From Coriobacteriia bacterium (GTDB taxonomy: Bacteria > Actinomycetota > Coriobacteriia > Anaerosomatales > Anaerosomataceae), in NCBI GenBank assembly GCA_030651765.1, contig JAUSBY010000011.1, positions 248,001 to 312,000 of the forward strand: a DNA stretch of 64,000 bases. Reading direction: 5' to 3'. The notes beneath the pieces are model-generated. The model was not told the origin of the DNA, did not search any database, and saw nothing but the letters and a program-made list of their open reading frames with translations. This document shows, one piece after another, positions 1 through 64,000 of the stretch (positions are counted from its first letter, which is position 1; each line of letters starts with the position of its first letter). A program made the position numbers and the translations under genes.

Positions 1-800
1 GATCGTACGGCGACAGTATCGCGCTCATCCACATCGGTGGCGTGATCGCCGGGAGCGGCACGACCTACCAGGGCGTGGCATCCCCGGAGTACGTTCTCGA
101 CCAGCTCGACCAGGCGCTCGCCGATGACAGCGTGCGTGCGATCCTGTTGCGCATCGACTCTCCCGGCGGGACCGTCGCGGCCTCACAGGAGATATCGCTC
201 GCGGTACGTCGTGCCGCCGAGGAGAAGCCGGTCGTCGCGAGCATCGGCGACATCGGCGCGTCTGGGGCGTACATGGTTGCATCGCAGTGCAGCGAGATCG
301 TCGCCTCGCCCGGATCCTCCGTGGGCAGCATCGGCGTGATCATGGAGATCCCCAACGTCGCGGGCCTGCTCGACAAGCTCGGCGTCGAGTTCACCGTCCT
401 GACGGAAGGCGAGCACAAGGACGTCGGCAACCCCTACAGGAGCGTGACGACCACCGAGAGCGCGATGCTCCAGGGTCAGATGGAGATCGCCTACGAGCAG
501 TTCATCGCGGACGTGGCCACCGGCCGCGGCATGTCGGAGGCCGAGGTGCGCGAACTCGCCACGGGCTGGGTCTGGCTCGGTAGCGAGGCTATCGAGCTCG
601 GGCTCGTGGACACGCTTGGCAACTACGACGACGCGGTCGATGCGGCCGCCGAACTCGGCGGTATCGAGGGCGAGCCGTACATCATGACCTACGGCCAGGA
701 CTACTCGCTCGAGAACCTGATCTGGGACATGTTCGGGATGACGGCGCGCTCCATGTCGCTCGACGCAGACGCGCTGCGGCGGGTCGGACTGCCCCGGTGA
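1..800 (+). CDS. sppA: signal peptide peptidase SppA, 5' end outside window
   Basis: Membrane-associated serine protease of the SppA (S49) family, which clears cleaved signal peptides. The reading frame is already open at base 3, and residues such as SIALIHIGGVIAG precede the first ATG at 42, so the start lies upstream of the window and the N-terminal membrane anchor is missing. The likely nucleophile serine is at 261-263 in a GASGAY motif. The likely general-base lysine is at 417-419 in GEHKDVGNPYR, the arrangement seen in short bacterial SppA. The stop overlaps the start of the next gene by 4 bases (GTGA), implying translational coupling. Confidence 0.93.
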   Translation, partial: SYGDSIALIHIGGVIAGSGTTYQGVASPEYVLDQLDQALADDSVRAILLRIDSPGGTVAASQEISLAVRRAAEEKPVVASIGDIGASGAYMVASQCSEIVASPGSSVGSIGVIMEIPNVAGLLDKLGVEFTVLTEGEHKDVGNPYRSVTTTESAMLQGQMEIAYEQFIADVATGRGMSEAEVRELATGWVWLGSEAIELGLVDTLGNYDDAVDAAAELGGIEGEPYIMTYGQDYSLENLIWDMFGMTARSMSLDADALRRVGLPR

Positions 801-1612
801 GCGTGGGTCGCGATGACCACGCGATAACGGTGCGCGAGGCCTTCCGTGCGGTGGTGGCCGACCGGTCGTGGTTCAAGAAGACCGCCATCGGCGTCGGCAT
901 CATGATGATCCCGTACGTCGGCGCGATCTGGTTCATGGGCTACGGGCTCGCCTGGGTTCGTGCAGCGGCCTGGGACCCTGAGGCGCAACTGCCCGAGTGG
1001 CAGCCGGTGGGTCCGCGCCTGCGCACGGGTCTCATCGCGTTCGTGGTGAGCCTCATCTACTCTCTACCGCTTTCCGCACTCATGATCGGTGGGATCTTCC
1101 TGCTCATCGCGCGCGGTGCCTTCGGCCTTGCCGAGATGGCGAGCGTGTGGGACTTCGTGGTCCCGCTCATCGCGTTCACGGTCGGCATGACCCTCGTGTC
1201 GGTTGTCTACGGGGTCGCTATCTGGCCGGTCTTCGCGCAGGTCGCACTGTACGATTCGATCGAGGCCGGCTTCGATCTGCGGCGCATCTTCGACCGGATC
1301 CGCGAGCATGCGGCGGCGTATCGCTCGGTGTTTTGGCGGGCTCTCGCGGTCGGGTTGCTCTCCTCGTTCATCGTGCTCACAGGCATGCTGATCGTTGTCG
1401 GGGGCGTGGTCTTCGGGGCCGCGGTTCTGCTGCCCGACGAGATGGCCGGACTCGTGTGGATGCTCGTCATGCCCGCGCAGATGGTCTCCTCGGTGCTCAC
1501 CGGGTTCGTGAGCGTTCTTGCGGCGCTCGTGTCGTACCGTTTGTGGGCCGGGTACACGCGGACAGCCTACGGACTCGGCAGCCCCGCATCCGTACCGGAC
1601 GTGGCGGTCTGA
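797..1612 (+). CDS. DUF4013-type multi-pass membrane protein
   Basis: A 271-residue integral membrane protein that resembles the DUF4013 family: a soluble N-terminus (about 1-30), a conserved WFKKTAIGVGIMMIPYVG segment, then roughly five to six hydrophobic helices. No catalytic motif is visible and the family has no assigned function that I know of. The GTG start overlaps the sppA stop, so the two are probably co-transcribed. The C-terminus is a short polar tail. Confidence 0.75.
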   Translation: MSVGRDDHAITVREAFRAVVADRSWFKKTAIGVGIMMIPYVGAIWFMGYGLAWVRAAAWDPEAQLPEWQPVGPRLRTGLIAFVVSLIYSLPLSALMIGGIFLLIARGAFGLAEMASVWDFVVPLIAFTVGMTLVSVVYGVAIWPVFAQVALYDSIEAGFDLRRIFDRIREHAAAYRSVFWRALAVGLLSSFIVLTGMLIVVGGVVFGAAVLLPDEMAGLVWMLVMPAQMVSSVLTGFVSVLAALVSYRLWAGYTRTAYGLGSPASVPDVAV

Positions 1613-1628
1613 CGGGCCGCGAGTGCCC

Positions 1629-1657
1629 TTACCGCGCCTGTCCGTATCGCCTACAAT
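1629..1657 (+). promoter_or_regulatory. promoter of the purine cluster
   Basis: TTACCG at 1629-1634 and TACAAT at 1652-1657 are spaced by exactly 17 bases, a good vegetative sigma-factor promoter. The predicted leader before purC is about 75 bases and contains a GC-rich hairpin at 1670-1689 (CGCGGGC / GCCCGCG, 6-base loop). The hairpin could act in attenuation, but no riboswitch fold is recognisable by eye. Confidence 0.6.
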
Positions 1658-1739
1658 GCACCCATGACGCGCGGGCAGGGGCGCCCGCGTCGTCTCCCCG
1701 CCGTCCGCCCCGCGACGCCCGATCAGAAAGGACGTCTGC

Positions 1740-2624
1740 GTGCAGCCGATCGATCTCAAGCCGAGTGCTCAGGGTAAGGTCCGCGACATCTTCGACATGG
1801 GTTCGGAGCTTCTCATCGTCGCGACCGACCGCATCAGTGCCTTCGACGTCGTTCTCCCCGATCCGATCCCCTACAAGGGTGAGGTCCTCACGAAGATCTC
1901 GCTCTTCTGGTTCGACCTGCTCGGCGACGTGGTGCCGAACCACCTCATCTCGGCCGACGAGTGCGATCTTCCCGATGCGCTCACCGATCACGCCTCGTCG
2001 CTCCGCGGCCGGTTCATGCTCGTGAAGAAGGCGCAGGTCTTCCCGGTCGAGTGCATCGTTCGCGGCTATCTGGCCGGAAGCGGCTGGAAGGAGTACCAGG
2101 CGAGCGGCACGGTGTGCGGTCAGAAGCTCCCGGAAGGCCTCGTCGAATCGAGCCGTCTGCCCGAGCCGATCTTCACGCCGTCGACCAAGGCCGCCATCGG
2201 CGATCACGACGAGAACATCAGCTTCGAGCGGATGGTCGAGATCGTCGGCGCCGAGCATGCCGGGCGGCTGCGTGACGTCTCGATCGCGCTGTACTCGGCA
2301 GCGCGCGACCACGCCGCTTCGCGCGGCATCATCATCGCGGACACGAAGTTCGAATTCGGCCTGGTCGACGGCGAGATCACGCTCATCGACGAGGTCCTAA
2401 CGCCCGACAGCTCGCGCTTCTGGCCCGCCGAAGAGTACGTGCCGGGCAGCGGTCAGCAAAGCTACGACAAGCAGTTCGTGCGCGACTGGCTCGAGGCGAG
2501 CGGGTGGGACAAGACGCCGCCAGCGCCGGCACTTCCTGAAGATGTGATCGTGATGACCGCCGAGAAGTACGTCGAGGCGTTCGAGACGATAACCGGCATG
2601 CCGTTCTCTCCGGAAGGGGACTGA
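1740..2624 (+). CDS. purC: phosphoribosylaminoimidazole-succinocarboxamide synthase (SAICAR synthetase)
   Basis: Cytosolic purine enzyme that joins CAIR and aspartate with ATP to give SAICAR. The 294-residue length fits the longer PurC form. Family segments are visible: [21 protein letters not shown] near residue 30, [17 protein letters not shown] near 105, and a C-terminal [20 protein letters not shown] metal/ATP region near 200. The GTG start is preceded by an AAAGGA ribosome site about 8 bases upstream. It is the first gene of the purine cluster behind the promoter at 1629. Confidence 0.96.
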
Positions 2625-2630
2625 GGTCCC

Positions 2631-3113
2631 GTGTCACAGCGCAGCTATGGCAACGATCGCTACCGCAAGGGCGCGAAGATCGGCTCCACCAGAAAGAGCG
2701 CGGCCGGGGCCAAGCCGGTCCGCAAGCAAGGGACCGTGGACGCGGGCACCGTGTCCAAGCCCAAGAAGAAGCCCGGCCAGGACAAGGACTGGAGCGGTCT
2801 TCCTACGTCGCCGGAGATCAAGAAGTGGCGCCGGGTGTGGTGGGTGCTCCTGCTCGGCGGCCTGGCGCTGATCGGCATCGGGTGGGCCGTCCCTACGCTT
2901 CGCGAGAACATGGCGGTGCAGCGGGTGATCGCCACGACGGTACTCGGCTTCTCACTGGTAGCCGTGAGTATCGACATCTTCGTGATCCGTAAGCTCCGCA
3001 AGCAGCTCATCGAGGCGCAGGGCGCCAAGAAGCGGCCGTCCAAGGACGCTGGCGTCAAGGCCGCCGAGAAGGAGAAGGCCGAAGGAGCCAAACCCGGCAA
3101 GGACCGTTCGTGA
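2631..3113 (+). CDS. two-helix membrane protein with basic N-terminus
   Basis: A 160-residue protein with a highly basic, Lys/Arg/Ser-rich N-terminal 70 residues, two hydrophobic helices (about 70-88 and 100-125), and a charged Lys/Glu-rich tail. The helices predict a small inner-membrane protein. I do not recognise a family. It lies between purC and purS with almost no spacing and overlaps the next membrane gene by 4 bases, so it is transcribed with the purine genes without an obvious role in the pathway. Confidence 0.7.
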   Translation: MSQRSYGNDRYRKGAKIGSTRKSAAGAKPVRKQGTVDAGTVSKPKKKPGQDKDWSGLPTSPEIKKWRRVWWVLLLGGLALIGIGWAVPTLRENMAVQRVIATTVLGFSLVAVSIDIFVIRKLRKQLIEAQGAKKRPSKDAGVKAAEKEKAEGAKPGKDRS

Positions 3114-3439
3114 GTCTCAAGATCCTGCCCGCGCGCGTGAGAGCCCATCTCTACCTCTTCTGGTTCGGGATGGCGCTTGCGGGCGCGGGCGTGGTCGGTT
3201 TCTTCTTGAGCTTCTGGCGTGTCGCCTCGGCCACCCAGGCAGCCATCGACGTGCACACCGACATCCCGGTGGTCGCCTACGCGTCGATCGGCGCGTGGCT
3301 CATCGGGCTGGCCATCATGTGGTACAGCCGGCGGACGCTCAACGCCGCCGTGGCCGAGCGCACCCGGCAGACGCGGGAATCGCTCGCGTCCACCGACACC
3401 GATACAGCCGCCGAAGCGCCCGACGGGCGCGACGCGTAA
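3110..3439 (+). CDS. small two-helix membrane protein
   Basis: 109 residues starting from a GTG that overlaps the previous stop. Two hydrophobic segments are visible (about 15-38 and 50-70), followed by an acidic/Ala-rich tail. Together with the preceding gene it forms a small membrane pair embedded in the purine operon, 10 bases before purS. No known domain was recognised. Confidence 0.65.
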   Translation: MSLKILPARVRAHLYLFWFGMALAGAGVVGFFLSFWRVASATQAAIDVHTDIPVVAYASIGAWLIGLAIMWYSRRTLNAAVAERTRQTRESLASTDTDTAAEAPDGRDA

Positions 3440-3449
3440 GGGGGAGATC

Positions 3450-3692
3450 ATGGCACGGTTCGAGATCCACGTGACGTACAAGAAGGGCATCTTCGACCCG
3501 CCCGGCGCGACGGCCGAGCGGGCACTCGTCAACCTCGGCTACGAGGAGGTCGCCTCGGTCAAGATCGGCAAGTACATACAGCTCGAGGTGGCCGATGGTA
3601 CGTCCGAGGCCCGGGTCCGTGAGATGTGCGACAAGCTGCTCGCCAACCCGGTCATCGAGGACTACCGCATCGAGCGGGTCGGGGAGGCTTAA
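3450..3692 (+). CDS. purS: phosphoribosylformylglycinamidine synthase subunit PurS
   Basis: 80 residues, the normal size for PurS, the small subunit that bridges PurQ and PurL in FGAM synthetase. The sequence shows the family pattern: a beta strand (ARFEIHVTYKKGI), DPPGATAERALVNLGY, and KIGKYIQLEV. The start at 3450 is chosen because GGGGGAG lies just upstream; the longer open frame has no support. PurQ follows after 4 bases. Confidence 0.95.
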   Translation: MARFEIHVTYKKGIFDPPGATAERALVNLGYEEVASVKIGKYIQLEVADGTSEARVREMCDKLLANPVIEDYRIERVGEA

Positions 3693-3696
3693 GCGT

Positions 3697-4392
3697 ATGC
3701 GCTTCGGTGTGGTGATCTTCCCCGGCTCCAACTGTGAACAAGACGCCGTCCACGCGATCCGGCACCTCGGGATGCAGGCCGACTTCGTGTGGCATGGCGA
3801 TACGGACCTCGCCGGTTACGATGCGCTCGTCCTGCCCGGCGGCTTCTCCTACGGCGACTACATCCGCTGCGGCGCCGTGGCGCGCTTCAGCCCCGTGATG
3901 GCCGAGGTCATGCGCTTCGCCGAACGCGGCGGGCCCGTCATCGGCATCTGCAACGGCTTCCAGATCCTTGCCGAGGCGCACCTCTTGCCCGGCGCGTTGC
4001 TCCGCAACCGCGGTCTCAAGTTCATCTGCACCACGGTCGACCTGCGGGCCGAGGAGAGCGCGTGTGAGTGGCTCGACCTTGCACCCGGTACGGTCCTGCG
4101 CGTGCCGATCAACCACAACGAGGGCAACTACATCTGCGACGCCGAGACCCTCGAGCGTCTCCAGGGCAACGGCCAGATCGTGCTGCGCTACTGCGAACCG
4201 GACGGCTCGCGTGCCGCCGGCGGCAGCGCCCCCAACGGCGCGCTCGATGACATCGCCGGCATCTGCAACGAGCGCGGCAACGTGTTCGGCCTGATGCCGC
4301 ATCCTGAGCGGGTGGTCGACCCCGTCTCGGGCGGCACCGACGGGCAGCACTTCTTCACCGCTATCGCGCAGCGCCTTGCGGAGGTGAGCTAG
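3697..4392 (+). CDS. purQ: phosphoribosylformylglycinamidine synthase glutaminase subunit PurQ
   Basis: 231-residue class I glutamine amidotransferase that supplies ammonia for FGAM synthesis. The nucleophile is Cys85 in VIGICNGFQIL. The His/Glu of the triad lie in LMPHPERVVD near residue 204. The N-terminal FPGSNCEQD motif is typical of PurQ. The ATG at 3697 is used because it starts 4 bases after purS and matches the family N-terminus. It works as a complex with the flanking PurS and PurL. Confidence 0.96.
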   Translation: MRFGVVIFPGSNCEQDAVHAIRHLGMQADFVWHGDTDLAGYDALVLPGGFSYGDYIRCGAVARFSPVMAEVMRFAERGGPVIGICNGFQILAEAHLLPGALLRNRGLKFICTTVDLRAEESACEWLDLAPGTVLRVPINHNEGNYICDAETLERLQGNGQIVLRYCEPDGSRAAGGSAPNGALDDIAGICNERGNVFGLMPHPERVVDPVSGGTDGQHFFTAIAQRLAEVS

Positions 4393-4395
4393 ACC

Positions 4396-6654
4396 ATGAA
4401 CACTCCCGAGACGCTCTCCCCCGAGATCGCCCCCAAGCTCGCCGTCGAACTCGGACTCAAGCTCGACGAGTACGAGAAGGTCGTCGAGATCCTCGGCCGC
4501 GTGCCGAGCGTGACCGAGCTCTACATGTACTCGCTCATGTGGAGCGAGCACTGCTCGTACAAGCACTCCCGCAAAGCGCTCCGCATGTTCCCCACCCAGG
4601 GCGACCACGTCTTGCAGGGGCCGGGCGAGAACGCCGGCGTCATCAGCGTGGGTGACGGCTGGGCGGTGGCCTTCAAGATGGAGAGCCACAACCACCCGTC
4701 GGCCATCGAGCCGTACCAGGGTGCGGCCACCGGCGTGGGCGGCATCATCCGCGACATCTTCACGATGGGCGCGCGGCCGATCGCGAGCCTTGACTCGCTG
4801 CGCTTCGGCACGCTCGACAAGCCGCGGCAGCGGTACCTGTTCGAGGGCGCGGTGGCCGGCATCGGCGGATACGGCAACTGTCTCGGCGTACCGACCGTCG
4901 GTGGCGAGGTCTACTTCGAGGAGGCCTACGAGGGAAACTGCCTGATCAACGCGATGGCCATCGGCCTCATGCGCGCCGAGAACCTCACGCGTGCGGTGGC
5001 CGCCGGCGTGGGCAACCACGTGCTGCTCATCGGCTCCACAACCGGGCGTGACGGCATCGGTGGCGCATCCACGCTCGCCAGCCAGGAGTTCGACGAGAAG
5101 GCCGAGGACAAGCGTCCGAGCGTGCAGGTGGGCGACCCCTTCGAGGAGAAGCTGCTCATCGAGGCGTGCCTCGAGCTGCTCGACGGAAAGCTCCTCGTCG
5201 CCCTTGGCGATCTCGGCGCGGCGGGACTCACCTCGTCGGCAAGCGAGATGGCGAGCCGCGGCGGCGTGGGCCTCGACATCGACGTGACTCAGGTGCCGCA
5301 GCGCGAAGACGCGATGAAGCCGTTCGAGATCATGGTCTCCGAGAGTCAGGAGCGCATGCTCGCCATCGTCACGCCGACGAACCTCGATGCCGCTCAGAGC
5401 GTGTGCGACACGTGGGGCCTGCGTTCGACCGTGATCGGCGAGGTCACCGACACGGGGCGCTTCGTGGTGCGTGAGGGCGACGCGGTGGTGGCCGATATGC
5501 CCGCCGCGACGCTTGCCCACGACGCGCCCATCTACGACCCGGCCTCCGAGCGTCCCGCCTACCTCGATGAGGTCCAGGCGTTCGATCCGGTCGCATCACT
5601 CGACCATCCCGAGGGGCGCGAGGCGCTCTCGGCCACGCTGCTCAGGTTGCTGGCGAGCCCCAACATCTGCTCGCGGCGCTGGATCTGGGAGCAGTACGAC
5701 CACCAGGTCATGCTCAACACCGTCGTGCTACCGGGTAGCGACGCAGCCGTGCTCCGCATCGGCGATACCGGCCGAGGCGAGATGACCACGCGTGGCATCG
5801 CGGTCTCCACCGACTGCAACGGTCGCTACTGCTACCTCGATCCCTATGCCGGCGCGCAGATCGCGTTCGTCGAGGCCGCCCGCAACGTGGCGTGCTCGGG
5901 TGGGCGCCCTGCGGCCATCACCGACTGCCTGAACTTCGGCAATCCCGAGAAGCCCGACGTGTTCTGGACCTTCCATGAATCCGTTCGTGGTCTGGCCGAC
6001 GCGTGCACCGCGTTTGGCGTCCCGGTCATCTCCGGCAACGTCAGCTTCTACAACGAGAGCTTCGGTCAGCCGATCTACCCGACGCCCACCGTCGGTCTTG
6101 TCGGTCTGCTCGACCACATCGAGGATCACTGCACGCTCGCGTTCAAGTCCGCCGGTGACGTCATCTTGATGCTCGGCCGCACCAGGCCCGAACTCGGCGG
6201 CAGCGAGTACCTCAAGGTCGTGCACGGAATGGTGTCCGGCAGGCCTCCCAAAGTCGACCTGGTCGACGAGCGACTGCTCGGCGAACTGCTCGTGACGGCC
6301 ATACGTACCGGGATCGTCAGCTCCGCGCATGACTGTGCCGAGGGTGGTCTGGCCGTCGCGCTAGCCGAGTGCTGTGTGGCCGGTGACGTAGGTGCCCGGA
6401 TCGATCTCGGCGACGGGCTGCCCGGCGTCGTTGCGCTGTTCAGCGAGTCGCAGGGACGGGCGATCGTCACGGTTGATGCGGATCACGTGAGCGCCTTCAA
6501 GACGCTTGCCGCCGCGCACGGGACGGCATGCACGCGCATCGGGACGGTCGGCGGTGACGGGCTCGTCATCGGTGATGAGGCGGATGTCTCGCTCGACGAC
6601 ATGCGGGCTGCGTACGCACCGACGCTCGAGCGGCTGGTGCACGGCGAGGCGTAA
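4396..6654 (+). CDS. purL: phosphoribosylformylglycinamidine synthase large subunit PurL
   Basis: 752 residues, the small-type PurL that needs separate PurS and PurQ, both encoded just upstream. It catalyses ATP-dependent amidation of FGAR to FGAM. Visible landmarks are SEHCSYKHSRKALR near residue 50, the ATP/substrate region SHNHPSAIEPYQGAATGVGG near residue 95, a second AIRS-type half, and a C-terminal HDCAEGGLAVALAE motif. It starts 3 bases after the purQ stop. Confidence 0.96.
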   Translation: MNTPETLSPEIAPKLAVELGLKLDEYEKVVEILGRVPSVTELYMYSLMWSEHCSYKHSRKALRMFPTQGDHVLQGPGENAGVISVGDGWAVAFKMESHNHPSAIEPYQGAATGVGGIIRDIFTMGARPIASLDSLRFGTLDKPRQRYLFEGAVAGIGGYGNCLGVPTVGGEVYFEEAYEGNCLINAMAIGLMRAENLTRAVAAGVGNHVLLIGSTTGRDGIGGASTLASQEFDEKAEDKRPSVQVGDPFEEKLLIEACLELLDGKLLVALGDLGAAGLTSSASEMASRGGVGLDIDVTQVPQREDAMKPFEIMVSESQERMLAIVTPTNLDAAQSVCDTWGLRSTVIGEVTDTGRFVVREGDAVVADMPAATLAHDAPIYDPASERPAYLDEVQAFDPVASLDHPEGREALSATLLRLLASPNICSRRWIWEQYDHQVMLNTVVLPGSDAAVLRIGDTGRGEMTTRGIAVSTDCNGRYCYLDPYAGAQIAFVEAARNVACSGGRPAAITDCLNFGNPEKPDVFWTFHESVRGLADACTAFGVPVISGNVSFYNESFGQPIYPTPTVGLVGLLDHIEDHCTLAFKSAGDVILMLGRTRPELGGSEYLKVVHGMVSGRPPKVDLVDERLLGELLVTAIRTGIVSSAHDCAEGGLAVALAECCVAGDVGARIDLGDGLPGVVALFSESQGRAIVTVDADHVSAFKTLAAAHGTACTRIGTVGGDGLVIGDEADVSLDDMRAAYAPTLERLVHGEA

Positions 6655-6663
6655 GGGGGACGC

Positions 6664-7215
6664 GTGGAGCTGCTGACCGCACTCGGCCTGTCCATCCCCG
6701 CGGGGCTGAACGCGTACGTACCGCTGCTGGCTGTGGCCCTTGCGCAGCGGTTCGAGCTGCTCGAGCTGACTGCGCCGTTTGACGTGATGGGCGAGTGGTG
6801 GCTCATCGCGATCATCGCGGTGCTGCTCGTCATCGAGTTCGTGGCCGACAAGGTGCCAGCCGTCGACCACGTCAACGACGTCATCCAGACCCTCGTCAGG
6901 CCCGCCGCGGGCGGGATTGTGGCGGTCGCGGCTGCGGGCAGCGCCACCGAGGTGAGTCCGTGGCTGCTCGTGCTGGCGGGTGTGCTGCTCGCCGGGGGCG
7001 TACACGCCGCGAAGGCGACCGCGCGCCCGGTCGTCAATGCGACGACCGCCGGTGCCGGCGCCCCGGTCGCAAGCGTCGTCGAAGACGCGGGCGCCGTCGT
7101 GTTGTCGGCGGTTGCGATACTCGCTCCCATCCTGGTGGCGGGCGTGGTCGTCATCGTCGGATACGGGCTCTGGAGACTCTGGAGTCGGCGGGCGGGCGAC
7201 CGGTATGCTGCCTGA
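6664..7215 (+). CDS. DUF4126-type membrane protein
   Basis: 183 residues, GTG start, with about four hydrophobic helices. The opening (LTALGLSIPAGLNAYVPLLAVALAQRF) and the EFVADKVPAVDHVNDVIQTLVRPAAG segment match my memory of the DUF4126 family, whose function is unknown. It follows purL by 9 bases and overlaps the next small gene, so it is operon-embedded. Confidence 0.75.
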   Translation: MELLTALGLSIPAGLNAYVPLLAVALAQRFELLELTAPFDVMGEWWLIAIIAVLLVIEFVADKVPAVDHVNDVIQTLVRPAAGGIVAVAAAGSATEVSPWLLVLAGVLLAGGVHAAKATARPVVNATTAGAGAPVASVVEDAGAVVLSAVAILAPILVAGVVVIVGYGLWRLWSRRAGDRYAA

Positions 7216-7420
7216 TCGAGATGCGCTCGAGGCGCTTCGCGCCGATCTGCGCTCGGCGGACCCGGCGATTCAGGAACGGGCCGTGGCGCAACTCGGCGAT
7301 GTTGTCGGCCAGAGCGCGCGGGACATCGTCACCGAGGCGCTCGCCTCGGACAACCCCGAAGTGCGGGAAGCAGCCGAGCATCTGTTAGCGCGGCTCATCG
7401 CGCAGGCCCTCCCCGGATGA
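7205..7420 (+). CDS. small HEAT-like helical protein
   Basis: 71 residues, ATG start overlapping the end of the DUF4126 gene by 11 bases. The sequence (ALRADLRSADPAIQERAVAQLG, ALASDNPEVREAAEHLL) looks like about one and a half HEAT repeats. No catalytic residues are seen. It could be a partner of the upstream membrane protein; that is inference from coupling only. Confidence 0.6.
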   Translation: MLPDRDALEALRADLRSADPAIQERAVAQLGDVVGQSARDIVTEALASDNPEVREAAEHLLARLIAQALPG

Positions 7421-7517
7421 GACCGGTAGTCCGGATCTCACGGATAGCAGTGCTGCCGGTGCGCCGTGCTATCCTACTCGGCGTTCGGCCCCTCCGACGC
7501 GAGAAGCGCGGGTCTCC

Positions 7518-8981
7518 ATGAGAGAGCAGCACGTTCCGGCAGATTGGATCTTGAGCGACCGCCCCGAACGTCCCGAAGAAGCCTGTGGCGTCTTCGGCGT
7601 GTTCGCCGAGGGCGAGGACGTGGCGCACCTCGCGTACTTCGGACTGCACGCGCTCCAGCACCGGGGGCAGGAGTCGGCTGGCATCGCGGTGGCCGACGGC
7701 CACTCACTCATGGTGGTCAAGAACCTCGGCCTCGTGACGCAGGTCTTCACGGAAAGCGATCTGACGTCGCTTCAGGGCCACATCGCCCTCGGGCACACGC
7801 GGTACTCGACGACGGGCGCTTCCAAGAAGTGGGAGAACGCCCAGCCGATGATCTCGTCGATCGGCCCCAACACCATCGCACTCGCGCACAACGGGAACCT
7901 CGTCAACACGGCCTCGCTGCGCGAGGAACTGCAGTCGCTCGGTGCGCGCTTCCGCTCCACGACCGACTCCGAGGTCATCGTGCGCCTCGTCGATCACTTC
8001 ACCCAGGCGCACTCGTCGATCCGCGGCGGCATTCGCGACGCGATGCGTATGATGCGCGGCGCCTACGCGGTGGCCATGATGTCCGAGGAGGCGCTCTACG
8101 CGTTTCGCGACCCCAACGGCGTGCGCCCGCTGGTCATCGGGAGGCTTCCCGACGAGCGGGGCTGGGTCGTGGCCTCCGAGACGTGCGCGCTCGATATCAT
8201 CGGGGCCGAGTTCGTACGCGACATCGCTCCGGGCGAGCTCATCCGCGTGAAGGACGGCGTGCTCACAAGCGAGCAGGCGGTTCCGCCCGGCAAGCCGAGC
8301 CTGTGCATCTTCGAGTTCGTGTACTTCGCCAGGCCGGACAGCGTGCTGTACGACTGCTCGCTGTACGAGGCGCGGAGGCGGCAGGGCGCGGCGCTTGCGG
8401 CCACCGCGCCGGTCGAGGCGGATCTCGTCATCGGCGTGCCCGACTCGGGCGTGCCGGGCGCGGTGGGCTACGCACAGGCGAGCGGCGTCCCGTTCGGGGA
8501 GGGGCTCGTGAAGAACCGGTACGTCGGCCGGACCTTCATCTCGCCCACGCAGTCGCTCAGGCAGCAGGGCATCCGCCTCAAACTCAACCCGCTGCGTCAC
8601 ATCATCGCCGGCAAACGGCTCGTCGTCGTGGACGACTCGATCGTCCGGGGCAACACGTCCAAGAAACTCGTGCAACTGCTGCGCGAGGCCGGCGCCACGG
8701 AGATACATATGCGGCTGACGTCGCCGATGGTCGTGTGGCCGTGCTTCTACGGCATCGACACCGACACGCAGGAGCAGCTGATCGCCGCCACGCACGAACT
8801 CGACGAGATCCGGGACTTCATCGGAGCGGACTCGCTCGCCTACCTGCCGCTGGAGGAACTCGTGGCCTCCACCGGCCGACCCGCGTGCGAGTTCTGCACG
8901 GCGTGCTTCGACGGTGACTACCCCATCGAGGTGCCCGAGTCGGTGCGGCGCGGCAAGCTCAGCCTGGAGCCCGGCGCGTGA
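7518..8981 (+). CDS. purF: amidophosphoribosyltransferase
   Basis: First committed purine enzyme: makes phosphoribosylamine from PRPP and glutamine. 487 residues. A 22-residue propeptide precedes the nucleophile Cys23 (EEACGVFGVF), so maturation is expected. The PRPP-binding loop is VVVDDSIVRGNTSKK. Cysteines in the C-terminal half, including CEFCTACF, match the Bacillus-type [4Fe-4S] PurF. A separate promoter is possible upstream (TATCCT near 7470), but its -35 is poor. Confidence 0.96.
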   Translation: MREQHVPADWILSDRPERPEEACGVFGVFAEGEDVAHLAYFGLHALQHRGQESAGIAVADGHSLMVVKNLGLVTQVFTESDLTSLQGHIALGHTRYSTTGASKKWENAQPMISSIGPNTIALAHNGNLVNTASLREELQSLGARFRSTTDSEVIVRLVDHFTQAHSSIRGGIRDAMRMMRGAYAVAMMSEEALYAFRDPNGVRPLVIGRLPDERGWVVASETCALDIIGAEFVRDIAPGELIRVKDGVLTSEQAVPPGKPSLCIFEFVYFARPDSVLYDCSLYEARRRQGAALAATAPVEADLVIGVPDSGVPGAVGYAQASGVPFGEGLVKNRYVGRTFISPTQSLRQQGIRLKLNPLRHIIAGKRLVVVDDSIVRGNTSKKLVQLLREAGATEIHMRLTSPMVVWPCFYGIDTDTQEQLIAATHELDEIRDFIGADSLAYLPLEELVASTGRPACEFCTACFDGDYPIEVPESVRRGKLSLEPGA

Positions 8982-9406
8982 CCGAGGCCGGCGCGGCGCT
9001 CGCGGCCCTGCTCGAAGGCATCCGGCTCGCCGTGCAGTTCAATCCGCTCGTGGCCATCGTGACTGCCGCGATCGCCTCCGCAGTCTCGGGTTACCCCCGC
9101 GCGCCGCGGGAGCGCCAGCACTGGACCGAGCTGATCGTCGCTCTCGGCTGGCTGTTCGGCGATGGCCTGCGCGTGCTGGGTCGGGCACGTGACACCTACG
9201 ACGTGGCCGGCGCGCCCGATTGGTCCGCATGGACCGTCCTCGTGCTCTGGGCGCTCGGGTCGCTGCTTCTCGGCTACGTGCTGCCCGTGCTCGCGGGTAC
9301 CGCGGTGGGCCGACGCGTCACGCACGGCACCGGCTGGCTTGCCGCCGCCGCCGTCGCAGCGGGTCTGTCGGCCGCGATCTCCGCGGCGGTCGGCGCGCTG
9401 TCCTGA
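8978..9406 (+). CDS. hydrophobic membrane protein of unknown family
   Basis: 142 residues, GTG start overlapping the purF stop by 4 bases. Three to four hydrophobic stretches (about 15-35, 80-105, 115-140), separated by a loop with paired Arg and Trp. It is one of several small membrane genes threaded through this purine cluster. No domain was recognised. Confidence 0.65.
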   Translation: MTEAGAALAALLEGIRLAVQFNPLVAIVTAAIASAVSGYPRAPRERQHWTELIVALGWLFGDGLRVLGRARDTYDVAGAPDWSAWTVLVLWALGSLLLGYVLPVLAGTAVGRRVTHGTGWLAAAAVAAGLSAAISAAVGALS

Positions 9407-9483
9407 CGCGAGCCCCGCTTCCGTACCTCGGCTGTTACAATGCTCGTGCGCGCAGCCATCCGCGCCATTCCCGAGGGGAGATC

Positions 9484-10539
9484 ATGGGAAGCGACCACCG
9501 CGAGGGTCCCGTAGACTACCGCGCCGCCGGCGTGGACACCGCCGAGGGCGCACGTGCCGTCGAGCGCATCCGCAGCCACGTGCGCGCGACGTACCGGCCG
9601 GAGGTCATCGGCGATATCGGCGGCTTCGGGGGGCTGTTTTCGGCCGCGAAGCTCAAGGAGATGGACGACCCGGTGCTGGTCTCCGGCACCGACGGGGTGG
9701 GCACCAAGCTCAAGCTCGCGCAGCTGCTCGACGCGCACGACACGGTCGGCATCGACCTCGTGGCGATGTGCGCCAACGACATCCTGGTCTCCGGCGCCGA
9801 GCCGCTCTTCTTCCTCGACTACGTGGCCGTCGGCAAGCTCGACTCGGTGCGCATGGAGCGCATCATCGCCGGCATCGCCGAGGGGTGCCAGCAGGCCGGA
9901 TGCGCGCTCGTCGGCGGCGAGATGGCCGAGCACCCGGGCACGATGGACCCTGACGACTACGACCTCTCCGGCTTCTGCGTCGGCGCGGTGGACCGGCCGA
10001 AGATGGTGACCGGCGAGACCGTGGCGCCGGGCGATGTGATCCTGGGCATCGGCTCGAGCGGTCTGCACTCAAACGGTTTCTCGCTCGTGCGCAAGGTGCT
10101 CGTGGAGGGCCGAGAGGACGAACTGTCGCTGCCGCGTGTGGATCTCGGCGGCACGACGCTCGGCGAGCTGCTGCTCACGCCCACGCGCATCTACGTGAAG
10201 AGCGTGCTCGCTACGATCGCCGAGGTGCCCGTGAAGGGCATGGCGCACATCACGGGCGGCGGCATCACCGAGAACCTCGACCGCATTCTGTCGGAGGGGT
10301 GTGACGCGCGCGTACACCGGGGGACGTGGAAGGTGCCGCAGGTCTTCGGCCTCGTTCAGCAAGCCGCCGGTCTCGATGACGACGCGATGTACCGCACGTT
10401 CAACATGGGAATCGGCTTCGCGATCGTGCTGGACGAGCGCAACGCGCCCACGGCGGCTCTGCGCCTCCGCGAGTACGGCGAGGCCGTGAACGAGATCGGC
10501 GAGATCGTGGAGGGCTCGGGTGCGGTGACCTATGTCTGA
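9484..10539 (+). CDS. purM: phosphoribosylformylglycinamidine cyclo-ligase (AIR synthetase)
   Basis: 351-residue cytosolic enzyme that closes the imidazole ring (FGAM to AIR). Typical PurM segments: DYRAAGVD at the N-terminus, FGGLFSAAKLKEMDDPVLVSGTDGVGTKLK, ANDILVSGAEPLFFLDY, and MAHITGGGITENLDR. The ATG at 9484 is preceded by GAGGGGAG. A TACAAT at 9436-9441 could be the -10 of an internal promoter. The 3' end overlaps purN by 8 bases. Confidence 0.95.
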   Translation: MGSDHREGPVDYRAAGVDTAEGARAVERIRSHVRATYRPEVIGDIGGFGGLFSAAKLKEMDDPVLVSGTDGVGTKLKLAQLLDAHDTVGIDLVAMCANDILVSGAEPLFFLDYVAVGKLDSVRMERIIAGIAEGCQQAGCALVGGEMAEHPGTMDPDDYDLSGFCVGAVDRPKMVTGETVAPGDVILGIGSSGLHSNGFSLVRKVLVEGREDELSLPRVDLGGTTLGELLLTPTRIYVKSVLATIAEVPVKGMAHITGGGITENLDRILSEGCDARVHRGTWKVPQVFGLVQQAAGLDDDAMYRTFNMGIGFAIVLDERNAPTAALRLREYGEAVNEIGEIVEGSGAVTYV

Positions 10540-11197
10540 CGAGGTGCTGGCCGCGTCGCCTGAGGCCGAGGAGCGCGAGGACGAACGGCTCGTCCTCGGC
10601 GTGCTCATCTCGGGCAGCGGCACCAACCTCCAGGCGGTCATCGACGCGTGTGCGAGCGGCGCGCTCGACGCGCGTGTGGCCGTGGTGATCTCCAACAAGG
10701 AAGCGGCGCTCGGCCTCGAGCGGGCCCGCAAGGCCGGCATCCCGGCCGTGCACATCGATGCGGCCGCGATGGCCGACTACCGCGCGTATAACCACGCCAT
10801 CCGCGAGGCGCTCGACGCCCACGGCGTCGAGCTCGTGGTGATGGCCGGCTACATGCGCCTGCTCGGCAACGAGGTCCTGCGCGCGTATCCGGGCGCGGTC
10901 ATCAACCTGCACCCGGCGCTTCTGCCGGCCTTCCCCGGCGCCTCGGCCATCGGCGATGCGTTCGCGTACGGCGTGAAGGTCACCGGCGTCACGGTGCACT
11001 TCGCCGACGAGGAGTTCGACCGCGGGCCGATCATCTGCCAGGAGCCGGTCCGCGTCGAGGAGACCGACACCGTAGAGACACTCGAGGCGAAGATCCACGA
11101 AGTCGAGCACCGGCTGCTTCCCGAGGCCATCGGCATGATCGCAGACGGCCGCGTGCTTCTGGACGGCCGCGTCGTGCACATCGAACACACCGAGTAG
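10532..11197 (+). CDS. purN: phosphoribosylglycinamide formyltransferase
   Basis: 221 residues. It transfers the formyl group of 10-formyl-tetrahydrofolate to GAR. The Rossmann-type opening LGVLISGSGTNLQAVID starts near residue 22. The catalytic His and Asp regions are NLHPALLPAFPG and HFADEEFDRGPII. The roughly 20-residue acidic N-terminal extension is longer than in most PurN proteins. Its folate dependence links it to the pabC/pabB genes downstream. Confidence 0.94.
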   Translation: MSDEVLAASPEAEEREDERLVLGVLISGSGTNLQAVIDACASGALDARVAVVISNKEAALGLERARKAGIPAVHIDAAAMADYRAYNHAIREALDAHGVELVVMAGYMRLLGNEVLRAYPGAVINLHPALLPAFPGASAIGDAFAYGVKVTGVTVHFADEEFDRGPIICQEPVRVEETDTVETLEAKIHEVEHRLLPEAIGMIADGRVLLDGRVVHIEHTE

Positions 11198-11212
11198 AAC
11201 AGGGGCATCACC

Positions 11213-12772
11213 GTGGACCAGGTCACCATCAAGCGTGCGCTCGTCTCGGTCACCGACAAGACGGGCGTGGCCGAGTTTTGCAAGGTGCTCGTCGATGAGT
11301 TCGGCGTGGAGATCGTCTCCACCGGCGGGACGGCCGCCGCGCTCGAGGCCGCCGGCGTGCCGGTGCGCCCGATCGACGACCTCACCGGCTTTCCCGAGAT
11401 GATGGACGGCCGCGTGAAGACGCTGCACCCCAAGGTGCATGGCGGGCTTCTCGCGCGCCGCGACGTGCCCGAGCACATGGCCGCCGCCGCCGAGCACGGC
11501 ATCGGCATGATCGATCTCGTGGTGGTCAACCTCTACGCGTTCGAGCAGACCGTCGCGTGCGAGGGCGTCACGCTCGAGGACGCGGTCGAGAATATCGACA
11601 TCGGCGGGCCGAGCATGCTGCGCTCGGCGGCCAAGAACTTCGAGTCGGTGACGGTGGTGACCGACCCGGCCGACTACGACGCGGTACTCGACGAGATGCG
11701 CGCGAACGGCGGCGGCACCACGCTTAAGACGCGCAAGCGCCTCGCGACGGGGGTCTTCCGCACCACAAGCGCGTACGACAGCGCGATCTGGATGTATCTC
11801 TCCGAGTACGGCAAGGAGCGCTTCCCCGACGAGGTCCGCTTCCGCCTGCTGAAGGTGCAGGATCTGCGCTACGGCGAGAACCCGCACCAGGACGCCGCGT
11901 TCTACCGCTTCAGCGACGGCAAGGAGCACACGCTCGCGCGCGCCACGCAGATTCAGGGCAAGGAGCTCTCCTACAACAACATCCTCGACACCGACGCCTG
12001 CTGGACGGCCGTCCGTGAGTTCGCCGAGCCGTGCTGCGTGATCGTGAAGCACACGAATCCGTGCGGCGTTGCCATCGCCGACGACCTCGTGACCGCATAC
12101 GCGCGGGCGCACGAAAGCGATCCGGTCTCGGCCTACGGCGGCGTCATGGCGTTCAACGGCACGGTGACCGCCGACGTCATCCGCGCCATCTACGAGAACA
12201 AGCAGTTCGTCGAGGTGATGATCGCGCCGGACTACGAGCCCGCTGCGCTCGAGCTCCTCGACGAGAAGCGCAACGTGCGCGTGCTCTCCACCGGCGGCAT
12301 CCGCGCCGTCGGCGGGCACTACGAGTCGCGTGCGGTGGAAGGCGGCATGCTCATCCAGACCTCGGACAGCGTGGAAGAGGACGCATCGCGTTTCCGCGTG
12401 GCCACGATCGCGCAGCCATCGCCTGAGGAGATGGAGCAGCTGCTCTTCGCCTGGCGCGTGGTGAAAAGCGTGAAGAGCAATGCGATCCTGCTCGTCAAAG
12501 GCTTCGCCACCGTCGGTGTGGGTGCCGGCCAGATGAACCGCGTGAACTCGGCACGCATCGCCGTTGAGGCCGCGGGCGATAAGGTGCGCAACGCTGTCTG
12601 CGCCTCGGACGCCTTCATGCCGTTCCCCGACACGCTCGAGGTGTGTGCCGAGGCCGGGGTTACCGCATTCATCCAGCCGGGTGGCTCGATCCGCGACGAC
12701 GAGGTGATCGCCAAGGCCAACCGCCTCGGCGTGTCGATGGTCTTCACCGGATACCGCCACTTCCGGCACTAG
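11213..12772 (+). CDS. purH: bifunctional AICAR transformylase / IMP cyclohydrolase
   Basis: 519 residues, GTG start. The N-terminal MGS-like IMP cyclohydrolase domain (IKRALVSVTDKTG, STGGTAAALEAAG, GRVKTLHPKVHGGLLARR) is followed by the AICAR transformylase domain with the folate/catalytic motif VIVKHTNPCGVA and C-terminal DAFMPFPDTLE and FIQPGGSIRDDEV. It completes the last two steps to IMP and closes the pur run. Confidence 0.96.
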   Translation: MDQVTIKRALVSVTDKTGVAEFCKVLVDEFGVEIVSTGGTAAALEAAGVPVRPIDDLTGFPEMMDGRVKTLHPKVHGGLLARRDVPEHMAAAAEHGIGMIDLVVVNLYAFEQTVACEGVTLEDAVENIDIGGPSMLRSAAKNFESVTVVTDPADYDAVLDEMRANGGGTTLKTRKRLATGVFRTTSAYDSAIWMYLSEYGKERFPDEVRFRLLKVQDLRYGENPHQDAAFYRFSDGKEHTLARATQIQGKELSYNNILDTDACWTAVREFAEPCCVIVKHTNPCGVAIADDLVTAYARAHESDPVSAYGGVMAFNGTVTADVIRAIYENKQFVEVMIAPDYEPAALELLDEKRNVRVLSTGGIRAVGGHYESRAVEGGMLIQTSDSVEEDASRFRVATIAQPSPEEMEQLLFAWRVVKSVKSNAILLVKGFATVGVGAGQMNRVNSARIAVEAAGDKVRNAVCASDAFMPFPDTLEVCAEAGVTAFIQPGGSIRDDEVIAKANRLGVSMVFTGYRHFRH

Positions 12773-12779
12773 CCGCACG

Positions 12780-13475
12780 ATGGGTGCGCACCTCGCCGAA
12801 GCGCTGCGCGAGACCATCCGCGTCCAGGACGGGCGCATCCCGCTGCTCGAGCGGCACCTTGCGCGCCTGGCTGTCGGCGGGTGTGACGGCCCGATGCTCG
12901 AATCCGCCCGCCGGGCCGCCGAGAGCGCCGCGCGCGCGTGGGCCGAGCCGTACGGTCGCATGGCGCTCGTCGTCTCGACCGACGGTGAGGCGGCAGCCGA
13001 GGTCTCCGCGCGCCCGTCGGTGATCGACGTCCCCGGCGGCCCCCGGATTGCGCTCGTCCTCGCGCCCGAGCCGCAGCTCCCGCCGGGCGCGGCCAAGCCC
13101 GCCGACCGCTCGCAGTGGGACCGTGCGTTCGAGCGTGTGGCCAGTGCGGCCGACGTGGCGATCCTCGTCTCCGAGACCGGCCTCCTGATGGACACGACGC
13201 ACGCCACGCTGTGGGTCCGCACGGGCGCACGGCTGCTGACGCCGCCCTCTCCGCCGGCGCTCGCCGGTGTGTCCCGCGGCGTCGTGCTCGACCGCGCCGC
13301 CGCACTCGGCTACGAGGCTGCCGAGGCGCCACTCGTCCCCGCGCATCTCGACTCGGCCGACGAGGTGATCCTCACCACCGCCGTGGCGGGTGCGCGCGCG
13401 GTGCGGGGCAGGGGCGGGCCCGCCGCCGACGCGCTCGCCACCGAGTTCGCGCGACTGTTCGCGGGCGGCGCGTGA
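12780..13475 (+). CDS. pabC: aminodeoxychorismate lyase-like PLP enzyme
   Basis: 231 residues, fold-type IV PLP family. The opening ETIRVQDGRIPLLERHLARL is the standard start of PabC/aminotransferase IV proteins. The likely PLP lysine is in AAKPADRSQWD, and the conserved TGLLMDTTHATLWV segment corresponds to the family's E-T-T-x-x-N region, with Asp for Glu. Its role would be release of p-aminobenzoate from aminodeoxychorismate for folate. Its stop overlaps the next gene, a component I synthase, which supports PabC over branched-chain aminotransferase. Confidence 0.8.
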   Translation: MGAHLAEALRETIRVQDGRIPLLERHLARLAVGGCDGPMLESARRAAESAARAWAEPYGRMALVVSTDGEAAAEVSARPSVIDVPGGPRIALVLAPEPQLPPGAAKPADRSQWDRAFERVASAADVAILVSETGLLMDTTHATLWVRTGARLLTPPSPPALAGVSRGVVLDRAAALGYEAAEAPLVPAHLDSADEVILTTAVAGARAVRGRGGPAADALATEFARLFAGGA

Positions 13476-14719
13476 GCGGCGGGCCGCTGCGTGCCGAGGG
13501 GCCCGTGCTCGCCCCGCCATCGGCCGAAGCGGCAGCGTTCGTCCGCGCTATTCCCGCCGAGCGTCGCCCGCTCGCGCTCGCGCCGTCAGACGCGCGGGGC
13601 TGGTTCGGCGGAGCGCACATGGTGTGCTGGGATCCGGCCGAGACGCGCGGCGGCCTCTCGCTGTCGGTTGCCGCGGGGCTGCTCGAGCAGGCGATGTCGA
13701 GCCCGGACCCGCTGCTTGCGGCGGCGGTCCTGCCCTACGACGGTCTCGCCGAGGTCCGCACGTACACCGGCGGTCTCGTGCGCACTGCCGAGGGGTGGCG
13801 CGCATGGGGCAGCACCGTCACCGCGCTGCCGGCGGCACTCGACATCGACCTCGCGCCGCGCGTGGCCGGTCCGCTGATCCTCGACCCGACCGCCGACCTC
13901 GATGAGGCGGGCTACCGCGCACGGGTCGAGCGCGTGCGCGAGCGCATCGCCGCAGGCGACGTGTACGTCCTGAACCTCACCTACCGTATCGCCGGCCAAC
14001 CGGCGCTCGTCGCCGCCGATGCGTTCGGCGTGCTTGTGGAGCGGGCCGCCGGCCCGATGTCGGCCTGGTGGGGCGAGGCGTCGGGCGGCTCGCTCGCCTC
14101 GGTCTCTCCCGAGCGGTTCTGCGCGATCGAGACCGACGCGCACGGACACCGGCACGTGTGGATCGAGCCCATCAAGGGGACGCGACCGCGCGGCGCGGAT
14201 GTGGTCACGGACGCCGCGGCGGCGCGCGAGCTGGCCGGGGATGCCAAGGAGCGCGCCGAGCACGTGATGATCGTGGACCTCGAACGCAACGATCTCGGCC
14301 GGGTGGCGGTCCCGGGAAGCGTGCACGTGGACCCGATGCTCGAAGTCTTCGCCACGCCGTACTGCCACCAGCTCGTCTCGCGCGTTCGCGCGCTCATGCG
14401 GGCGGACGCCACACTCGGCGATCTGGTGGAGGCCACCTTCCCGTGCGGTTCGGTCACCGGGGCGCCGAAGCGCGCCGCGATGCGCATCATCGGTGAGCTG
14501 GAGCGCTCGCCACGCGGCGCGTACACGGGGGCCCTGGCGGTGGCGCTCCCCGGGCGCTTCGACTCGTCGGTGCTCATCCGGACGCTCGAGTACGGACCGG
14601 ACGCCGTGCGCTGGGGGACCGGCGGCGGAGTCACCATCGACTCGGATCCTGGAGCCGAGTGGCGCGAGTCGCGGCTCAAGGCGGTACCCGTGCTGGGCGC
14701 CGCGGCGGGGGACGTCTGA
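13472..14719 (+). CDS. pabB: aminodeoxychorismate synthase component I (PabB-like)
   Basis: 415 residues from the GTG overlapping the pabC stop; the longer open frame is not credible. It is a chorismate-utilising enzyme: IAAGDVYVLNLTYRI, VSPERF, EPIKGTRPRG, DLERNDLGRV and GSVTGAPKRAAMRIIGELE are in the usual order and spacing. No glutaminase (PabA) gene is nearby. Anthranilate synthase component I is the alternative; pairing with pabC favours p-aminobenzoate. Folate made this way feeds the purN and purH reactions. Confidence 0.85.
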   Translation: MSGGPLRAEGPVLAPPSAEAAAFVRAIPAERRPLALAPSDARGWFGGAHMVCWDPAETRGGLSLSVAAGLLEQAMSSPDPLLAAAVLPYDGLAEVRTYTGGLVRTAEGWRAWGSTVTALPAALDIDLAPRVAGPLILDPTADLDEAGYRARVERVRERIAAGDVYVLNLTYRIAGQPALVAADAFGVLVERAAGPMSAWWGEASGGSLASVSPERFCAIETDAHGHRHVWIEPIKGTRPRGADVVTDAAAARELAGDAKERAEHVMIVDLERNDLGRVAVPGSVHVDPMLEVFATPYCHQLVSRVRALMRADATLGDLVEATFPCGSVTGAPKRAAMRIIGELERSPRGAYTGALAVALPGRFDSSVLIRTLEYGPDAVRWGTGGGVTIDSDPGAEWRESRLKAVPVLGAAAGDV

Positions 14720-14723
14720 CCCG

Positions 14724-15575
14724 CTACTCCTGGACCAGGTGCACGGTGCGGGTGGGGAACGGGAAGTGGATGTCCTCGGCAGCGAAGCGGGTGTACAGGC
14801 GCCTGATGAACTCGCTGCGGAGCAGATACTGGTCGCCGTACTCGGTCGTTCTGAGCACTGCGAGCACGGTGATCGCCGAGTCGCCAAACCCGCGGAACCG
14901 GACTATCGGCTCGTAGCCGGGCAACTGCGGCTGCAGCTCGGCCATGACCTCGGCGGCCACCTCGGACGCGACGCGCTCAACGCGCTCCAGATCGGAGCCG
15001 TACACCACGCCAAACTCGGTATAGACGGCCAGTGGGTCGGCAGGCAGCCGGTAGTTGGTCACGACCGCCTGCGCGAGCTTGCCGTTTGGCACGATCACGA
15101 GGTTGTCGGCCTGCGTGCGGAGCGTGGTGGTGCGCCACGCGATGTCGACGACGGTCCCCTCCTGCTTTGTCTCCAGCAGGAGGTAGTCGCCCGGACGGAT
15201 CTGCTTCGAGGCGACGATCTGCAGCCCCGCGAACAGGTTGCCGAGCGTGTCCTGAAGTGCCAGAGCGACCGCCAGACCTCCTACGCCGAGTGCGGTGATG
15301 ATCGGCGTGATCGAGATCTCGAGTGCCGAGAGTATCGTCAGCCCGCCGATGACGAGGACCAGTATCCGCGTGATGTTCACGAGGATGCTGGCCGAGGGCA
15401 GTGCTTCGGAGGCGGCCACCGAGCGACGGACGAGATGGCCCGCGACGCGCATGAGCACGAGGGTCACCACAAGGATGATCGCGATGGTGACACCGCGGGT
15501 CACGTACAGCTCGGGGATCTCCATACCCAGTACGGTCATCGTGTCTCCGTCCGCTTCGTGGTCAGGGCCCATCAT
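14724..15575 (-). CDS. small-conductance mechanosensitive channel (MscS family)
   Basis: 283 residues, convergent with pabB (4-base gap). Three to four N-terminal membrane helices, then the pore-lining helix GVGGLAVALALQDTLGNLFAGLQI near residue 100 and the beta domain beginning GDYLLLETKQEGTVVDI with NGKLAQAVVTNY. It ends with a mixed alpha/beta cytoplasmic domain. Osmotic safety valve of the inner membrane by family. Confidence 0.9.
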   Translation of the reverse strand: MMGPDHEADGDTMTVLGMEIPELYVTRGVTIAIILVVTLVLMRVAGHLVRRSVAASEALPSASILVNITRILVLVIGGLTILSALEISITPIITALGVGGLAVALALQDTLGNLFAGLQIVASKQIRPGDYLLLETKQEGTVVDIAWRTTTLRTQADNLVIVPNGKLAQAVVTNYRLPADPLAVYTEFGVVYGSDLERVERVASEVAAEVMAELQPQLPGYEPIVRFRGFGDSAITVLAVLRTTEYGDQYLLRSEFIRRLYTRFAAEDIHFPFPTRTVHLVQE

Positions 15576-15603
15576 AGCAATCGGGCTCGGTCCGGTGTCT
15601 CGT

Positions 15604-15632
15604 TTGACCCTTAGGCCAGGCGTGGGTACACT
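15604..15632 (+). promoter_or_regulatory. promoter upstream of the tRNA-Lys/tRNA-Glu pair
   Basis: TTGACC at 15604-15609 and TACACT at 15627-15632 with a 17-base spacer, about 50 bases before tRNA-Lys. It would transcribe both tRNAs. Confidence 0.55.
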
Positions 15633-15682
15633 ACGCGTTGCGCTTCCGGGCCGTTTGACCCTGGCCCGGGATGTGCTTGTCA

Positions 15683-15758
15683 GGGCCGTTAGCTCAGTTG
15701 GTAGAGCAGGGGACTTTTAATCCCAAGGTCATAGGTTCGATCCCTATACGGCCCACCA
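15683..15758 (+). tRNA. tRNA-Lys (anticodon TTT)
   Basis: 76 bases with encoded CCA. Acceptor GGGCCGT pairs with ACGGCCC, the D-arm contains AGCTCAGTTGGTAGAGC, the anticodon loop is CTTTTAA (anticodon TTT), and the T-arm is GGTTCGATCCC. All arms fold by eye. Confidence 0.95.
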
Positions 15759-15770
15759 CAGCGCACACCG

Positions 15771-15846
15771 GCCCCCATCGTCTAGCGGCCAAGGACTCCG
15801 CCCTTTCAAGGCGGCAACAGGGATTCGAATTCCCTTGGGGGCACCA
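15771..15846 (+). tRNA. tRNA-Glu (anticodon TTC), integration target
   Basis: 76 bases with CCA. Acceptor GCCCCCA pairs with TGGGGGC, anticodon loop CTTTCAA (TTC), T-arm GGATTCGAATTCC. The last 26 bases (15821-15846) recur at 62770-62795, so the gene is the attachment site of the mobile element, and insertion leaves this copy intact. Confidence 0.95.
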
Positions 15847-17149
15847 CATTCTCGCAGTTCAGAGGGGGTACGGCCTCTGATTTGGTGCCCGATTTGGTGC
15901 CCAATTGTGTTTCCACTGCGCCCAAGGCGCCGCTGAAAAGGTCGCCGATACTGTCTGCCGCAGCTCTCTGAGTGGCACGATCGGACCAGCAGTAAGTGTC
16001 CATCGTGTACGCCGATGAGTGATGGCCGGCAATCTCCTGGACGACCTTCGGGCTGTTGCCCTGCCTGAGCATGAGCGACAGCGCGGTGTGGCGCAGATCA
16101 TGGAATCGCGGCGCCACACGTGACGACTTCCTGAACTCCTGCCAGGCCCACTCAAAACGCGACGGCCACCACGGCTCGCCATCCTCTTCCGAGAACACCA
16201 TAGGGCCGTGTTCCAGTTGGTAGCCCTCGCCGGCGAGTTCCCGGCGCGCCCGGCGGTCCTCGTGTTCGTCTTTCGCGAACGCCAGCGCACTCACTAGAAT
16301 CGCGGGCATTTCGATGGTTCGGCGCGATCGCTCGCTCTTCGGGCCCTTCAACTCGTAGCCGTTGGCCCCCTCGTCCCACGCTCGCACGACCGAAATCGTG
16401 CCGTTCACGAGGTCGACGTCATCCCACGAAAGCGCCAGTATCTCGCCGCGGCGCATGCCCGTCGTGACCGCGAGTAGGACGGGCAGGTAGAGCCGATTCC
16501 CTTCCAGTGCGTTCAGAAGCTCGGCGACTTTGTGTGCGCCGAGTACCTCGACCCGATGTCGCTTGGGTCGAGGCAGCTCAACGCCGCGCTCGGTGTCAGC
16601 CGGGTTGAATGCAATCCGGTCCAACTTGACAGCCTGCGAGAGGGCCTTGTGTAGCACCGCGTGCGTCTGAATCACGGTGCGTTCCGAAAGCCCGAGTCCG
16701 CCGTTCGCCTTTGGCAGTTGCATGCGCGTGTACATCGCCTGGATGGCCTCCGCGCTCAACTTCTGAAGGCGCAGTGCCCCCAGCTCGGGCTTCAAGTACC
16801 GCCGAATGATTCCCTGATAGCCCTTGAGCGTCGAGCCCGCTCTTCCGATCGGGGCGTAGTTCGTTATCCACGTGTCGAGCCAATCGGCCACGCTCTGGCC
16901 TTCGGGCTTGACGTACATGCCCTGGTCGGCCGAGGTGAGCAGCCGTCTCATTTCTCGCTCGGCTGCGGACTTGGTGCCGGTGACGTAGTAGAAGTCGCGA
17001 TGGCGATTCCCGGCACCGTCTCGGCCCCGGTCAATGACGATCTTCCATCGATCGCGGACTACCACGCCATTTCTCTTGTAGGGCTGTACGTGACCCTTCA
17101 TACCCCACTGCCTCCAGACGCTGTTTGGCGGTGCATTCGTTTGCGACAT
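15806..17149 (-). CDS. int: tyrosine recombinase / integrase
   Basis: 447 residues: an N-terminal AP2-like/SAM-like part (about 20-200), then the catalytic domain. Catalytic residues are readable: Arg233 (TGMRRGE), His350 and Arg353 (HDLRHT), His376 (IAGHH) and nucleophile Tyr386 (MDTYCW). It catalyses site-specific insertion into and excision from the tRNA-Glu gene. The last 13 codons or so are read from the antisense strand of the tRNA-Glu 3' end, and the stop is inside the tRNA. The start overlaps the upstream zinc-finger gene by 52 bases on the same strand, so the two are probably co-expressed. Confidence 0.95.
   Translation of the reverse strand: MSQTNAPPNSVWRQWGMKGHVQPYKRNGVVVRDRWKIVIDRGRDGAGNRHRDFYYVTGTKSAAEREMRRLLTSADQGMYVKPEGQSVADWLDTWITNYAPIGRAGSTLKGYQGIIRRYLKPELGALRLQKLSAEAIQAMYTRMQLPKANGGLGLSERTVIQTHAVLHKALSQAVKLDRIAFNPADTERGVELPRPKRHRVEVLGAHKVAELLNALEGNRLYLPVLLAVTTGMRRGEILALSWDDVDLVNGTISVVRAWDEGANGYELKGPKSERSRRTIEMPAILVSALAFAKDEHEDRRARRELAGEGYQLEHGPMVFSEEDGEPWWPSRFEWAWQEFRKSSRVAPRFHDLRHTALSLMLRQGNSPKVVQEIAGHHSSAYTMDTYCWSDRATQRAAADSIGDLFSGALGAVETQLGTKSGTKSEAVPPLNCENVVPPREFESLLPP
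15821..15846. repeat. attL core repeat (26 bp)
   Basis: GGATTCGAATTCCC followed by TTGGGGGCACCA, the T-arm and acceptor 3' end of tRNA-Glu. Identical to 62770-62795. Bases on either side of the two copies differ, so the identity is limited to the att core. Confidence 0.9.
15879..15902. repeat. tandem 12-bp repeat, probable integrase arm sites (left)
   Basis: Two perfect copies of GATTTGGTGCCC in tandem, 33 bases inside attL and within the 3' end of the integrase gene. The same tandem pair occurs in the same orientation at 62642-62665, inside attR. In the excised circle the att core would be flanked on both sides by this pair, the arrangement expected of arm-type binding sites of a lambda-like integrase. 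Inference from pattern only. Confidence 0.55.
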
Positions 17150-18012
17150 CGATCGCTGCAGGTCTTCCTGTCAGATCGGGCCTCGGTCGCATCCCACCAG
17201 TCGCCACAGACCGGACACGGGCGATACTCTCGCTGCCCATCGACCGCGAGCGCGAACTGCAGCCACATGGCCGCTATGAGCGACCGAACCTCGAACGTCA
17301 GCCGGAGTCCGTCCGGCTGTGCGCTCGTTACTCGCATCACCACGCGCACACTCGCGCACATCTCGGACACGAGATAGGCGAGAGCGGCGCGAGCCGCTGC
17401 CTCCGGAAGGCTGGCCCTCATGAGTGGCACGGCCGGCTCGAACTCGGCGTTGGACGTCTGCGACGCAGTCAGTCCCAGGTCGCGTTGCGCGGACGCCGTG
17501 CGAGTCCAGACCATGTACTTGGGCACCGGCTTACCGGGCTCGACGAGCGAGTCGTACGGCTTCACGAGCAGCTCCGCACCGATGAGCTCATCAGCCCGCC
17601 CTTCGTTGATCGCATCCCAGAGCCGCAGCGCGAACGCGAGCATCCGGCGATGCCCCCGCCATATCTCGAAGCTGCGACCCTCGGAGTACACGAGGAACGG
17701 ATCGTCGGTTGCCATCTCCTTGCCGGTTGCCAGGTGATCATCCACGACCACGACGCCGCCGCTCTCAAGGTCGCCGTACCTCATGGCGAACTCCACAAAG
17801 GCGTCTTCGGTGTCTCGCACATCGGCGAACTTCCGGAACAACGCCGGCTCCCTCTTCAGCGGCTGGTAGCCGTCATCCGCAGGGTGGCCGGCCAGTAGCC
17901 GCTGGCTGCGCGGACCAATCCATCGACCATCTGCCATGCGCCACCACTGGAAGTCCACAAGGGCGGCCGGTGATGCTGAGCTGATTCGCGCTGTCACGTT
18001 TCTGTCCTCCAT
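17098..18012 (-). CDS. zinc-finger protein co-transcribed with the integrase
   Basis: 304 residues, not recognised over most of its length. The C-terminal 35 residues hold a Cys4-type finger, CPVCGDWW followed about 18 residues later by CSDRCRKRMHR, similar to the CGNR-type fingers of actinobacterial regulators. The middle is mixed alpha/beta with no membrane segment. It lies directly upstream of int on the same strand with overlapping frames, suggesting a part in control of recombination; that is inference. Promoter signals for it and for the divergent HTH gene must lie in 18013-18085. Confidence 0.75.
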   Translation of the reverse strand: MEDRNVTARISSASPAALVDFQWWRMADGRWIGPRSQRLLAGHPADDGYQPLKREPALFRKFADVRDTEDAFVEFAMRYGDLESGGVVVVDDHLATGKEMATDDPFLVYSEGRSFEIWRGHRRMLAFALRLWDAINEGRADELIGAELLVKPYDSLVEPGKPVPKYMVWTRTASAQRDLGLTASQTSNAEFEPAVPLMRASLPEAAARAALAYLVSEMCASVRVVMRVTSAQPDGLRLTFEVRSLIAAMWLQFALAVDGQREYRPCPVCGDWWDATEARSDRKTCSDRCRKRMHRQTASGGSGV

Positions 18013-18085
18013 AGCCGTCTACCTATCCGCAGACACGGACAACATACTTCGCATAGGACAATGCCCGCAAGAGAAAGGCGGATTG

Positions 18086-18301
18086 ATGCTGAGGATTCAG
18101 AAGCTCCGGGAGGACAGGGGGCTTAGCCGGTCGGCTCTGGCGCGCATCGCCCTGATGCATGCGGCGACGGTCGGGCAGATCGAGAGCCGCTACATCGGGC
18201 GGCCGTACCAGTCGCAGCTCGACAAGCTCGCCGAGGCCCTCGAGTTCACGGGCGAGGCGGATGAGCTTCTCGAGGAAGTCGACGCCGATGACCGGCCGTA
18301 G
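18086..18301 (+). CDS. XRE-like helix-turn-helix regulator
   Basis: 71 residues, nearly all one HTH_3 domain (LRIQKLREDRGLSRSALARIALMHAATVGQIE). ATG at 18086 after AAAGGCGG. Divergent from the int module, as expected of a repressor that controls excision versus maintenance. Its 3' end overlaps the next gene by 14 bases. Confidence 0.8.
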   Translation: MLRIQKLREDRGLSRSALARIALMHAATVGQIESRYIGRPYQSQLDKLAEALEFTGEADELLEEVDADDRP

Positions 18302-18497
18302 TCTCGCCGAATACGGTGAGCTTCTGACCATGGACGAAGTGTGCCTGGTGCTGCAGCTGTCAAAGAACACGGTCTACGAACTCGCGCGTTCAGGTGACGT
18401 CCCTACCATCCGTTTCGGGCGACAGCTGCGGACGCCTCGAGCTGCGCTGGAGCAGATGATGGCCGGTTCGTCTGAATGCGACAGTGCCAATGCCTAA
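18288..18497 (+). CDS. excisionase-type (MerR-like, HTH_17) DNA-binding protein
   Basis: 69 residues, with LLTMDEVCLVLQLSKNTVYELARSGDVPTIRFGRQLRTPRAAL, the classic short winged-helix of Xis/AlpA proteins. The ATG at 18288 overlaps the upstream HTH gene. It is a candidate recombination directionality factor for the integrase at 15.8 kb. Confidence 0.8.
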   Translation: MTGRSLAEYGELLTMDEVCLVLQLSKNTVYELARSGDVPTIRFGRQLRTPRAALEQMMAGSSECDSANA

Positions 18498-18834
18498 CAA
18501 GGAGCTTACCGACACGGATTGCATCAGCGGGGGTTTACAACCGAAGGGGGGCAGCACGATTTCAGAGAATTGCGAATCTGACATTTCCAGTGGCGCCGGG
18601 CTCGGGGCCTCAATCGAGCGCGGACGCGATTCCGGAGACGACGCGACGCAGCTCGACGAGAACGGTCTCACGATCGATGAGGCCTGCAAGGTGATCCACT
18701 GTTCGCGCGAGTGGCTGCGCAGGAAGATCCACTCGGGCGAAATTCCAGCGTATCGCGTCGGGCGAGGACTTCGTGTCACGCGGGCGGCCATCTCACAGGT
18801 GGCGCCGAGACGATCCCCTGGCGACTCCACCTAG
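18484..18834 (+). CDS. second excisionase-type HTH protein with N-terminal extension
   Basis: 116 residues: a low-complexity Ser/Gly/Asp-rich first 60 residues, then LTIDEACKVIHCSREWLRRKIHSGEIPAYRVGRGLRVTRAAI, the same fold as its neighbour. The ATG overlaps the upstream stop by 14 bases. Two tandem Xis-like genes suggest duplication with divergence. Either could be the directionality factor. Confidence 0.72.
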   Translation: MPMPNKELTDTDCISGGLQPKGGSTISENCESDISSGAGLGASIERGRDSGDDATQLDENGLTIDEACKVIHCSREWLRRKIHSGEIPAYRVGRGLRVTRAAISQVAPRRSPGDST

Positions 18835-18853
18835 ACCATTGAGCATTTCGGTC

Positions 18854-19369
18854 ATGAGCGCGGTCATCAAGCGCTACGGCGGCAAACCCCATCTCAAGCT
18901 CACGCTACTGATCCTTGCCGACAGGGCAAGTGACGACGGCTACTGCTGGCCGTCATACGATGAGCTCGCGGGCAAGCTCGGCTGTTCCAGGCGATCCGCG
19001 ATCAACAATGTGAACGCCCTCATTGCCGCCGACATGCTGCAGATCATCGTCAAGGGCGGTCGGTTCACCGACCCGCAGACCAAGAAGCACCGCGGGTACT
19101 CCAACCGCTTCGCCATCAACGTCGCAGCGATCGAAGCGCTGCCTTTGCTGTACCAACCGCGGCGGGGTTGTCCACAGGACGCGGTGGACGGGTGCAGCGC
19201 ACTGCAGAAGATGGGTGAAGTGGGCTTCACCCATGCGAGCACGGCAAGAGTGAAGCCCACTTCACCCGGTACATCAGACAAGACATCAGACTCAACCGTC
19301 ACCGGCGAAATGCCTGTGGATAACCTCATCCAGAGCCTCGCTGAGGCCTGGAAGATGGCAGGTCGATGA
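18854..19369 (+). CDS. HTH_36-like DNA-binding protein, possible replication initiator-type domain
   Basis: 171 residues from the ATG at 18854. The N-terminal half (LKLTLLILADRASDDGYCWPSYDELAGKLGCSRRSAINNVNALIAADML) matches the winged helix found in phage and plasmid replication or regulation proteins. The C-terminal half is polar and Thr/Ser-rich without a clear domain. It ends the regulatory gene cluster next to int. A role in element replication is possible but not shown. Confidence 0.65.
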   Translation: MSAVIKRYGGKPHLKLTLLILADRASDDGYCWPSYDELAGKLGCSRRSAINNVNALIAADMLQIIVKGGRFTDPQTKKHRGYSNRFAINVAAIEALPLLYQPRRGCPQDAVDGCSALQKMGEVGFTHASTARVKPTSPGTSDKTSDSTVTGEMPVDNLIQSLAEAWKMAGR

Positions 19370-19382
19370 GTCATCCCCTGAA

Positions 19383-19411
19383 TTGCCATCAGTCACGCCG
19401 TACGCTACACT
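19383..19411 (+). promoter_or_regulatory. shared-type promoter 1
   Basis: TTGCCA at 19383-19388, 17-base spacer, TACACT at 19406-19411. Spacer and -10 flank (GTACGC just before the -10) are nearly the same as the promoters at 22407 and 23023, so the three transcription units are probably controlled together. Confidence 0.7.
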
Positions 19412-19428
19412 GAGCGGAGGATCAGCAC

Positions 19429-19683
19429 GTGAGGGAGTTCAAGGACGTCAAGAAGCGCGACGTGATACGTGCGTTCGCCACGATCCGCCTGGCAATGGAA
19501 GAGAAGTGCGACAGACTCACCGACTGGACGGACCAGGGCAACGCTCTGGAGCAGGCGCTGAGTCTCAAGACCGAAGAGAACGTGACAAGAGGGCTCAACT
19601 TCGTGGAGAGATTCCTCCTCGGTACACGAGAGGGGGTCAGTGAGGAGGTCGTAGCCCATGACCAAGAGAACGGCGCACGCTGA
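19429..19683 (+). CDS. small helical protein of unknown function
   Basis: 84 residues, GTG start after CGGAGGAT, 18 bases downstream of shared-type promoter 1. Charged, all-helical look (FKDVKKRDVIRAFATIRLAMEEKCDRL). No family recognised. Its 3' end overlaps the next gene by 26 bases. Confidence 0.65.
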   Translation: MREFKDVKKRDVIRAFATIRLAMEEKCDRLTDWTDQGNALEQALSLKTEENVTRGLNFVERFLLGTREGVSEEVVAHDQENGAR

Positions 19684-20170
19684 GTTGGTCGATCGACTGG
19701 GAGTTGCCGAGGCCGATCGCCTCACCCAGATGTTCTTGGAAGATCTCATGACGAAGCGCGAGGCGGCGGCCGAGCTCGGCATGTCGCTCAGCGTCTTCGA
19801 GTACCGGCTGTCGCAGGGCGACACCAAGCACGCGAGGCTCATGTCCGAGTCGGTCAAACCGCACGGACAACGCCGCTGGGTGATCGTACGTGAACCGATT
19901 CCCGGCCGGCCACAGACTGCGCGCGAGGCTGTGGGCGAAGTGCTCGGACCGGAAGACGCCGACCGCCTCATCGGCCTGTTCCTGTCGGAGTTGATGCTCG
20001 CCGACGAAGCAGCGGCGATTGTCGGTATGCCTGCCAAGACGCTGCGGGCCGATATGTACAAGGGGGTCGTGCCGTACTCGAGGAAGCTCGACCCCTCGGC
20101 TCACAAGAGTCCTTGGGTCGTTCTGCCAGACGCGCTTCCCGCCATCAAGAAGAAGCGGGAGGGGCGATGA
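19658..20170 (+). CDS. internally duplicated HTH-like protein
   Basis: 170 residues made of two related halves of about 75 residues. The first has GVAEADRLTQMFLEDLMTKREAAAELGM and ends RRWVIVREPIP. The second has GPEDADRLIGLFLSELMLADEAAAIVGM and ends SPWVVLPDALP. Each half looks like a helix-turn-helix (EAA-x-GM then a helix) plus a beta hairpin. The DNA-binding role is inferred. The next gene starts in the stop codon (ATGA). Confidence 0.65.
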   Translation: MTKRTAHAELVDRLGVAEADRLTQMFLEDLMTKREAAAELGMSLSVFEYRLSQGDTKHARLMSESVKPHGQRRWVIVREPIPGRPQTAREAVGEVLGPEDADRLIGLFLSELMLADEAAAIVGMPAKTLRADMYKGVVPYSRKLDPSAHKSPWVVLPDALPAIKKKREGR

Positions 20171-20385
20171 GCGTGTACGAGACCCAGGACCGCTATCGGA
20201 TTGTCACCGCAGGTGGCGGCGGAGTGCAGGTGCTGATGCCCGGCGGCCTCGCCACCAACGCGCTCGAGGAGTGCTACTCGAGCGCGAGTGAGGCTGCAGC
20301 GGCGATTGCCGACGCGATCAAGCGCGGCATGCCAGCGTTTGAGGTTGTGGACGAGACTGTAGTCTCGCGCGCCAGCCGCGCGTAG
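20167..20385 (+). CDS. small protein of unknown function
   Basis: 72 residues, ATG overlapping the previous stop. Short beta-rich start (RYRIVTAGGGGVQVLMPG) and an Ala-rich helix. No family recognised. It is followed by a terminator hairpin, so it ends the transcription unit that begins at promoter 19383. Confidence 0.55.
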   Translation: MSVYETQDRYRIVTAGGGGVQVLMPGGLATNALEECYSSASEAAAAIADAIKRGMPAFEVVDETVVSRASRA

Positions 20386-20428
20386 AAGGTGTCGCAGTTC
20401 GCTAGTCACCCGAGCAGGCCAACTACCG

Positions 20429-20460
20429 AAGAGACCTCGGCAGACACGCCGGGGTCTCTT
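20429..20460 (+). terminator. strong terminator-like hairpin
   Basis: 13-base-pair stem, AAGAGACCTCGGC against GCCGGGGTCTCTT (one G-T pair), with a 6-base loop. It is not followed by a T-run, so termination efficiency is uncertain. It lies just upstream of the conserved block at 20455-20501. Confidence 0.6.
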
Positions 20461-20501
20461 GTCATACCCTGTAATGCAGACTGCAGAATCCTTGTTAGGC
20501 A
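20455..20501 (+). promoter_or_regulatory. conserved upstream block, copy C
   Basis: ATACCCTGTA then GCAGACTGCAGAATCC and TTGTTAGGCA. The GCAGACTGCAGAATC core also occurs upstream of the genes at 54281 and 63242. ATACCC could be a -10 element, and GCAG-A-CTGC is a short inverted repeat. It precedes the gene at 20609. Confidence 0.5.
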
Positions 20502-20608
20502 GCAATTCCAGGGCCGTATGTCACTCCACCTTGGTACTCTGTTCTATGGATGAGGCAAGACGTGGAGGGCGCACTATCTGCATGGGCGGAAGATGACGAA
20601 GGGCTGCG

Positions 20609-21598
20609 ATGAATCCAGAGGGTAGCCTTACCCTGGGCGGCGCAATCCGTCTGCGTACGCCTGACGGTGCAGATCAGGCGATTGCGAGTATCAACGACGC
20701 ATACGGCTGCTTGTACGCCGAACGTCGAAGCGAAGTACTCCGACTCATTCGGCAGATGCCGGCGTTCGTTGACGTCGTCAGGACTCTGCAGAGGGGCGCA
20801 GACTATCGAGTAGTGATGCCCCCTAGTGGCGGGGCCTTGGGGCGAAGCCGTGTCCCCGGTTTGTACACCGCCAACTTCCACGGGTCGGATGGGAAGATCA
20901 TTGGGCAAGCGCAACTCGAGAGGGTCCCGCCCGACTTCATCTCGTCCGTCAATCAGTTAGCCAACCAGCAAGCATTTGCTGAGATCTTGCAGCGCCTGGA
21001 GGCACTCGACCAGAGAATAGGCGACGTCCTAACCGGATTGCATCTGGACCGCATCGCTAGGGTTGATGCCGGGATACGCCTCTACTATCAGGCTGTCGTG
21101 GCAGAGGATGAGTCTCGTCCGCTGCTTCTGGCCAATGCAATCACTGAATTGCAGAAGGGCCTTGAGACTCTGCTGGCGGAGCTGCGGAATGACATTAGAT
21201 ACATCAGCGAGCTGCCTACCAGCTTTGTCGGGGCGGCGTTATCGTTTCCGGCCCCGCACGACAAGGTTGACAAGAAGATCAAGCCGATGCAGGAGGCGTA
21301 TCGAGCTATCCTGCGGTCGGCGTATTTCTTGCCCGTGGCATACGAAAGCATGGGGAACCTCAAGTCGCGCGAGTTGTGCTTGCGGCAGCTACAGGACATC
21401 ACTCGCGAGTTCAATGACGATCTACCCACAGTGAAGTGTTGGCTGGCAGAGGAGGATGCTACCGCCCTCGTCCGGGCCTGGGCTGGTGGCTGGAAGATCG
21501 CGAGTTCTGCTGCTCCCGGGATCGGACAACTCGGAAGCGGATTTCACCAAGAAGTCGAAATTGAGTTCACGCCCGCTGAGATCACAGATGAGGCTTGA
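20609..21598 (+). CDS. unknown accessory protein, 329 residues
   Basis: Not recognised. Predominantly helical, with a middle region rich in Leu/Gln (about 105-215) that could form a coiled coil, and a hydrophobic LPTSFVGAALSFPAP stretch near residue 208. It has no visible catalytic motif. The G+C content seems lower than that of the flanking transfer genes, consistent with cargo. The conserved block at 20455 precedes it, a feature shared with a nuclease-like and a Shedu-like gene, so a defence role is plausible but unproven. A tiny membrane ORF overlaps its end. Confidence 0.7.
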   Translation: MNPEGSLTLGGAIRLRTPDGADQAIASINDAYGCLYAERRSEVLRLIRQMPAFVDVVRTLQRGADYRVVMPPSGGALGRSRVPGLYTANFHGSDGKIIGQAQLERVPPDFISSVNQLANQQAFAEILQRLEALDQRIGDVLTGLHLDRIARVDAGIRLYYQAVVAEDESRPLLLANAITELQKGLETLLAELRNDIRYISELPTSFVGAALSFPAPHDKVDKKIKPMQEAYRAILRSAYFLPVAYESMGNLKSRELCLRQLQDITREFNDDLPTVKCWLAEEDATALVRAWAGGWKIASSAAPGIGQLGSGFHQEVEIEFTPAEITDEA

Positions 21599-21713
21599 TA
21601 TGAATATGCGCGTGTTGTCACAAACTGCCAGCGTGGTGCGCAAGGTCCTCGCTCTGATTGTAGGAGTGGGAGGTTTCGCGCTAGGCGTCTTCCTTAAGAA
21701 GCGCAAGGCGTAG
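21588..21713 (+). CDS. one-helix membrane peptide
   Basis: 41 residues from the ATG at 21588, which overlaps the stop of the upstream gene; ATGs at 21600 and 21606 are alternatives. One hydrophobic helix (VLALIVGVGGFALGVFL) ends in KKRKA, which predicts a small membrane protein with a cytoplasmic basic tail. Coupling to the 329-residue protein suggests a two-component unit (sensor plus membrane effector, or anchor). Too short for a family call. Confidence 0.45.
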   Translation: MRLDMNMRVLSQTASVVRKVLALIVGVGGFALGVFLKKRKA

Positions 21714-21738
21714 CTGGGCCGCGCAGGGCGCACGAAGC

Positions 21739-21957
21739 TCATCCACTATGGCCCATCTCTCGTGGCGGACACGGATCACCAGGGATCTCAGCACCGGGCC
21801 TCACGGACGAATCCGCCACGATTCCGCCCTTACTGATGAGGTCGAGGAGCGTTCGGGCGAAATGCTGCGCCTCTTCCAAGGTGAGGTCACATCCTCTTCG
21901 CGCCAGGGCCTCCTGGATCGCCTCGCCGAACACCGGCTTCTGGCATTCCTCGTCCAC
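21739..21957 (-). CDS. small helical protein, possible gene
   Basis: 72 residues on the minus strand, GTG start with weak G-rich upstream sequence. Amphipathic helices (FGEAIQEALARRG, TLEEAQHFARTLLDLI) look protein-like, whereas the opposite-strand frame does not. No family. Called on composition only. Confidence 0.4.
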   Translation of the reverse strand: MDEECQKPVFGEAIQEALARRGCDLTLEEAQHFARTLLDLISKGGIVADSSVRPGAEIPGDPCPPREMGHSG

Positions 21958-22081
21958 TCTTCCAGGCCCCCATTCGTGTCCGACCCGCTCCCGCAGTCTG
22001 CGTATATGCTAGACCCTCGGAACGGAAGGGCGAGGTAAGCGGCGGGCAAGCGATGCGTGTTAGCCTCCCTGCTGTGAGTCG

Positions 22082-22372
22082 ATGAGAGGATTGCACGTGA
22101 GCGCAGACGACCGAGCCGCCCGAATCGACGCCATAGCGGCGAAGGCTCTCATGCTTGCGCCGGGTGACACGTTCGCGGTGCCGGTGTCGGGGGACGAGCG
22201 CGAGGCGGAGCGCGCGCTGGCGGACATCGAGCGAGCGATCGAGAGACAGTACGACGCGGGTCGCGACATACTGTCCGACCTTGCACACCCCGACGAGTTG
22301 GCGATGAGCAGCATCCGAACTCGCCAGGCCTGGCACATCATCATCGAACGTGCGGCAGCTCCCCAAGAATAG
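22082..22372 (+). CDS. small unknown protein
   Basis: 96 residues. The start could be ATG 22082 or GTG 22097. A helical Ala/Glu/Arg-rich protein (EREAERALADIERAIERQYDAG) with no membrane segment and no recognised domain. It stands alone between the minus-strand ORF and promoter 22407. Confidence 0.5.
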   Translation: MRGLHVSADDRAARIDAIAAKALMLAPGDTFAVPVSGDEREAERALADIERAIERQYDAGRDILSDLAHPDELAMSSIRTRQAWHIIIERAAAPQE

Positions 22373-22406
22373 TGCCCTTTACCTGCAACTTTCCCTTCTC
22401 GTCTGC

Positions 22407-22435
22407 TTGCCATCGGTTGAGCGATACGCTACACT
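22407..22435 (+). promoter_or_regulatory. shared-type promoter 2
   Basis: TTGCCA at 22407-22412, 17-base spacer, TACACT at 22430-22435, followed by TGTCAGCAAGT. This matches promoters 19383 and 23023, and the 12 bases CAAGAATAGTGC lie upstream of both this promoter and the one at 23023. Confidence 0.72.
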
Positions 22436-22472
22436 AGAGGTGTCAGCAAGTGAGCCGAAGGGAGCGCGACAG

Positions 22473-22736
22473 ATGAGCGAAACGAAGAAGCGGGTGCGGC
22501 CGGCAACATCGATCCCCATCGACCCCGCGAAGTTGCGGCTGGTGCTACGCCGCCGGTTCATCAACAACCGCGAAGCGGGCGAGTTGGTCGGCAAGTCCTC
22601 CGAGTGGATGGCAGTCGTCCTGCACAAGAGGCGCATCAACTTCTACGCGCTCGACGACCTCGCGGCAGCCCTCAACATGAACTTCGCCGATCTGTTCGAG
22701 GAGATCGTCGACGAGGAGGAATGGTTGGCGCTGTAG
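22473..22736 (+). CDS. HTH-type regulator
   Basis: 87 residues from the ATG at 22473 after GAAGGGAG. A single helix-turn-helix in the XRE style: IDPAKLRLVLRRRFINNREAGELVGKSSEWMAVVLHKRRINFYALDDLAAALNM, then an acidic tail. Under shared-type promoter 2. It might regulate that promoter family. Confidence 0.65.
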   Translation: MSETKKRVRPATSIPIDPAKLRLVLRRRFINNREAGELVGKSSEWMAVVLHKRRINFYALDDLAAALNMNFADLFEEIVDEEEWLAL

Positions 22737-23022
22737 GCAACCAGGGCCCTCGGCTTGTCCGGGGGCTCGCCACTCTGCACTCGTGCATAGCCCAAGTGCG
22801 GCTAGGGCCGAACGCCATCACCCGCCATACCGCCCCGGATGTCGTTCGCCCTCGGCACGATCGGCCGAGGACTCCTCACCGGCTGCGCCTCGGCTGAGGC
22901 CGCTAGACCCTCGGCATGGAAGATGGGGGATGTGCTCGGGGATGCAGCGATGCCGCCGGTGAAACGTCGGGAGGTCTGCCAAAGAAACATGCTCTGACCT
23001 GCAAGTATTTCAAGAATAGTGC
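22737..23022. other. gene-free stretch
   Basis: No credible gene. It holds the 12-base palindrome TGCACTCGTGCA at 22776-22787, which recurs at 24170-24181, and an inverted repeat GCCGAGG / CCTCGGC at 22864-22894. It runs up to the promoter at 23023. Confidence 0.5.
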
Positions 23023-23051
23023 TTGCCATTAGTTGCGCGGTACGCTATACT
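23023..23051 (+). promoter_or_regulatory. shared-type promoter 3
   Basis: TTGCCA at 23023-23028, 17-base spacer, TATACT at 23046-23051, then CTGTCAGCAAGT. This is the closest of the three to consensus; it drives the RadC-like gene at 23090. Confidence 0.75.
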
Positions 23052-23089
23052 AGGTACTGTCAGCAAGTCGCAATGAAGGGAGCACCACA

Positions 23090-23560
23090 ATGGCAAGAAG
23101 CAGGAAGGGCTACCCGCAAGGCATGACGCTGCAGATGGTTTCCACCTACCTCGTGCGAGAGTCGGTATCGAGCGAACTCGAAACCGTGAGCACGCCCGAG
23201 GATGCGGCCAAGGTCGTTCGTGACCTGTTCGACTTCGACCACCTCGACCGTGAGCAGTTCGTCGCACTGGCGCTCAACACCAAGAACCGTGTCATCGGTG
23301 CGTGGGCCGTGTCGGTCGGAAGCCTGAACGCCTCAATCGTCCACCCCCGCGAACTGTTCAAGCCCGCTGTGATGCTCTCGGCAGCCTCCATCGTCATCGC
23401 CCACAATCACCCGAGCGGCGACCCGACTCCGAGCGGTGCCGACATCCAGTTGACCCGTCGTATCGTCAAGGGCGGGGATGTCCTCGGTATCGAACTCCTC
23501 GACCACGTTGTCGTGGGCGACGAGTCTATCGCCTCGCTTCGGGACTTGGGTCTGATGTAG
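23090..23560 (+). CDS. RadC-like JAB/MPN domain protein
   Basis: 156 residues. The zinc-binding JAMM motif is intact: Glu upstream, AHNHPSGDPTPSGAD giving H-x-H...S...D, then LLDHVVVGDE. It has only the MPN domain without the N-terminal helix-hairpin-helix part of chromosomal RadC, the short form common on mobile elements. Biochemical role unknown for the family; links to recombination or anti-restriction are proposals. ATG after AAGGGAG, under shared-type promoter 3. Confidence 0.88.
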   Translation: MARSRKGYPQGMTLQMVSTYLVRESVSSELETVSTPEDAAKVVRDLFDFDHLDREQFVALALNTKNRVIGAWAVSVGSLNASIVHPRELFKPAVMLSAASIVIAHNHPSGDPTPSGADIQLTRRIVKGGDVLGIELLDHVVVGDESIASLRDLGLM

Positions 23561-24234
23561 GAAGCACACGGCATGGGGGTCGGGTTCGCGCCCGGCCCCC
23601 AAGCCCCCGCCAACGGGAGCTTGGGGGCGTCGCCCCACGTCGATCGAGACCGTTCCGCGGGGCAGGCAGCGCTTAGCGCCTGCGCCCGCTATCATGATCG
23701 TGACGGCTCTTCGTTGAGCCGTGTGCTTCCCGGACTTGCTGACACTTCTCCGGGGACGAGGCATCCAGCTCAATCGAGCCGGGTGCCTCGTCGCTTTGTG
23801 GCGTCCTGAGCGGGCCGGTCCGCCGGCCTGACCACAGGCAGCCAACCTGTGGATAGCCCGACCGTCTTCGACCTGTGTCGGGGTCGAAGACTCGGACCTC
23901 CTGCACCACATCCCGCGGGCCGCTCGCACGGGCTCCGGGAGTCCGGACCTTCAAGAGAGAACGCAGGATAAGCAGAGCCGCTCAGTTCGCGGGTCTGCGA
24001 AGGGAACGCATCACCGGCTAAGCCGGTGAGCACCTGAAACGCATCCACCCTCTCGCCGCAACGCGGAGCCGCTACCAGCGGCACGTCGCGACTCTGAGCG
24101 GCTTTCAGGCGGGCATGATAGCGGCTCGCGAATCGGCCCTCTCGGCGGCCGCCGGACCTGAAAGTCCTGTGCACTCGTGCAGAGCGCGTACCATGCGCTC
24201 CTACGAAGCAGTCCCGGCCGAGAGGGTGCCACTC
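23561..24234. other. hairpin-rich non-coding region, candidate oriT
   Basis: 674 bases without a credible gene, directly upstream of the relaxosome genes. It contains many inverted repeats: GCCCCCAAGC/GCTTGGGGGC (23595-23628), ACGGCTC/GAGCCGT (23703-23722), GACGAGGCATCC/GGGTGCCTCGTC (23755-23792), GGCCGG/CCGGCC (23813-23828), TCACCGGCT-A-AGCCGGTGA (24011-24029), TGCACTCGTGCA (24170-24181) and GAGCGC/GCGCTC (24182-24200). Position and structure fit an origin of transfer. The hairpin at 23595 may also terminate the RadC transcript. The nick site cannot be assigned by eye. Confidence 0.5.
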
Positions 24235-24687
24235 ATGTCCAACAAGCGTCCACATCTGGGGAGTACGGGGGAGCCAAGGCGGCTGACGATCCGGCTGACG
24301 CCGGGGGACTATGACAGGCTCTCAGCATTGGCGGCCAATGAAGGCATCGCAATGGCAGCCAAGGGACGCGAGCTCATGCTCTCGGCGATGGATCCGCAGA
24401 TCTTCGGCGAGCGCTACCACGACGTCGAAGGCCTGTTGCGTGGCGTCGTCCGAGATGAGATGGCGACTCATTCGGAGCGTCTGCACAAGAGGCTCTACCG
24501 GATCGGCGGCATCACGGCTGCGATGGTGTTCTTCGTTCGCGACATTCTCGGCCAGGTGTTTGAGTTCACGCCGCAGGCAGTCACACAGCTCTGGCGGGAG
24601 GCCGAGGGCCACGGGTTCAAGTACATGGGCGCGAAGGCGCCCGAGCAGATGGCGGAGGAAGCCGCAGATGCAGGGAGAACGCCATGA
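24235..24687 (+). CDS. ribbon-helix-helix-like relaxosome accessory protein
   Basis: 150 residues. The N-terminal RRLTIRLTPGDYDRLSALAANEGIAMAAKGRELML resembles the DNA-binding domain of MobC/TraJ-type proteins; the rest is helical with a hydrophobic patch near 95-115. The ATG at 24235 fits, and the stop overlaps the relaxase start (ATGA). It probably binds oriT and recruits the relaxase. Confidence 0.72.
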   Translation: MSNKRPHLGSTGEPRRLTIRLTPGDYDRLSALAANEGIAMAAKGRELMLSAMDPQIFGERYHDVEGLLRGVVRDEMATHSERLHKRLYRIGGITAAMVFFVRDILGQVFEFTPQAVTQLWREAEGHGFKYMGAKAPEQMAEEAADAGRTP

Positions 24688-26204
24688 CGCTCGGCCCCCT
24701 CGTCGTCAAGGTGAGCTACGCCACGCCGAGCGCGAAGGACGGTGCGCATGCCGAATACATCGCCACACGCCCCGGCACGGACCTGAGCGTCACTCCAGAT
24801 TCGCTCGCGCGCATGGTGAGCCGGGATGTCTCCGACGACGCCACGTATACCCGCTACATCGCCGAGCGCCCCGGCGTGGTCGCTGACGGCGAGGCGCACG
24901 GACTCTTCGACGAGCAGGGCGTGCCAGACCTCAGTTCCGTCACCAGCGAGCTTGCGGGACTCACCCAGGCCCCGCTCTATCGCGTGATCGTGTCAGTGAA
25001 CCGGATTGATGCCGAGGAGTTGGGGCTGGACTCGAAGGCTCAATGGGAGCGTCATGTGCGGTCCAGCGTCGGTGCGTTGTCCGCGGCTACCGGGATTCCA
25101 CGCGAGAACGTGCGTTGGGTCGCAGCACACCACGACCCCGCAGCCGGCCATCCACACGTGCACATCATGGTTTGGGACAAGACCGACAGCCTCGCGTACA
25201 AGCGCGTCGGCCCGTCACATGGCGGCTCGGATGGTCACATCCCTGCTCCGCGGTTGAAGGCGCTTCGGGGGGCGTTCACCCGCGAGATCTACGGCGCAGT
25301 GCGCGAGGGCGTGTATGAGGCGAAGGGTCGCGCGCGCTCCGAGATCCGCACGTTCGGCACCACATCCCTCTCACTGGCCGTCGAGGAACGCCGGCGGATC
25401 GGATCGGGAATCGCCGTTCCGATGGTCTCAGGACTCACGCGCGATCTGGAGGCCTTGTCTCGCACACTGCCCGGGCGTGGCCGAGTAGCGTACAAGTACG
25501 TCTCACCCGAGACGAAGGCCGCAGCCGATCGGATCGTGGACAAGCTGATGTCGTCGGGGCCGATCGCCGAGCGCGCCAACGCGTATACCGACGCGGCTGT
25601 GGAGCTCAAGCGCCACCACACCGCCGATCCCGACGAACTCGCATCCGCCCGTGCCAGCGCCGGGGCGGATCTACGAGAGCGGCTGGCGCCCGAGGTGCTG
25701 CAGGCCGCCGTGAGCATCCAGTTGCTGAGGACGGCCGAGGGCATCATACGGACTGCTCCACTTGTTGTCCGCAACCACCTGCTCGAAGGGACGTCCGAGG
25801 CGACCCGCGTGTTCTACGCCCGTGCCCTCATGACCGCCCGGATCGACGAGAACACCGCAGCCAGCGTGATGGTCAAGGCGTGCCGGGGCGACGAGCCGCT
25901 CGAGGCCACGGCGACCCGCATCGCAGCCGTCTTCGCGGAGGATCAGCCGCTCCGCCCATCCGAGTGGGCTGCATGGCGCAACGAGAACATGCTGCCCGAG
26001 CTCTCGGCGGGGCTGCAACAGTCCGCAGCAACGCTCCACCTGCTGGAACAGGTGTCACGGCATCTGTCTTCACGGAGTTCGCCGGCGGTTCAGGAGATTG
26101 CCCGAATCGACTGGGGCAGGCTCGGACGAGCCACGCGCCCGAAAGGACGTACGGACGGGGGTCGCGGCATGACGCTCGATCCACGCGACGGCCTGTCGTC
26201 ATAG
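24684..26204 (+). CDS. conjugative relaxase, MobP-like
   Basis: 506 residues. The N-terminal domain has YIATRPGTD (Tyr27, a candidate nicking tyrosine) and a metal-binding cluster His156-x-His158-x-His160 in GHPHVHIMVW, the HUH signature. The Tyr-first layout and the YIATRPG motif recall the MobP3-type relaxases of Gram-positive elements. Its job is to nick oriT, become covalently linked to the strand and pilot it to the coupling protein. The C-terminal 250 residues are helical without a recognised helicase. Translationally coupled to the accessory protein upstream. Confidence 0.85.
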   Translation: MTLGPLVVKVSYATPSAKDGAHAEYIATRPGTDLSVTPDSLARMVSRDVSDDATYTRYIAERPGVVADGEAHGLFDEQGVPDLSSVTSELAGLTQAPLYRVIVSVNRIDAEELGLDSKAQWERHVRSSVGALSAATGIPRENVRWVAAHHDPAAGHPHVHIMVWDKTDSLAYKRVGPSHGGSDGHIPAPRLKALRGAFTREIYGAVREGVYEAKGRARSEIRTFGTTSLSLAVEERRRIGSGIAVPMVSGLTRDLEALSRTLPGRGRVAYKYVSPETKAAADRIVDKLMSSGPIAERANAYTDAAVELKRHHTADPDELASARASAGADLRERLAPEVLQAAVSIQLLRTAEGIIRTAPLVVRNHLLEGTSEATRVFYARALMTARIDENTAASVMVKACRGDEPLEATATRIAAVFAEDQPLRPSEWAAWRNENMLPELSAGLQQSAATLHLLEQVSRHLSSRSSPAVQEIARIDWGRLGRATRPKGRTDGGRGMTLDPRDGLSS

Positions 26205-26288
26205 AAGAACGTTCCCGGAAAGGTACTGCCAATGGCTGCTCGGTACGCTCGGTTGGGCGCTGCCGGCGAATCGATGAGGGGGATACGG

Positions 26289-27089
26289 ATGCACAGAACG
26301 ACCAGGCGGATCGCCATCGCCTCGCAGAAGGGCGGTGTCGGGAAGACGACGACCGCATGGAACGTCGCGGCAGGACTCACCGCCAAGGGACGAGACGTGC
26401 TCGTCGTGGATCTCGACGGACAATGTCACCTGACCACGGGTGTGCTTGGCACGCCACCCGCGCGCAGTCTGTGGGATGTGTTGGCGGGCAACATGCCTGC
26501 TCACGATGTCGTTGTGCTAGGGGCGGAGTTCGACCTGCTGCCCGCTTCCGAGATGCTTTCGCGCGCGGACTACGACCTCGGTGGCCGGCCGGGGCGCGAC
26601 TTCCTCCTCTCCCGGGCTCTCAAGGGTCGCCGTGATCCCGCAAGCAACACCCGCGCTCCGGGTGTGCAGGACGACTACGACTACATCATCCTGGACTGCC
26701 CACCCTCTCTCGGCATCATGACGGCCAACGCGCTGGCATATGCCAGCGAGGTCATCGTGCCGGTCACCCCCGGGCTCTTCGCCGTCAGCGGCCTCGGGAT
26801 GCTCGGTTCTGTCATCGCAGAGACCATCGACGCGGGCGTCAACGAGGATCTGGCGATCTCCGGAATCCTGCTCACCCAGTACGAGAACGGTACCGGCCTG
26901 CACCGCAGCATCGCGTCTGCCGTTGAGGAGCAGTTCCCCGGACTGCTCTACCCGCTCGCAATCCGCAAGAACGTGGCTGTGGGTGAGGCCCATGCCGAGG
27001 GTCGAAGCGTGCTGTCCTACGCGCCGAAGAGCCACGGTGCGGCCGACTACACCGAACTCGTCGAGCACCTAATCAGGCAGGAGGGTTAG
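26289..27089 (+). CDS. parA: ParA-family partition ATPase
   Basis: 266 residues from the ATG at 26289, preceded by GAGGGGG; the longer frame is not needed. Deviant Walker A KGGVGKTT (Lys14, Lys19), VVDLDGQ near 40, ILDCPPSLG near 135. With ParB two bases downstream it would stabilise the excised circle before re-integration. A degenerate copy of the shared-type promoter (CTGCCA, 17 bases, TCGGTT at 26226-26254) lies upstream but has a poor -10. Confidence 0.93.
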   Translation: MHRTTRRIAIASQKGGVGKTTTAWNVAAGLTAKGRDVLVVDLDGQCHLTTGVLGTPPARSLWDVLAGNMPAHDVVVLGAEFDLLPASEMLSRADYDLGGRPGRDFLLSRALKGRRDPASNTRAPGVQDDYDYIILDCPPSLGIMTANALAYASEVIVPVTPGLFAVSGLGMLGSVIAETIDAGVNEDLAISGILLTQYENGTGLHRSIASAVEEQFPGLLYPLAIRKNVAVGEAHAEGRSVLSYAPKSHGAADYTELVEHLIRQEG

Positions 27090-27091
27090 GT

Positions 27092-28045
27092 ATGGGGCGA
27101 CCGAGGATCGAGCGCGGCGCAAAGCAGGACGATGTGATCAGAGATCGCGTGGCGGCCGTGGCCGCACGCGCTGCCCGGCCAACCACTCTGCTCGGCCAGA
27201 AGACGGACAGGTCGGTCACGGTGCCGTTGGACCAGCTGCACCCGGACCCGCGCAACAACGAAGTGTTCGAACTCGGAGGCATCGAGGATCTAGCGCGTGA
27301 CATCGAGGCCAACGGACTGGCCCACTACCCCGTCGTGCGTCCTCACCCCGAGTTCGAGGACGAGTACATGATCGTGGCCGGCCATCGCCGCCATGCGGCG
27401 CTTTCACTGCTCGTCGAGCAGGGACATGGCGCGCGCTTCGGGCAGGTGGCCTGTCACCTCGTGCCATCCGATGACTTGGACTCCGGCGTCCTCATGCTCA
27501 CGACCAATGTTCGGCAGCGCGACCTCTCGACGCTGGAGCGCATTCACACGATCACCTTTGCCCAGAGTCTTGTCGCCGAGCTTCGCGAGGCGGGGCGCCT
27601 TGAGGTGGGGACGACCACTGACGGCAAGATCGCCGAACTCGTCAACCTCGCGCCACGCACCGTCGCCTACTACCGTTCGCTGACCAAGCTCATCGAGGGC
27701 CTTCGCGCATTGCTCGATGAGCGCCGTATCACGTTCACGACGGCACGCGAGCTCGCGCAGCAGCCCATCGATATCCAGGAACGCGTGTTGGCACAGATCG
27801 AGGCGGGTGAGGACGGCGCGCTAAGCGGTGCGCAGGTCGCCGCGCTGACGGAGTCGGCGTCGGCCAAGGAGCCGACCCCGCCCAAGGTTCCCGATGCGGG
27901 GATTCTCGTCAGCGCGCTTGAGCGTGCCACCAGCAAGATGCTGCGTTTCGATGCTGCCACGCCGGATGAGCTCGACCCGTTCATTGGCCGCATCGCCGCC
28001 ATCGTTGAACGCCTGGACGCCATCACCGCCAAGAGAGGGGTCTAG
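27092..28045 (+). CDS. parB: ParB-family partition protein
   Basis: 317 residues. ParB N-terminal domain (VTVPLDQLHPDPRNNEVFE, GLAHYPVVRPH, and CTP-binding-loop-like AGHRRHAALSLL), then the HTH domain (GKIAELVNLAPRTVAYYRSL). No classical parS (TGTTTCACGTGAAACA) was seen in the element, so its binding site is unknown. In an operon with parA. Confidence 0.9.
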   Translation: MGRPRIERGAKQDDVIRDRVAAVAARAARPTTLLGQKTDRSVTVPLDQLHPDPRNNEVFELGGIEDLARDIEANGLAHYPVVRPHPEFEDEYMIVAGHRRHAALSLLVEQGHGARFGQVACHLVPSDDLDSGVLMLTTNVRQRDLSTLERIHTITFAQSLVAELREAGRLEVGTTTDGKIAELVNLAPRTVAYYRSLTKLIEGLRALLDERRITFTTARELAQQPIDIQERVLAQIEAGEDGALSGAQVAALTESASAKEPTPPKVPDAGILVSALERATSKMLRFDAATPDELDPFIGRIAAIVERLDAITAKRGV

Positions 28046-28049
28046 CACC

Positions 28050-29138
28050 ATGGCCGAAGCATGGGTCATCACCTGCGACGAGCGCCGGGTCGGTGCGCTC
28101 ACAACCGGCGCGCTTGAGGCCGGCGTTGTGCTCGCCGGAACAACCATCGCCGACGTGGGCACGCTGAAGGACGCGGGTGGCACCGCGGCAAACGCCGGGG
28201 TAAGCGTGCTCGTGCTTGATGCAGCGAGCAGCCCGTCGGAAGCCGAAGTGCGATCAACGATCGCGGCCATACGGCTCGTGCGCGGTGACGCTGTGCGGAT
28301 CCTTCTCGTGGTCGACGAATTCACGCGCCCCGGCGAGTCGCTCGTGGTGTCTGCGCTCAACGATGGCGTGCGGGACATCATCGCCGCGTCACCCCACGAG
28401 CTCGCGGGCACGCTCGCCATGGTGCTCTCGACCGAGACCAGCTACGCCGACGCGATGCGTTGGCGAGGCGAGGACGCGCCGACTCCATCCAGGAGCGGCT
28501 TCGCGTGGCCTGCGGCCTCGACCAAGGCGCACGTGGTCGAGCGCGTCGTGGAGGTCGAGCGCGTCAAGTGGGTTGGGACTCCGATCGTTACGGTGGCCGG
28601 AGCGCAGCACCGTGTAGGGACGACGCACCTTGCGCTGTCTCTGGGCCGCGTACTCCAAGCCCAGGGACTGCGGGCCGCGGTGATCGTTCCGGCGGTCACG
28701 CTGGCTGCGCTCGGCGACACCTACGAGCTCGACTTCAACGGACTCGGCCGAGGGCAGCGTACCGACTTCGATGGCCTGACGCTGGCGACCGACGTTACGC
28801 CGGGCGATCTGGCCGACGCCGAAGTCGTCGTGTGGGACACCGGCGTCTACGAGGACTCCGCGGGCGTCTTCAAGCTCGGCACCGCGCGTTGTCTGGTGTT
28901 CGGCGGCTGCGAGTGGGAGCTCGGCCCGATAAGCGCGATCGTCAGCAGCGAGCCTGAGGATGTGATCGCCGGCTTCACCTACTGCGTGACGCTCGCGACC
29001 GAGGACGATTTCGCGATGTGCGTCGAGGATCTGGCGGGCTTGTCGTGCGTACGCATCGCCTTCCCGAGTGACTGGAAGGATGGGGCGACGCGATCCGACC
29101 TAGCCGGGATCGTCTCCGCGATCGTGGGGGAGGCCTAG
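28050..29138 (+). CDS. CpaE/MinD-like protein lacking Walker A lysines
   Basis: 362 residues. N-terminal receiver-like alpha/beta half (about 1-140), then a ParA/MinD-like half with VTVAGAQHRVGTTHLALSLG near residue 185. This is the position of the deviant Walker A, but both lysines are replaced, so ATP binding or hydrolysis is doubtful. VVVWDTGV near 265 corresponds to Walker B. TadZ/CpaE proteins localise secretion machines, so this may place the transfer apparatus at the envelope; that is inference. It sits between parB and membrane/surface genes. Confidence 0.7.
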   Translation: MAEAWVITCDERRVGALTTGALEAGVVLAGTTIADVGTLKDAGGTAANAGVSVLVLDAASSPSEAEVRSTIAAIRLVRGDAVRILLVVDEFTRPGESLVVSALNDGVRDIIAASPHELAGTLAMVLSTETSYADAMRWRGEDAPTPSRSGFAWPAASTKAHVVERVVEVERVKWVGTPIVTVAGAQHRVGTTHLALSLGRVLQAQGLRAAVIVPAVTLAALGDTYELDFNGLGRGQRTDFDGLTLATDVTPGDLADAEVVVWDTGVYEDSAGVFKLGTARCLVFGGCEWELGPISAIVSSEPEDVIAGFTYCVTLATEDDFAMCVEDLAGLSCVRIAFPSDWKDGATRSDLAGIVSAIVGEA

Positions 29139-29140
29139 CG

Positions 29141-29449
29141 ATGCTTCCCAGCCGCCGCCCGCGCCTGCTCGCGCAGCGCCGTGAGGGAGAGGCCAGCGCG
29201 GCACGCGCCGCCGAAGACGAGCGGGCCGAGAGACTCAAGGCACGCAAGGTTGCCGAGGCGATCGAGCGCGACCGTGCGCGCAAACGCAGAGCCGCCAGCC
29301 CTCTCGCGCGAGCCATTGAGACCGCTGGCGGCTGGGTCCTATCGATTCTTGGCGCGCTCGCTGTTTCGCTCGCTCTTACATGGCTGCTTCGCCACCCCCA
29401 AGAGCTCGACTCGCTGATAAGCGCGGTGCGGTCGATTCTGCGGCGCTGA
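29141..29449 (+). CDS. single-pass membrane protein with charged N-terminus
   Basis: 102 residues. The first 60 are very rich in Arg, Glu and Ala (probable coiled coil), then one hydrophobic helix (WVLSILGALAVSLALTWLL). Starts 2 bases after the CpaE-like gene stop. Unknown family; probably part of the transfer envelope module. Confidence 0.6.
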   Translation: MLPSRRPRLLAQRREGEASAARAAEDERAERLKARKVAEAIERDRARKRRAASPLARAIETAGGWVLSILGALAVSLALTWLLRHPQELDSLISAVRSILRR

Positions 29450-29526
29450 GCACAAAGTCAGAGACGGTCAGAGCGTTGACGTACGATTCCGTTCCGAACG
29501 TCGGGCGGGCTCGGGGAGGGATCTCA

Positions 29527-30447
29527 TTGCGGTTCATTCGCGCAGGAGTCGCCACAATGGTCGCGGCGCTGATCTTCTGCGCGCCTGCGTTCGGCGCGGG
29601 TGGGTTGGTGACCCGCGAGGTCATCGGTGTGGCAGAGCCCGACGATGCGCTGTTCGCGCCGTCGGTCGATGAGAGCGGCACGGTCTATGTGCTCGACACG
29701 ATCGAGTGGACCGAGCGTGTCGAACGCGACCGGAGCGTCTGGCACGAGGTCGAGTACGACTTCGGCGCGCAGGTGGGCAAGGTGGAGCCCCCGGCGACGC
29801 TCGCCGCGCTCTACCACGACCGGGTGACGGGGGTCACGGTCGACGCGTCGCTCCGCTTCGAGCGGTTGGTGAGCGCCGGTGCGTCGACACGCGGTCGGGA
29901 GATCGAGGTCTTCGTTCACACGAGCTACGACACGGCGGCCTACGAACTCGCGCCGGGGGCGCTGGCTCGCTTCGATGCGCCAACGCCACAGATCTCGGGC
30001 GTTGAGGTCTCGCAGGCGCTCCTCAAAGCGCTTCACTACGACCCTGCGGTCTACCGGCTGGTCGAGGCCTCATGGACGGGAACAGCGCACAAGGAGGGGG
30101 ACAAGACCGTCCGCGAGGCGAACTACACCGTGGAGCGGGTCGCCGAGGTGCAGCGGGCGGTCTACGGCGGGGACGTGGCCCTGCCGGACGTGCTCGTCCA
30201 TGACGGGATCGCCACCTACCGCGCTCCGACACCGATGGAAGTCGTGACGAAGGGCGCCGCCGAAGTTGTTGAGACGGTTATAGATGACCCCACGTCGCTC
30301 GTGCCGTGGATTGTGGCTGGCGGCGTCGCCGCGACGACGGCCCTGGGAGCGATCGTCTACTGGCGGCGGAGACGCCGTCGGGCGCTCGACGAGGATGACG
30401 CCAGCTTGGAGTCCGGTGACGCTGAAATGGAGGGTGAAGATGGCTAA
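29527..30447 (+). CDS. exported, C-terminally anchored protein
   Basis: 306 residues from a TTG at 29527, chosen because GGGGAGGG lies 7 bases upstream and the product then begins with a clean signal peptide (RFIRAGVATMVAALIFCAPAFGAGG). A beta-rich extracellular part of about 240 residues follows, then one hydrophobic helix (VPWIVAGGVAATTALGAIVYW) and an Arg-rich cytoplasmic tail. No LPxTG. It resembles surface-exposed mating-channel accessory proteins in layout only; no family recognised. Confidence 0.65.
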   Translation: MRFIRAGVATMVAALIFCAPAFGAGGLVTREVIGVAEPDDALFAPSVDESGTVYVLDTIEWTERVERDRSVWHEVEYDFGAQVGKVEPPATLAALYHDRVTGVTVDASLRFERLVSAGASTRGREIEVFVHTSYDTAAYELAPGALARFDAPTPQISGVEVSQALLKALHYDPAVYRLVEASWTGTAHKEGDKTVREANYTVERVAEVQRAVYGGDVALPDVLVHDGIATYRAPTPMEVVTKGAAEVVETVIDDPTSLVPWIVAGGVAATTALGAIVYWRRRRRRALDEDDASLESGDAEMEGEDG

Positions 30448-31144
30448 GCACCCGATACTGATCTCTGCTGTTCTCACCGCGCTCGTGTGCGGTTGTGTTG
30501 GCGTGGTCGCCTCATGGAGCGGGCCCGATGCCGGGCGCGCACAGGCGGCTGCGGATCCCGCATCCTCCGGGGTTGCTGGCTATAGCGTGTACTGGGACGA
30601 GTGGCCGGATACGGCGGCAGCGGCTCCTGCCGAGGTGGCCGAGGCCACCGAGCCTGTCGCAGTCGTCGCGGCGCCCGAAACGTCGGTCCCTGCGGGCGAG
30701 GGCGGGTCTGCGAGCTCACCGGGCAAGACGACTACCCCGAGTCCGAGCAAACCCGCTCCGACCGCTGCGCCAACACCTGCGCCCGCACCTGCACCTGCGC
30801 CGGCCCCTCCACCCGCTCCTGCAGCACCCGAGGTCGTCGGCGGGTACGGCGCGTCAATCGCGAGCTACATCAACCCGTCGGCGACCTATGACAGCACGCT
30901 CCAAAGCCAGTGCATCGCCCAAGCGAAGCGCATGGCGCTCGCCGGGGCGCTATCGCACTCAAGCTACGCGCCGGAGAGCTGCGCAAGCTTCGGTGACGGC
31001 ATGACGGCGCTCGGCGGGGGTGGGGGAGGCGTGGCCGGCGCTCTCTACGGTCACTGTCCGCAACTCGGCTCATGTTCACGCCTCGGCGTGGGACTCGTGC
31101 TCTACAACGGTACGCTCTGGGCTGTCGTGCAGGGCGGCGAGTAG
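30440..31144 (+). CDS. secreted protein with Pro/Ala linker and CAP-like C-terminal domain
   Basis: 234 residues from the ATG at 30440. N-terminal signal segment (ILISAVLTALVCGCVGVVA, with Cys residues that might allow lipidation), an acidic/Ala region, a Pro-Ala repeat linker (about 115-145), and a C-terminal globular domain with QCIAQAKRMALAGALSHSSYAPESC. That pattern resembles CAP/SCP domains (A..MA..G.LSHS), though short. Located just before the adhesin-sortase gene, so probably a wall-spanning surface protein. Confidence 0.6.
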   Translation: MAKHPILISAVLTALVCGCVGVVASWSGPDAGRAQAAADPASSGVAGYSVYWDEWPDTAAAAPAEVAEATEPVAVVAAPETSVPAGEGGSASSPGKTTTPSPSKPAPTAAPTPAPAPAPAPAPPPAPAAPEVVGGYGASIASYINPSATYDSTLQSQCIAQAKRMALAGALSHSSYAPESCASFGDGMTALGGGGGGVAGALYGHCPQLGSCSRLGVGLVLYNGTLWAVVQGGE

Positions 31145-31147
31145 CCC

Positions 31148-33847
31148 ATGACCGCACGCCAGCTCACCTCACGCGCGCTCCTCGTGCTCGTGCTGCTGTG
31201 CGGGTCGGCAGTCGGCCTGCCCGGCGCCGCTTCGGCGGCCACCGTGTCGACGGGCGGTGCGGGGACGTCGTACTACGATGCCTACTACTCGGGCTCATGG
31301 CACGATCTGCAGACGCCGCCGCACACGGTCGACGGTCAGATCGCCTACTGTCTCGAGCAGGCGAAGGACTTCCCTATCAACAACTCGACGTACGGTCTGT
31401 TCGACGCGGCGGCGCTCTACAACTTCAACACGTACGTTGGTTTGCAGTCCATTCTTCACCGGGGGTACCCGTACGTGACCCCCGCCGGTCTCACCGCGAC
31501 CCAGGCGCGCTACGCCACCGCGAACGCCATCCGCGCATGGATGCGCGAGGCGGCCGGCGTCGGATACGTGTTCATGGACATGAGCACATACACGCAGGAC
31601 GCTGGGACGTGGTCGCGTTTGCGGCCAGCTTCGGGCCTCGCGGGATCCGAGCAGATGTTCCGCTGGACGATCGACCTCGTGACCGGCGCGCGCAACCGCG
31701 TGCTGCCGGCCCGGAGCGTGAGCGCCGCGGCCATCACGCTCCGACCGAACGCGGACTACACGCGGCTTGTCGGCCAGACGACTGTCTCCTTCAACGATCT
31801 CAACGGCTACTACACCGTCGACGGACCGCCGGGTGTGTCGCTCTCGGGGTACACAGGCGGCAACGGCGACGTGTTGACGGTCTCAGTGCCATGCACGCCC
31901 GCCTGGATCGGTCAGTCCGTGGCGCTCACGCTCTACGCCTACGACAGTCGGGTCCCAGCAAACATCTTCTACTACGCCCCTGGTGACACGTCGTATCAGC
32001 GGGTTGTGTCTGCCCAGGCCTCCAGCTTTCAGGTCTCGGCTTCGGCTGCAGTCCCCGTTGGGTCTGGCTCCGGTGCCTTGCGAATCACGAAGACCGATGT
32101 GGTCGATGGCGCGCCGCTAGACGGCGCTGTCTTCGAACTCCTCTGGAACAGCACCGTCGTGGCTTCGGGCACGACAGACGCCGCAGGGGATCTCACGTTT
32201 ACCGGGCTTGCTCCTGGCACCTGGACGGTCAGAGAGCAATCTGCTCCGCAAGGCTACCTGCTTGACGTCACGCCGCACTCAGTCGCGGTGCCCGATGGTG
32301 GCACCGGCACGATCGGACTCACGAACGAACGTGCCTTGCGGCCGGTCCGTGTGCTCAAGGCAGGGGAGGCTGGCGAACCCCTCGCAGGGGCTGTCTACGA
32401 GATCCGCGAGGAGGGGGGCAGCGTCGTCGCCACACTCACCACGAACGCCGACGGCACGGCCGAAAGCGAGCCTCTGCAGTTCGGCGACTACGAGCTCGTC
32501 GAGACTGTCGCCCCCCTCGGACACGTGCTCGATCCCACCCCGTACGCGTTCACCATCGACCGGATGACGCCGGTCACGCTCGAGATCTCGCGCATGGACG
32601 TCCGCGCTCGTGGCACAGTCCGGATCGAGAAGCGCTCTGACGGGCAAGACGCGCGGCTTCTGCCGGGCGCGGTCTACGAAATCTGGCGCGTCCGCGACAC
32701 ATCGCCGCTTGTTGCACCGTTCGACCCAGCCGAAGACCCGACGGACCCGGTTGCCACTCTCACGACCGACGCCCAGGGTGTCGCACGATCCGAGTTGCTC
32801 GAGTACGGGTGCTACTACGCGGTCGAGACGACCGCGCCCGTCGGTCACGCGCTCAATCCCACGCGTCACTTCTTTGAGATCCGCGAGGACGAGGCCGTGA
32901 TCTCCCTTGAGCTCACTGACGACGTTCTGCCGGTGAACCATGGCGGGGTGATGCTGCGGTACCGGAACATCTGGGATGGCACGGAGATCGCCAAAGCATG
33001 GGGGTACAACGCTGAGATCGGCACCGAGTACATGTCGCGTGTCCGGGCCGAAGGCCTCGACAAGATGCCGATCGAGGGCTTCTCGTACGTGACAGCTGAC
33101 TACGCACCCTATACCGAGCTCGTCGACGGCAAGCTGCTGGTCACGTACTGGTACCGACAGACCCTTTCCGGGGACTGGCTGAAGGTTCGCACCGGCGATG
33201 ACGGCCGGGCACGGCTCACGGCGAAAGACCGCGAGGCCTACGGGCTGCTCTCGGATGCTGAGCTCTACTCCCGGCTCCTCGAGGCGAAGGCTGCGAACCC
33301 GGACGTGATCGGCTACCTCTCGATACCCGGCACCGACCTCCATGAGCCCGTGGTGCAGACGACGGACAACGTGAAGTACCTCACACACGCGGCGGATGGC
33401 GATGTCGATGCGCGGGGCGCGATCTTCGCCGACTACCGCTCGCCGCGCTATGCGGGCGACAGCTCGCGGGCGACGCTGCTCCACGGTCACAACATGCGGG
33501 ACGGCTCGATGCTCGGCGTTCTCGCCTCATATGGGGACGCGGACTTCTGGGCGGCTCATCCCTTCATCCAGTACGTTGATGCAGCCGGCAACGGCGGGAC
33601 GTGGCTTGTCTACTCGGCGCGTGTGGCCGATGGCTCCGACGACGCGTTCGCGTTCCCAGTCATGCGGCCGTACTCGGATCGCATTGCGCGCTGGGCGGAT
33701 CGCTCGATTCTGGATCCAGGTTTCCGGCCGGATCCTGCCGGACGTACGCTCACGCTCTCCACGTGCGCGTATCACGTTGAGGACGGCAAGTTGCTTGTTC
33801 ATGCGGAGCTGATCGAGGGTTACTCGAGCAGTGACGCCGACGACTGA
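31148..33847 (+). CDS. thioester-domain / SpaA-repeat adhesin fused to a class-B sortase
   Basis: 899 residues, with parts in order. Signal peptide 1-30 (cut after AASA). A thioester (TED) adhesin domain follows, with Cys68 in GQIAYCLEQ and Gln119 in TATQARY, the pair that forms an internal thioester in surface adhesins. Three Cna-B/SpaA-like beta repeats begin near 309, 396 and 487, each with a KTD/KAG/KRS-type strand and a GAVFEL or GAVYEI strand. An uncharacterised region spans 590-690. A C-terminal class-B sortase domain starts near 705, with His779 or His781 (LLHGHNM) and Cys873 (LSTCAY). The residue 8 after the Cys, normally Arg in the class, is Lys881. It has no LPxTG and no C-terminal anchor helix. 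It is the last gene of the relaxase-partition-surface operon, suggesting a role in recipient contact. Confidence 0.85.
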   Translation: MTARQLTSRALLVLVLLCGSAVGLPGAASAATVSTGGAGTSYYDAYYSGSWHDLQTPPHTVDGQIAYCLEQAKDFPINNSTYGLFDAAALYNFNTYVGLQSILHRGYPYVTPAGLTATQARYATANAIRAWMREAAGVGYVFMDMSTYTQDAGTWSRLRPASGLAGSEQMFRWTIDLVTGARNRVLPARSVSAAAITLRPNADYTRLVGQTTVSFNDLNGYYTVDGPPGVSLSGYTGGNGDVLTVSVPCTPAWIGQSVALTLYAYDSRVPANIFYYAPGDTSYQRVVSAQASSFQVSASAAVPVGSGSGALRITKTDVVDGAPLDGAVFELLWNSTVVASGTTDAAGDLTFTGLAPGTWTVREQSAPQGYLLDVTPHSVAVPDGGTGTIGLTNERALRPVRVLKAGEAGEPLAGAVYEIREEGGSVVATLTTNADGTAESEPLQFGDYELVETVAPLGHVLDPTPYAFTIDRMTPVTLEISRMDVRARGTVRIEKRSDGQDARLLPGAVYEIWRVRDTSPLVAPFDPAEDPTDPVATLTTDAQGVARSELLEYGCYYAVETTAPVGHALNPTRHFFEIREDEAVISLELTDDVLPVNHGGVMLRYRNIWDGTEIAKAWGYNAEIGTEYMSRVRAEGLDKMPIEGFSYVTADYAPYTELVDGKLLVTYWYRQTLSGDWLKVRTGDDGRARLTAKDREAYGLLSDAELYSRLLEAKAANPDVIGYLSIPGTDLHEPVVQTTDNVKYLTHAADGDVDARGAIFADYRSPRYAGDSSRATLLHGHNMRDGSMLGVLASYGDADFWAAHPFIQYVDAAGNGGTWLVYSARVADGSDDAFAFPVMRPYSDRIARWADRSILDPGFRPDPAGRTLTLSTCAYHVEDGKLLVHAELIEGYSSSDADD

Positions 33848-33939
33848 CGCCCCCTCCGGGGAACCCCCGGCCCCCCACCGGGGGTGCTGCGCTTCCCGCC
33901 TTGGGTGGGTCAGCCACCGCCCCACCCCCCAGGTGGTTG

Positions 33940-34012
33940 CCGTTCTCGCCCTCCAAGACTGTTCAGCGGGTATCCCCCGGCTACGAGGGTTCGAATCCCT
34001 CCCTCTCCGCCA
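33940..34012 (+). pseudogene. 3' fragment of a class II (Ser-like) tRNA
   Basis: A T-arm GAGGGTTCGAATCCCTC at 33985-34001 is followed by the acceptor 3' strand CCTCTCCG and CCA ending at 34012, preceded by a long variable-arm-like stretch. The 5' half (GGAGAGG...) is absent and no anticodon stem closes, so this is not a functional tRNA. It lies at the border between the transfer module and the cargo. It may be an old attachment site; no second copy is seen near 46.5 kb. The surrounding 33848-34111 is otherwise gene-free and very GC-rich. Confidence 0.6.
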
Positions 34013-34111
34013 GAGAGAGTCTAGACGAGGGCCCGCTTCCGGACTTGGAGGCAGGCCCTTCGTGCTCCAGCCGGCTAGAGATGACGACGGTCTCGACCCG
34101 GCGACTCTTGA

Positions 34112-34229
34112 GCAAGGATTGCTTGCGAGAATCTGATGTCATACTGATGACCGATGCTGCATGGCACGCGGATTGCAAGATATTCTTGCGAAATGGGGTA
34201 TCATGATCCTTGCGGTGTGCGCCGCAAGG
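34112..34229 (+). promoter_or_regulatory. operator cluster upstream of the XRE/ImmA-IrrE gene
   Basis: Three inverted repeats built on CAAG/CTTG: GCAAG-gattg-CTTGC (34112-34126), GCAAGA-tat-TCTTGC (34175-34189), both followed by GAGA or GAAA, and CCTTGCGG-6-CCGCAAGG (34208-34229). The last ends 15 bases before the start codon. Likely autoregulatory binding sites of the HTH domain encoded downstream. Confidence 0.6.
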
Positions 34230-34244
34230 GGGAGTGTGACAGCG

Positions 34245-35441
34245 ATGAATCAGAACGAGCGTCTGGGTGCGAGAATCAGGGATGCCCGCGAAGCATTGCA
34301 TCTGAGCCAGGGAGACCTTGCCAATCGCGTGGGCTTCGCTTCCCGACAAATTCTCTCCGAGCTGGAGCGTGGGCAGCGCGAGGTCAAAGCACGCGAGTTG
34401 GTGTCTATCGCTCGAGCATTACGCGTGGACGCGACCACGCTCTTGGCCGAAATAGAGCCCGAGCGATCCACTGTGCTATGGCGAGATCGACCTGCGGCTA
34501 ATGCCGAGGAGTTGCAGACCGACTTCCTGACGTGGTGCGAGCGCTATAGCCACGTCATGGCCGCCACCGGTGCGGCGCACTCGCGAAGGTCTCCTCTTCC
34601 GACAGCCACAGTCGATCCATACACGTTCAGCTATCGCGATGCGGAAGAACTGGCGATAGACGTGGCGAGAATGCTCGGCCTCGGGGCCCGTCCAGCCGGG
34701 TCGCTACAGCGATCGCTTGAGACCCAGTTCGACATCATCATCTGGTATCTCGACCTTGGGGACGACGGTTCGGCCGCCTGTGCGAAGGGCGCCTTCGGCT
34801 CCGCGATGCTCATCAACAGGCGGGAAGCACCGTGGCGACGCAACTTCGACATGGCACATGAGCTGTTCCACCTACTCACCTGGGACTCCATGAACACGGC
34901 GATTGAGTCTGACGCCGGAGTCGCGACCAACGCAGAGCGACTTGCCAATGCGTTTGCGGCCGCTCTTCTCCTGCCAGCCGATGAAGTGAAGGGCGAGCTG
35001 GAGTCGCATGGCGCTTCTGGGTCACTGTCGCAGGCTGATCTGGTCGCCATCGCTCGGGACTTCGATGTTTCAAGCGACGCGCTCCTCTGGCGGCTGCTCA
35101 ATATCGGATGGGGTTTGGTGCCGGACGAGGTTCGGGGGCTCCTGGAAGACGCAGAGTTCCGCATGTTAGACAGGGCATCACAGATCGGGAAGTGGTGGGA
35201 CCCGCCTCCTCTACCGGAGCGATTTGTCCGCCTCGCACACCTGGCCTCGACTCGTGGTCGCCTCTCGCGCTCCAAGCTCGCCGCGTACCTTGATTGCGCC
35301 CTGGTCGACCTGACGGGTTGTCTCGGCCAATACGGTATCGCTGAGGAGTCGGGCGGCAGCGGTATCAAGTTCGCGTTGCCATCGGAGGCAGCATTCGACT
35401 TGGGGGTTTCCGGTGGCAAAGCCGAAGTGCGTCTTGCTTGA
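34245..35441 (+). CDS. XRE-HTH regulator fused to ImmA/IrrE metallopeptidase (COG2856-like)
   Basis: 398 residues from the ATG at 34245 (AAGGGGGAG upstream); an earlier in-frame ATG lies within the operator region. HTH_3 at 1-65 (IRDAREALHLSQGDLANRVGFASRQILSELERG). The zinc-protease motif HELFH is in FDMAHELFHLLTW near residue 205, with a downstream Asn-Ala-Phe-Ala helix. Such proteins cleave or relieve repressors and act as antitoxins. It overlaps the PIN-like gene by 29 bases. Probably a toxin-antitoxin-like or damage-sensing pair. Confidence 0.85.
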   Translation: MNQNERLGARIRDAREALHLSQGDLANRVGFASRQILSELERGQREVKARELVSIARALRVDATTLLAEIEPERSTVLWRDRPAANAEELQTDFLTWCERYSHVMAATGAAHSRRSPLPTATVDPYTFSYRDAEELAIDVARMLGLGARPAGSLQRSLETQFDIIIWYLDLGDDGSAACAKGAFGSAMLINRREAPWRRNFDMAHELFHLLTWDSMNTAIESDAGVATNAERLANAFAAALLLPADEVKGELESHGASGSLSQADLVAIARDFDVSSDALLWRLLNIGWGLVPDEVRGLLEDAEFRMLDRASQIGKWWDPPPLPERFVRLAHLASTRGRLSRSKLAAYLDCALVDLTGCLGQYGIAEESGGSGIKFALPSEAAFDLGVSGGKAEVRLA

Positions 35442-35955
35442 TGCTGGCCCGGTGATCGCCCTTCACCGCGCGGGCGTTTGGGAGCAATTCTGCGACAGGT
35501 ACGAGGTCGTGGTTTCTGAGATCGTCGCCGATGACGAGGCGCTGTGGCATAGCAGGGACGAGGTGACTGGCGACAGAGCTACCATCAGCCTCAGGGATGC
35601 CGAGGCCGAGGGGCTGATAGTGATTGAAGCCGCCACTACCGGGGAGCTTCTGTCACTCACTTCTCGATTCGACGACGTTTTTGCTGGCGGTTTGCATGAT
35701 GGCGAACTAGAAGCACTCGCCTTACTCGCTGAGCGGCAGGACTTCGAGGACACCATCTTCTGCGCGGGCGACGGTGCGGCAATACAGGCAGCAGTGATGG
35801 CGGGGATGGATGAGCGATGTGATTCCCTCGAATCTCTGCTTGATTCCGCGGGTCTATCAAAGACACTAGACTGGCCGTTCACGAAGGCGTTTCACGACCA
35901 GCACCGACGCGAGGGACTAGATAACCGCCTCTCGGGGCTCGGGCTACGCCGCTAG
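35413..35955 (+). CDS. PIN-like nuclease protein, probable toxin partner
   Basis: 180 residues, GTG start inside the end of the ImmA/IrrE gene. The N-terminal strand VLLDAGPVIALHRAG with Asp, HDGELEALALL with Glu, and FCAGDGAAIQAA with Asp match the acidic triad layout of PIN domains. Function by family: magnesium-dependent RNase. Coupling to an HTH-peptidase gene is a known toxin-antitoxin arrangement. The antisense ORF downstream (35944-36129) is not convincing. Confidence 0.72.
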   Translation: MAKPKCVLLDAGPVIALHRAGVWEQFCDRYEVVVSEIVADDEALWHSRDEVTGDRATISLRDAEAEGLIVIEAATTGELLSLTSRFDDVFAGGLHDGELEALALLAERQDFEDTIFCAGDGAAIQAAVMAGMDERCDSLESLLDSAGLSKTLDWPFTKAFHDQHRREGLDNRLSGLGLRR

Positions 35956-36151
35956 CGCTGATGCGATGCTCTTGGTGATGGGTCGTCCCTTGATCATGAC
36001 GCCGTCGATTCGCCAGTTCGCGTTGGACGTCTTGAGTTCGGCCACGTGCGTCGTGGCGCCTGGAGAGAATCCGAGGTCGGCGCGCATCTGACCCGTCGAG
36101 AGTGGACGGGTCGACTCAAGCGGTACCATAGGGCTACTTCATCGAGCAGTC

Positions 36152-36463
36152 GTGGAGGTTGCGTTGCCGTTTGCATTCGGATACGAGGAGCAGGACCTGT
36201 TCGTTGAGGAGGGCACAGATCGAGTGCCCAATGACGGACAGTTCCACTTGCTCCTAGAGGGGCGGGTCATCGAATCGCACCCCACCTCGAAACGAGCGCT
36301 CGCGAGTCTGCAACGAGTACGCTTTGCGCTTATGTCGGGAGGTACTGCTACAGTCGACCCTAGGGCCAGGGCAATGCGAGACGAGATCTCGCAGAGCTTC
36401 CTGAGCGAGTCGTCTCGCGAGAAGCACGCAAAGGTCACGCGCAAGGGCGGCAAAGGGCGCTAG
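36152..36463 (+). CDS. small leading gene of the DUF499/DUF1156 operon
   Basis: 103 residues, GTG start. Mixed alpha/beta beginning (EVALPFAFGYEEQDLFVEEG) and a Lys/Arg-rich tail (KHAKVTRKGGKGR) that could touch nucleic acid. No family recognised. It precedes the ATPase gene by 52 bases on the same strand, so it is probably part of the operon. Confidence 0.6.
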   Translation: MEVALPFAFGYEEQDLFVEEGTDRVPNDGQFHLLLEGRVIESHPTSKRALASLQRVRFALMSGGTATVDPRARAMRDEISQSFLSESSREKHAKVTRKGGKGR

Positions 36464-36515
36464 CGACCGCTGTCTCGCAGCGAGTACGTTGCCAGATCGA
36501 GCATTGGAGACGCGA

Positions 36516-39500
36516 GTGACGCTGAGATCAATCAGAGAGACCTGTGTGCCCCGCGAGGATGTGGTGCGGGGCGGACTACCGGATAACCATTTCGCCGCAC
36601 AGCTGGACAAGGTTGTTCGCGACGCTGGCAACTACCCCGTGTACGGCGACGCAGAGGAGTTCTTCGCCCTCACGTACCCAACTGCCGGCCTGAAGACGCT
36701 GCTGACGAAGACCTTTGGGCGGCTGACCGCGAAGGGTGGCGTCGCTGCTGAGAATGGCGTGCTGAGGTCCGCAACCTCATTCGGTGGTGGCAAGACGCAC
36801 GGACTGACGGCGGTCTACCACCTTGCCAAGGGCGCGCGTCCGTCCAACATCGACGAGTTCCTGGACGCTTCGCTCTTGCCTGAGGGGCCGGTTCAGGTGG
36901 CCGCGCTGGTCGGCGACGAGTTGGATCCGACCGCCGGTCTTCAGACTGGAGGCCATCACTCCTACACGCTGTGGGGCGAGATGGCTGCACAACTGGGCGA
37001 TCACGCTTGGTCAGTCCTGTCCGCGAACGATGCGGATCGGCAGGCCCCGGGCAAGACGACGATAGCCGATGCATTCGGCGGCAAGCCTACGGTGATCATC
37101 ATCGACGAGATTGCACAGCACCTCCGCAGTCTCGCGCACTCAGGGAATGAGGACGTGCGCCGCATGGCGGGCGCCGTTCCCGTGTTCCTGAAGAACCTGT
37201 TCGAAGTCGCGGCCGATCCGACCAATCGGGTTGTTGTGATAATCACTCTCGCATCCGCGACCAATGCCTTTGGCGCTGAGACAACCGAGATCTCCGACCT
37301 GTTCGGGGATGCGGAAGAGGAGACGTCCCGCGCTATCGACGAGACGGCCGAGGTGTTGACTCGTACTGCTCAGGCTTCCTCAGTCATTCGTCCGGCCGAG
37401 GACGCCGAGATTGGCGAGATCCTCAAGCGCCGGCTCTTCAAGACAATCGACTCCGGCGCTGCCAGGGAGGCGGCCTTCGCTTACCAGTCCCTCTATGAGG
37501 GCCTCATCCAGCGAAGCGAAACGCTCGCAGGCGGCCCGGAGCAGCCGGTCTCATACGCAGAGGCCATCGAACGCTCGTATCCGTTCCACCCGGAACTCGT
37601 TCGCGTCCTGGACAAGCGGCTTGGCGACATCCCCCGCTTCCAGCGCGCCAGAGGCGCACTGAAACTCCTGGCCGAAGTGATTGCGGGGATCTATCGCAAG
37701 AAGGCCGCCGTCGAGATCATCAACGTTGCGGACGTTGACTACAGCAACGAGGCGGTACTCAACCACCTCACCGAGAACATCGGGAAGTCGGAATTCGAAG
37801 GTGTGGCTCGCGCCGACATCGCTGGCCCGAACAGTCATGCTGCATCCGTCGATGAGAACGTCTTTGCGGCGACGGAGCCGTATGCGACACGCGTGGGCCG
37901 TACCGTGCTGACGCACTCCTTGGAGTCAAAGACAAACGCCGGAGCAGGTCGCAACGACTGGCTGGTCGGCACTCTGCGCCCTGGCGAAGATCCGGCCGTG
38001 CTTGAAAAGGCGCTGGCGGAACTCGAGAAGGTGGCATGGCATCTCGGCTACGACGGGGCGCGGTGGCGATTCAGCGTCGAGCCGAACGTGAACAAGATCA
38101 TCGAGGAAGAGAAGAAGAACGTCCCGAATACCCGCGTGGCGCAGATGGTGGACGACCTGATAGCGCGCGCATTCCCGAACGATGGCGGCGTGTCGACCAT
38201 CATCTACCCTTCCGGTCCAGCGGACGTCCCCGACACCAACAGCCTCCGCGTCGTGGTCGTGGATTCGGATGTCGTCACTATCGAGTCGGGCGAGGCCGAA
38301 AGGGCGCCTGCGCTCATTCAAACCATGCTCGAGACGAGCGGCTCTGCGGGGACGCCTCGACGCTATCGGAATAGCGCTGTCTATGCCGCGGCAGATGAGA
38401 TTCTCGTGGACGGGCTCAGAGATCGTGCACGGGGCCTCATCGCAGCAGAGCAACTAGCGCAGGATTCCGCTCGACTTGCGGAGTTCTCGCCGGAGATACG
38501 TACGAAGATCGAGGCGCTGGAGAAGCAGGCCAGGCTTGACGCGCGCATAGCAGTCAATCGTGCCTACAAGCACGTCTACTATCCGACCGCAGACAAGGCA
38601 CACGGGAACCTGCGGCACAGGGACCTGCCGGCTCAGGGTCAGGGCGACGCCAAGAAGACCACGACAGCCATAGTTCTCGATCTGCTGAAGGATGAGGGCA
38701 AGGTCAGGACGCAGCCGTTGTCTGCGTCGTACCTGCAGTCAAAGGCATGGCCCGAAACGAAGGCGAGCATTACGACCCAGGAGTTGGCCGATTGGTTCTG
38801 GATCGACCACGGCGTTGACATCATTCGGGAGCCAGGCCTGCTCAAGGAAGCCATCCTCAACGGGATTCGCAACAACGGATGGGTCTACTACGACGGCGCC
38901 TCAGGGAAGGCCTACACGGCCACGAGCATGGGGAACCTGCAGGTCGAGTTTCGCGCGGACGCCGAGTTGATGACGGTGGAGGAGGCGACCGGCCGCGGCT
39001 TGCTCGTGCGAAAGCCCGCCCCCGGCGACGTCCGCAAGGTCTTCTTCCCCGATGTCATGAGCGGCGCGGAACTCCGCACAGCGTTGGAGGCGGAATGCGG
39101 CGGCGAGCCTTCCAAGGCCGACGTGCTGGAGGCGCTCGCGACTGCCGTGCAGTCGGAACAGTACGACGGGCTGGTGGTCACTGATGTTGAGCCGACGGCC
39201 GGCGTGAGGGCGCTAACCCCGAGTGACATCAGGGCGAAGGGCCTCGACAGCCTCAGCGTGATGTCCCGCTCGCACGCGGATGGCGTTGGCGTGGAGGTTC
39301 CGGGCCGAGTGGTCGTTGGCAAGACATTCACTTCGAGTGGGCCGGGTGGCGCGGCAATCCAGCATCTGTTGGACCAGGTTGCGGATCACACCATCACCGC
39401 GATGAAGGCGATGTCGGTCAAAGTGACTGCGGATGCCGTGCGCGGATCTGCAGATGTCGATCTGCTTGCGGCCGCGCTTGGCATGCTGCCGAAGTCCCAA

Positions 39501-39773
39501 GTGAAAGTGGCCTTGGAGTTGACCGCTGAGTTCCCCGGCGTCTCGGGCGGCGCGAGGATTCAGGCGTCTGCAGACAAAGCCGGATTCCAGCAGTTCTTCG
39601 GGAATGCCCAGAGGCTCGTCAAGACGGCGAGCAAGGTCAGCGGTAGCCTCACGCTAGCTTTCGTCTTCTCCGAACCGGTGGACGCCTCCTCGACCGAGAT
39701 AAGCCAGATCAAGAAGGTACTCCGTGATTTGCAGCTCGGACACACCGAGATGACGGCGGAGGTCGGCAAGTGA
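36516..39773 (+). CDS. DUF499-type large ATPase
   Basis: 1085 residues from the GTG at 36516, preferred over TTG 36489 because TTGGAGA sits at ribosome-site distance. Walker A SFGGGKTHG (Lys93, Thr94), Walker B VIIIDEIAQHLR near residues 194-205, and the opening VRGGLPDNHFAAQLDKVV are typical of DUF499 proteins. These are found beside DUF1156 methylases and helicases in defence loci. The C-terminal 450 residues carry further mixed domains without a motif I can name. Likely the NTP-driven core of the system. Its stop overlaps the next gene (GTGA). Confidence 0.85.
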   Translation: MTLRSIRETCVPREDVVRGGLPDNHFAAQLDKVVRDAGNYPVYGDAEEFFALTYPTAGLKTLLTKTFGRLTAKGGVAAENGVLRSATSFGGGKTHGLTAVYHLAKGARPSNIDEFLDASLLPEGPVQVAALVGDELDPTAGLQTGGHHSYTLWGEMAAQLGDHAWSVLSANDADRQAPGKTTIADAFGGKPTVIIIDEIAQHLRSLAHSGNEDVRRMAGAVPVFLKNLFEVAADPTNRVVVIITLASATNAFGAETTEISDLFGDAEEETSRAIDETAEVLTRTAQASSVIRPAEDAEIGEILKRRLFKTIDSGAAREAAFAYQSLYEGLIQRSETLAGGPEQPVSYAEAIERSYPFHPELVRVLDKRLGDIPRFQRARGALKLLAEVIAGIYRKKAAVEIINVADVDYSNEAVLNHLTENIGKSEFEGVARADIAGPNSHAASVDENVFAATEPYATRVGRTVLTHSLESKTNAGAGRNDWLVGTLRPGEDPAVLEKALAELEKVAWHLGYDGARWRFSVEPNVNKIIEEEKKNVPNTRVAQMVDDLIARAFPNDGGVSTIIYPSGPADVPDTNSLRVVVVDSDVVTIESGEAERAPALIQTMLETSGSAGTPRRYRNSAVYAAADEILVDGLRDRARGLIAAEQLAQDSARLAEFSPEIRTKIEALEKQARLDARIAVNRAYKHVYYPTADKAHGNLRHRDLPAQGQGDAKKTTTAIVLDLLKDEGKVRTQPLSASYLQSKAWPETKASITTQELADWFWIDHGVDIIREPGLLKEAILNGIRNNGWVYYDGASGKAYTATSMGNLQVEFRADAELMTVEEATGRGLLVRKPAPGDVRKVFFPDVMSGAELRTALEAECGGEPSKADVLEALATAVQSEQYDGLVVTDVEPTAGVRALTPSDIRAKGLDSLSVMSRSHADGVGVEVPGRVVVGKTFTSSGPGGAAIQHLLDQVADHTITAMKAMSVKVTADAVRGSADVDLLAAALGMLPKSQVKVALELTAEFPGVSGGARIQASADKAGFQQFFGNAQRLVKTASKVSGSLTLAFVFSEPVDASSTEISQIKKVLRDLQLGHTEMTAEVGK

Positions 39774-40267
39774 GCAGCGAACGTGGATCGAAGCGTGAGT
39801 CTCGACCAAACCGAGAGGCGCGCGTGGTTGTCGCCAACTCGCACCACGCGGTGCGCAAGTACCGGCTCACTGTTCACCGCGAGGGCGATGCATTCGGCGT
39901 GCGTCTTGAGGAGACGTTCACTGGCGGCGGTGGCATGCTCACCACGCCGGTTGTGTCCGCCAACCGCGCGCAAACGACGCGAGTGCAGGACGCGATTGTT
40001 CTTGCGGTCAAGACGTCGGGGCACCCCGCCAGCGCGCTGGCCTTCAGTGGTGACACTCCAATCACGCTAGAAGAAGCTCCCGGTGTTCGCCTCGCGCTGA
40101 CATTGTTCGCCACCATGCCGCTGACCAAGAGCGGACGGTTGAGGGCGATGGTTGCTGGTGTGAACGCGATGAGCGTTGAAGAGGCCTACTACTGGTACTC
40201 GAAGTGCGTCGGGGCCGAGGCGAGTCGCGCCCGTAAGGCGCTCCGAATACTTCTGGCAGACGAGTAG
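39770..40267 (+). CDS. small accessory protein between ATPase and methylase
   Basis: 165 residues, overlapping the ATPase gene by 4 bases. A beta-rich start (AVRKYRLTVHREGDAFGVRLEE) and a helical C-terminus ending VEEAYYWYSKCVGAEASRARKALRILLADE. By position it corresponds to the small DUF3780- or DUF7680-type protein reported in similar clusters. I cannot tell which from sequence alone. No catalytic residues seen. Confidence 0.7.
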   Translation: MSSERGSKRESRPNREARVVVANSHHAVRKYRLTVHREGDAFGVRLEETFTGGGGMLTTPVVSANRAQTTRVQDAIVLAVKTSGHPASALAFSGDTPITLEEAPGVRLALTLFATMPLTKSGRLRAMVAGVNAMSVEEAYYWYSKCVGAEASRARKALRILLADE

Positions 40268-40283
40268 AAATGGGAACGGCGAC

Positions 40284-43259
40284 GTGACGATTGACTCAAA
40301 GCCCCGCGTGCTGATCGAGGACTGGCTTCCCGTTGAGGAACTCGGGATCGAGTCGCGTCGCGAAAGGGCCGTCTCCACGACGCTGCCACCGATTTCTCGT
40401 CTTCATGTCTGGTGGGCGCGCCGACCGCTGGCTGCCTCGGCCGCCGTCGTGCTGGCTGGTGTGTTGCCAGCGTGGTCGGCAGAGGTCGAAGCGTGGATGG
40501 GGGACTACCTGAGTACTCTTGACGCGCCTGAGCGTCGCGAGTTGCTGAGTCCGCGCCCCAAGTTGCTTCCACGACGGGACTACCGCGCGCCGTCAGAGGC
40601 GTGGTATCACGACTGGCTACTGCATCTGGCTGGAGTGTGGGGCGACCCTGTCACTGCACGGCGGGCGTACGACGCAGCCGTGCAGTCGGGAGTGAGGATC
40701 CCGAATCCCTACAACTACCTAATGGCGTACAAGAACGGCCCATCACGAACGCACATTCAAGGTCTCCACGCCCTGCTCTCGCACACGTGGGGCGGCTCGC
40801 TTCCTCTGATCCTCGACTCAACCGCCGGGGGCGGAAGCATTCCGTTTGTGTCCGTTCGGTGTGGCTTGCCGACGCGTGCAAACGATCTCAACGGAGTGGC
40901 GGCCGCAGTTCTGGAGGCGGGTGTGCGGGCGCCAGCGGAACTCGGACTGGACCTCATGCCCGTTCTTGAGGAATGGGGCGGGCTGCTGGTGGGCCGGGTA
41001 CGAGACCGGCTGACTCCCTACTTCCCCGCCCAAGAGCGCGAAGAGGTGCTGACCTACATCTGGGCGCACGCCGTCACAGATCCTCGAGTCGGTCGGCTGG
41101 TTCCACTGATGACTGACAAGTGGCTGCGGAAGGACAAGGGCAAAGAGGTCGCAGTTCGAATCGTCGTTGAACGAAACGGTGAGATGCTGCCGGCCCCCGA
41201 GTTCGAAATCGTCACAGGACGCGGAGTCGATGCCGCCGACGCGGCGAGAGGGACGATTGCCAACGGAACGGCTGTGTCGCCGTACGATAGTCTCGTCATC
41301 GACGGTGACTACATCAAGCAGGAGGCCCAAGCCGGCAGGATGAGTCAGGTTCTGTACGCCGTCGCCTGCCGAGACTCCGCAGGAAACCGCTTCTTCAGGG
41401 CGCCCCTACCGGACGACATGCGCGGCCTCGCGCTCGCCGAGGAGGAACTCGCACGACTGTCGGGGAGGTGGGCCGCCGAGGACGTTCTGCCGACGGAAGA
41501 AATACCTACCGGCAACTACGACCGCGGCCACCGCATGTACGGCATCTACACCTGGGCGGATATGTTCACGCCGCGTCAGCGCTTGGTTCATGGAGTGTTT
41601 GTCGAGGAGTATCGACGGATCATCCCGGAGGTCCGCGACTCCGTTCCGGGCACGATGGCCGATGAGGTTCTGCTTCAACTCGGGCTGATGGTGGGCAAGG
41701 GTATCAACTGGAACGCTCGGGCAACCTCCTGGGATGTTTCTCGGCAGAAGATGCGCAGTTTCTTCGACAAGCACAACTTCTCGTTCAAGTGGATGTTCGC
41801 CGAGTTCGAGGGTTCGAAGGCGCTGTATCCGTGGACGATGCATGTGATAGAGAACTACGGACAAATCGCTGAACTCCTCGACAACACGGCGCCTGATCCA
41901 TCAACCGGCCAGCGTCTGTTTCGGCAGGTGATAGTGACTCAGGGCAATGCGGGTGATTTGCCCGACGTCGAGAGCGCAAGCGTGGCGCACGTCTGCATTG
42001 ACCCGCCGTACTATGACAACGTGATGTATGCGGAACTCGCCGACTTCTTCTACGTCTGGGAGAAGCGGACGCTCGGGTGGGTGAGGCCGGACTTCTTCAG
42101 GGGCGACCTCACGGACAAGGAGAACGAGGCGATCGCCAATCCGGCGCGATTCGCGTCGATGGGCCGGAGAAAGAAGGAACTCGCGGATGCGGACTACGAG
42201 TCGAAGATGACGGCCATCTTCGCCGAGGCCCGACGCGTCCTTCGCGACGATGGTGTTCTATCCGTGATGTTCACGCACAAGCGCGCCGAGGCTTGGGATA
42301 CTCTGGGAGCCAGCCTCCTTACCTCTGGCTTCACCATCGAGACCTCATGGCCTGTGAACACGGAGGCCGAGAACTCGCTTCACCAAGCCAACGTCAACTC
42401 GGCGGCCTCGACGATCATGCTGGTCTGTAGGAAACGTGAGGATCACACCGGGAGCCGAAAGGTGTTCCTTGACGACATCGAATCGGAGGTTCGCGCTGCG
42501 TCTCGTGAGGCTGCGCAGAGATTCCAGCAGGCCGGAATTGACGGCGTCGACCTGCTTCTCTCCACTTACGGCCCAAGCCTGTCGGTTATCTCTCAGCACT
42601 GGCCGGTCTACTCGTCGACGCCGGACGAATCGGGTCGCGAACGTGTGCTGCGCCCGGAGGAGGCCCTCTCCATCGCGCGCCAAGAGGTCGTGCATCTGCG
42701 GCGCGCCCGCTTGGTTGGCAGGGCGGCGCACGTCGACGACGTCACAGACTTCGTGATGCTCGCTTGGGATGTCTTCGGCGCGCGCGAGTTCTCCTTCGAT
42801 ACGGCTCGACTGCTCGCACTTGCGGTTGGCGGCTTAGACCTAGAGGAACTCGAACGCGCGAAGGTCCTCGCCAAGAAGTCCGGTACGGTCCGGCTTCTAG
42901 AGCCTCGTGAGCGCGTACGCCGAATCGGTGATGATGCGCCGGGCGTGCACCCGAGCGCCTCTACCTTCGCCTCGATGATTGATGCGGTCCACACGGTTCT
43001 ACACGTTGCAGATGTTGATGGGATGCACGCGGCCAAGGCGCTCATGGATCGCGCTGGCCTGACGGAAGACGAGGGCTTCCTGGCCACCGTCCAGGGGCTT
43101 GTGAACGCGATTCCGCGTGCGAAGCATAAGGGGCAGTGGATCAATCCCGAAGCAGGCCTACTGGATACGCTCGTCACGGCGTATCTGCCGAGCATCGAAG
43201 TCCCGGCTGAGAAGGAAATGCAGGAAGTGGCGCAGGCCAGCCTGTTTGACGTCGAGTAG
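40284..43259 (+). CDS. DUF1156-type DNA methyltransferase
   Basis: 991 residues from the GTG at 40284; the longer frame into the previous gene is not supported. The N-terminal DUF1156 region has a family-typical run near residue 35 to 50 (SRLHVWWARRPLAASAAVVL). The amino-methyltransferase motif DPPYYDN is at residues 573-579. C-terminal to it, VLSVMFTHKRAEAWDTLG matches the end of the Rossmann methylase fold. It should methylate an exocyclic amino group (N6-adenine or N4-cytosine). In such systems this marks host DNA as self. Confidence 0.88.
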   Translation: MTIDSKPRVLIEDWLPVEELGIESRRERAVSTTLPPISRLHVWWARRPLAASAAVVLAGVLPAWSAEVEAWMGDYLSTLDAPERRELLSPRPKLLPRRDYRAPSEAWYHDWLLHLAGVWGDPVTARRAYDAAVQSGVRIPNPYNYLMAYKNGPSRTHIQGLHALLSHTWGGSLPLILDSTAGGGSIPFVSVRCGLPTRANDLNGVAAAVLEAGVRAPAELGLDLMPVLEEWGGLLVGRVRDRLTPYFPAQEREEVLTYIWAHAVTDPRVGRLVPLMTDKWLRKDKGKEVAVRIVVERNGEMLPAPEFEIVTGRGVDAADAARGTIANGTAVSPYDSLVIDGDYIKQEAQAGRMSQVLYAVACRDSAGNRFFRAPLPDDMRGLALAEEELARLSGRWAAEDVLPTEEIPTGNYDRGHRMYGIYTWADMFTPRQRLVHGVFVEEYRRIIPEVRDSVPGTMADEVLLQLGLMVGKGINWNARATSWDVSRQKMRSFFDKHNFSFKWMFAEFEGSKALYPWTMHVIENYGQIAELLDNTAPDPSTGQRLFRQVIVTQGNAGDLPDVESASVAHVCIDPPYYDNVMYAELADFFYVWEKRTLGWVRPDFFRGDLTDKENEAIANPARFASMGRRKKELADADYESKMTAIFAEARRVLRDDGVLSVMFTHKRAEAWDTLGASLLTSGFTIETSWPVNTEAENSLHQANVNSAASTIMLVCRKREDHTGSRKVFLDDIESEVRAASREAAQRFQQAGIDGVDLLLSTYGPSLSVISQHWPVYSSTPDESGRERVLRPEEALSIARQEVVHLRRARLVGRAAHVDDVTDFVMLAWDVFGAREFSFDTARLLALAVGGLDLEELERAKVLAKKSGTVRLLEPRERVRRIGDDAPGVHPSASTFASMIDAVHTVLHVADVDGMHAAKALMDRAGLTEDEGFLATVQGLVNAIPRAKHKGQWINPEAGLLDTLVTAYLPSIEVPAEKEMQEVAQASLFDVE

Positions 43260-43266
43260 GGGGCAA

Positions 43267-46200
43267 ATGGTGCAGCACGATCCATACAAGCCTTCTGACT
43301 CACTGTTCGGGCAGGCTCCACCACCTGCCCCGGAGCAGGTGCGACTTGTGACTGGCAGTGAGGCGCCGCCGCCCTTCACGGAGTTGCAGATCCTCGGGAT
43401 GTACACGCCTGCCACCCGCCCACTGGAGAGCTTCTACTTGCCGCTTCTCTCACGGGCAATTACATACGACAGGGTTGTGGGCTACTGGTCTGCAGCTGAG
43501 ATTCGTTTCGCTGCAGAAGGTGTGGCGGCGTTTCTCGCCAACGGTGGGCACATGCGCCTGATTGTTGGTGCGCAGCTGGCAGACCAGGATGTTGCTGCCG
43601 TGCTGCATGGCGTGCCTTTAGACAGCGTCCTTGCGGAGCGGATGCTATCGGACCCTGCGTGGGCGGCGGACGAGTTGCTCAAGAATGACCACCTGGCCGT
43701 GCTCGCGTGGATGATCAAGGCGGGCCGTCTGGAAATGCAGGTTGGCGTTCCCACGGACGGCGAACGCCTGCTGACGTACGAAGAGTCCGGCAACTACTTC
43801 CACTCGAAGTTTGGCGTTCTGAGGGACAGTCACGGCAACCAGGTCGCCTTCTCAGGCTCGAACAACTCGACGATGGCTGGCTGGATGGGGAACCACGAGA
43901 CGTTCGACACATACCCCTCGTGGCTCAGAGAGGTGTGGGAGCGGAACGGCCGTCCGAAGGTCGACGCATTCCAGCAGATGTGGGCTGGCATGCCCGATCC
44001 AGGATGGAAGATCGTGAGCCTTCCCACGGCGGTTCGCGAACACCTCATCAGGAGCGCGCCCGAGCGCCCACCGTTGCCGGGATGGCAGTCGGATGACGGG
44101 GTTGTGGGGACTGATGTACCGGAGACAAGCGAGGACCTTGGCACCGCCTGGGCACGTCTCGTTGAACTCAGTGAGCGTCCGCGGAAGGAACCATTCACGG
44201 CCGCAGGCACTGCCCCGATGGAGCCTCTGCCGCACCAAGCGGTTCTGGTTCATCGCGTCGTCACCACCTATCCGAGGGGATACCTCTTCGCCGACGAGGT
44301 AGGGCTTGGCAAGACGCTCGAAGCCGGGCTGGTAGTGCGTGAACTCATGTTGTCTGGCCGGGCGAAATCCGCGCTTCTCCTCGTTCCGGCCTCCGTGATG
44401 AAGCAGTGGCAAGAGGAACTGCACGAGAAGGTTGGCCTGGACGTTCCGAGATACGACGGTCAGCAGTTCCTCGACCGACACGATCGGGCGGTAGTGAGAC
44501 CCGTCGGCAAGGCGCCGTGGTGCGCGTTCCCTGTCGTCCTGGCGTCGAGTCACCTGGCCAGGCGGGCCAGCCGTCGCGACGAGATCCTCGATGCCGGTCC
44601 GTGGGACATCGTGTTCATAGATGAGGCACACCATGCTCGCCGGCGCGGGTCGAAGGCGAACGATACCCCGAACGCTCTCCTTCGCCTCCTCATCGACATG
44701 CGCGCCCGTGACTCATGGAAGGCGCTCTACCTTGCCAGTGCAACGCCCATGCAGATGAATCAGCACGAGGCGTGGGACCTCATCAGTCTCTTCTCACTGC
44801 CGGGAATGTGGGGCGAGTCGGCTCGCAACTTCCTCAGTTACTACGACCAGTTGCGCGAGGATCCGTCGGAACGTAACTGGAGACTCCTTTCGAACATGCT
44901 CGCCGATTACTTCAAGGACGATGGCGCGATCGTGGACGAAGCCCTGCGAGAGCGCATAGAGGACGAACTCGGATGGGTTGATGCTGCGACCGTAACGGGG
45001 CTGGCCCAGACGCCCTTGTCGTCAGAGCAAGCACGACACATGGCACCCAACGCGTTGTGGGCTGCCGATGCGTGGCTGCGACGGCACACACCAATGAGGG
45101 ATCGGGTCTTCCGCAACACGCGTGCGACTCTGCGGGCGTACAAGTCCGCGGGGCTCATCAATGCCACGATCCCCGTGAGACACGTCAACGATGAGTTCAT
45201 CGACCTGGAGACGGCGTTGGAGCGACCCCTCTACGACCGCATAGAGTCCTACATTCGTCGTCACTACAACGCCTACAAGACCACTACGACGCATCAGGCG
45301 CTCGGCTTCATCATGACTGTGTACCGCAGGCGTCTCACGTCGTCATTTGAGGCGATTCGTGCATCATTGCGGCGACGGTTGACGGTGCTCGAGCAGGGAC
45401 AGGCACTCGGCGAACTGCTCGCCGACGACGACATGGCTGACGTGGATGCAACGCTGTTCGATCTCGACGACTTCGACACAAGGGCCGCGGATCTGCTCTC
45501 AGGCGAGATAGACGAACTCCGCGACTTCCTGAAGGAACTGGACAACATTCAGGGGGAGGACACCAAGGCGACTCGATTGGTGCGCGATGTGACGGACGCC
45601 CTGATGACCGAGCCGAGCGTTGTCGTCTTCACGCAGTACACCGACACGCTCGACTACATTCGCGAGAGACTCGTGGCTGCCGACCACCGTGCCGTTGCCT
45701 GCTACTCGGGTCGCGGTGGGGAACTCTACAACGTCGAGACGGGCGGCTGGGACACACGCACGAAGACTGAGATCAAGCAGATGTTCCGCGAGGGGCGCAT
45801 CACCGTTCTCCTTGGTACCGACGCGATGAGTGAAGGTCTGAACCTCCAGACCAGCGGGCGGGTCATCAACTACGACGTTCCATGGAACCTCATGCGCGTT
45901 GAGCAGCGAATCGGGCGCGTCGATCGCATCGGTGGACGCGAGACCGTCCTAGTGACGAACTACTTCTACGCCGACACCGTGGAACAGCGTGTCTACGACG
46001 GGATCCTCGGCGACTTCGAGGACTTCACGGACATCATCGGAAACGCGCAGCCGGTTCTGGCGGATATCGAGAAGTCAATCGAGCAACTCGCGCTGGCCCC
46101 GGAAGTTCCGCCCGCGATGGTCGATGAAAGACTCGGTAGCCTCAAAGAGGCGATTGCTGATGCAGGGCGCAGGCCCGTCCAGCTCTCGGACTTCGGCGAG

Positions 46201-46539
46201 CCCATTCCAGGGACTCAGTCACCAGTCCAGGCACCGCCGTCAATCGAGGGGCAGACGACCGCGAACGACCTGCAGGCGGCTCTTGCGTCGAATCCGCTGA
46301 CGCGTGATCGTCTTGTGCCGAGTGGGCCCGACGGCGTCTTCAGGCTGCGAGTGAATGCGGCAGCACCTCTTGAGCCACCGACCTCGATTGCCGACATGAA
46401 GCAAGCATCGCTCGCTGATGGGCCGCTGGTGACCTTCGACTGGCGGGTTGCAGACGGGTCGTCAGACGATATCGAAGTGCTGACGTACGGCAATGCGTAC
46501 ATGGAGGCGTTGCTCCCCGCTCGGTTGGCGCGCGACTAG
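43267..46539 (+). CDS. phospholipase-D / SNF2-type helicase fusion
   Basis: 1090 residues, ATG at 43267 after GTAGGGGG. The N-terminal PLD-like domain has His179-x-Lys in HSKFGVLRDSHGNQVAFSGSNNST, a single HKD nuclease motif. The SNF2-like helicase follows: Walker A EVGLGKT (346-350 region), DEAH at 452-455, LASATPMQMN, and C-terminal LLGTDAMSEGLNLQTS and RVEQRIGRVDRIGG. The architecture resembles the PLD and SNF2 parts of DISARM joined in one chain. It probably translocates on and cuts non-self DNA. Last gene of the operon. Confidence 0.88.
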   Translation: MVQHDPYKPSDSLFGQAPPPAPEQVRLVTGSEAPPPFTELQILGMYTPATRPLESFYLPLLSRAITYDRVVGYWSAAEIRFAAEGVAAFLANGGHMRLIVGAQLADQDVAAVLHGVPLDSVLAERMLSDPAWAADELLKNDHLAVLAWMIKAGRLEMQVGVPTDGERLLTYEESGNYFHSKFGVLRDSHGNQVAFSGSNNSTMAGWMGNHETFDTYPSWLREVWERNGRPKVDAFQQMWAGMPDPGWKIVSLPTAVREHLIRSAPERPPLPGWQSDDGVVGTDVPETSEDLGTAWARLVELSERPRKEPFTAAGTAPMEPLPHQAVLVHRVVTTYPRGYLFADEVGLGKTLEAGLVVRELMLSGRAKSALLLVPASVMKQWQEELHEKVGLDVPRYDGQQFLDRHDRAVVRPVGKAPWCAFPVVLASSHLARRASRRDEILDAGPWDIVFIDEAHHARRRGSKANDTPNALLRLLIDMRARDSWKALYLASATPMQMNQHEAWDLISLFSLPGMWGESARNFLSYYDQLREDPSERNWRLLSNMLADYFKDDGAIVDEALRERIEDELGWVDAATVTGLAQTPLSSEQARHMAPNALWAADAWLRRHTPMRDRVFRNTRATLRAYKSAGLINATIPVRHVNDEFIDLETALERPLYDRIESYIRRHYNAYKTTTTHQALGFIMTVYRRRLTSSFEAIRASLRRRLTVLEQGQALGELLADDDMADVDATLFDLDDFDTRAADLLSGEIDELRDFLKELDNIQGEDTKATRLVRDVTDALMTEPSVVVFTQYTDTLDYIRERLVAADHRAVACYSGRGGELYNVETGGWDTRTKTEIKQMFREGRITVLLGTDAMSEGLNLQTSGRVINYDVPWNLMRVEQRIGRVDRIGGRETVLVTNYFYADTVEQRVYDGILGDFEDFTDIIGNAQPVLADIEKSIEQLALAPEVPPAMVDERLGSLKEAIADAGRRPVQLSDFGEPIPGTQSPVQAPPSIEGQTTANDLQAALASNPLTRDRLVPSGPDGVFRLRVNAAAPLEPPTSIADMKQASLADGPLVTFDWRVADGSSDDIEVLTYGNAYMEALLPARLARD

Positions 46540-46609
46540 GGTCGTACACACCGCAGTGGCGTAGACCACAGGTCAATGCGTGGTGGGGATGGCCGCGGAC
46601 CCTCAAGAC

Positions 46610-46636
46610 GGCGCTCTGAGAGCCATTCTGAGCGCC
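46610..46636. terminator. bidirectional hairpin between converging operons
   Basis: GGCGCTC (46610-46616) and GAGCGCC (46630-46636) form a 7-base-pair perfect stem with a 13-base loop, between the converging helicase and NlpC/P60 genes. No strong T-run. Confidence 0.45.
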
Positions 46637-46670
46637 TAGATGGGGCGGCCCCGGGGCACGGCTCGCCTGC

Positions 46671-47753
46671 CTACGGCGTCGGAGCCATCGCCGATGCCTT
46701 CCACGCCGGCCGACGAATCGACGCAATCGTCGAGCTCCTCGCTGACAGATCCGAGATCTTCACGACGTCGCCCGTGCGCGGCGCATGGACGTACTTGCCG
46801 CCGCCGATGTACATGCCGACGTGGTGGATGTGCCCCGCCTCCCAGAAAACCATATCCCCGGGCTGGATCTGCGACAGGCTGACGCTTGTGCCGAGGGTGT
46901 TCCACATGGAGGCTGTCGTGCCGCGTGCGGTGAAGCTCGTGTAGCGCCACATGATCCAGTCCGCTAGCCCGGAGCAGTCGAAAGTGTCCGGGCCGGTCGC
47001 GCCCCAGACGTACGGGCAGCCGAGGACGGACAGGGCGAGCCGCACCGGAGGGAAGTTGACCGCGACGCCTGACTTGTCGAGCTCGCCCAGTACCTCAGGG
47101 GTGAGTGCTGTCGCCCCGAGGCCACCGGCGCCGTTGAGTCCAGAGGCATCCAGCACCTGCCCGGTCTCGTCGAACGTGCCCAGGATGGCGAGGTAGCGCT
47201 CCGCGGCTTGCCCAGCCTCCGTGCCCGTGAACGCCGCGCCAGCCGGTGCGAACTTCGGCGCCAGGTCGGCGATCGGCGGGTATGAGCTCGTGGCGAGCAC
47301 GGTGCTCGTGCCCTCGGCCGTGTAGGTGTAGGCGATCGAGTGACGTACGAGGTCGTAGACGGCCTGTGGGTCTGCCTTCGTGAAGTCCTGGTCGCACTGG
47401 ATGGCCGACAGCGCCAAGAGGTAGCGCCACGTCGGGAGGTCAAGGTTGGTGTGCACTGTCTTGCCGGAGGGCGCCACGGCCGTCGCGTCGTCGATCGCGT
47501 CGTTCTGCAGCCGGTTCTCAAGATCGGCGTACGTCTTGATCTGCGCCGCTATCGCGGCCGGATCCTTCTGGTGCCCGAACAGGAAGGACGGCACGGAGGC
47601 GGCGAACGCACCTGCGAACGCCGTGCCCGTGAAGAGTGCCGCCACCAGCGCGATCCCCGCACCGATGAGAACCCTGCGCTCGATGGATTCCTTGTCGGCG
47701 ACGCCGCGGCCCACAGCTGCGGCGATCCGGGCGATCGTGATGGGTTCGGCCAT
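46671..47753 (-). CDS. NlpC/P60 peptidoglycan hydrolase of the transfer system
   Basis: 360 residues. An N-terminal membrane helix (LIGAGIALVAALFTGTAFAGAFA, about 28-50), a helical linker of about 170 residues, and a C-terminal NlpC/P60 domain with Cys in FDCSGLADW (about residue 260), His in HIHHVGMYIG (about 310) and a third polar residue in YVHAPR. It cuts peptide stems locally so the secretion channel can cross the wall. Last gene of the leftward T4SS operon, 10 bases after virB4. Confidence 0.88.
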   Translation of the reverse strand: MAEPITIARIAAAVGRGVADKESIERRVLIGAGIALVAALFTGTAFAGAFAASVPSFLFGHQKDPAAIAAQIKTYADLENRLQNDAIDDATAVAPSGKTVHTNLDLPTWRYLLALSAIQCDQDFTKADPQAVYDLVRHSIAYTYTAEGTSTVLATSSYPPIADLAPKFAPAGAAFTGTEAGQAAERYLAILGTFDETGQVLDASGLNGAGGLGATALTPEVLGELDKSGVAVNFPPVRLALSVLGCPYVWGATGPDTFDCSGLADWIMWRYTSFTARGTTASMWNTLGTSVSLSQIQPGDMVFWEAGHIHHVGMYIGGGKYVHAPRTGDVVKISDLSARSSTIASIRRPAWKASAMAPTP

Positions 47754-47763
47754 CCTGGTCCTC

Positions 47764-49632
47764 CTACGCCGTCCGCGACTTCTCGCTGCTCGTTGACAGG
47801 AGCTGCACCATCTTCGGCGTCCGCTTCACGTCGAGGATGCACTTGCGCTGTCCGACCATCAGCAGGCACCGGCCGACCGCCTTGCGCGCCACGGCGTCGG
47901 CCTCGGCACGCGAGAGGTCGTAGAGATCCACGATGTGCGCGAGCTCGCGGCCGTCGGCGCCGAAGACGACCTTCGTGCTGGCGTTGTCGAGTACCGCTCG
48001 GCCCTGGCGCTCGATTGCCGGGTCGAGGAAGTCGCTCACGTTCTGCGTGGCGACCATGAGCGCGCCGCCGTACTTGCGGATCCGCTTGGCGAAGTTCTTG
48101 ATCGCCTCCAGCGTTGCCGGCGTCTTAGGGTCGATGGCCAGGTGCGCCTCGTCCATAACGACGAGCAGGTGCTCGCCGGTATCGCGGTTAGCCTGGATCT
48201 CCCGCCACATCAGCTGCGTGATGAGGTGGTACTGCGCTGCGTACGTGGATGAGTCGGCTTCCTGCAGGGAGTGGGTTGAGAACACGAGCACATCGTTTCC
48301 GAGCGTGACGTTGGTTTGCCCGTCCCACATCAGCCCTCGTGAGCCCTCCGTGAGGTTCTTGAAGAACAGGTCTAGCCCCGCATAGGCCTCACGCGCGCCG
48401 GCCGAGAGCTCCGCGGCAGCGTGGACGCGCGAGGCGATCTGCTCGCGCAGGTCCGAAAGCGTGGGCCACTTCTCCAGGTGCCCGACGCTCGTGAGGTCCA
48501 GAGTCAGGCAGTGAGCCCGGTACAGCTCACGCACCTCGATCTCGAGGATCTCGCGCGTAGTGTAGTCGTCCGGCAGTTGCAGGGCGAAGAACGTCTTGAG
48601 GAACTCCAGGTGCCGCGCCACCGGATTGAAACGGCTCGCGTCAGCCTCTTCCTCGTCGTCTGCCACGGCCTCTGTGGCCCAGACCTCGAGTGGGTTGATG
48701 ATCGTCGCACCGCTGTTGCCGGCGTCGAGCCACTGACCGTCGATGCGGGCGCACAGCGCGCGATACTCGTCCTCCGGGTCGATGATGATGACCTTGGTCC
48801 CCGCCATGTACTCCATGAGGATGTCGAGCTTCATGAACGTGGACTTGCCGCCACCGGCGTTGCCGAGCACGACCATGTTGGCGTTGGAGCGATCGGCGAA
48901 GCCCGATGAGCCGAACCGCCAGCGATCGATCACCACGACGCCGCCGGTCGTGTCCAGCCCGTAGACCTTACCGTGGCCGTCGTTGATACCCGCTGCTGAG
49001 AAAGGTGCCGCCGCCGCCAGCGTGCTCGACGGCATGGGCATCGCGTAGAGCTCGTGCAGTCGCGCCGAGCGGTAGCCGTAGGGGCTCGAGTGCAGCATGG
49101 CGTCTTTGGTCAGGAACCACGGCCGCTGGGCGATGATCTGGTTGGCGGCGAGACGCCCCTGCACCTCTTTGACGCGCGCGGTCAGACCCTCGGCGCTCTC
49201 GGCGGTCACGATGAACGACACGACGGAATCGAACATCGCCTCGTTCTCGGCACCGGAGAGGTGCAGGAGTTCCGCGGCCTGGTCTCGCTTCGCCGAGGCC
49301 TGCATGCGCTCGTAGGCGCCCTTGTTGCGACTCTCGGCCTGGAAGCTCCACCCCGACAGGGAGTCGGACACGACACGGTTGAACTCGGCCGCGTTACGGC
49401 GCACCGCGTCGATGTGGACGGTGACACCGGGCAGGCGGATGCGCGACAGCCATTCGGCTGGTAGCCGCGCCGGGTACTTCGTCACCACGAGCACGGCCAT
49501 GTACTGATCGCCGAACCTACATGCGCTCTTGTCGGAGAAGTCGGCGATCACAGGAGCGATGAGCTCGCGCAGGCGCGTGTTCGGCAGAATCTGCGTGACC
49601 TGGCCCGCTACCGGGCCCTTGTTGCGTGCCAT
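47764..49632 (-). CDS. virB4: VirB4/TraE-type conjugation ATPase
   Basis: 622 residues. Walker A GNAGGGKST (Lys263), Walker B LLVVMDEAHLA near 490, and C-terminal NVSDFLDPAIERQGRAVLDNASTKVVFG typical of VirB4/TrwK. Cytoplasmic hexameric motor for pilus and channel assembly. The N-terminal VirB4 part is rather short here; the separate gene upstream (49652-50266) may supply it. Confidence 0.93.
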   Translation of the reverse strand: MARNKGPVAGQVTQILPNTRLRELIAPVIADFSDKSACRFGDQYMAVLVVTKYPARLPAEWLSRIRLPGVTVHIDAVRRNAAEFNRVVSDSLSGWSFQAESRNKGAYERMQASAKRDQAAELLHLSGAENEAMFDSVVSFIVTAESAEGLTARVKEVQGRLAANQIIAQRPWFLTKDAMLHSSPYGYRSARLHELYAMPMPSSTLAAAAPFSAAGINDGHGKVYGLDTTGGVVVIDRWRFGSSGFADRSNANMVVLGNAGGGKSTFMKLDILMEYMAGTKVIIIDPEDEYRALCARIDGQWLDAGNSGATIINPLEVWATEAVADDEEEADASRFNPVARHLEFLKTFFALQLPDDYTTREILEIEVRELYRAHCLTLDLTSVGHLEKWPTLSDLREQIASRVHAAAELSAGAREAYAGLDLFFKNLTEGSRGLMWDGQTNVTLGNDVLVFSTHSLQEADSSTYAAQYHLITQLMWREIQANRDTGEHLLVVMDEAHLAIDPKTPATLEAIKNFAKRIRKYGGALMVATQNVSDFLDPAIERQGRAVLDNASTKVVFGADGRELAHIVDLYDLSRAEADAVARKAVGRCLLMVGQRKCILDVKRTPKMVQLLSTSSEKSRTA

Positions 49633-49651
49633 GAGGCGTCCTCGTTCCTCC

Positions 49652-50266
49652 TCAAGCGCCGACGAGCGGCGCGATGTTCAATGACGGATCACCAGAAGGC
49701 AGCGTGACGGCGGGGGATGGCAGGCTGAAGCGCACGAGTGTGTTGATGACGTCAGCCGCACTCATCCAGTTTGCGGAGATCCCGCGCGCGTCGAGCGTCG
49801 CGATGAAGTTGCGGGCCTCGGTGAATAGATCGTTTCGCTGCGGCTCGGTTGCGCCTGGAGCCGTCGTTAGGATGAAGAAGAAGTCCCGTTCGGCCGCATT
49901 GCCCTTGCTCATCAGATCCGCGACGAACTCGATCTGGTCGGCGATGAGCGTTCGCCGCCCGCTCGTGGCGGCCTTCTCCATCAGCGTGCGCAGGTGGTTC
50001 ATCTGTTCCTCGAGGTCGGCCGCACGAGGGCCGATGTAGATCCGCACGCTGACCGTCACGCTGTTGTACGCCGCCTGGAACGCGTCGAAGTTGGCCGCGA
50101 TCCCGCCGGCATCCTTGAGCGTCATGTCCTGCGGCTGCACACGCAGGTGCACCGCATAGGTGCCGTCCGTGAGCACCGTGTAGTCGCCGGCGGTCGATCT
50201 GAGCACGTCGGTCACCGGGATCAGGTCCGCCATCGTGTCGGCTGCGGGAGTCTTAGGCTTCGCCAT
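49652..50266 (-). CDS. T4SS protein resembling a VirB4 N-terminal domain
   Basis: 204 residues, 19 bases upstream of virB4. Segments such as VLTDGTYAVHLRVQPQDM, VSVRIYIGPRAADLEEQM and FFILTTAPG look like the beta-rich N-terminal domain of VirB4/TraC-type ATPases, so virB4 may be split into two genes. No P-loop. Alternative: an independent TraC-like component. Confidence 0.6.
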   Translation of the reverse strand: MAKPKTPAADTMADLIPVTDVLRSTAGDYTVLTDGTYAVHLRVQPQDMTLKDAGGIAANFDAFQAAYNSVTVSVRIYIGPRAADLEEQMNHLRTLMEKAATSGRRTLIADQIEFVADLMSKGNAAERDFFFILTTAPGATEPQRNDLFTEARNFIATLDARGISANWMSAADVINTLVRFSLPSPAVTLPSGDPSLNIAPLVGA

Positions 50267-50606
50267 GCGTGATTCCGCCCTTCTCGATCTTCAGGTAGTA
50301 GCGCTTCGGCTCACGAATCCAGCGCAGGGAGTTCTTGAGGAAGTCGGCCACCGTCACGTCGGCCACCGAATCGGTGATAAGTCCCCATCCGGTCATGATC
50401 CACAGCCCTGCGGCGAGCAGCCCGACGAACACCACGCCTGTGGCGATCGCGGCAACAATCGCGGCGAAAGGCGCGGTGCCGAGCACGTAGTACATGTAGA
50501 TCTGGTTGTGCCTGGGCACGTTGGGGGTGAGCACCTGCTTGCCGAGGGCCACTCGCGACGGGGCCAGATAGCCCTCGCGCTGTTCCGTGTCTACTGTCGG
50601 AGTCAT
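50253..50606 (-). CDS. PrgI/VirB3-like membrane protein
   Basis: 117 residues with two close hydrophobic helices (about 40-85, AAIVAAIATGVVFVGLLAAGLW) after a soluble N-terminus containing TPNVPRHNQIY, then a basic stretch. Position directly before virB4 and the two-helix layout fit the PrgI/VirB3 component that couples VirB4 to the membrane. Overlaps the next gene by 14 bases. Confidence 0.65.
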   Translation of the reverse strand: MTPTVDTEQREGYLAPSRVALGKQVLTPNVPRHNQIYMYYVLGTAPFAAIVAAIATGVVFVGLLAAGLWIMTGWGLITDSVADVTVADFLKNSLRWIREPKRYYLKIEKGGITHGEA

Positions 50607-50625
50607 CGCCTACGTGTCCTCTCTG

Positions 50626-50859
50626 TCACTTGAACATCTGTGCGATCCCGGCGAGGATTCCCCCGGACACGACGAGCGAGATGACCGCCGCGGCGATGAC
50701 CGGCCTCGCGATCTTCCAGAGGCTCGGCCTCGTCTCCCCTGGTGAGAAGATGGCCTGCGTTGCGGTGATGCCGGCGCGGGCGATCGCCGTCACGCTGACC
50801 ACGCCGAGGAACGCCGCCGACCATCCCAGGACTTCATTCGCTGCCGTCTGCTGCGCCAC
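50626..50859 (-). CDS. small two-helix T4SS membrane protein
   Basis: 77 residues, two hydrophobic helices (about 10-30 and 52-72) joined by a short Pro/Arg loop. Lies between the VirB6-like and PrgI-like genes with small gaps. Could be a second pilin-like or channel subunit; not assignable further. Confidence 0.6.
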   Translation of the reverse strand: MAQQTAANEVLGWSAAFLGVVSVTAIARAGITATQAIFSPGETRPSLWKIARPVIAAAVISLVVSGGILAGIAQMFK

Positions 50860-50866
50860 GGCTGTC

Positions 50867-51754
50867 TCACGCCCTCGCGATTGCGAGGCGGGCGAACTCG
50901 AAGGTCGCCATGCGAGCCATCGAGCCGACGCCGCTCGGCGCGGCCTGGTGCGTCATCTGCCGCACGAATGCCGGAAGCGCAATCGTGCAGGCCATCAGTC
51001 CAGTCGTTGCGACGAACTCGTGGATGGGGTCGGTGCCGAACCCCGAGATCTTCAGCCCCGTCACGAGGCCGATGATCGTGAGGTTTAAGAGGTAGAGCTG
51101 CAGCGTCTGCGTGAACGCCAGCGTCAGAAGCTGACGGGTCCACGCCGCGAACAATGAGCGGTCAGGCGAGGCGAAGTTCAGCGCGAGCACCGGCCCGATG
51201 AACACCATGATCGCGAGTTCCACCGAGCGTTTCGTGACTTGGAAGAAGATCACGATGAGTCCAATGCCGAGGAAGAGCATGACAACCGCCACGAGGAGCT
51301 GCCCGGTCGGGTTGTTTCCAGCCAGACCGATAGACGTGAGACGAGCCAGGACATCTGTCGCCTGCAGCGGGCTCGTTACCGCACCGGCCGCCGAGTTGGT
51401 CAGCACGTCGCTCGTGAGCTTGTTGCCAACGTCGACGGCCAGTGTGACCGCGAGCGGGATCGACCAGATGAGTGCAGCGGCGCCAGCGGCGCGCAGCAGT
51501 ACCGCGTCGAGCGGGTCACCGTCCTCGCCCGAGAGCTGCAGGATGTAGCGCGAATACACGTCGAGCCCGACCTTCAGACCGAGAACGGCGGTCGCGAACA
51601 CCTGCACCGTGGTCATGGCGTTCACGACCGGAGCCCAGTGGATCAGGCCGGCCGACAGGGTTCCGACGCTGATGAGCACCTTGGCGATCATGTCGAAGAA
51701 GCCGCTGAACAGGCCGATGAGCCAGCCGTTCCACCACGCGGTGATGGTATCCAC
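50867..51754 (-). CDS. VirB6/TrbL-like polytopic membrane protein
   Basis: 295 residues with six or so hydrophobic helices (for example LLVAVVMLFLGIGLIVIFF and LAIMVFIGPVLALNF) and a N-terminal WWNGWLIGLFSGFFDMIAKV segment typical of Gram-positive VirB6-like channel proteins. Inner-membrane translocation channel by family. 6 bases downstream of the VirB2-like gene. Confidence 0.8.
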   Translation of the reverse strand: MDTITAWWNGWLIGLFSGFFDMIAKVLISVGTLSAGLIHWAPVVNAMTTVQVFATAVLGLKVGLDVYSRYILQLSGEDGDPLDAVLLRAAGAAALIWSIPLAVTLAVDVGNKLTSDVLTNSAAGAVTSPLQATDVLARLTSIGLAGNNPTGQLLVAVVMLFLGIGLIVIFFQVTKRSVELAIMVFIGPVLALNFASPDRSLFAAWTRQLLTLAFTQTLQLYLLNLTIIGLVTGLKISGFGTDPIHEFVATTGLMACTIALPAFVRQMTHQAAPSGVGSMARMATFEFARLAIARA

Positions 51755-51760
51755 GGGGTT

Positions 51761-52096
51761 CTAGCCGAACGAGGTGATCAGGAACGGCACAAGCCACGGC
51801 AGCACGGCGAACGCTACGCAGAGCGCCAGGAGGCCCCAGAACTGCTGCCAGCGTTGCCGGCGCATGTGGTCGTCTTGGGTCAGCACGGCCATGGTGACGA
51901 GCACGCCACCACCGATGACCGCGATCGTGGCAAACGTCAGGGTCACCCCTGTCTGAACCTGCTTGGCGAGTTCGTTGACCTTACCGAAGAAGCCGGTGAT
52001 GTCGGTGACTGCAAGCGCCACCGCCGGCGTGCTCGCCGTCAGTGCGAACGTGGCGGCCACCAGTCCAGCGCGGCCCTTCTCGAAGAATCCCCTCAT
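51761..52096 (-). CDS. VirB2/TrbC-like pilin protein
   Basis: 111 residues from the ATG at 52096, preferred over the frame's earlier start because AAGGAG lies about 10 bases before it. A cleavable N-terminal segment ends near AVALA, followed by two hydrophobic helices (GVTLTFATIAVIGGGVLVTMAVL and FWGLLALCVAFAVLPWLVPFLI). This fits the conjugative pilin/VirB2 fold. Second gene of the operon after the coupling protein. Confidence 0.65.
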   Translation of the reverse strand: MRGFFEKGRAGLVAATFALTASTPAVALAVTDITGFFGKVNELAKQVQTGVTLTFATIAVIGGGVLVTMAVLTQDDHMRRQRWQQFWGLLALCVAFAVLPWLVPFLITSFG

Positions 52097-52125
52097 CGCT
52101 TTCGCTCTCCTTAGTCGTCGTTGCG

Positions 52126-54105
52126 TCATCGGTCCGCGCCCACGCGATCGGCCGACGGTTCTCGCGTCGGTCCGGGTCGTGCTTGGCCCAGTAGCCGGAG
52201 TCCCTTGGGCAGGAGTTCCTCGCCCCGCCAGATGGGTGGCAGATCGATGTGGTGGACCTCACGCGCCTGCTGACGTGCGGCACGCACACTGCTCGCACGC
52301 TCCGGGTCGCCGAGTCCGAAGGCCCCGTCGACCGACAAGCGCGAGAGATCGGGTACGGGGAAGAGTGCCGCGTTCATCCCGCGGCGTATTACCAGCGCGC
52401 CGTCTACCTCAGGCGAGAGGCGGGCTATCTCGTCTGGCATGAGGACGGGTCGCGAAGTCAGCTTGTCGGAGCGCGAGGTCGTACGGCTCGCTCCTACGAG
52501 TCCTCCGCTATTGCGCTGGGACGACCCCCCGTCGCGCACCATGATCGTCTTCGTGCCAGTCAGGTCGCTGATGAGCCGGTGAGTCTTGCCCGAGGCGCTG
52601 GCCAGGTAGACGATCGCCGAGCAGTTGCCGCCGATGAGCGACGTGGCCTCCACGCGCCCCTCGGCATAGCGCTCGAGCTGCTCGATGCTCTGCACCACCA
52701 TGAGCAGCCGGATCCCGCGGCTCCGCGCCATCGTGAGCATGGAGACGAACTCCGGGATCTTGGGGATGTTGCCGAACTCCTCGAAGAGGATGTTCACCGG
52801 CACCGGGAGTCGTCCGCCGTGCGTGTTGGCGACCTTCACGAGCGCCTGGTAGAGCTGGCGCACGTAGATGGTGACCATGACGTTGTAGGCGTCGCGCTCG
52901 TCGGGCGTGATGATGAACACCGCCGACTTGCGCACGCCAACGTCGGCCAGGTTGTGCTCGGAGCGCGCGGTGAGTGCGGCCATGTTGCGGTTCGAGAAGA
53001 TCTTCAGCGCGTTGGCGGCCGTCGTGTACATGCTCGACGCCGTGTTGCCCGTGGCGAGGCTCGCGGCAAGGTAGGCGACCTTGGCCGGGTGTCGGTCGTC
53101 GAGACCCTCGATGATCTCTTTGAGCGGGTAGATCTGCTCCTGTCGCAGGCTGTCGGCGCGCACAGCGGTCCGCTCCTTGCCATACGTTCCGAGTGCTCGA
53201 TAAACGTTGAACATGTTGCGCGAGAGGGGATCGACGCCCTTGGGCTCGCTCGCGATCAGGAGGGCCGTGGCCGCGATGATCGCCTCTGCGCTGGCGTTCC
53301 AGAACGCCTCGTTGCCCCCATGGCCGCCGAGCTGCGCTGAGACGATCGTCTTGGCGAGCTCGTGGGCCATGTCTTCCGCATGCGCGATCTCGGCCGACCA
53401 GATCAAGTCGACGATCAGGTCGAGCGGCGACCACTGGACCGACCGGGAGGGATCTCGCAGGTCGATCGTGTCGACGCGGTAGCCCTTGGCCTCCAGGTGT
53501 TCGCAGGTGGACAGGTAGAGCTCGCCTTTGGGATCGGGGATCACCATCGACTCGCCGAGTTCGCCGAGCGCGTAGATGCTCGGGAGAACGATCCGGCGCG
53601 TCTTGCCCGAGCCGGTGGAGCCGATCACGAGCACGTGACCTTCGGAGCCGGAGAGGTAGTAGGTCTCCCTGCGGCCGCGCTCAGCTGGACGAGCGCCGAT
53701 GACGAAGCCAGAGACGCCGAGGGCCGGGGTCGTACCGGGCGACCAGGTGACCGCGGAGGTCTCGAGCGCCGCGGGGGTCATGAGGTTCGAGGTGCCATGC
53801 TCGCCGCGACCGGCGGTTCGCGGGATGCCGGCGACGACGCCGGTGCCGCTGGTGCGCGGGCGCATGAGGTGGCCGGAGATCCAGACCCACCAGGCCACGA
53901 TTGCTGTGATGAGGAGGAGGGAGAGGGCGAGGGTCGGCGGGCTGGTGATGGCGGACCACCAGCGTGCGAGGAGGGGGGTGTGCGCCCAGGTCGTGAACGG
54001 CGCGCTGAGGGCGGAGAGGGCTAGCGGGATGATGGCGGCGGCGAGGCACGCCACCGCGGCGGAGGACGCGACTCGCCAGATCTCGGGCTTCCGAGCCACG
54101 TGCAC
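52126..54105 (-). CDS. traG: type IV coupling protein VirD4/TraG
   Basis: 659 residues. Two N-terminal membrane helices (about 12-35 and 58-80), Walker A GSTGSGKT (162-169), and Walker B VNILFEEFGNIPKIPEF, plus the family-typical NTASSMYTTAANALKIFS. It receives the relaxase-DNA complex and pumps the strand into the channel. First gene of the leftward T4SS operon. Its promoter must lie in 54106-54280, shared divergently with the cargo gene at 54281. Confidence 0.95.
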   Translation of the reverse strand: MHVARKPEIWRVASSAAVACLAAAIIPLALSALSAPFTTWAHTPLLARWWSAITSPPTLALSLLLITAIVAWWVWISGHLMRPRTSGTGVVAGIPRTAGRGEHGTSNLMTPAALETSAVTWSPGTTPALGVSGFVIGARPAERGRRETYYLSGSEGHVLVIGSTGSGKTRRIVLPSIYALGELGESMVIPDPKGELYLSTCEHLEAKGYRVDTIDLRDPSRSVQWSPLDLIVDLIWSAEIAHAEDMAHELAKTIVSAQLGGHGGNEAFWNASAEAIIAATALLIASEPKGVDPLSRNMFNVYRALGTYGKERTAVRADSLRQEQIYPLKEIIEGLDDRHPAKVAYLAASLATGNTASSMYTTAANALKIFSNRNMAALTARSEHNLADVGVRKSAVFIITPDERDAYNVMVTIYVRQLYQALVKVANTHGGRLPVPVNILFEEFGNIPKIPEFVSMLTMARSRGIRLLMVVQSIEQLERYAEGRVEATSLIGGNCSAIVYLASASGKTHRLISDLTGTKTIMVRDGGSSQRNSGGLVGASRTTSRSDKLTSRPVLMPDEIARLSPEVDGALVIRRGMNAALFPVPDLSRLSVDGAFGLGDPERASSVRAARQQAREVHHIDLPPIWRGEELLPKGLRLLGQARPGPTREPSADRVGADR

Positions 54106-54197
54106 CTCCCGACCTCAGCGTCTTGTATTGGGCTGGGGTGGAAGCTAGCACAGGAGGCTGGCGGTCCCGGACTTTGTGCCCGAGAGGGGCCGGACTA

Positions 54198-54260
54198 GGA
54201 GACCGTGTCAGGCCTTTCGCATATGCTGTGGGGCAGGCTGCAGAATCCTCGTAAGGCAAT
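54198..54260 (+). promoter_or_regulatory. conserved upstream block, copy A
   Basis: GGAGACCG, then GGCCTTTCGCATATGCTGT and GGCAGGCTGCAGAATCC, ending GTAAGGCA. It matches copy B at 63156-63215 over almost the whole length and copy C at 20455 in the 3' half. TATGCT may be the -10. It lies just before the nuclease-like gene at 54281. Confidence 0.55.
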
Positions 54261-54280
54261 CCCTCGATGGTTGGCGGCAG

Positions 54281-55375
54281 ATGAAACGCTTTGCTCGCAG
54301 CGATCCTCGTTTCGACTTGATGCGCCTGCTCGATGGGATGGCTCGGCGTCACGGGGCGAGCATCCGCGATTCCGCCGCCCAGTCTGAGTTCCTCGACGAC
54401 ATAGCGAAGGCGCTCAATCTCGGCGCCGCCAGCGGGACACTGGTTCATGGGCTTCGGACGGAGGGCATGTTCGGGTTTGTCACAGCAGCGTTGGGTCGGT
54501 GTATCGCGGTCAAGTCCGAGGATGCGGGCGAGTTCTACTCGGCCAACCATGATCTCGTGATCCCCGACTACCGTCTCGTCACCAGTGCCGGTCAGAAGTT
54601 GCTGGTCGAGGTCAAGAACCATCACCCGAAGTCGGTCGATGGCGACTATCGGGTGAATTCTCGCTACATGCATGGCCTGTGCGAGTATTCCCGTGTGTTC
54701 GACACGGACTTGTACTTCGCCGTGTATTGGTCCCATTGGGGCGTCTGGACACTCATCAAGCCCTCGGTGTTTGAACCCGTCGGAGGGCGCTACGTTCTGA
54801 CGTTTGCGGAGGCGCTCAAGAACAGTCAGATGCAGATGCTTGGTGACGTCCTGCTCGGCACCACCCCGCCTCTGACGTTCCGGTTGATTGCAGACCCAGA
54901 GAAGGATCGTCGTGTGGATGAGTCGGGTCACGTTGGATTCACCATTGGCGCCGTTGAGATTCTTGCGGGCGGACACCTACTCACGAATGACCTGGAGCGC
55001 CGCATTGCATGGTTCCTAATGCTGTTCGGTGACTGGCAGACGGCGGAAATGCCTGCAGAGATCGTTGACGGTGAACTCATCGCGACAGCGATTGAACTGT
55101 GGCCAGAGGAGCGTTCCGACGATGGGCAGGACTTCGAGTTCATCGGCACGCTGAGCAAGATGCTCTCTCGGCAGTACGATTCGATGACGAGCGACGAATC
55201 CGGAGTCAGCCTGCTCACTCCCAAGGCGCAACCACATGATCTGGGTGTCCTCATCCCTGAGGATTTCAGAGGGGAGAACCTTCACCTTTGGCGGTTCGTC
55301 TTGAAGCCAGAGGAACTGGGGCAGCCAGGGTTGCCTAACGGTGGCATCGAGCGGGCGGAGCAAGCGGCAGAGTGA
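54281..55375 (+). CDS. PD-(D/E)xK-like nuclease candidate
   Basis: 364 residues from the ATG at 54281. The segment HDLVIPDYRLVTSAGQ followed by KLLVEVKNHHPK gives Asp then Glu-x-Lys after a strand, the catalytic layout of PD-(D/E)xK nucleases (about residues 85-115). The C-terminal 200 residues are mixed with no named domain. It is followed by a gene with an ideal ribosome site, so the two probably form an operon. Accessory defence nuclease is the leading idea; not a recognised system. Confidence 0.65.
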   Translation: MKRFARSDPRFDLMRLLDGMARRHGASIRDSAAQSEFLDDIAKALNLGAASGTLVHGLRTEGMFGFVTAALGRCIAVKSEDAGEFYSANHDLVIPDYRLVTSAGQKLLVEVKNHHPKSVDGDYRVNSRYMHGLCEYSRVFDTDLYFAVYWSHWGVWTLIKPSVFEPVGGRYVLTFAEALKNSQMQMLGDVLLGTTPPLTFRLIADPEKDRRVDESGHVGFTIGAVEILAGGHLLTNDLERRIAWFLMLFGDWQTAEMPAEIVDGELIATAIELWPEERSDDGQDFEFIGTLSKMLSRQYDSMTSDESGVSLLTPKAQPHDLGVLIPEDFRGENLHLWRFVLKPEELGQPGLPNGGIERAEQAAE

Positions 55376-55433
55376 TGTAAGGTGTGGGCCGTCGCAAATG
55401 CCAACCAGGTTGGGGACAGCTCAGGAGGCTGAA

Positions 55434-56492
55434 GTGCTACCCGGTCAGCACAGATGGGAACAACACCTTAAGTGCGCAGCTGAGAGCCGCGACCTCTTCG
55501 CCGACTACGGCGTAGCAACGACCTACATGGCACATCACATCGCCACGCATGTCGTGCCCCATACGGCGGAGAGTATGTGGTCCGGTCACTTCTTCCCCGC
55601 CACCGAGTCCCTGGCCGAGGCTGAAGTCTCCTACACGCTTGCGCTTTCGGGCTACTACAAGCAGTCGATGGCTAGCTTGCGGAGCTCATTGGAGCTCGGT
55701 CTGTTGTCCGTGTACTGGAATCTCTCTGATGATGGGCACTTGGTCATCAAGCGCTGGTTGCACTCGCGTCAGGACACCCCCCGTCCCAAGGAGATTTGGG
55801 AGCGATTGGCCGCGCATAAGGGCATCGCCACCTTCAGCCACGCACTTGACGTGCGGGGCCGGATTCAGAACCTGTTTGGTGAACTGAGTAACTACGTGCA
55901 TTCGCGTGGACGGTTGTATTCGAACGATCACTTCGAGCCCGAGCAGCCGTTCATCTCGTGCCGGCCGTCAGCCGGGATGATCCAACTCTGGGCGCAGACG
56001 TATCGCGAGGTGGTTTGGCTGATTCTGGCTTTGCATCTGGCCAAGTACCCAATTGGCACGGTGCGAGGCGACTGGAACGACAAGTTTGGAATCGACGTCC
56101 CGATGTTCGGTGGGCTCTCGGAAGCCGAGATCGACAGGGCCGAGGTCTTCCTTGGGCGCGAGGCATTCGCCGCGCTGCATCAAGCAGCAGAGACAGATCC
56201 ACACACGCTGGAGTTGTTGGCGTGGATCAACTCCCTTCCAAGTAAGACGGAAGAAGAGGTCGAGCAACAGATACTCGAGATGGACAAGTCAAACATCCAA
56301 CACGGCGGAGGGTTCGAAGCCTGGGAGGTTCAGGAGCGCAGACTGAACGCAGCAGTCTATCCGGATGGCGTTCCTGAGCGTGTCGAGGAACGCATTGCAG
56401 CCCTAAGGAAGTGGGCGGTCGAGAATGACTGTTTCGAGTCCCCGAGTAATCTGATGGAACATGTTCAGCGGAACGATGAGCCGTGTGCCTGA
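55434..56492 (+). CDS. unknown helical partner protein
   Basis: 352 residues from the GTG at 55434, placed 5 bases after AGGAGG; the ATG at 55398 has no such site. Mostly helical; GYYKQSMASLRSSLELGLLSVYW and FGELSNYVHSRGRLYSND recall HEPN-type helical bundles found in abortive-infection proteins, but no R-x4-6-H can be fixed with confidence. The stop codon lies inside the first attC-like repeat (56487). Confidence 0.6.
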   Translation: MLPGQHRWEQHLKCAAESRDLFADYGVATTYMAHHIATHVVPHTAESMWSGHFFPATESLAEAEVSYTLALSGYYKQSMASLRSSLELGLLSVYWNLSDDGHLVIKRWLHSRQDTPRPKEIWERLAAHKGIATFSHALDVRGRIQNLFGELSNYVHSRGRLYSNDHFEPEQPFISCRPSAGMIQLWAQTYREVVWLILALHLAKYPIGTVRGDWNDKFGIDVPMFGGLSEAEIDRAEVFLGREAFAALHQAAETDPHTLELLAWINSLPSKTEEEVEQQILEMDKSNIQHGGGFEAWEVQERRLNAAVYPDGVPERVEERIAALRKWAVENDCFESPSNLMEHVQRNDEPCA

Positions 56493-56572
56493 CAAGCCCT
56501 TCGCGCTGATGCGCCACGGTGTAGGCTACGAAGAGAGGGTTCTGCGCGCAGCTGAGGCGCCGGCTCTATACG
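56487..56572. repeat. attC-like repeat 1
   Basis: 86 bases that align with almost no gaps to 57101-57187. It starts GCCTGACAAGCCCTTCGCGC and contains CTGATGCG, then GCGCGCAGC and GGCGCC near the right end; the two halves form an imperfect inverted repeat. The left 7-mer resembles an integron RYYYAAC core box with one change; the right core box (CTATACG) is degenerate. Confidence 0.5.
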
Positions 56573-56657
56573 CACGAGTGCGCCCGCTGAAGTCAGACGT
56601 CGGTGCTACGCTCTAAATCGGTGCTTGTTTCAGCCAGCGCGAATCACGGAGGCGGAT

Positions 56658-57077
56658 ATGACCTACTACCTGTACGAGGACGATGTGCGGATCGACGAGT
56701 ATTCCGGCCACACTGTCCTGGACGTCCTGGAAGCGATTGCGGATTCGTGTGGGGTGGACGACGTCAAGGGGCCGTTTGCCGGGGATCTGACCATCTCGAA
56801 CGAGGACAGTTGGCAAGATCTTCTTGACATGTACCGTGAAGAGGAAGAGTCTGACTCGCTTGAGGCGTTCCTCCGCGATGCTGGCGTACCGGAGCACGTC
56901 CCGGATGGCCAGCTCGTCTTGTACCTCGCAGCCCATCCAATCAGCGGGCCGTTTCAGCGGGATGACCGCCCCCTTCATGTCCTGATACCAGAGAACCCGT
57001 CCGCTAGCGACATTCACAAGGTGCTCGATCGAGTGTTGCCCGATTTCGGCTATCGCATTCGAGAGGACTCGCATTAG
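56658..57077 (+). CDS. small acidic protein within a possible gene cassette
   Basis: 139 residues from the ATG at 56658 after GGAGG. Acidic (many Asp/Glu), with VDDVKGPFAGDLTISNEDSWQDLLDMYREEEE and a C-terminal alpha/beta part. No family recognised. It occupies exactly the space between the two attC-like repeats, with its own possible promoter (GCTACGCTCTAAAT near 56605), so it reads as a one-gene cassette. Acidic proteins of this type can be antitoxins or DNA mimics; that is speculation. Confidence 0.6.
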   Translation: MTYYLYEDDVRIDEYSGHTVLDVLEAIADSCGVDDVKGPFAGDLTISNEDSWQDLLDMYREEEESDSLEAFLRDAGVPEHVPDGQLVLYLAAHPISGPFQRDDRPLHVLIPENPSASDIHKVLDRVLPDFGYRIREDSH

Positions 57078-57100
57078 CGGGTCCCTCACAAGTCGCGGGC

Positions 57101-57187
57101 GTCTAGCAAGTGCTTCCAGCTGATGCGTCAGGCGTTATCGCGTGAAGCGAGGTCTTCGGCGCGCAGCCAAAGCGCCAGACGTTAGAC
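57101..57187. repeat. attC-like repeat 2
   Basis: 87 bases beginning GTCTAGC and ending GTTAGAC (a match to the GTTRRRY core). Inner arms GTGCTTCCAGCTGATGCG and GCGCGCAGCCAAAGCGCC form an imperfect inverted repeat in the L''/L' positions. Located 23 bases after the stop of the 139-residue ORF, where a cassette attC should be. Confidence 0.55.
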
Positions 57188-57266
57188 CCAGAGCAGTGCG
57201 GCACTGGGGTGTCACACCCCTAGTTGATGATGCTGGTGTGTCCAGGCGACTGAGGAGGGCCGAGTC

Positions 57267-58112
57267 ATTAGGGGTGGAGCTCACGTCTCGATTGGTGTCG
57301 TCTCAACCGCTGGCATCCTCTGGGGCCTGGGCGAGATCGGGGCCCACGTTGACCCGACCATCTATGGCATGGCCATTGGCGCCGCCGCAGCGGGCTCGCT
57401 CGCCCCGGATCTCGATCACCCGTTCTCGAAAGCTAGTTTCGGTATCCCAACCGCCCTACTCAGTTACGGCGGGGTCTTTCTGCTGGTCGCGGGGTTTCAG
57501 AGCCGATCGACGTCCCCGCAGATGCTTAACCTGTCGCTTCTGGGCGAGGGCTACTTCACAGCCGCACGCCTTGCTGTTGCAGTCGGCCTGATTCTCCTGA
57601 TCTCGTCGCTCCTTTTCGGACTGTTCTTTAGTCATCGTGGCCCCGTTCACTCGCTCGCTTTCGGCGCCGGCATGACTGCGGCATTCACGGTTGGGCTAGT
57701 GATTCTGGGGGCACCGTCGTGGCTGTGGGTCCCCTTTGCCTGGGGATGGATCGCTCATCTTCTCGCGGACGCGACCACCCCGCACGGCGTCCCATATCTA
57801 CTGTGGCCACTCGGCTCAGGTTTCGCTGAGGTACACATGCCTGCACCACGCACTGCGCCCGTTGCTTCGCAAGTGTCGAAAGCTCCGCACGTTCCCGCTG
57901 CACCACCGGTCGTTGCCACGCGACCCGACTCGCACCCGGTTGCTTCACGGCCGAATTGCCCTAGGTGCGGCATTCCCATGGTGCCTCGCACTGCTAAACG
58001 CGGCGCGCACGCAGGCCGCACCTTCTACGGTTGCGTCAACTTCCCGCGTTGTCGACAGACGCGTGCCATCGAACGGCCGGACGGTAGCCCCGTCGCGAGG
58101 AACCATGACTGA
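57267..58112 (+). CDS. YdjM/DUF457-like membrane hydrolase with C-terminal zinc ribbon
   Basis: About 281 residues. YdjM-type motifs: GGAHVSIG near the start, GSLAPDLDHPF, SHRGPVHSLAFG and GWIAHLLADATTPHGV, with His/Asp residues in four or five membrane helices, as in metal-dependent membrane hydrolases. The C-terminal 40 residues (CPRCGIPMVPRTAKRGAHAG, then FYGCVNFPRCRQT) are a topoisomerase-type zinc ribbon. The conserved N-terminal His lies upstream of the first ATG (57369). No ATG, GTG or TTG is in frame there; an ATT at 57267, 7 bases after GGAGGG, is the best start. Confidence 0.7.
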   Translation: MRGGAHVSIGVVSTAGILWGLGEIGAHVDPTIYGMAIGAAAAGSLAPDLDHPFSKASFGIPTALLSYGGVFLLVAGFQSRSTSPQMLNLSLLGEGYFTAARLAVAVGLILLISSLLFGLFFSHRGPVHSLAFGAGMTAAFTVGLVILGAPSWLWVPFAWGWIAHLLADATTPHGVPYLLWPLGSGFAEVHMPAPRTAPVASQVSKAPHVPAAPPVVATRPDSHPVASRPNCPRCGIPMVPRTAKRGAHAGRTFYGCVNFPRCRQTRAIERPDGSPVARNHD

Positions 58113-58287
58113 CGACAGACATCGTTTCAGACTCAAAGGGGAATTCGCTGAGAGGATTGTCCACGAACTTGCGGAAGCATCATTTTTCACGGACTGGTGC
58201 TATCGGAATCCCAAGCTAGCTGATGGCAAAGAGCTCTGCGATCTCCTCATTGAAACGCCCCGGGTTTGGCAGAGGCCCTCGCGTTGA
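58105..58287 (+). pseudogene. 5' fragment of a truncated accessory gene
   Basis: 60 residues, overlapping the previous stop. The reading FRLKGEFAERIVHELAEASFFTDWC followed by NPKLADGKELCDLLIETP resembles the start of large nuclease- or defence-related proteins that continue GKELCDLLVVF.... Here the similarity stops near 58255, and sequence related to an integrase tail begins at 58313. The gene is therefore probably cut by a deletion or insertion event. Confidence 0.55.
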
Positions 58288-58312
58288 GATTGCGCTCCGG
58301 ATTTGTTGTCCG

Positions 58313-58411
58313 ATTGAGTCTCCACCGCCCCAAAGCGCCACTGAACAGCTTGCCGATACTGTCGGCTGCGGCTCTTTGGGTGCGGCGATCGAACCAGCAG
58401 TAGGTGTCCAT
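58313..58411 (-). pseudogene. integrase C-terminal relic
   Basis: The minus strand reads MDTYCWFDRRTQRAAADSIG then KLFSGALGRWRLN. It matches residues 383-415 of the intact integrase (MDTYCWSDRATQRAAADSIG, DLFSGALG) at about four of five positions and includes the catalytic Tyr. Nothing recognisable of the upstream catalytic motifs remains. The plus-strand sequence 58412-58551 holds no convincing gene. Confidence 0.8.
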
Positions 58412-58551
58412 CGAAACCTGCCGCCGAGTGAGCTGGACAAGCTGATCTTCGGCCTAGAGACGCACCTGACGCTGGCCTGAGTCCTTCCCTTCGCAGCGGT
58501 GGACTGCGCGTAGAACTGAGACCCAGAGTGCCTCACCGTTAGACTTGCGAA

Positions 58552-60324
58552 TCAGTCGTATTCGTAGTCGATGCCAGCCAACAACGGCGTGGTTACGTAC
58601 TCATTGTGGCTCTTGGTGTAACGGCCGGACTCTGCAATCAAGTGGAGTTGCCGCTTCGCTCTCGAACAAACCACGAACAGAAGCTTCGATGCACGAGCAT
58701 CACCCAGCCCCTCCGGCTGGTTGATGATCTCCTTCCAGTGCGGGACGTAGCCCTTCAGCAGGCCGAAGGCTATGACCGTGTCATACTCCTCTCCTTTGAC
58801 GCTGTGGCAGGTACTGATTACAACTCCCGCCGGATGGCGGAACAACTTCCGGAAGTAGTCGGCGTCTCGGAAGGCGTCTTCGCCGAGCCGTGCCAAGGCG
58901 GTCTCAGCGTGTTCGAAGAACTCATCTTCGGCCACCCGCAGAAGATCGGCCTCAGTGATGTCCACGCTTATTCGGTCGAGGAACTGCGTGAACGCCGTCT
59001 TGAGATACTCGAGCCCGTCCAGTGAGTCGGATTCGAGCGAGTTCAGAATGCGCAGCAGCTGACGCGGAGTCTGAACGTCCTCGGGCAGGCGGCATGCATA
59101 GAGCTCCTGGAGTTCGCGACGTACTTCCCGGGCCCATCGACTTCGCGTCCGGTAAAGCGACGCCGACGGCTGGGTGAGAAGCAGCCGAGCGATCTTGAAC
59201 CACATGTTCTCTCGCTGTCCGTGAAGTGGGGAAAGTCCCGGGGCGTCAAAGTCCACATCCGGGAGTAATGCGGCCAGTGAGCGGCCCAGTACTCGGACGT
59301 GTTGCCACTGGGGAGCGAGAATGCATATCTCGTTCGGCGACACCCCTGCCGCCAGTGAGCGGTTGATGAGGTCGGCAATGACTGCCGGTAGATCTTCCTT
59401 GGCGATGCTCTTGTCTTGGAACGTGATCGCACCGGTCTCGTCCGCGTAGGGAGCCAAGGATCTGATTGGCCCACACGTGGGCCGCAGGTGCCGGTAGTAG
59501 TCAATCAATCTCTGGGTTGAACGATAGTTTCCGCTCAGCGCCAGAGGCGTGATTCTGTCCAATCCGAAGTCGACTGCGATCTCCTCAGGCGACTTGAGAA
59601 TCGCTCCAAGGGACTCATAAATGCATTGATCGGAGTCCCCCACGAAGAACAGCGTCGGCGTTGGCCGCGCCGCTCGAAAGATCGCTGCCATAATCGCGTA
59701 TTGCAGATCCTGAGTATCTTGAATCTCGTCGACACAGAAGAGTTCGATGATCTGGCCTATTGTCTCGGCGATCTCCTCGTTTTCGATCACGAGCTTGTAT
59801 GCGTAGTACAAGATCTCGTCGTAGTCGATCATCCCCTCGTCCCTTAGATGAGCAAAGTACTCCTCCGCGATAGCGTCGGCGCAAGGGTTCAAGTTCGCAC
59901 AAATCCCATCGCGGTTCCTGGTCGTGTTCACATCGAAGTAGAACTGCTCGCCGTGATTGGCCTTCAATGCATCCATGACCTTCTCGGAGTACCGCTCATC
60001 GGCGACCCGAAAGCCATATCGAAGTCGATCCTCGTATGGGGCATACGGACGAAGGATCCACTCAAGAGCGAAAGCGTGAATTGTGCCCGCCCATAGCGAG
60101 TCTTGCTCGACTCCAAGTGCATCGAGTCTGGAGCTGATCTCGTCAGTGGCCCTGTTCGTGAAGGTGAGGGCGACCACGCGACGCTTTGTCGAGCTGAGCT
60201 CGGCTAGGCCTTTGATCACTCTCGCCGTAAGAACCCGGGTCTTCCCGCTTCCGGGACACGCCGTGAGCAGAACGTGGCCATCCTGATCGAGTGCTCGCTG
60301 CTGCTCGGGATTCATCTGGAACAT
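58552..60324 (-). CDS. UvrD-like helicase, Gabija GajB-like
   Basis: 590 residues, superfamily I helicase. Q/Walker A region MNPEQQRALDQDGHVLLTAC then PGSGKT (24-29), VVALTFTNRATDEISSRL (motif Ia), FCVDEIQDTQDLQY (motif II), GDSDQCIYESLGA (III), and VVISTCHSVKGEEYDTVIAFGL (V). It starts 6 bases after the OLD-family gene. In Gabija, GajB works with GajA to sense and degrade phage DNA. It is longer than the roughly 500-residue GajB prototypes. Confidence 0.85.
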   Translation of the reverse strand: MFQMNPEQQRALDQDGHVLLTACPGSGKTRVLTARVIKGLAELSSTKRRVVALTFTNRATDEISSRLDALGVEQDSLWAGTIHAFALEWILRPYAPYEDRLRYGFRVADERYSEKVMDALKANHGEQFYFDVNTTRNRDGICANLNPCADAIAEEYFAHLRDEGMIDYDEILYYAYKLVIENEEIAETIGQIIELFCVDEIQDTQDLQYAIMAAIFRAARPTPTLFFVGDSDQCIYESLGAILKSPEEIAVDFGLDRITPLALSGNYRSTQRLIDYYRHLRPTCGPIRSLAPYADETGAITFQDKSIAKEDLPAVIADLINRSLAAGVSPNEICILAPQWQHVRVLGRSLAALLPDVDFDAPGLSPLHGQRENMWFKIARLLLTQPSASLYRTRSRWAREVRRELQELYACRLPEDVQTPRQLLRILNSLESDSLDGLEYLKTAFTQFLDRISVDITEADLLRVAEDEFFEHAETALARLGEDAFRDADYFRKLFRHPAGVVISTCHSVKGEEYDTVIAFGLLKGYVPHWKEIINQPEGLGDARASKLLFVVCSRAKRQLHLIAESGRYTKSHNEYVTTPLLAGIDYEYD

Positions 60325-60330
60325 CTGGAC

Positions 60331-62442
60331 CTAGACCTTGCCCAGTAACGTCATCAATTTGGACAGGTCGTCCTTCTGAGCAACCGCAGCGAACTCGCGT
60401 AGCGCATCCCGGGGTTCCATCGCCTCCAGATCATCCGTCGCCGGCAGTCGCTTCTGTGCATCCGCGTTGAATTCCTCACTCCGGACTCGGAACAATGCGA
60501 TCCGCTTCAGGACATCAGGACTCAGGGAATCCTTAGCAGCAAACGCGATGGCTCCCAGAATGTAGTCCGGGATGCATGTGTTCAGGCAAAGCTTCTCGCT
60601 GAGTAGCAGAGCCAGCCACCCCTTGCCACACTTGTCTGCGAGGCGAAGCATCTCTGTGCCGTAGACCGAGACGTCGGCATCTTTCACTCGGGCTTGCGAC
60701 CTGGTAATGGCTGCAGCCTGCGTGTACACGTCGCTAATAACCTCACACACTTCGTGGTCGTTCCCGGCTGCCACAAAATCGACCTCGAACGTGTGCTCGG
60801 CGAAGAACGGCTCGACCCAAGGGTTGCTGCCGTGCATCGTGCTCAAGGCTGCGAAACGATCCTCCCCGGCCAGCTGCGCGGCCCGTGCATGCCTCTGGTC
60901 TTCACTGTCGTTCTTTGGATCTTCGGGAAGGTCAATAAAGGCTTTGTCCCTATCAGTGATGATTGCGCATCTCCTCTTGATGCGCGTTTCTCCGAACACG
61001 ACCGCGATGTGCTCGAAGAACGCCGAGTCCATTGAGATGACGCTGATCCCAATCTCGTCGGGTGATAGGCCGAACACGGCTTTGAGCATGCTCGGCACGA
61101 GAAGCAGTTCGGCACTTCCTTCGACGAGGACCACGCCTTTGGCGAACAAGAGAGTGGATCTCACTGAGTCGAGATACCGCTCGACTCGATCCATCGCCGA
61201 CTTCTCGAGGCCGGCAGATGGTTGATATACCTCGGCGTGGTTCTTCTTTCGAGCTAGCACGTTCACGCTGCGGATCCGGGCGGCCGACGAGATGTGAGTC
61301 GAGTGCGTGGAAACGATGACCTGGGTGCGTCGAGACGACTGCTTTTCAAACAACGTCTTCTGGATGTGAGTGTGGATGTGGGCCTCGGGTTCCTCGATCA
61401 GGAGGAAGTGCGCCACCCGATCACCGGCCAGCTTCGTCTCATACTCCAGCAGCTTCAGTGCGAGGTATATCAAGTTGGCCCCACCTAGCGACTGTTCCGA
61501 TAGGTCCCCCCTGAAGTCCGAGTCAGCTTCATCCCCGACGCGCATGTTCAGTCGCTGCAGCAACTTGTCCATGTGCTCCGGGAGCCCCGACTCGATGTCG
61601 ACCAAGGGCGAATAGGTGTGTCCCACCGTGGCGTGCAGCATATTCTGGATGGCCCCTGCGATGGCTTTAATCTCTGTGAGTGAGGAAATGTCCTTGTTTA
61701 GGTCCTCGACGGACTTAACGATCCTCTCGGCATCCTCGATCTGGATTGTGGCCTCCGTGCCTCGGAGCAGTGCCAGCAGCGGATTGGACCGATAGCCTCG
61801 GAGATCGGAGACTACGTCTCGCAACGCGGGAGCGAAAGTGCACGATATTTCGTTGTGGATTGGTGGCATCGCCACTCCCAAGGCGGCTTGGTCGTCCACG
61901 TCGGGGTTTGGGAACTGCAGGTGCTCGAAGTCGCCGACCATGGCCGCGTACTGAGCGTCGTCGAGCATGTCGGCGCGGCCACGCCCAGTCAACACAGGCT
62001 CGTACTCGTCGATGGTTAGACCGTCCAGGTACTCTCGGCGTTCTTCGAAGGTACTCCCGTCATTCGACATGGCGAACAGACGCTTTCGCACCTCGGGGCG
62101 TGGGCGGAAGTACAAGGTATGAGTGCCGGCGCTCGAGCCGTCCATGTGCCCGGCGTCGTGCTTGAGTAGCTGGCAGCCCTCAGAGGGATCGAGATCCTCG
62201 AAGTCGACCGAGATGACTATCCAGTGGCCTCTCCAGTTCTCAATCGACCGACAGAAGTCGGTTTCGGTCAAGGCGATGGCGCGTCTCGAGAGTGAGTCGT
62301 CCAGCAGGAGACGCAGGGCGTGGAGCGCGTTCGTCTTCCCGGAGCCGTTCTCCCCAATGAGCGTATTCACGCCCTTCTTGAACTCGAAGCGAGCCGCCTC
62401 GAAGTTCCGGAAGTTCCTCAACCGCATCTCGCATATGTGCAT
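60331..62442 (-). CDS. OLD-family ATPase/TOPRIM nuclease, Gabija GajA-like
   Basis: 703 residues. N-terminal ABC-type ATPase: RLRNFRNFEAARFEFKKGVN, Walker A GENGSGKT (30-37), a signature-like region (DLSEQSLGGANLIYLALKLL), Walker B HFLLIEEPEAHIH and the H-loop STHSTHISSAAR. The C-terminal TOPRIM domain has FAKGVVLVEGSAELLLVPSM and IITDRDKAF, the Glu and Asp-x-Asp metal ligands. Longer than the roughly 580-residue GajA. Operonic with the UvrD-like gene, supporting a Gabija-type assignment over a lone OLD nuclease. Confidence 0.85.
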   Translation of the reverse strand: MHICEMRLRNFRNFEAARFEFKKGVNTLIGENGSGKTNALHALRLLLDDSLSRRAIALTETDFCRSIENWRGHWIVISVDFEDLDPSEGCQLLKHDAGHMDGSSAGTHTLYFRPRPEVRKRLFAMSNDGSTFEERREYLDGLTIDEYEPVLTGRGRADMLDDAQYAAMVGDFEHLQFPNPDVDDQAALGVAMPPIHNEISCTFAPALRDVVSDLRGYRSNPLLALLRGTEATIQIEDAERIVKSVEDLNKDISSLTEIKAIAGAIQNMLHATVGHTYSPLVDIESGLPEHMDKLLQRLNMRVGDEADSDFRGDLSEQSLGGANLIYLALKLLEYETKLAGDRVAHFLLIEEPEAHIHTHIQKTLFEKQSSRRTQVIVSTHSTHISSAARIRSVNVLARKKNHAEVYQPSAGLEKSAMDRVERYLDSVRSTLLFAKGVVLVEGSAELLLVPSMLKAVFGLSPDEIGISVISMDSAFFEHIAVVFGETRIKRRCAIITDRDKAFIDLPEDPKNDSEDQRHARAAQLAGEDRFAALSTMHGSNPWVEPFFAEHTFEVDFVAAGNDHEVCEVISDVYTQAAAITRSQARVKDADVSVYGTEMLRLADKCGKGWLALLLSEKLCLNTCIPDYILGAIAFAAKDSLSPDVLKRIALFRVRSEEFNADAQKRLPATDDLEAMEPRDALREFAAVAQKDDLSKLMTLLGKV

Positions 62443-62762
62443 GAATCCCCCGATCTCAGTCGAAAGCGCAGATGGGAGCGCCCTCTAGCTAATCGGTATA
62501 GCACGAGAGCCCTGTTTCGACCCAGGCAGGAGTACTTGTCTGGTCACTCTTCGAGGGCATCACGCTGCATGAAGAGCCACCCACCGCAGAACTTGCGAGG
62601 GTCAGCGACCAAGTGCCCAACGGCACTCTCTGTCTGCCGCGGATTTGGTGCCCGATTTGGTGCCCAAATACCTGGTGACTGTTGGTACTCGTTGGTACCT
62701 ATTGGGACTCACCGCAGCTCTTGAGTACCAACAAGCACCAAGTAGCACCAACTAGCACAAGC
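62443..62762. repeat. right-end arm-site array
   Basis: Gene-free. 62443-62641 holds the promoter region of the OLD gene. 62642-62665 carries the tandem GATTTGGTGCCC pair seen at the left end. 62673-62762 carries six copies of a 9-10 base motif: three forward (GTTGGTACTC, GTTGGTACCT, ATTGGGACTC) and three inverted (GAGTACCAAC, AGCACCAAG, AGCACCAAC). They lie within about 100 bases of the att core, as expected for integrase/excisionase binding arms. Confidence 0.55.
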
Positions 62763-62769
62763 ACAACTA

Positions 62770-62795
62770 GGATTCGAATTCCCTTGGGGGCACCA
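62770..62795. repeat. attR core repeat (26 bp)
   Basis: Second copy of the tRNA-Glu 3' end, identical to 15821-15846 and followed by TAAAACC instead of CATTCTC. No tRNA 5' part precedes it. Confidence 0.9.
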
Positions 62796-63155
62796 TAAAA
62801 CCGCAGGTCACAGACCTGAAATTCCCTGTTGCGTGCTTGAAATCGGGCACCAAATCACTCCATTCTGAGAGGCGCACAGAGAACAAAGCCGCAGCTCAGA
62901 GGCCATTTCGGTCCATCTCGCTCCATCTTGGTGCCCAAAAATCCCTGTTGCTGCAAGTCGGCCCCTGACGCCGCTTGTCGTCCGATTCGGTGCCCGATTT
63001 GGTGCCCGATCTCACGGGCAGCCCCGTTGCTCTCAACTTCCTTCTGGTCGTCAGGCTTCGTGCGCCTCCTTTGGCCGCATGCAAGCGTTGCCTCGCCCAT
63101 GCGGCATCAGTGTGAAGTCGGTCGAGTTGACGATGCCTGCAATGGGCTTGGGGCG
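62796..63155. other. attachment-site graveyard / end of an older island
   Basis: No intact gene. It contains a third tandem GATTCGGTGCCC-GATTTGGTGCCC pair (62984-63007), an inverted single copy near 62838-62849, and a single GGTGCCC near 62935. On the minus strand one frame reads SGTKSGTES, like the integrase tail GTKSGTKSE. Short stretches resembling the tRNA T-arm in inverted orientation (CCCTGTTGC) occur near 62824 and 62943. It looks like the eroded left end of a related element inserted at the same site. Confidence 0.5.
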
Positions 63156-63215
63156 GGAGACCGCACACGGCCTTTCGAATATGCTGTAGGCAGACTGCAG
63201 AATCGCTGCTAGATG
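63156..63215 (+). promoter_or_regulatory. conserved upstream block, copy B
   Basis: GGAGACCG, GGCCTTTCGAATATGCTGTA, GGCAGACTGCAGAATCG, then GCTAGATG. Closely matches copy A (54198). TATGCT may be the -10 of the downstream gene, which starts 27 bases after the block. Confidence 0.55.
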
Positions 63216-63241
63216 TGGGCACAACTCGGGGGAGGCGTGCA

Positions 63242-64000
63242 GTGGGCGAGATTCACACGAGTCCGAAAGGCATTGAGTACGCGGATGCCAGGACTCTCAA
63301 GCTGAAATCGCGTACGGAAACGCTGGCGGCGCTTCGGCGAATCCCTCACAGGGACTCAGACAAGCAGGATTTGTCACTCCGGCTGGGTCGCTTCAATCGC
63401 GTCAGCGGCAAGCCGGACGTTGAGAATCCCAAGAGTGCCCTCTCGCTGGATAACGAGGAGCTTGAGGCGCTGATTGACTACCTCTCGGAAACGTACGGCC
63501 CCCTGAGGGAACGGGCGCAAAGGTACATCCCCCTGAGCCAGGATCTGAGCGAGGCGGAGATCGATGATCTTAGGAGTCTGTTTGCCACCTCGGACATGGA
63601 CTCCTTGATACAGCTCATGACCACTCATGAGTTGATGCCAGCTGGCCTTCTTGATGCCGTCGAGATGTGCCACCGACGCGACGCCGTGACCCAGTTCGCC
63701 TCAATGCTTGAGGACGATCACGTTGAGCATGAATGGCAGCGATGGTTCACGAACAACCCGTGGGTTCTGGGGACCGAGTTCGTCGAGGTTCTCGATGAGC
63801 GAGCCATCGATACTGCCAACGTGACGGACTACCTGATGCGAGCTCACGACGGATTCGTAGACGTGGTGGAGATCAAGCGTCCCGGTGGTGGGCTGAAGTT
63901 CTGGGCGGTGAGCCAGGATCATGGCAACTTGTACCCACATGCCGACCTCGTGAAGGCTCTCACTCAAGCGATGAACTACCTGACTCAACTAGAACTCGAG
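63242..64000 (+). CDS. Shedu-like (DUF4263) nuclease, 3' end outside window
   Basis: 253 residues to the window edge, still open. GTG at 63242 after GGGGGAGG. The segment EHEWQRWFTNNPWVLGTEFVEV matches the entry of the DUF4263 domain, followed by DYLMRAHDGFVDVVEIKRPG, which gives the Asp and Glu-x-Lys of a PD-(D/E)xK nuclease, then VSQDHGN with the conserved Gln. SduA is a single-gene anti-phage nuclease that nicks DNA. The N-terminal 150 residues are helical and should be regulatory. It lies outside the attR of the main element. Confidence 0.8.
   Translation, partial: MGEIHTSPKGIEYADARTLKLKSRTETLAALRRIPHRDSDKQDLSLRLGRFNRVSGKPDVENPKSALSLDNEELEALIDYLSETYGPLRERAQRYIPLSQDLSEAEIDDLRSLFATSDMDSLIQLMTTHELMPAGLLDAVEMCHRRDAVTQFASMLEDDHVEHEWQRWFTNNPWVLGTEFVEVLDERAIDTANVTDYLMRAHDGFVDVVEIKRPGGGLKFWAVSQDHGNLYPHADLVKALTQAMNYLTQLELE

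Follow-up and report, generated by a model that had tools for sequence, protein, structure and literature searches.

The stretch of DNA analysed here (the window, 64,000 nucleotides of a Coriobacteriia bacterium contig) carries what is apparently a complete integrative conjugative element (ICE), with a gene in its transfer operon that joins an adhesin and a sortase-fold domain in a single polypeptide (Table 1). An integrase at a tRNA, a relaxase (a weak match to MobL of 24.7 bits, under the cut-off of 28.5), a coupling protein and a VirB4-like ATPase, the set by which an ICE is recognised, are all present. The right end of the element probably lies at 62769-62798, where the 3' end of tRNA-Glu is repeated imperfectly. 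The fusion gene closes the relaxase-ParA-ParB operon and begins 3 bases past the stop of gene 30440-31144. The gene order is relaxase, ParA, ParB, unknown, small transmembrane (TM) protein, membrane protein, CAP-like protein and fusion protein. This full order is common to four long related loci (L001, L002, L003 and L005), and L006, L012 and L019 show parts of it. The placement of the fusion gene at the end of a relaxase-partition operon, made in an initial annotation of the window, thus agrees with the gene order both here and in related loci.

Table 1. Features of the element and of the fusion gene, in window coordinates.
Feature	Position	Strand	Basis
tRNA-Glu, insertion site	15771..15846	+	imperfect 3' copy at 62769-62798
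Tyrosine integrase, left end of element	15806..17149	-	profile
MobL-like relaxase (weak match), first large gene of operon	24684..26204	+	profile
ParA-type ATPase	26232..27089	+	profile
ParB-like protein	27092..28045	+	profile
Co-encoded membrane protein, C-terminal TM, juxtamembrane DPxS[LIF][VL]P; candidate partner	29380..30447	+	profile, motif scan
Secreted Pro/Ala-rich protein, CAP-like C-terminal half (by eye)	30440..31144	+	gene order, orthologues
Gene of TED-SpaA x3-linker-sortase B fusion protein, 899 aa	31148..33847	+	frame and profile matches
Signal peptide, residues 1-30, cleavage predicted by eye between ASA and AT	31148..31237	+	orthologues retain region
Thioester-type domain (class II TED-like), residues 31-310	31238..32077	+	profiles; motifs from PMC4450167, PMC6194298
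Cys68 codon (motif YCLE)	31349..31351	+	invariant 8/8
Gln284 (YQRVV), probable thioester partner of Cys68	31997..31999	+	invariant 8/8
SpaA/CnaB repeat 1, putative isopeptide K315-N393, catalytic E363	32078..32335	+	Pfam; invariant 7/7
SpaA/CnaB repeat 2, putative isopeptide K404-D484, E452	32336..32608	+	Pfam, PDB sequence match
SpaA/CnaB repeat 3, putative isopeptide K495-D591, E560	32609..32938	+	Pfam, PDB sequence match
Conserved linker domain, residues 598-690, MucBP-like by eye only	32939..33217	+	orthologue alignment
Class B sortase-fold domain, residues 691-890	33218..33817	+	profile, sequence, structure matches
His781, catalytic His position, end of strand beta4	33488..33490	+	alignment, model
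Cys873, catalytic Cys position, end of strand beta7	33764..33766	+	alignment, model
Lys881 at catalytic Arg position, start of strand beta8	33788..33790	+	alignment
NlpC/P60 protein of transfer module	46671..47753	-	profile
VirB4/TraG-type P-loop ATPase	47764..49632	-	profile
TrbL/VirB6-like protein	50867..51754	-	profile
T4SS coupling protein (TraG/VirD4)	52126..54105	-	profile

The content 3' of the fusion gene differs in every copy inspected. The window has a cargo slot after the fusion gene (34161-46539) with Hma-like helicase/methylase/ATPase defence genes and an ImmA/IrrE-HTH protein, and other restriction- or defence-like gene sets occupy the slot in L001, L002, L003 and L005 past about position 10700. 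A tRNA-Ser-like 3' fragment at 33962-34013, about 115 bases past the fusion stop and not found in the other loci, may mark the cargo insertion. A strong Gabija pair (GajB, E 8e-201; GajA, E 3e-259) lies at 58552-62442, near the right end of the element.

The 899 codons of the fusion gene are open throughout. Pairwise dN/dS values of 0.04-0.34 across all domains indicate purifying selection on the fusion protein, and the single uninterrupted frame of the initial annotation holds with selection in every domain. The signal peptide is the sole transmembrane-like segment of the chain. A scan of the chain found no LPxTG-type sorting signal with C-terminal TM segment and positive tail; the lone match to a sorting motif is IPGTD at residue 726, inside the sortase domain. 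The absence of LPxTG noted initially is thus confirmed. Sequence matches in the PDB were to class B sortases for residues 703-890 and to the Bacillus anthracis adhesin BaTIE for the stalk, and a Pfam scan gave no match to the linker domain (residues 598-690). The AlphaFold model of the full-length protein was poor (pLDDT 43) and usable in the SpaA part only.

The N-terminal 600 residues of the fusion protein match a class II TIE adhesin. Two Pfam thioester-domain models are near threshold in the window protein, PF08341 (22.1 bits vs a cut-off of 22, covering just positions 1-66 of the 102 of the model) and PF20610 (22.5 vs 27). A search of the PDB with an N-terminal profile found no match, and the AlphaFold model of this part was poor. 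The thioester domain of the initial annotation is therefore supported but weak for the window protein taken alone, and its score is above the cut-off in 6 genomes. Cys68, also named there, fits the [YFL]C-Phi-zeta motif found near the N-terminus of class II TIE adhesins. Its assigned partner, Gln119, is ruled out by the position and spacing of the published motif. In thioester domains (TEDs), the bond-forming Gln lies in a PhiQzetaPhiPhi strand motif ~170-205 residues past the Cys and not in the central TQ helix, whose motif TQxxPhiW does not occur in all TEDs and is dispensable (PMC4450167, PMC6194298). Gln284 sits 216 residues after Cys68 and 31 residues before the first isopeptide Lys, Lys315, in a motif that reads YQRVV in the window protein and LQRFL in the most diverged orthologue. 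The probable thioester partner of Cys68 is thus Gln284 and not Gln119. The three Cna-B/SpaA-like repeats reported for the stalk are found by PF17802 (E 2.6e-51). Their putative isopeptide residues (K315/E363/N393, K404/E452/D484 and K495/E560/D591) are invariant in 7/7 sequences; this and the other residue invariance counts come mostly from sequences 89-97% alike plus one (L019) at 57%.

This anatomy is close to that of known adhesins. BaTIE (PDB 6FWV) likewise has a TED and three CnaB domains, and its Gln266-Lys297 spacing of 31 equals that of Gln284-Lys315; unlike the fusion, it is anchored by an LPATG sorting signal and has no sortase in the chain. TIEpLS20, the product of gene 34 of the B. 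subtilis plasmid pLS20, is likewise encoded in a conjugation operon and lacks a sorting signal; this class II TED adhesin resembles the fusion in its signal peptide, its Cys68, its CnaB-type stalk and its lack of LPxTG and of a C-terminal TM segment (PMC8092201). Cys68 of TIEpLS20 is needed for efficient conjugation, in which a C68S mutant fails, and how the protein is anchored was stated to be unknown (PMC8092201). In contrast to the fusion, the C-terminal about 250 residues of TIEpLS20 are only similar to a toast-rack domain; it has no sortase domain, and its plasmid has no sortase gene. PrgB of pCF10 is also a mating-pair adhesin of a Gram-positive conjugative element, but has another head domain and is LPxTG anchored (PMC8092201, PMC12857230). 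The location in an ICE transfer operon and the resemblance to TIEpLS20 (PMC8092201) fit the earlier proposal of a conjugation-linked surface protein, with a probable thioester head.

The C-terminal domain matches NCBIfam TIGR03064 (E 5.8e-28; 97.8 bits, below the equivalog cut-off of 153.75) and Pfam Sortase (E 3.1e-7; 30.6 bits, above the cut-off of 26.6), and a phmmer comparison with the sortase B Lmo2181 gave 4.4e-20. An AlphaFold model of residues 691-899 was built from a 15-sequence alignment (pLDDT 81, pTM 0.83). Its best PDB fold match was C. perfringens SrtB (Z 21.6) and its top matches were class B sortases throughout (Z 16.5-21.6); class A and E sortases scored Z near 10-12 (class A about 11), and a viral structure library gave no match. 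The structure prediction that the initial annotation had put forward as a check thus returned a sortase fold, and the class B assignment is borne out by the fold and the presence of His781 and Cys873. Class B sortases (SrtB of C. perfringens, S. aureus, B. anthracis and L. monocytogenes) share the fold (Z 21), the His and the Cys, but are separate, N-terminally anchored enzymes with Arg, whereas the domain here is C-terminal in a secreted adhesin and has Lys. As it lacks the catalytic Arg, we file it as a class B sortase-fold domain and not as a canonical class B sortase.

The Lys was also correctly noted at the outset: Lys881 lies 8 residues past Cys873, the same spacing as that of Cys226 and Arg234 in C. 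difficile SrtB (PMC4371152). Among 63 distinct sortase sequences, the 10 fusion sequences all read His-Cys-Lys and 41 others His-Cys-Arg; the remaining 12 were not alignable at this position and were left out of the 41/41 Arg count. His781 and Cys873 are invariant in the fusion sequences. This alignment confirms the Arg-to-Lys change and shows it fixed in the fusion family and nowhere else. Of the other sortases, the nearest (53% identity) is a truncated relative without the adhesin part (L020:957-2121) that keeps Arg, suggesting that Lys is probably the derived state. That the catalytic Arg position matters is indicated by S. pyogenes SrtA, in which R216A abolishes activity (PMC9520033). The fixed Arg-to-Lys change could mean that the domain has lost its chemistry and serves, as a pseudoenzyme, only to bind the wall or a peptide at the end of the chain, and the lack of a sorting signal in the chain would agree with this. 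We consider it unlikely, as Cys873, His781 and their neighbours are kept without exception. Residues 865-881 are identical at 17/17 positions in the most diverged orthologue vs 67% for the rest of the domain, and pairwise dN/dS of the sortase domain is 0.09-0.24. The conservation of the active-site segments favours a domain that would retain chemistry over one that only docks, and a docking-only role would not need Cys873 and His781 to be kept.

In the comparison of genomes, which were largely metagenome-assembled, the fusion recurs in about 10 of the 69 genomes of the order. Its presence in many independent genomes rules out an assembly artefact, which the initial annotation had raised as a possible explanation. 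Nine loci in GTDB genome contigs hold the fusion protein or pieces of it, as do 12 of 61 relatives. Its sporadic occurrence across genera and families is what a mobile element would give. The seven full-length proteins (890-1017 residues) can be aligned over their entire length and differ mainly in SpaA repeat number; the orthologues are mostly close (89-97%), with only L019 at 57%. A linker-plus-sortase model matched 11/69 genomes of the order at E<=1e-20, two of them in the sortase part only (G050, the truncated relic, and G051, a separate sortase), and G020 holds an additional contig-end fragment of the adhesin part. Across 396 genomes of the phylum, the linker was matched in the window's own genome only. 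Sortase-domain matches were common in 398 genomes of the class; of the long sortase frames outside the order, none of the seven longest inspected was an adhesin fusion; they were either frames that run on through GC-rich DNA or fusions of a signal peptidase with a sortase. Four Coriobacteriia loci (L063, L064, L067 and L070) apparently encode such a fusion, in which one frame covers a class B sortase and, judged by eye, a SipW-like signal peptidase I. At L009:7835-8609, a piece of the fusion protein's sortase directly adjoins an integrase C-terminus with the 3' end of tRNA-Glu, in either an assembly chimera or a rearranged copy. The genome of the window has two further, separate sortases (L030 and L031), the first of which adjoins a surface protein ending LPDTA-TM. 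Plasmid and phage collections gave no match covering 80% of the chain, and IMG/VR gave no relatives with the full-length and fusion-family sortase alignments.

When IMG/VR was searched with a broader sortase alignment, fusions of a Bacillota type were found. In the L134 and L135 proteins (about 1635-1650 aa), one chain combines a TED (E 1.4e-11), SpaA stretches (nine in the L134 copy; L134:4343-9247, minus strand) and a sortase domain. Unlike in the window fusion, stalk and sortase are separated by a VPQTGDD sorting signal and two TM segments, and the class B sortase keeps Arg where the window family has Lys. The genes adjoin VirB4-like and CD1107-like genes, suggesting that they belong to conjugative elements of Bacillota type. 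L120-L122 and L127 (IMG/VR) hold single frames of about 1640-1650 aa with these parts, enzyme and substrate in a single chain. An unfused arrangement is seen on an Enterocloster bolteae plasmid (L112:1-9570): next to conjugation genes it carries an 11778-base gene for a SpaA protein, two small genes and, as a gene of its own, a class B sortase. As Bacillota-type conjugative elements also encode TED-SpaA-sortase chains, an adhesin and a sortase in one chain is a recurrent arrangement, and not unique to the window protein. The window family is the variant without a sorting signal, without a membrane segment between the parts and with Lys for Arg. The existence of fusions with intact sorting signal and Arg raises the idea that in the window family the sortase part is decaying, left over from a fusion like those of Bacillota type and with no present role. 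The truncated stand-alone L020 protein, a remnant of a similar element that lies about 430 bases from a tRNA-Val, would be in keeping with such decay. Selection and conservation disfavour it: the frame is open in all full copies, dN/dS is low, and no other domain of the most diverged orthologue is as well conserved as the sortase (71% vs 51-59%). We therefore regard decay as extremely improbable.

What the sortase domain could act on or bind was sought among the neighbouring genes. A motif scan of the called window genes found no canonical sortase substrate, and PF00746, the sole genome-wide check for sortase substrates, gave no match in the genome. The only sorting-signal-like C-terminus among the called genes is that of the membrane protein 29380-30447, whose true start is probably downstream of 29380. 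Bases 30286-30300 encode its DPTSL, and DP-x-S-[LIF]-[VL]-P precedes the TM segment in the window protein and in all readable orthologues (L001, L002, L005, L006, L012 and L019). Unlike a protein with a normal sorting signal, this membrane protein bears a long acidic tail. To our knowledge, DPxS is not a sortase motif. One possibility is an active transpeptidase in which Lys replaces Arg and which processes this membrane protein or another substrate in trans, the fusion serving co-delivery. The invariant His, Cys and 865-881 segment, the purifying selection on the sortase domain and the joining of like parts in Bacillota-type elements (with sorting signal in the chain and Arg kept) agree with this view; the lack of a canonical substrate and the effect of R216A in S. 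pyogenes SrtA (PMC9520033) speak against it, and we find it possible but doubtful.

We prefer, at roughly even odds (about 0.5), the interpretation that the fusion protein is a mating-pair adhesin of the ICE, kept on the donor envelope by its sortase domain, perhaps via the DPxS membrane protein. From sequence alone, a Cys68-Gln284 thioester in the N-terminal domain would bond covalently to the partner surface, and three isopeptide-locked CnaB repeats would form the stalk. By analogy with the TIE family, this would amount to covalent adhesion to the mating partner. The anatomy suggests that the sortase domain does the missing anchor's job in place of an LPxTG signal and membrane segment and, by engaging a peptide of the sorting type, would keep the secreted protein at the donor envelope. 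The best candidate for this peptide, speculatively, is the DPxS beside the membrane in protein 29380-30447, as a docking site or as a substrate. Points against this interpretation are that docking alone would not require Cys873 and His781 and that a sortase cleaving the partner in the usual manner would leave the adhesin itself without an anchor; the acidic tail and the DPxS motif of the partner also speak against it. A further variant, which we judge very improbable, is that the Lys881 amine takes the acyl group from Cys873 in a single-use, self-attaching sortase; in other class B sortases, the Arg at this position is about 6 Å from the catalytic Cys. If this were true, the adhesin would be permanently bonded to the processed partner, and covalent at both ends through its thioester and its own sortase.

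A search of the open-licence literature for R197K sortases, C-terminal sortases in adhesins and fused ICE sortases returned no relevant paper, which does not by itself prove novelty. The fusion family presents a natural Arg-to-Lys change at a position where a change to Ala abolishes the activity of a class A sortase. Together with the Bacillota-type proteins, it shows that conjugative elements of two different lineages unite adhesin and sortase in one chain, in two layouts. The work on pLS20 explicitly leaves open how adhesins without a sorting signal are retained on the donor (PMC8092201). The fusion family offers a testable answer, an in-chain sortase domain where the anchor would be.
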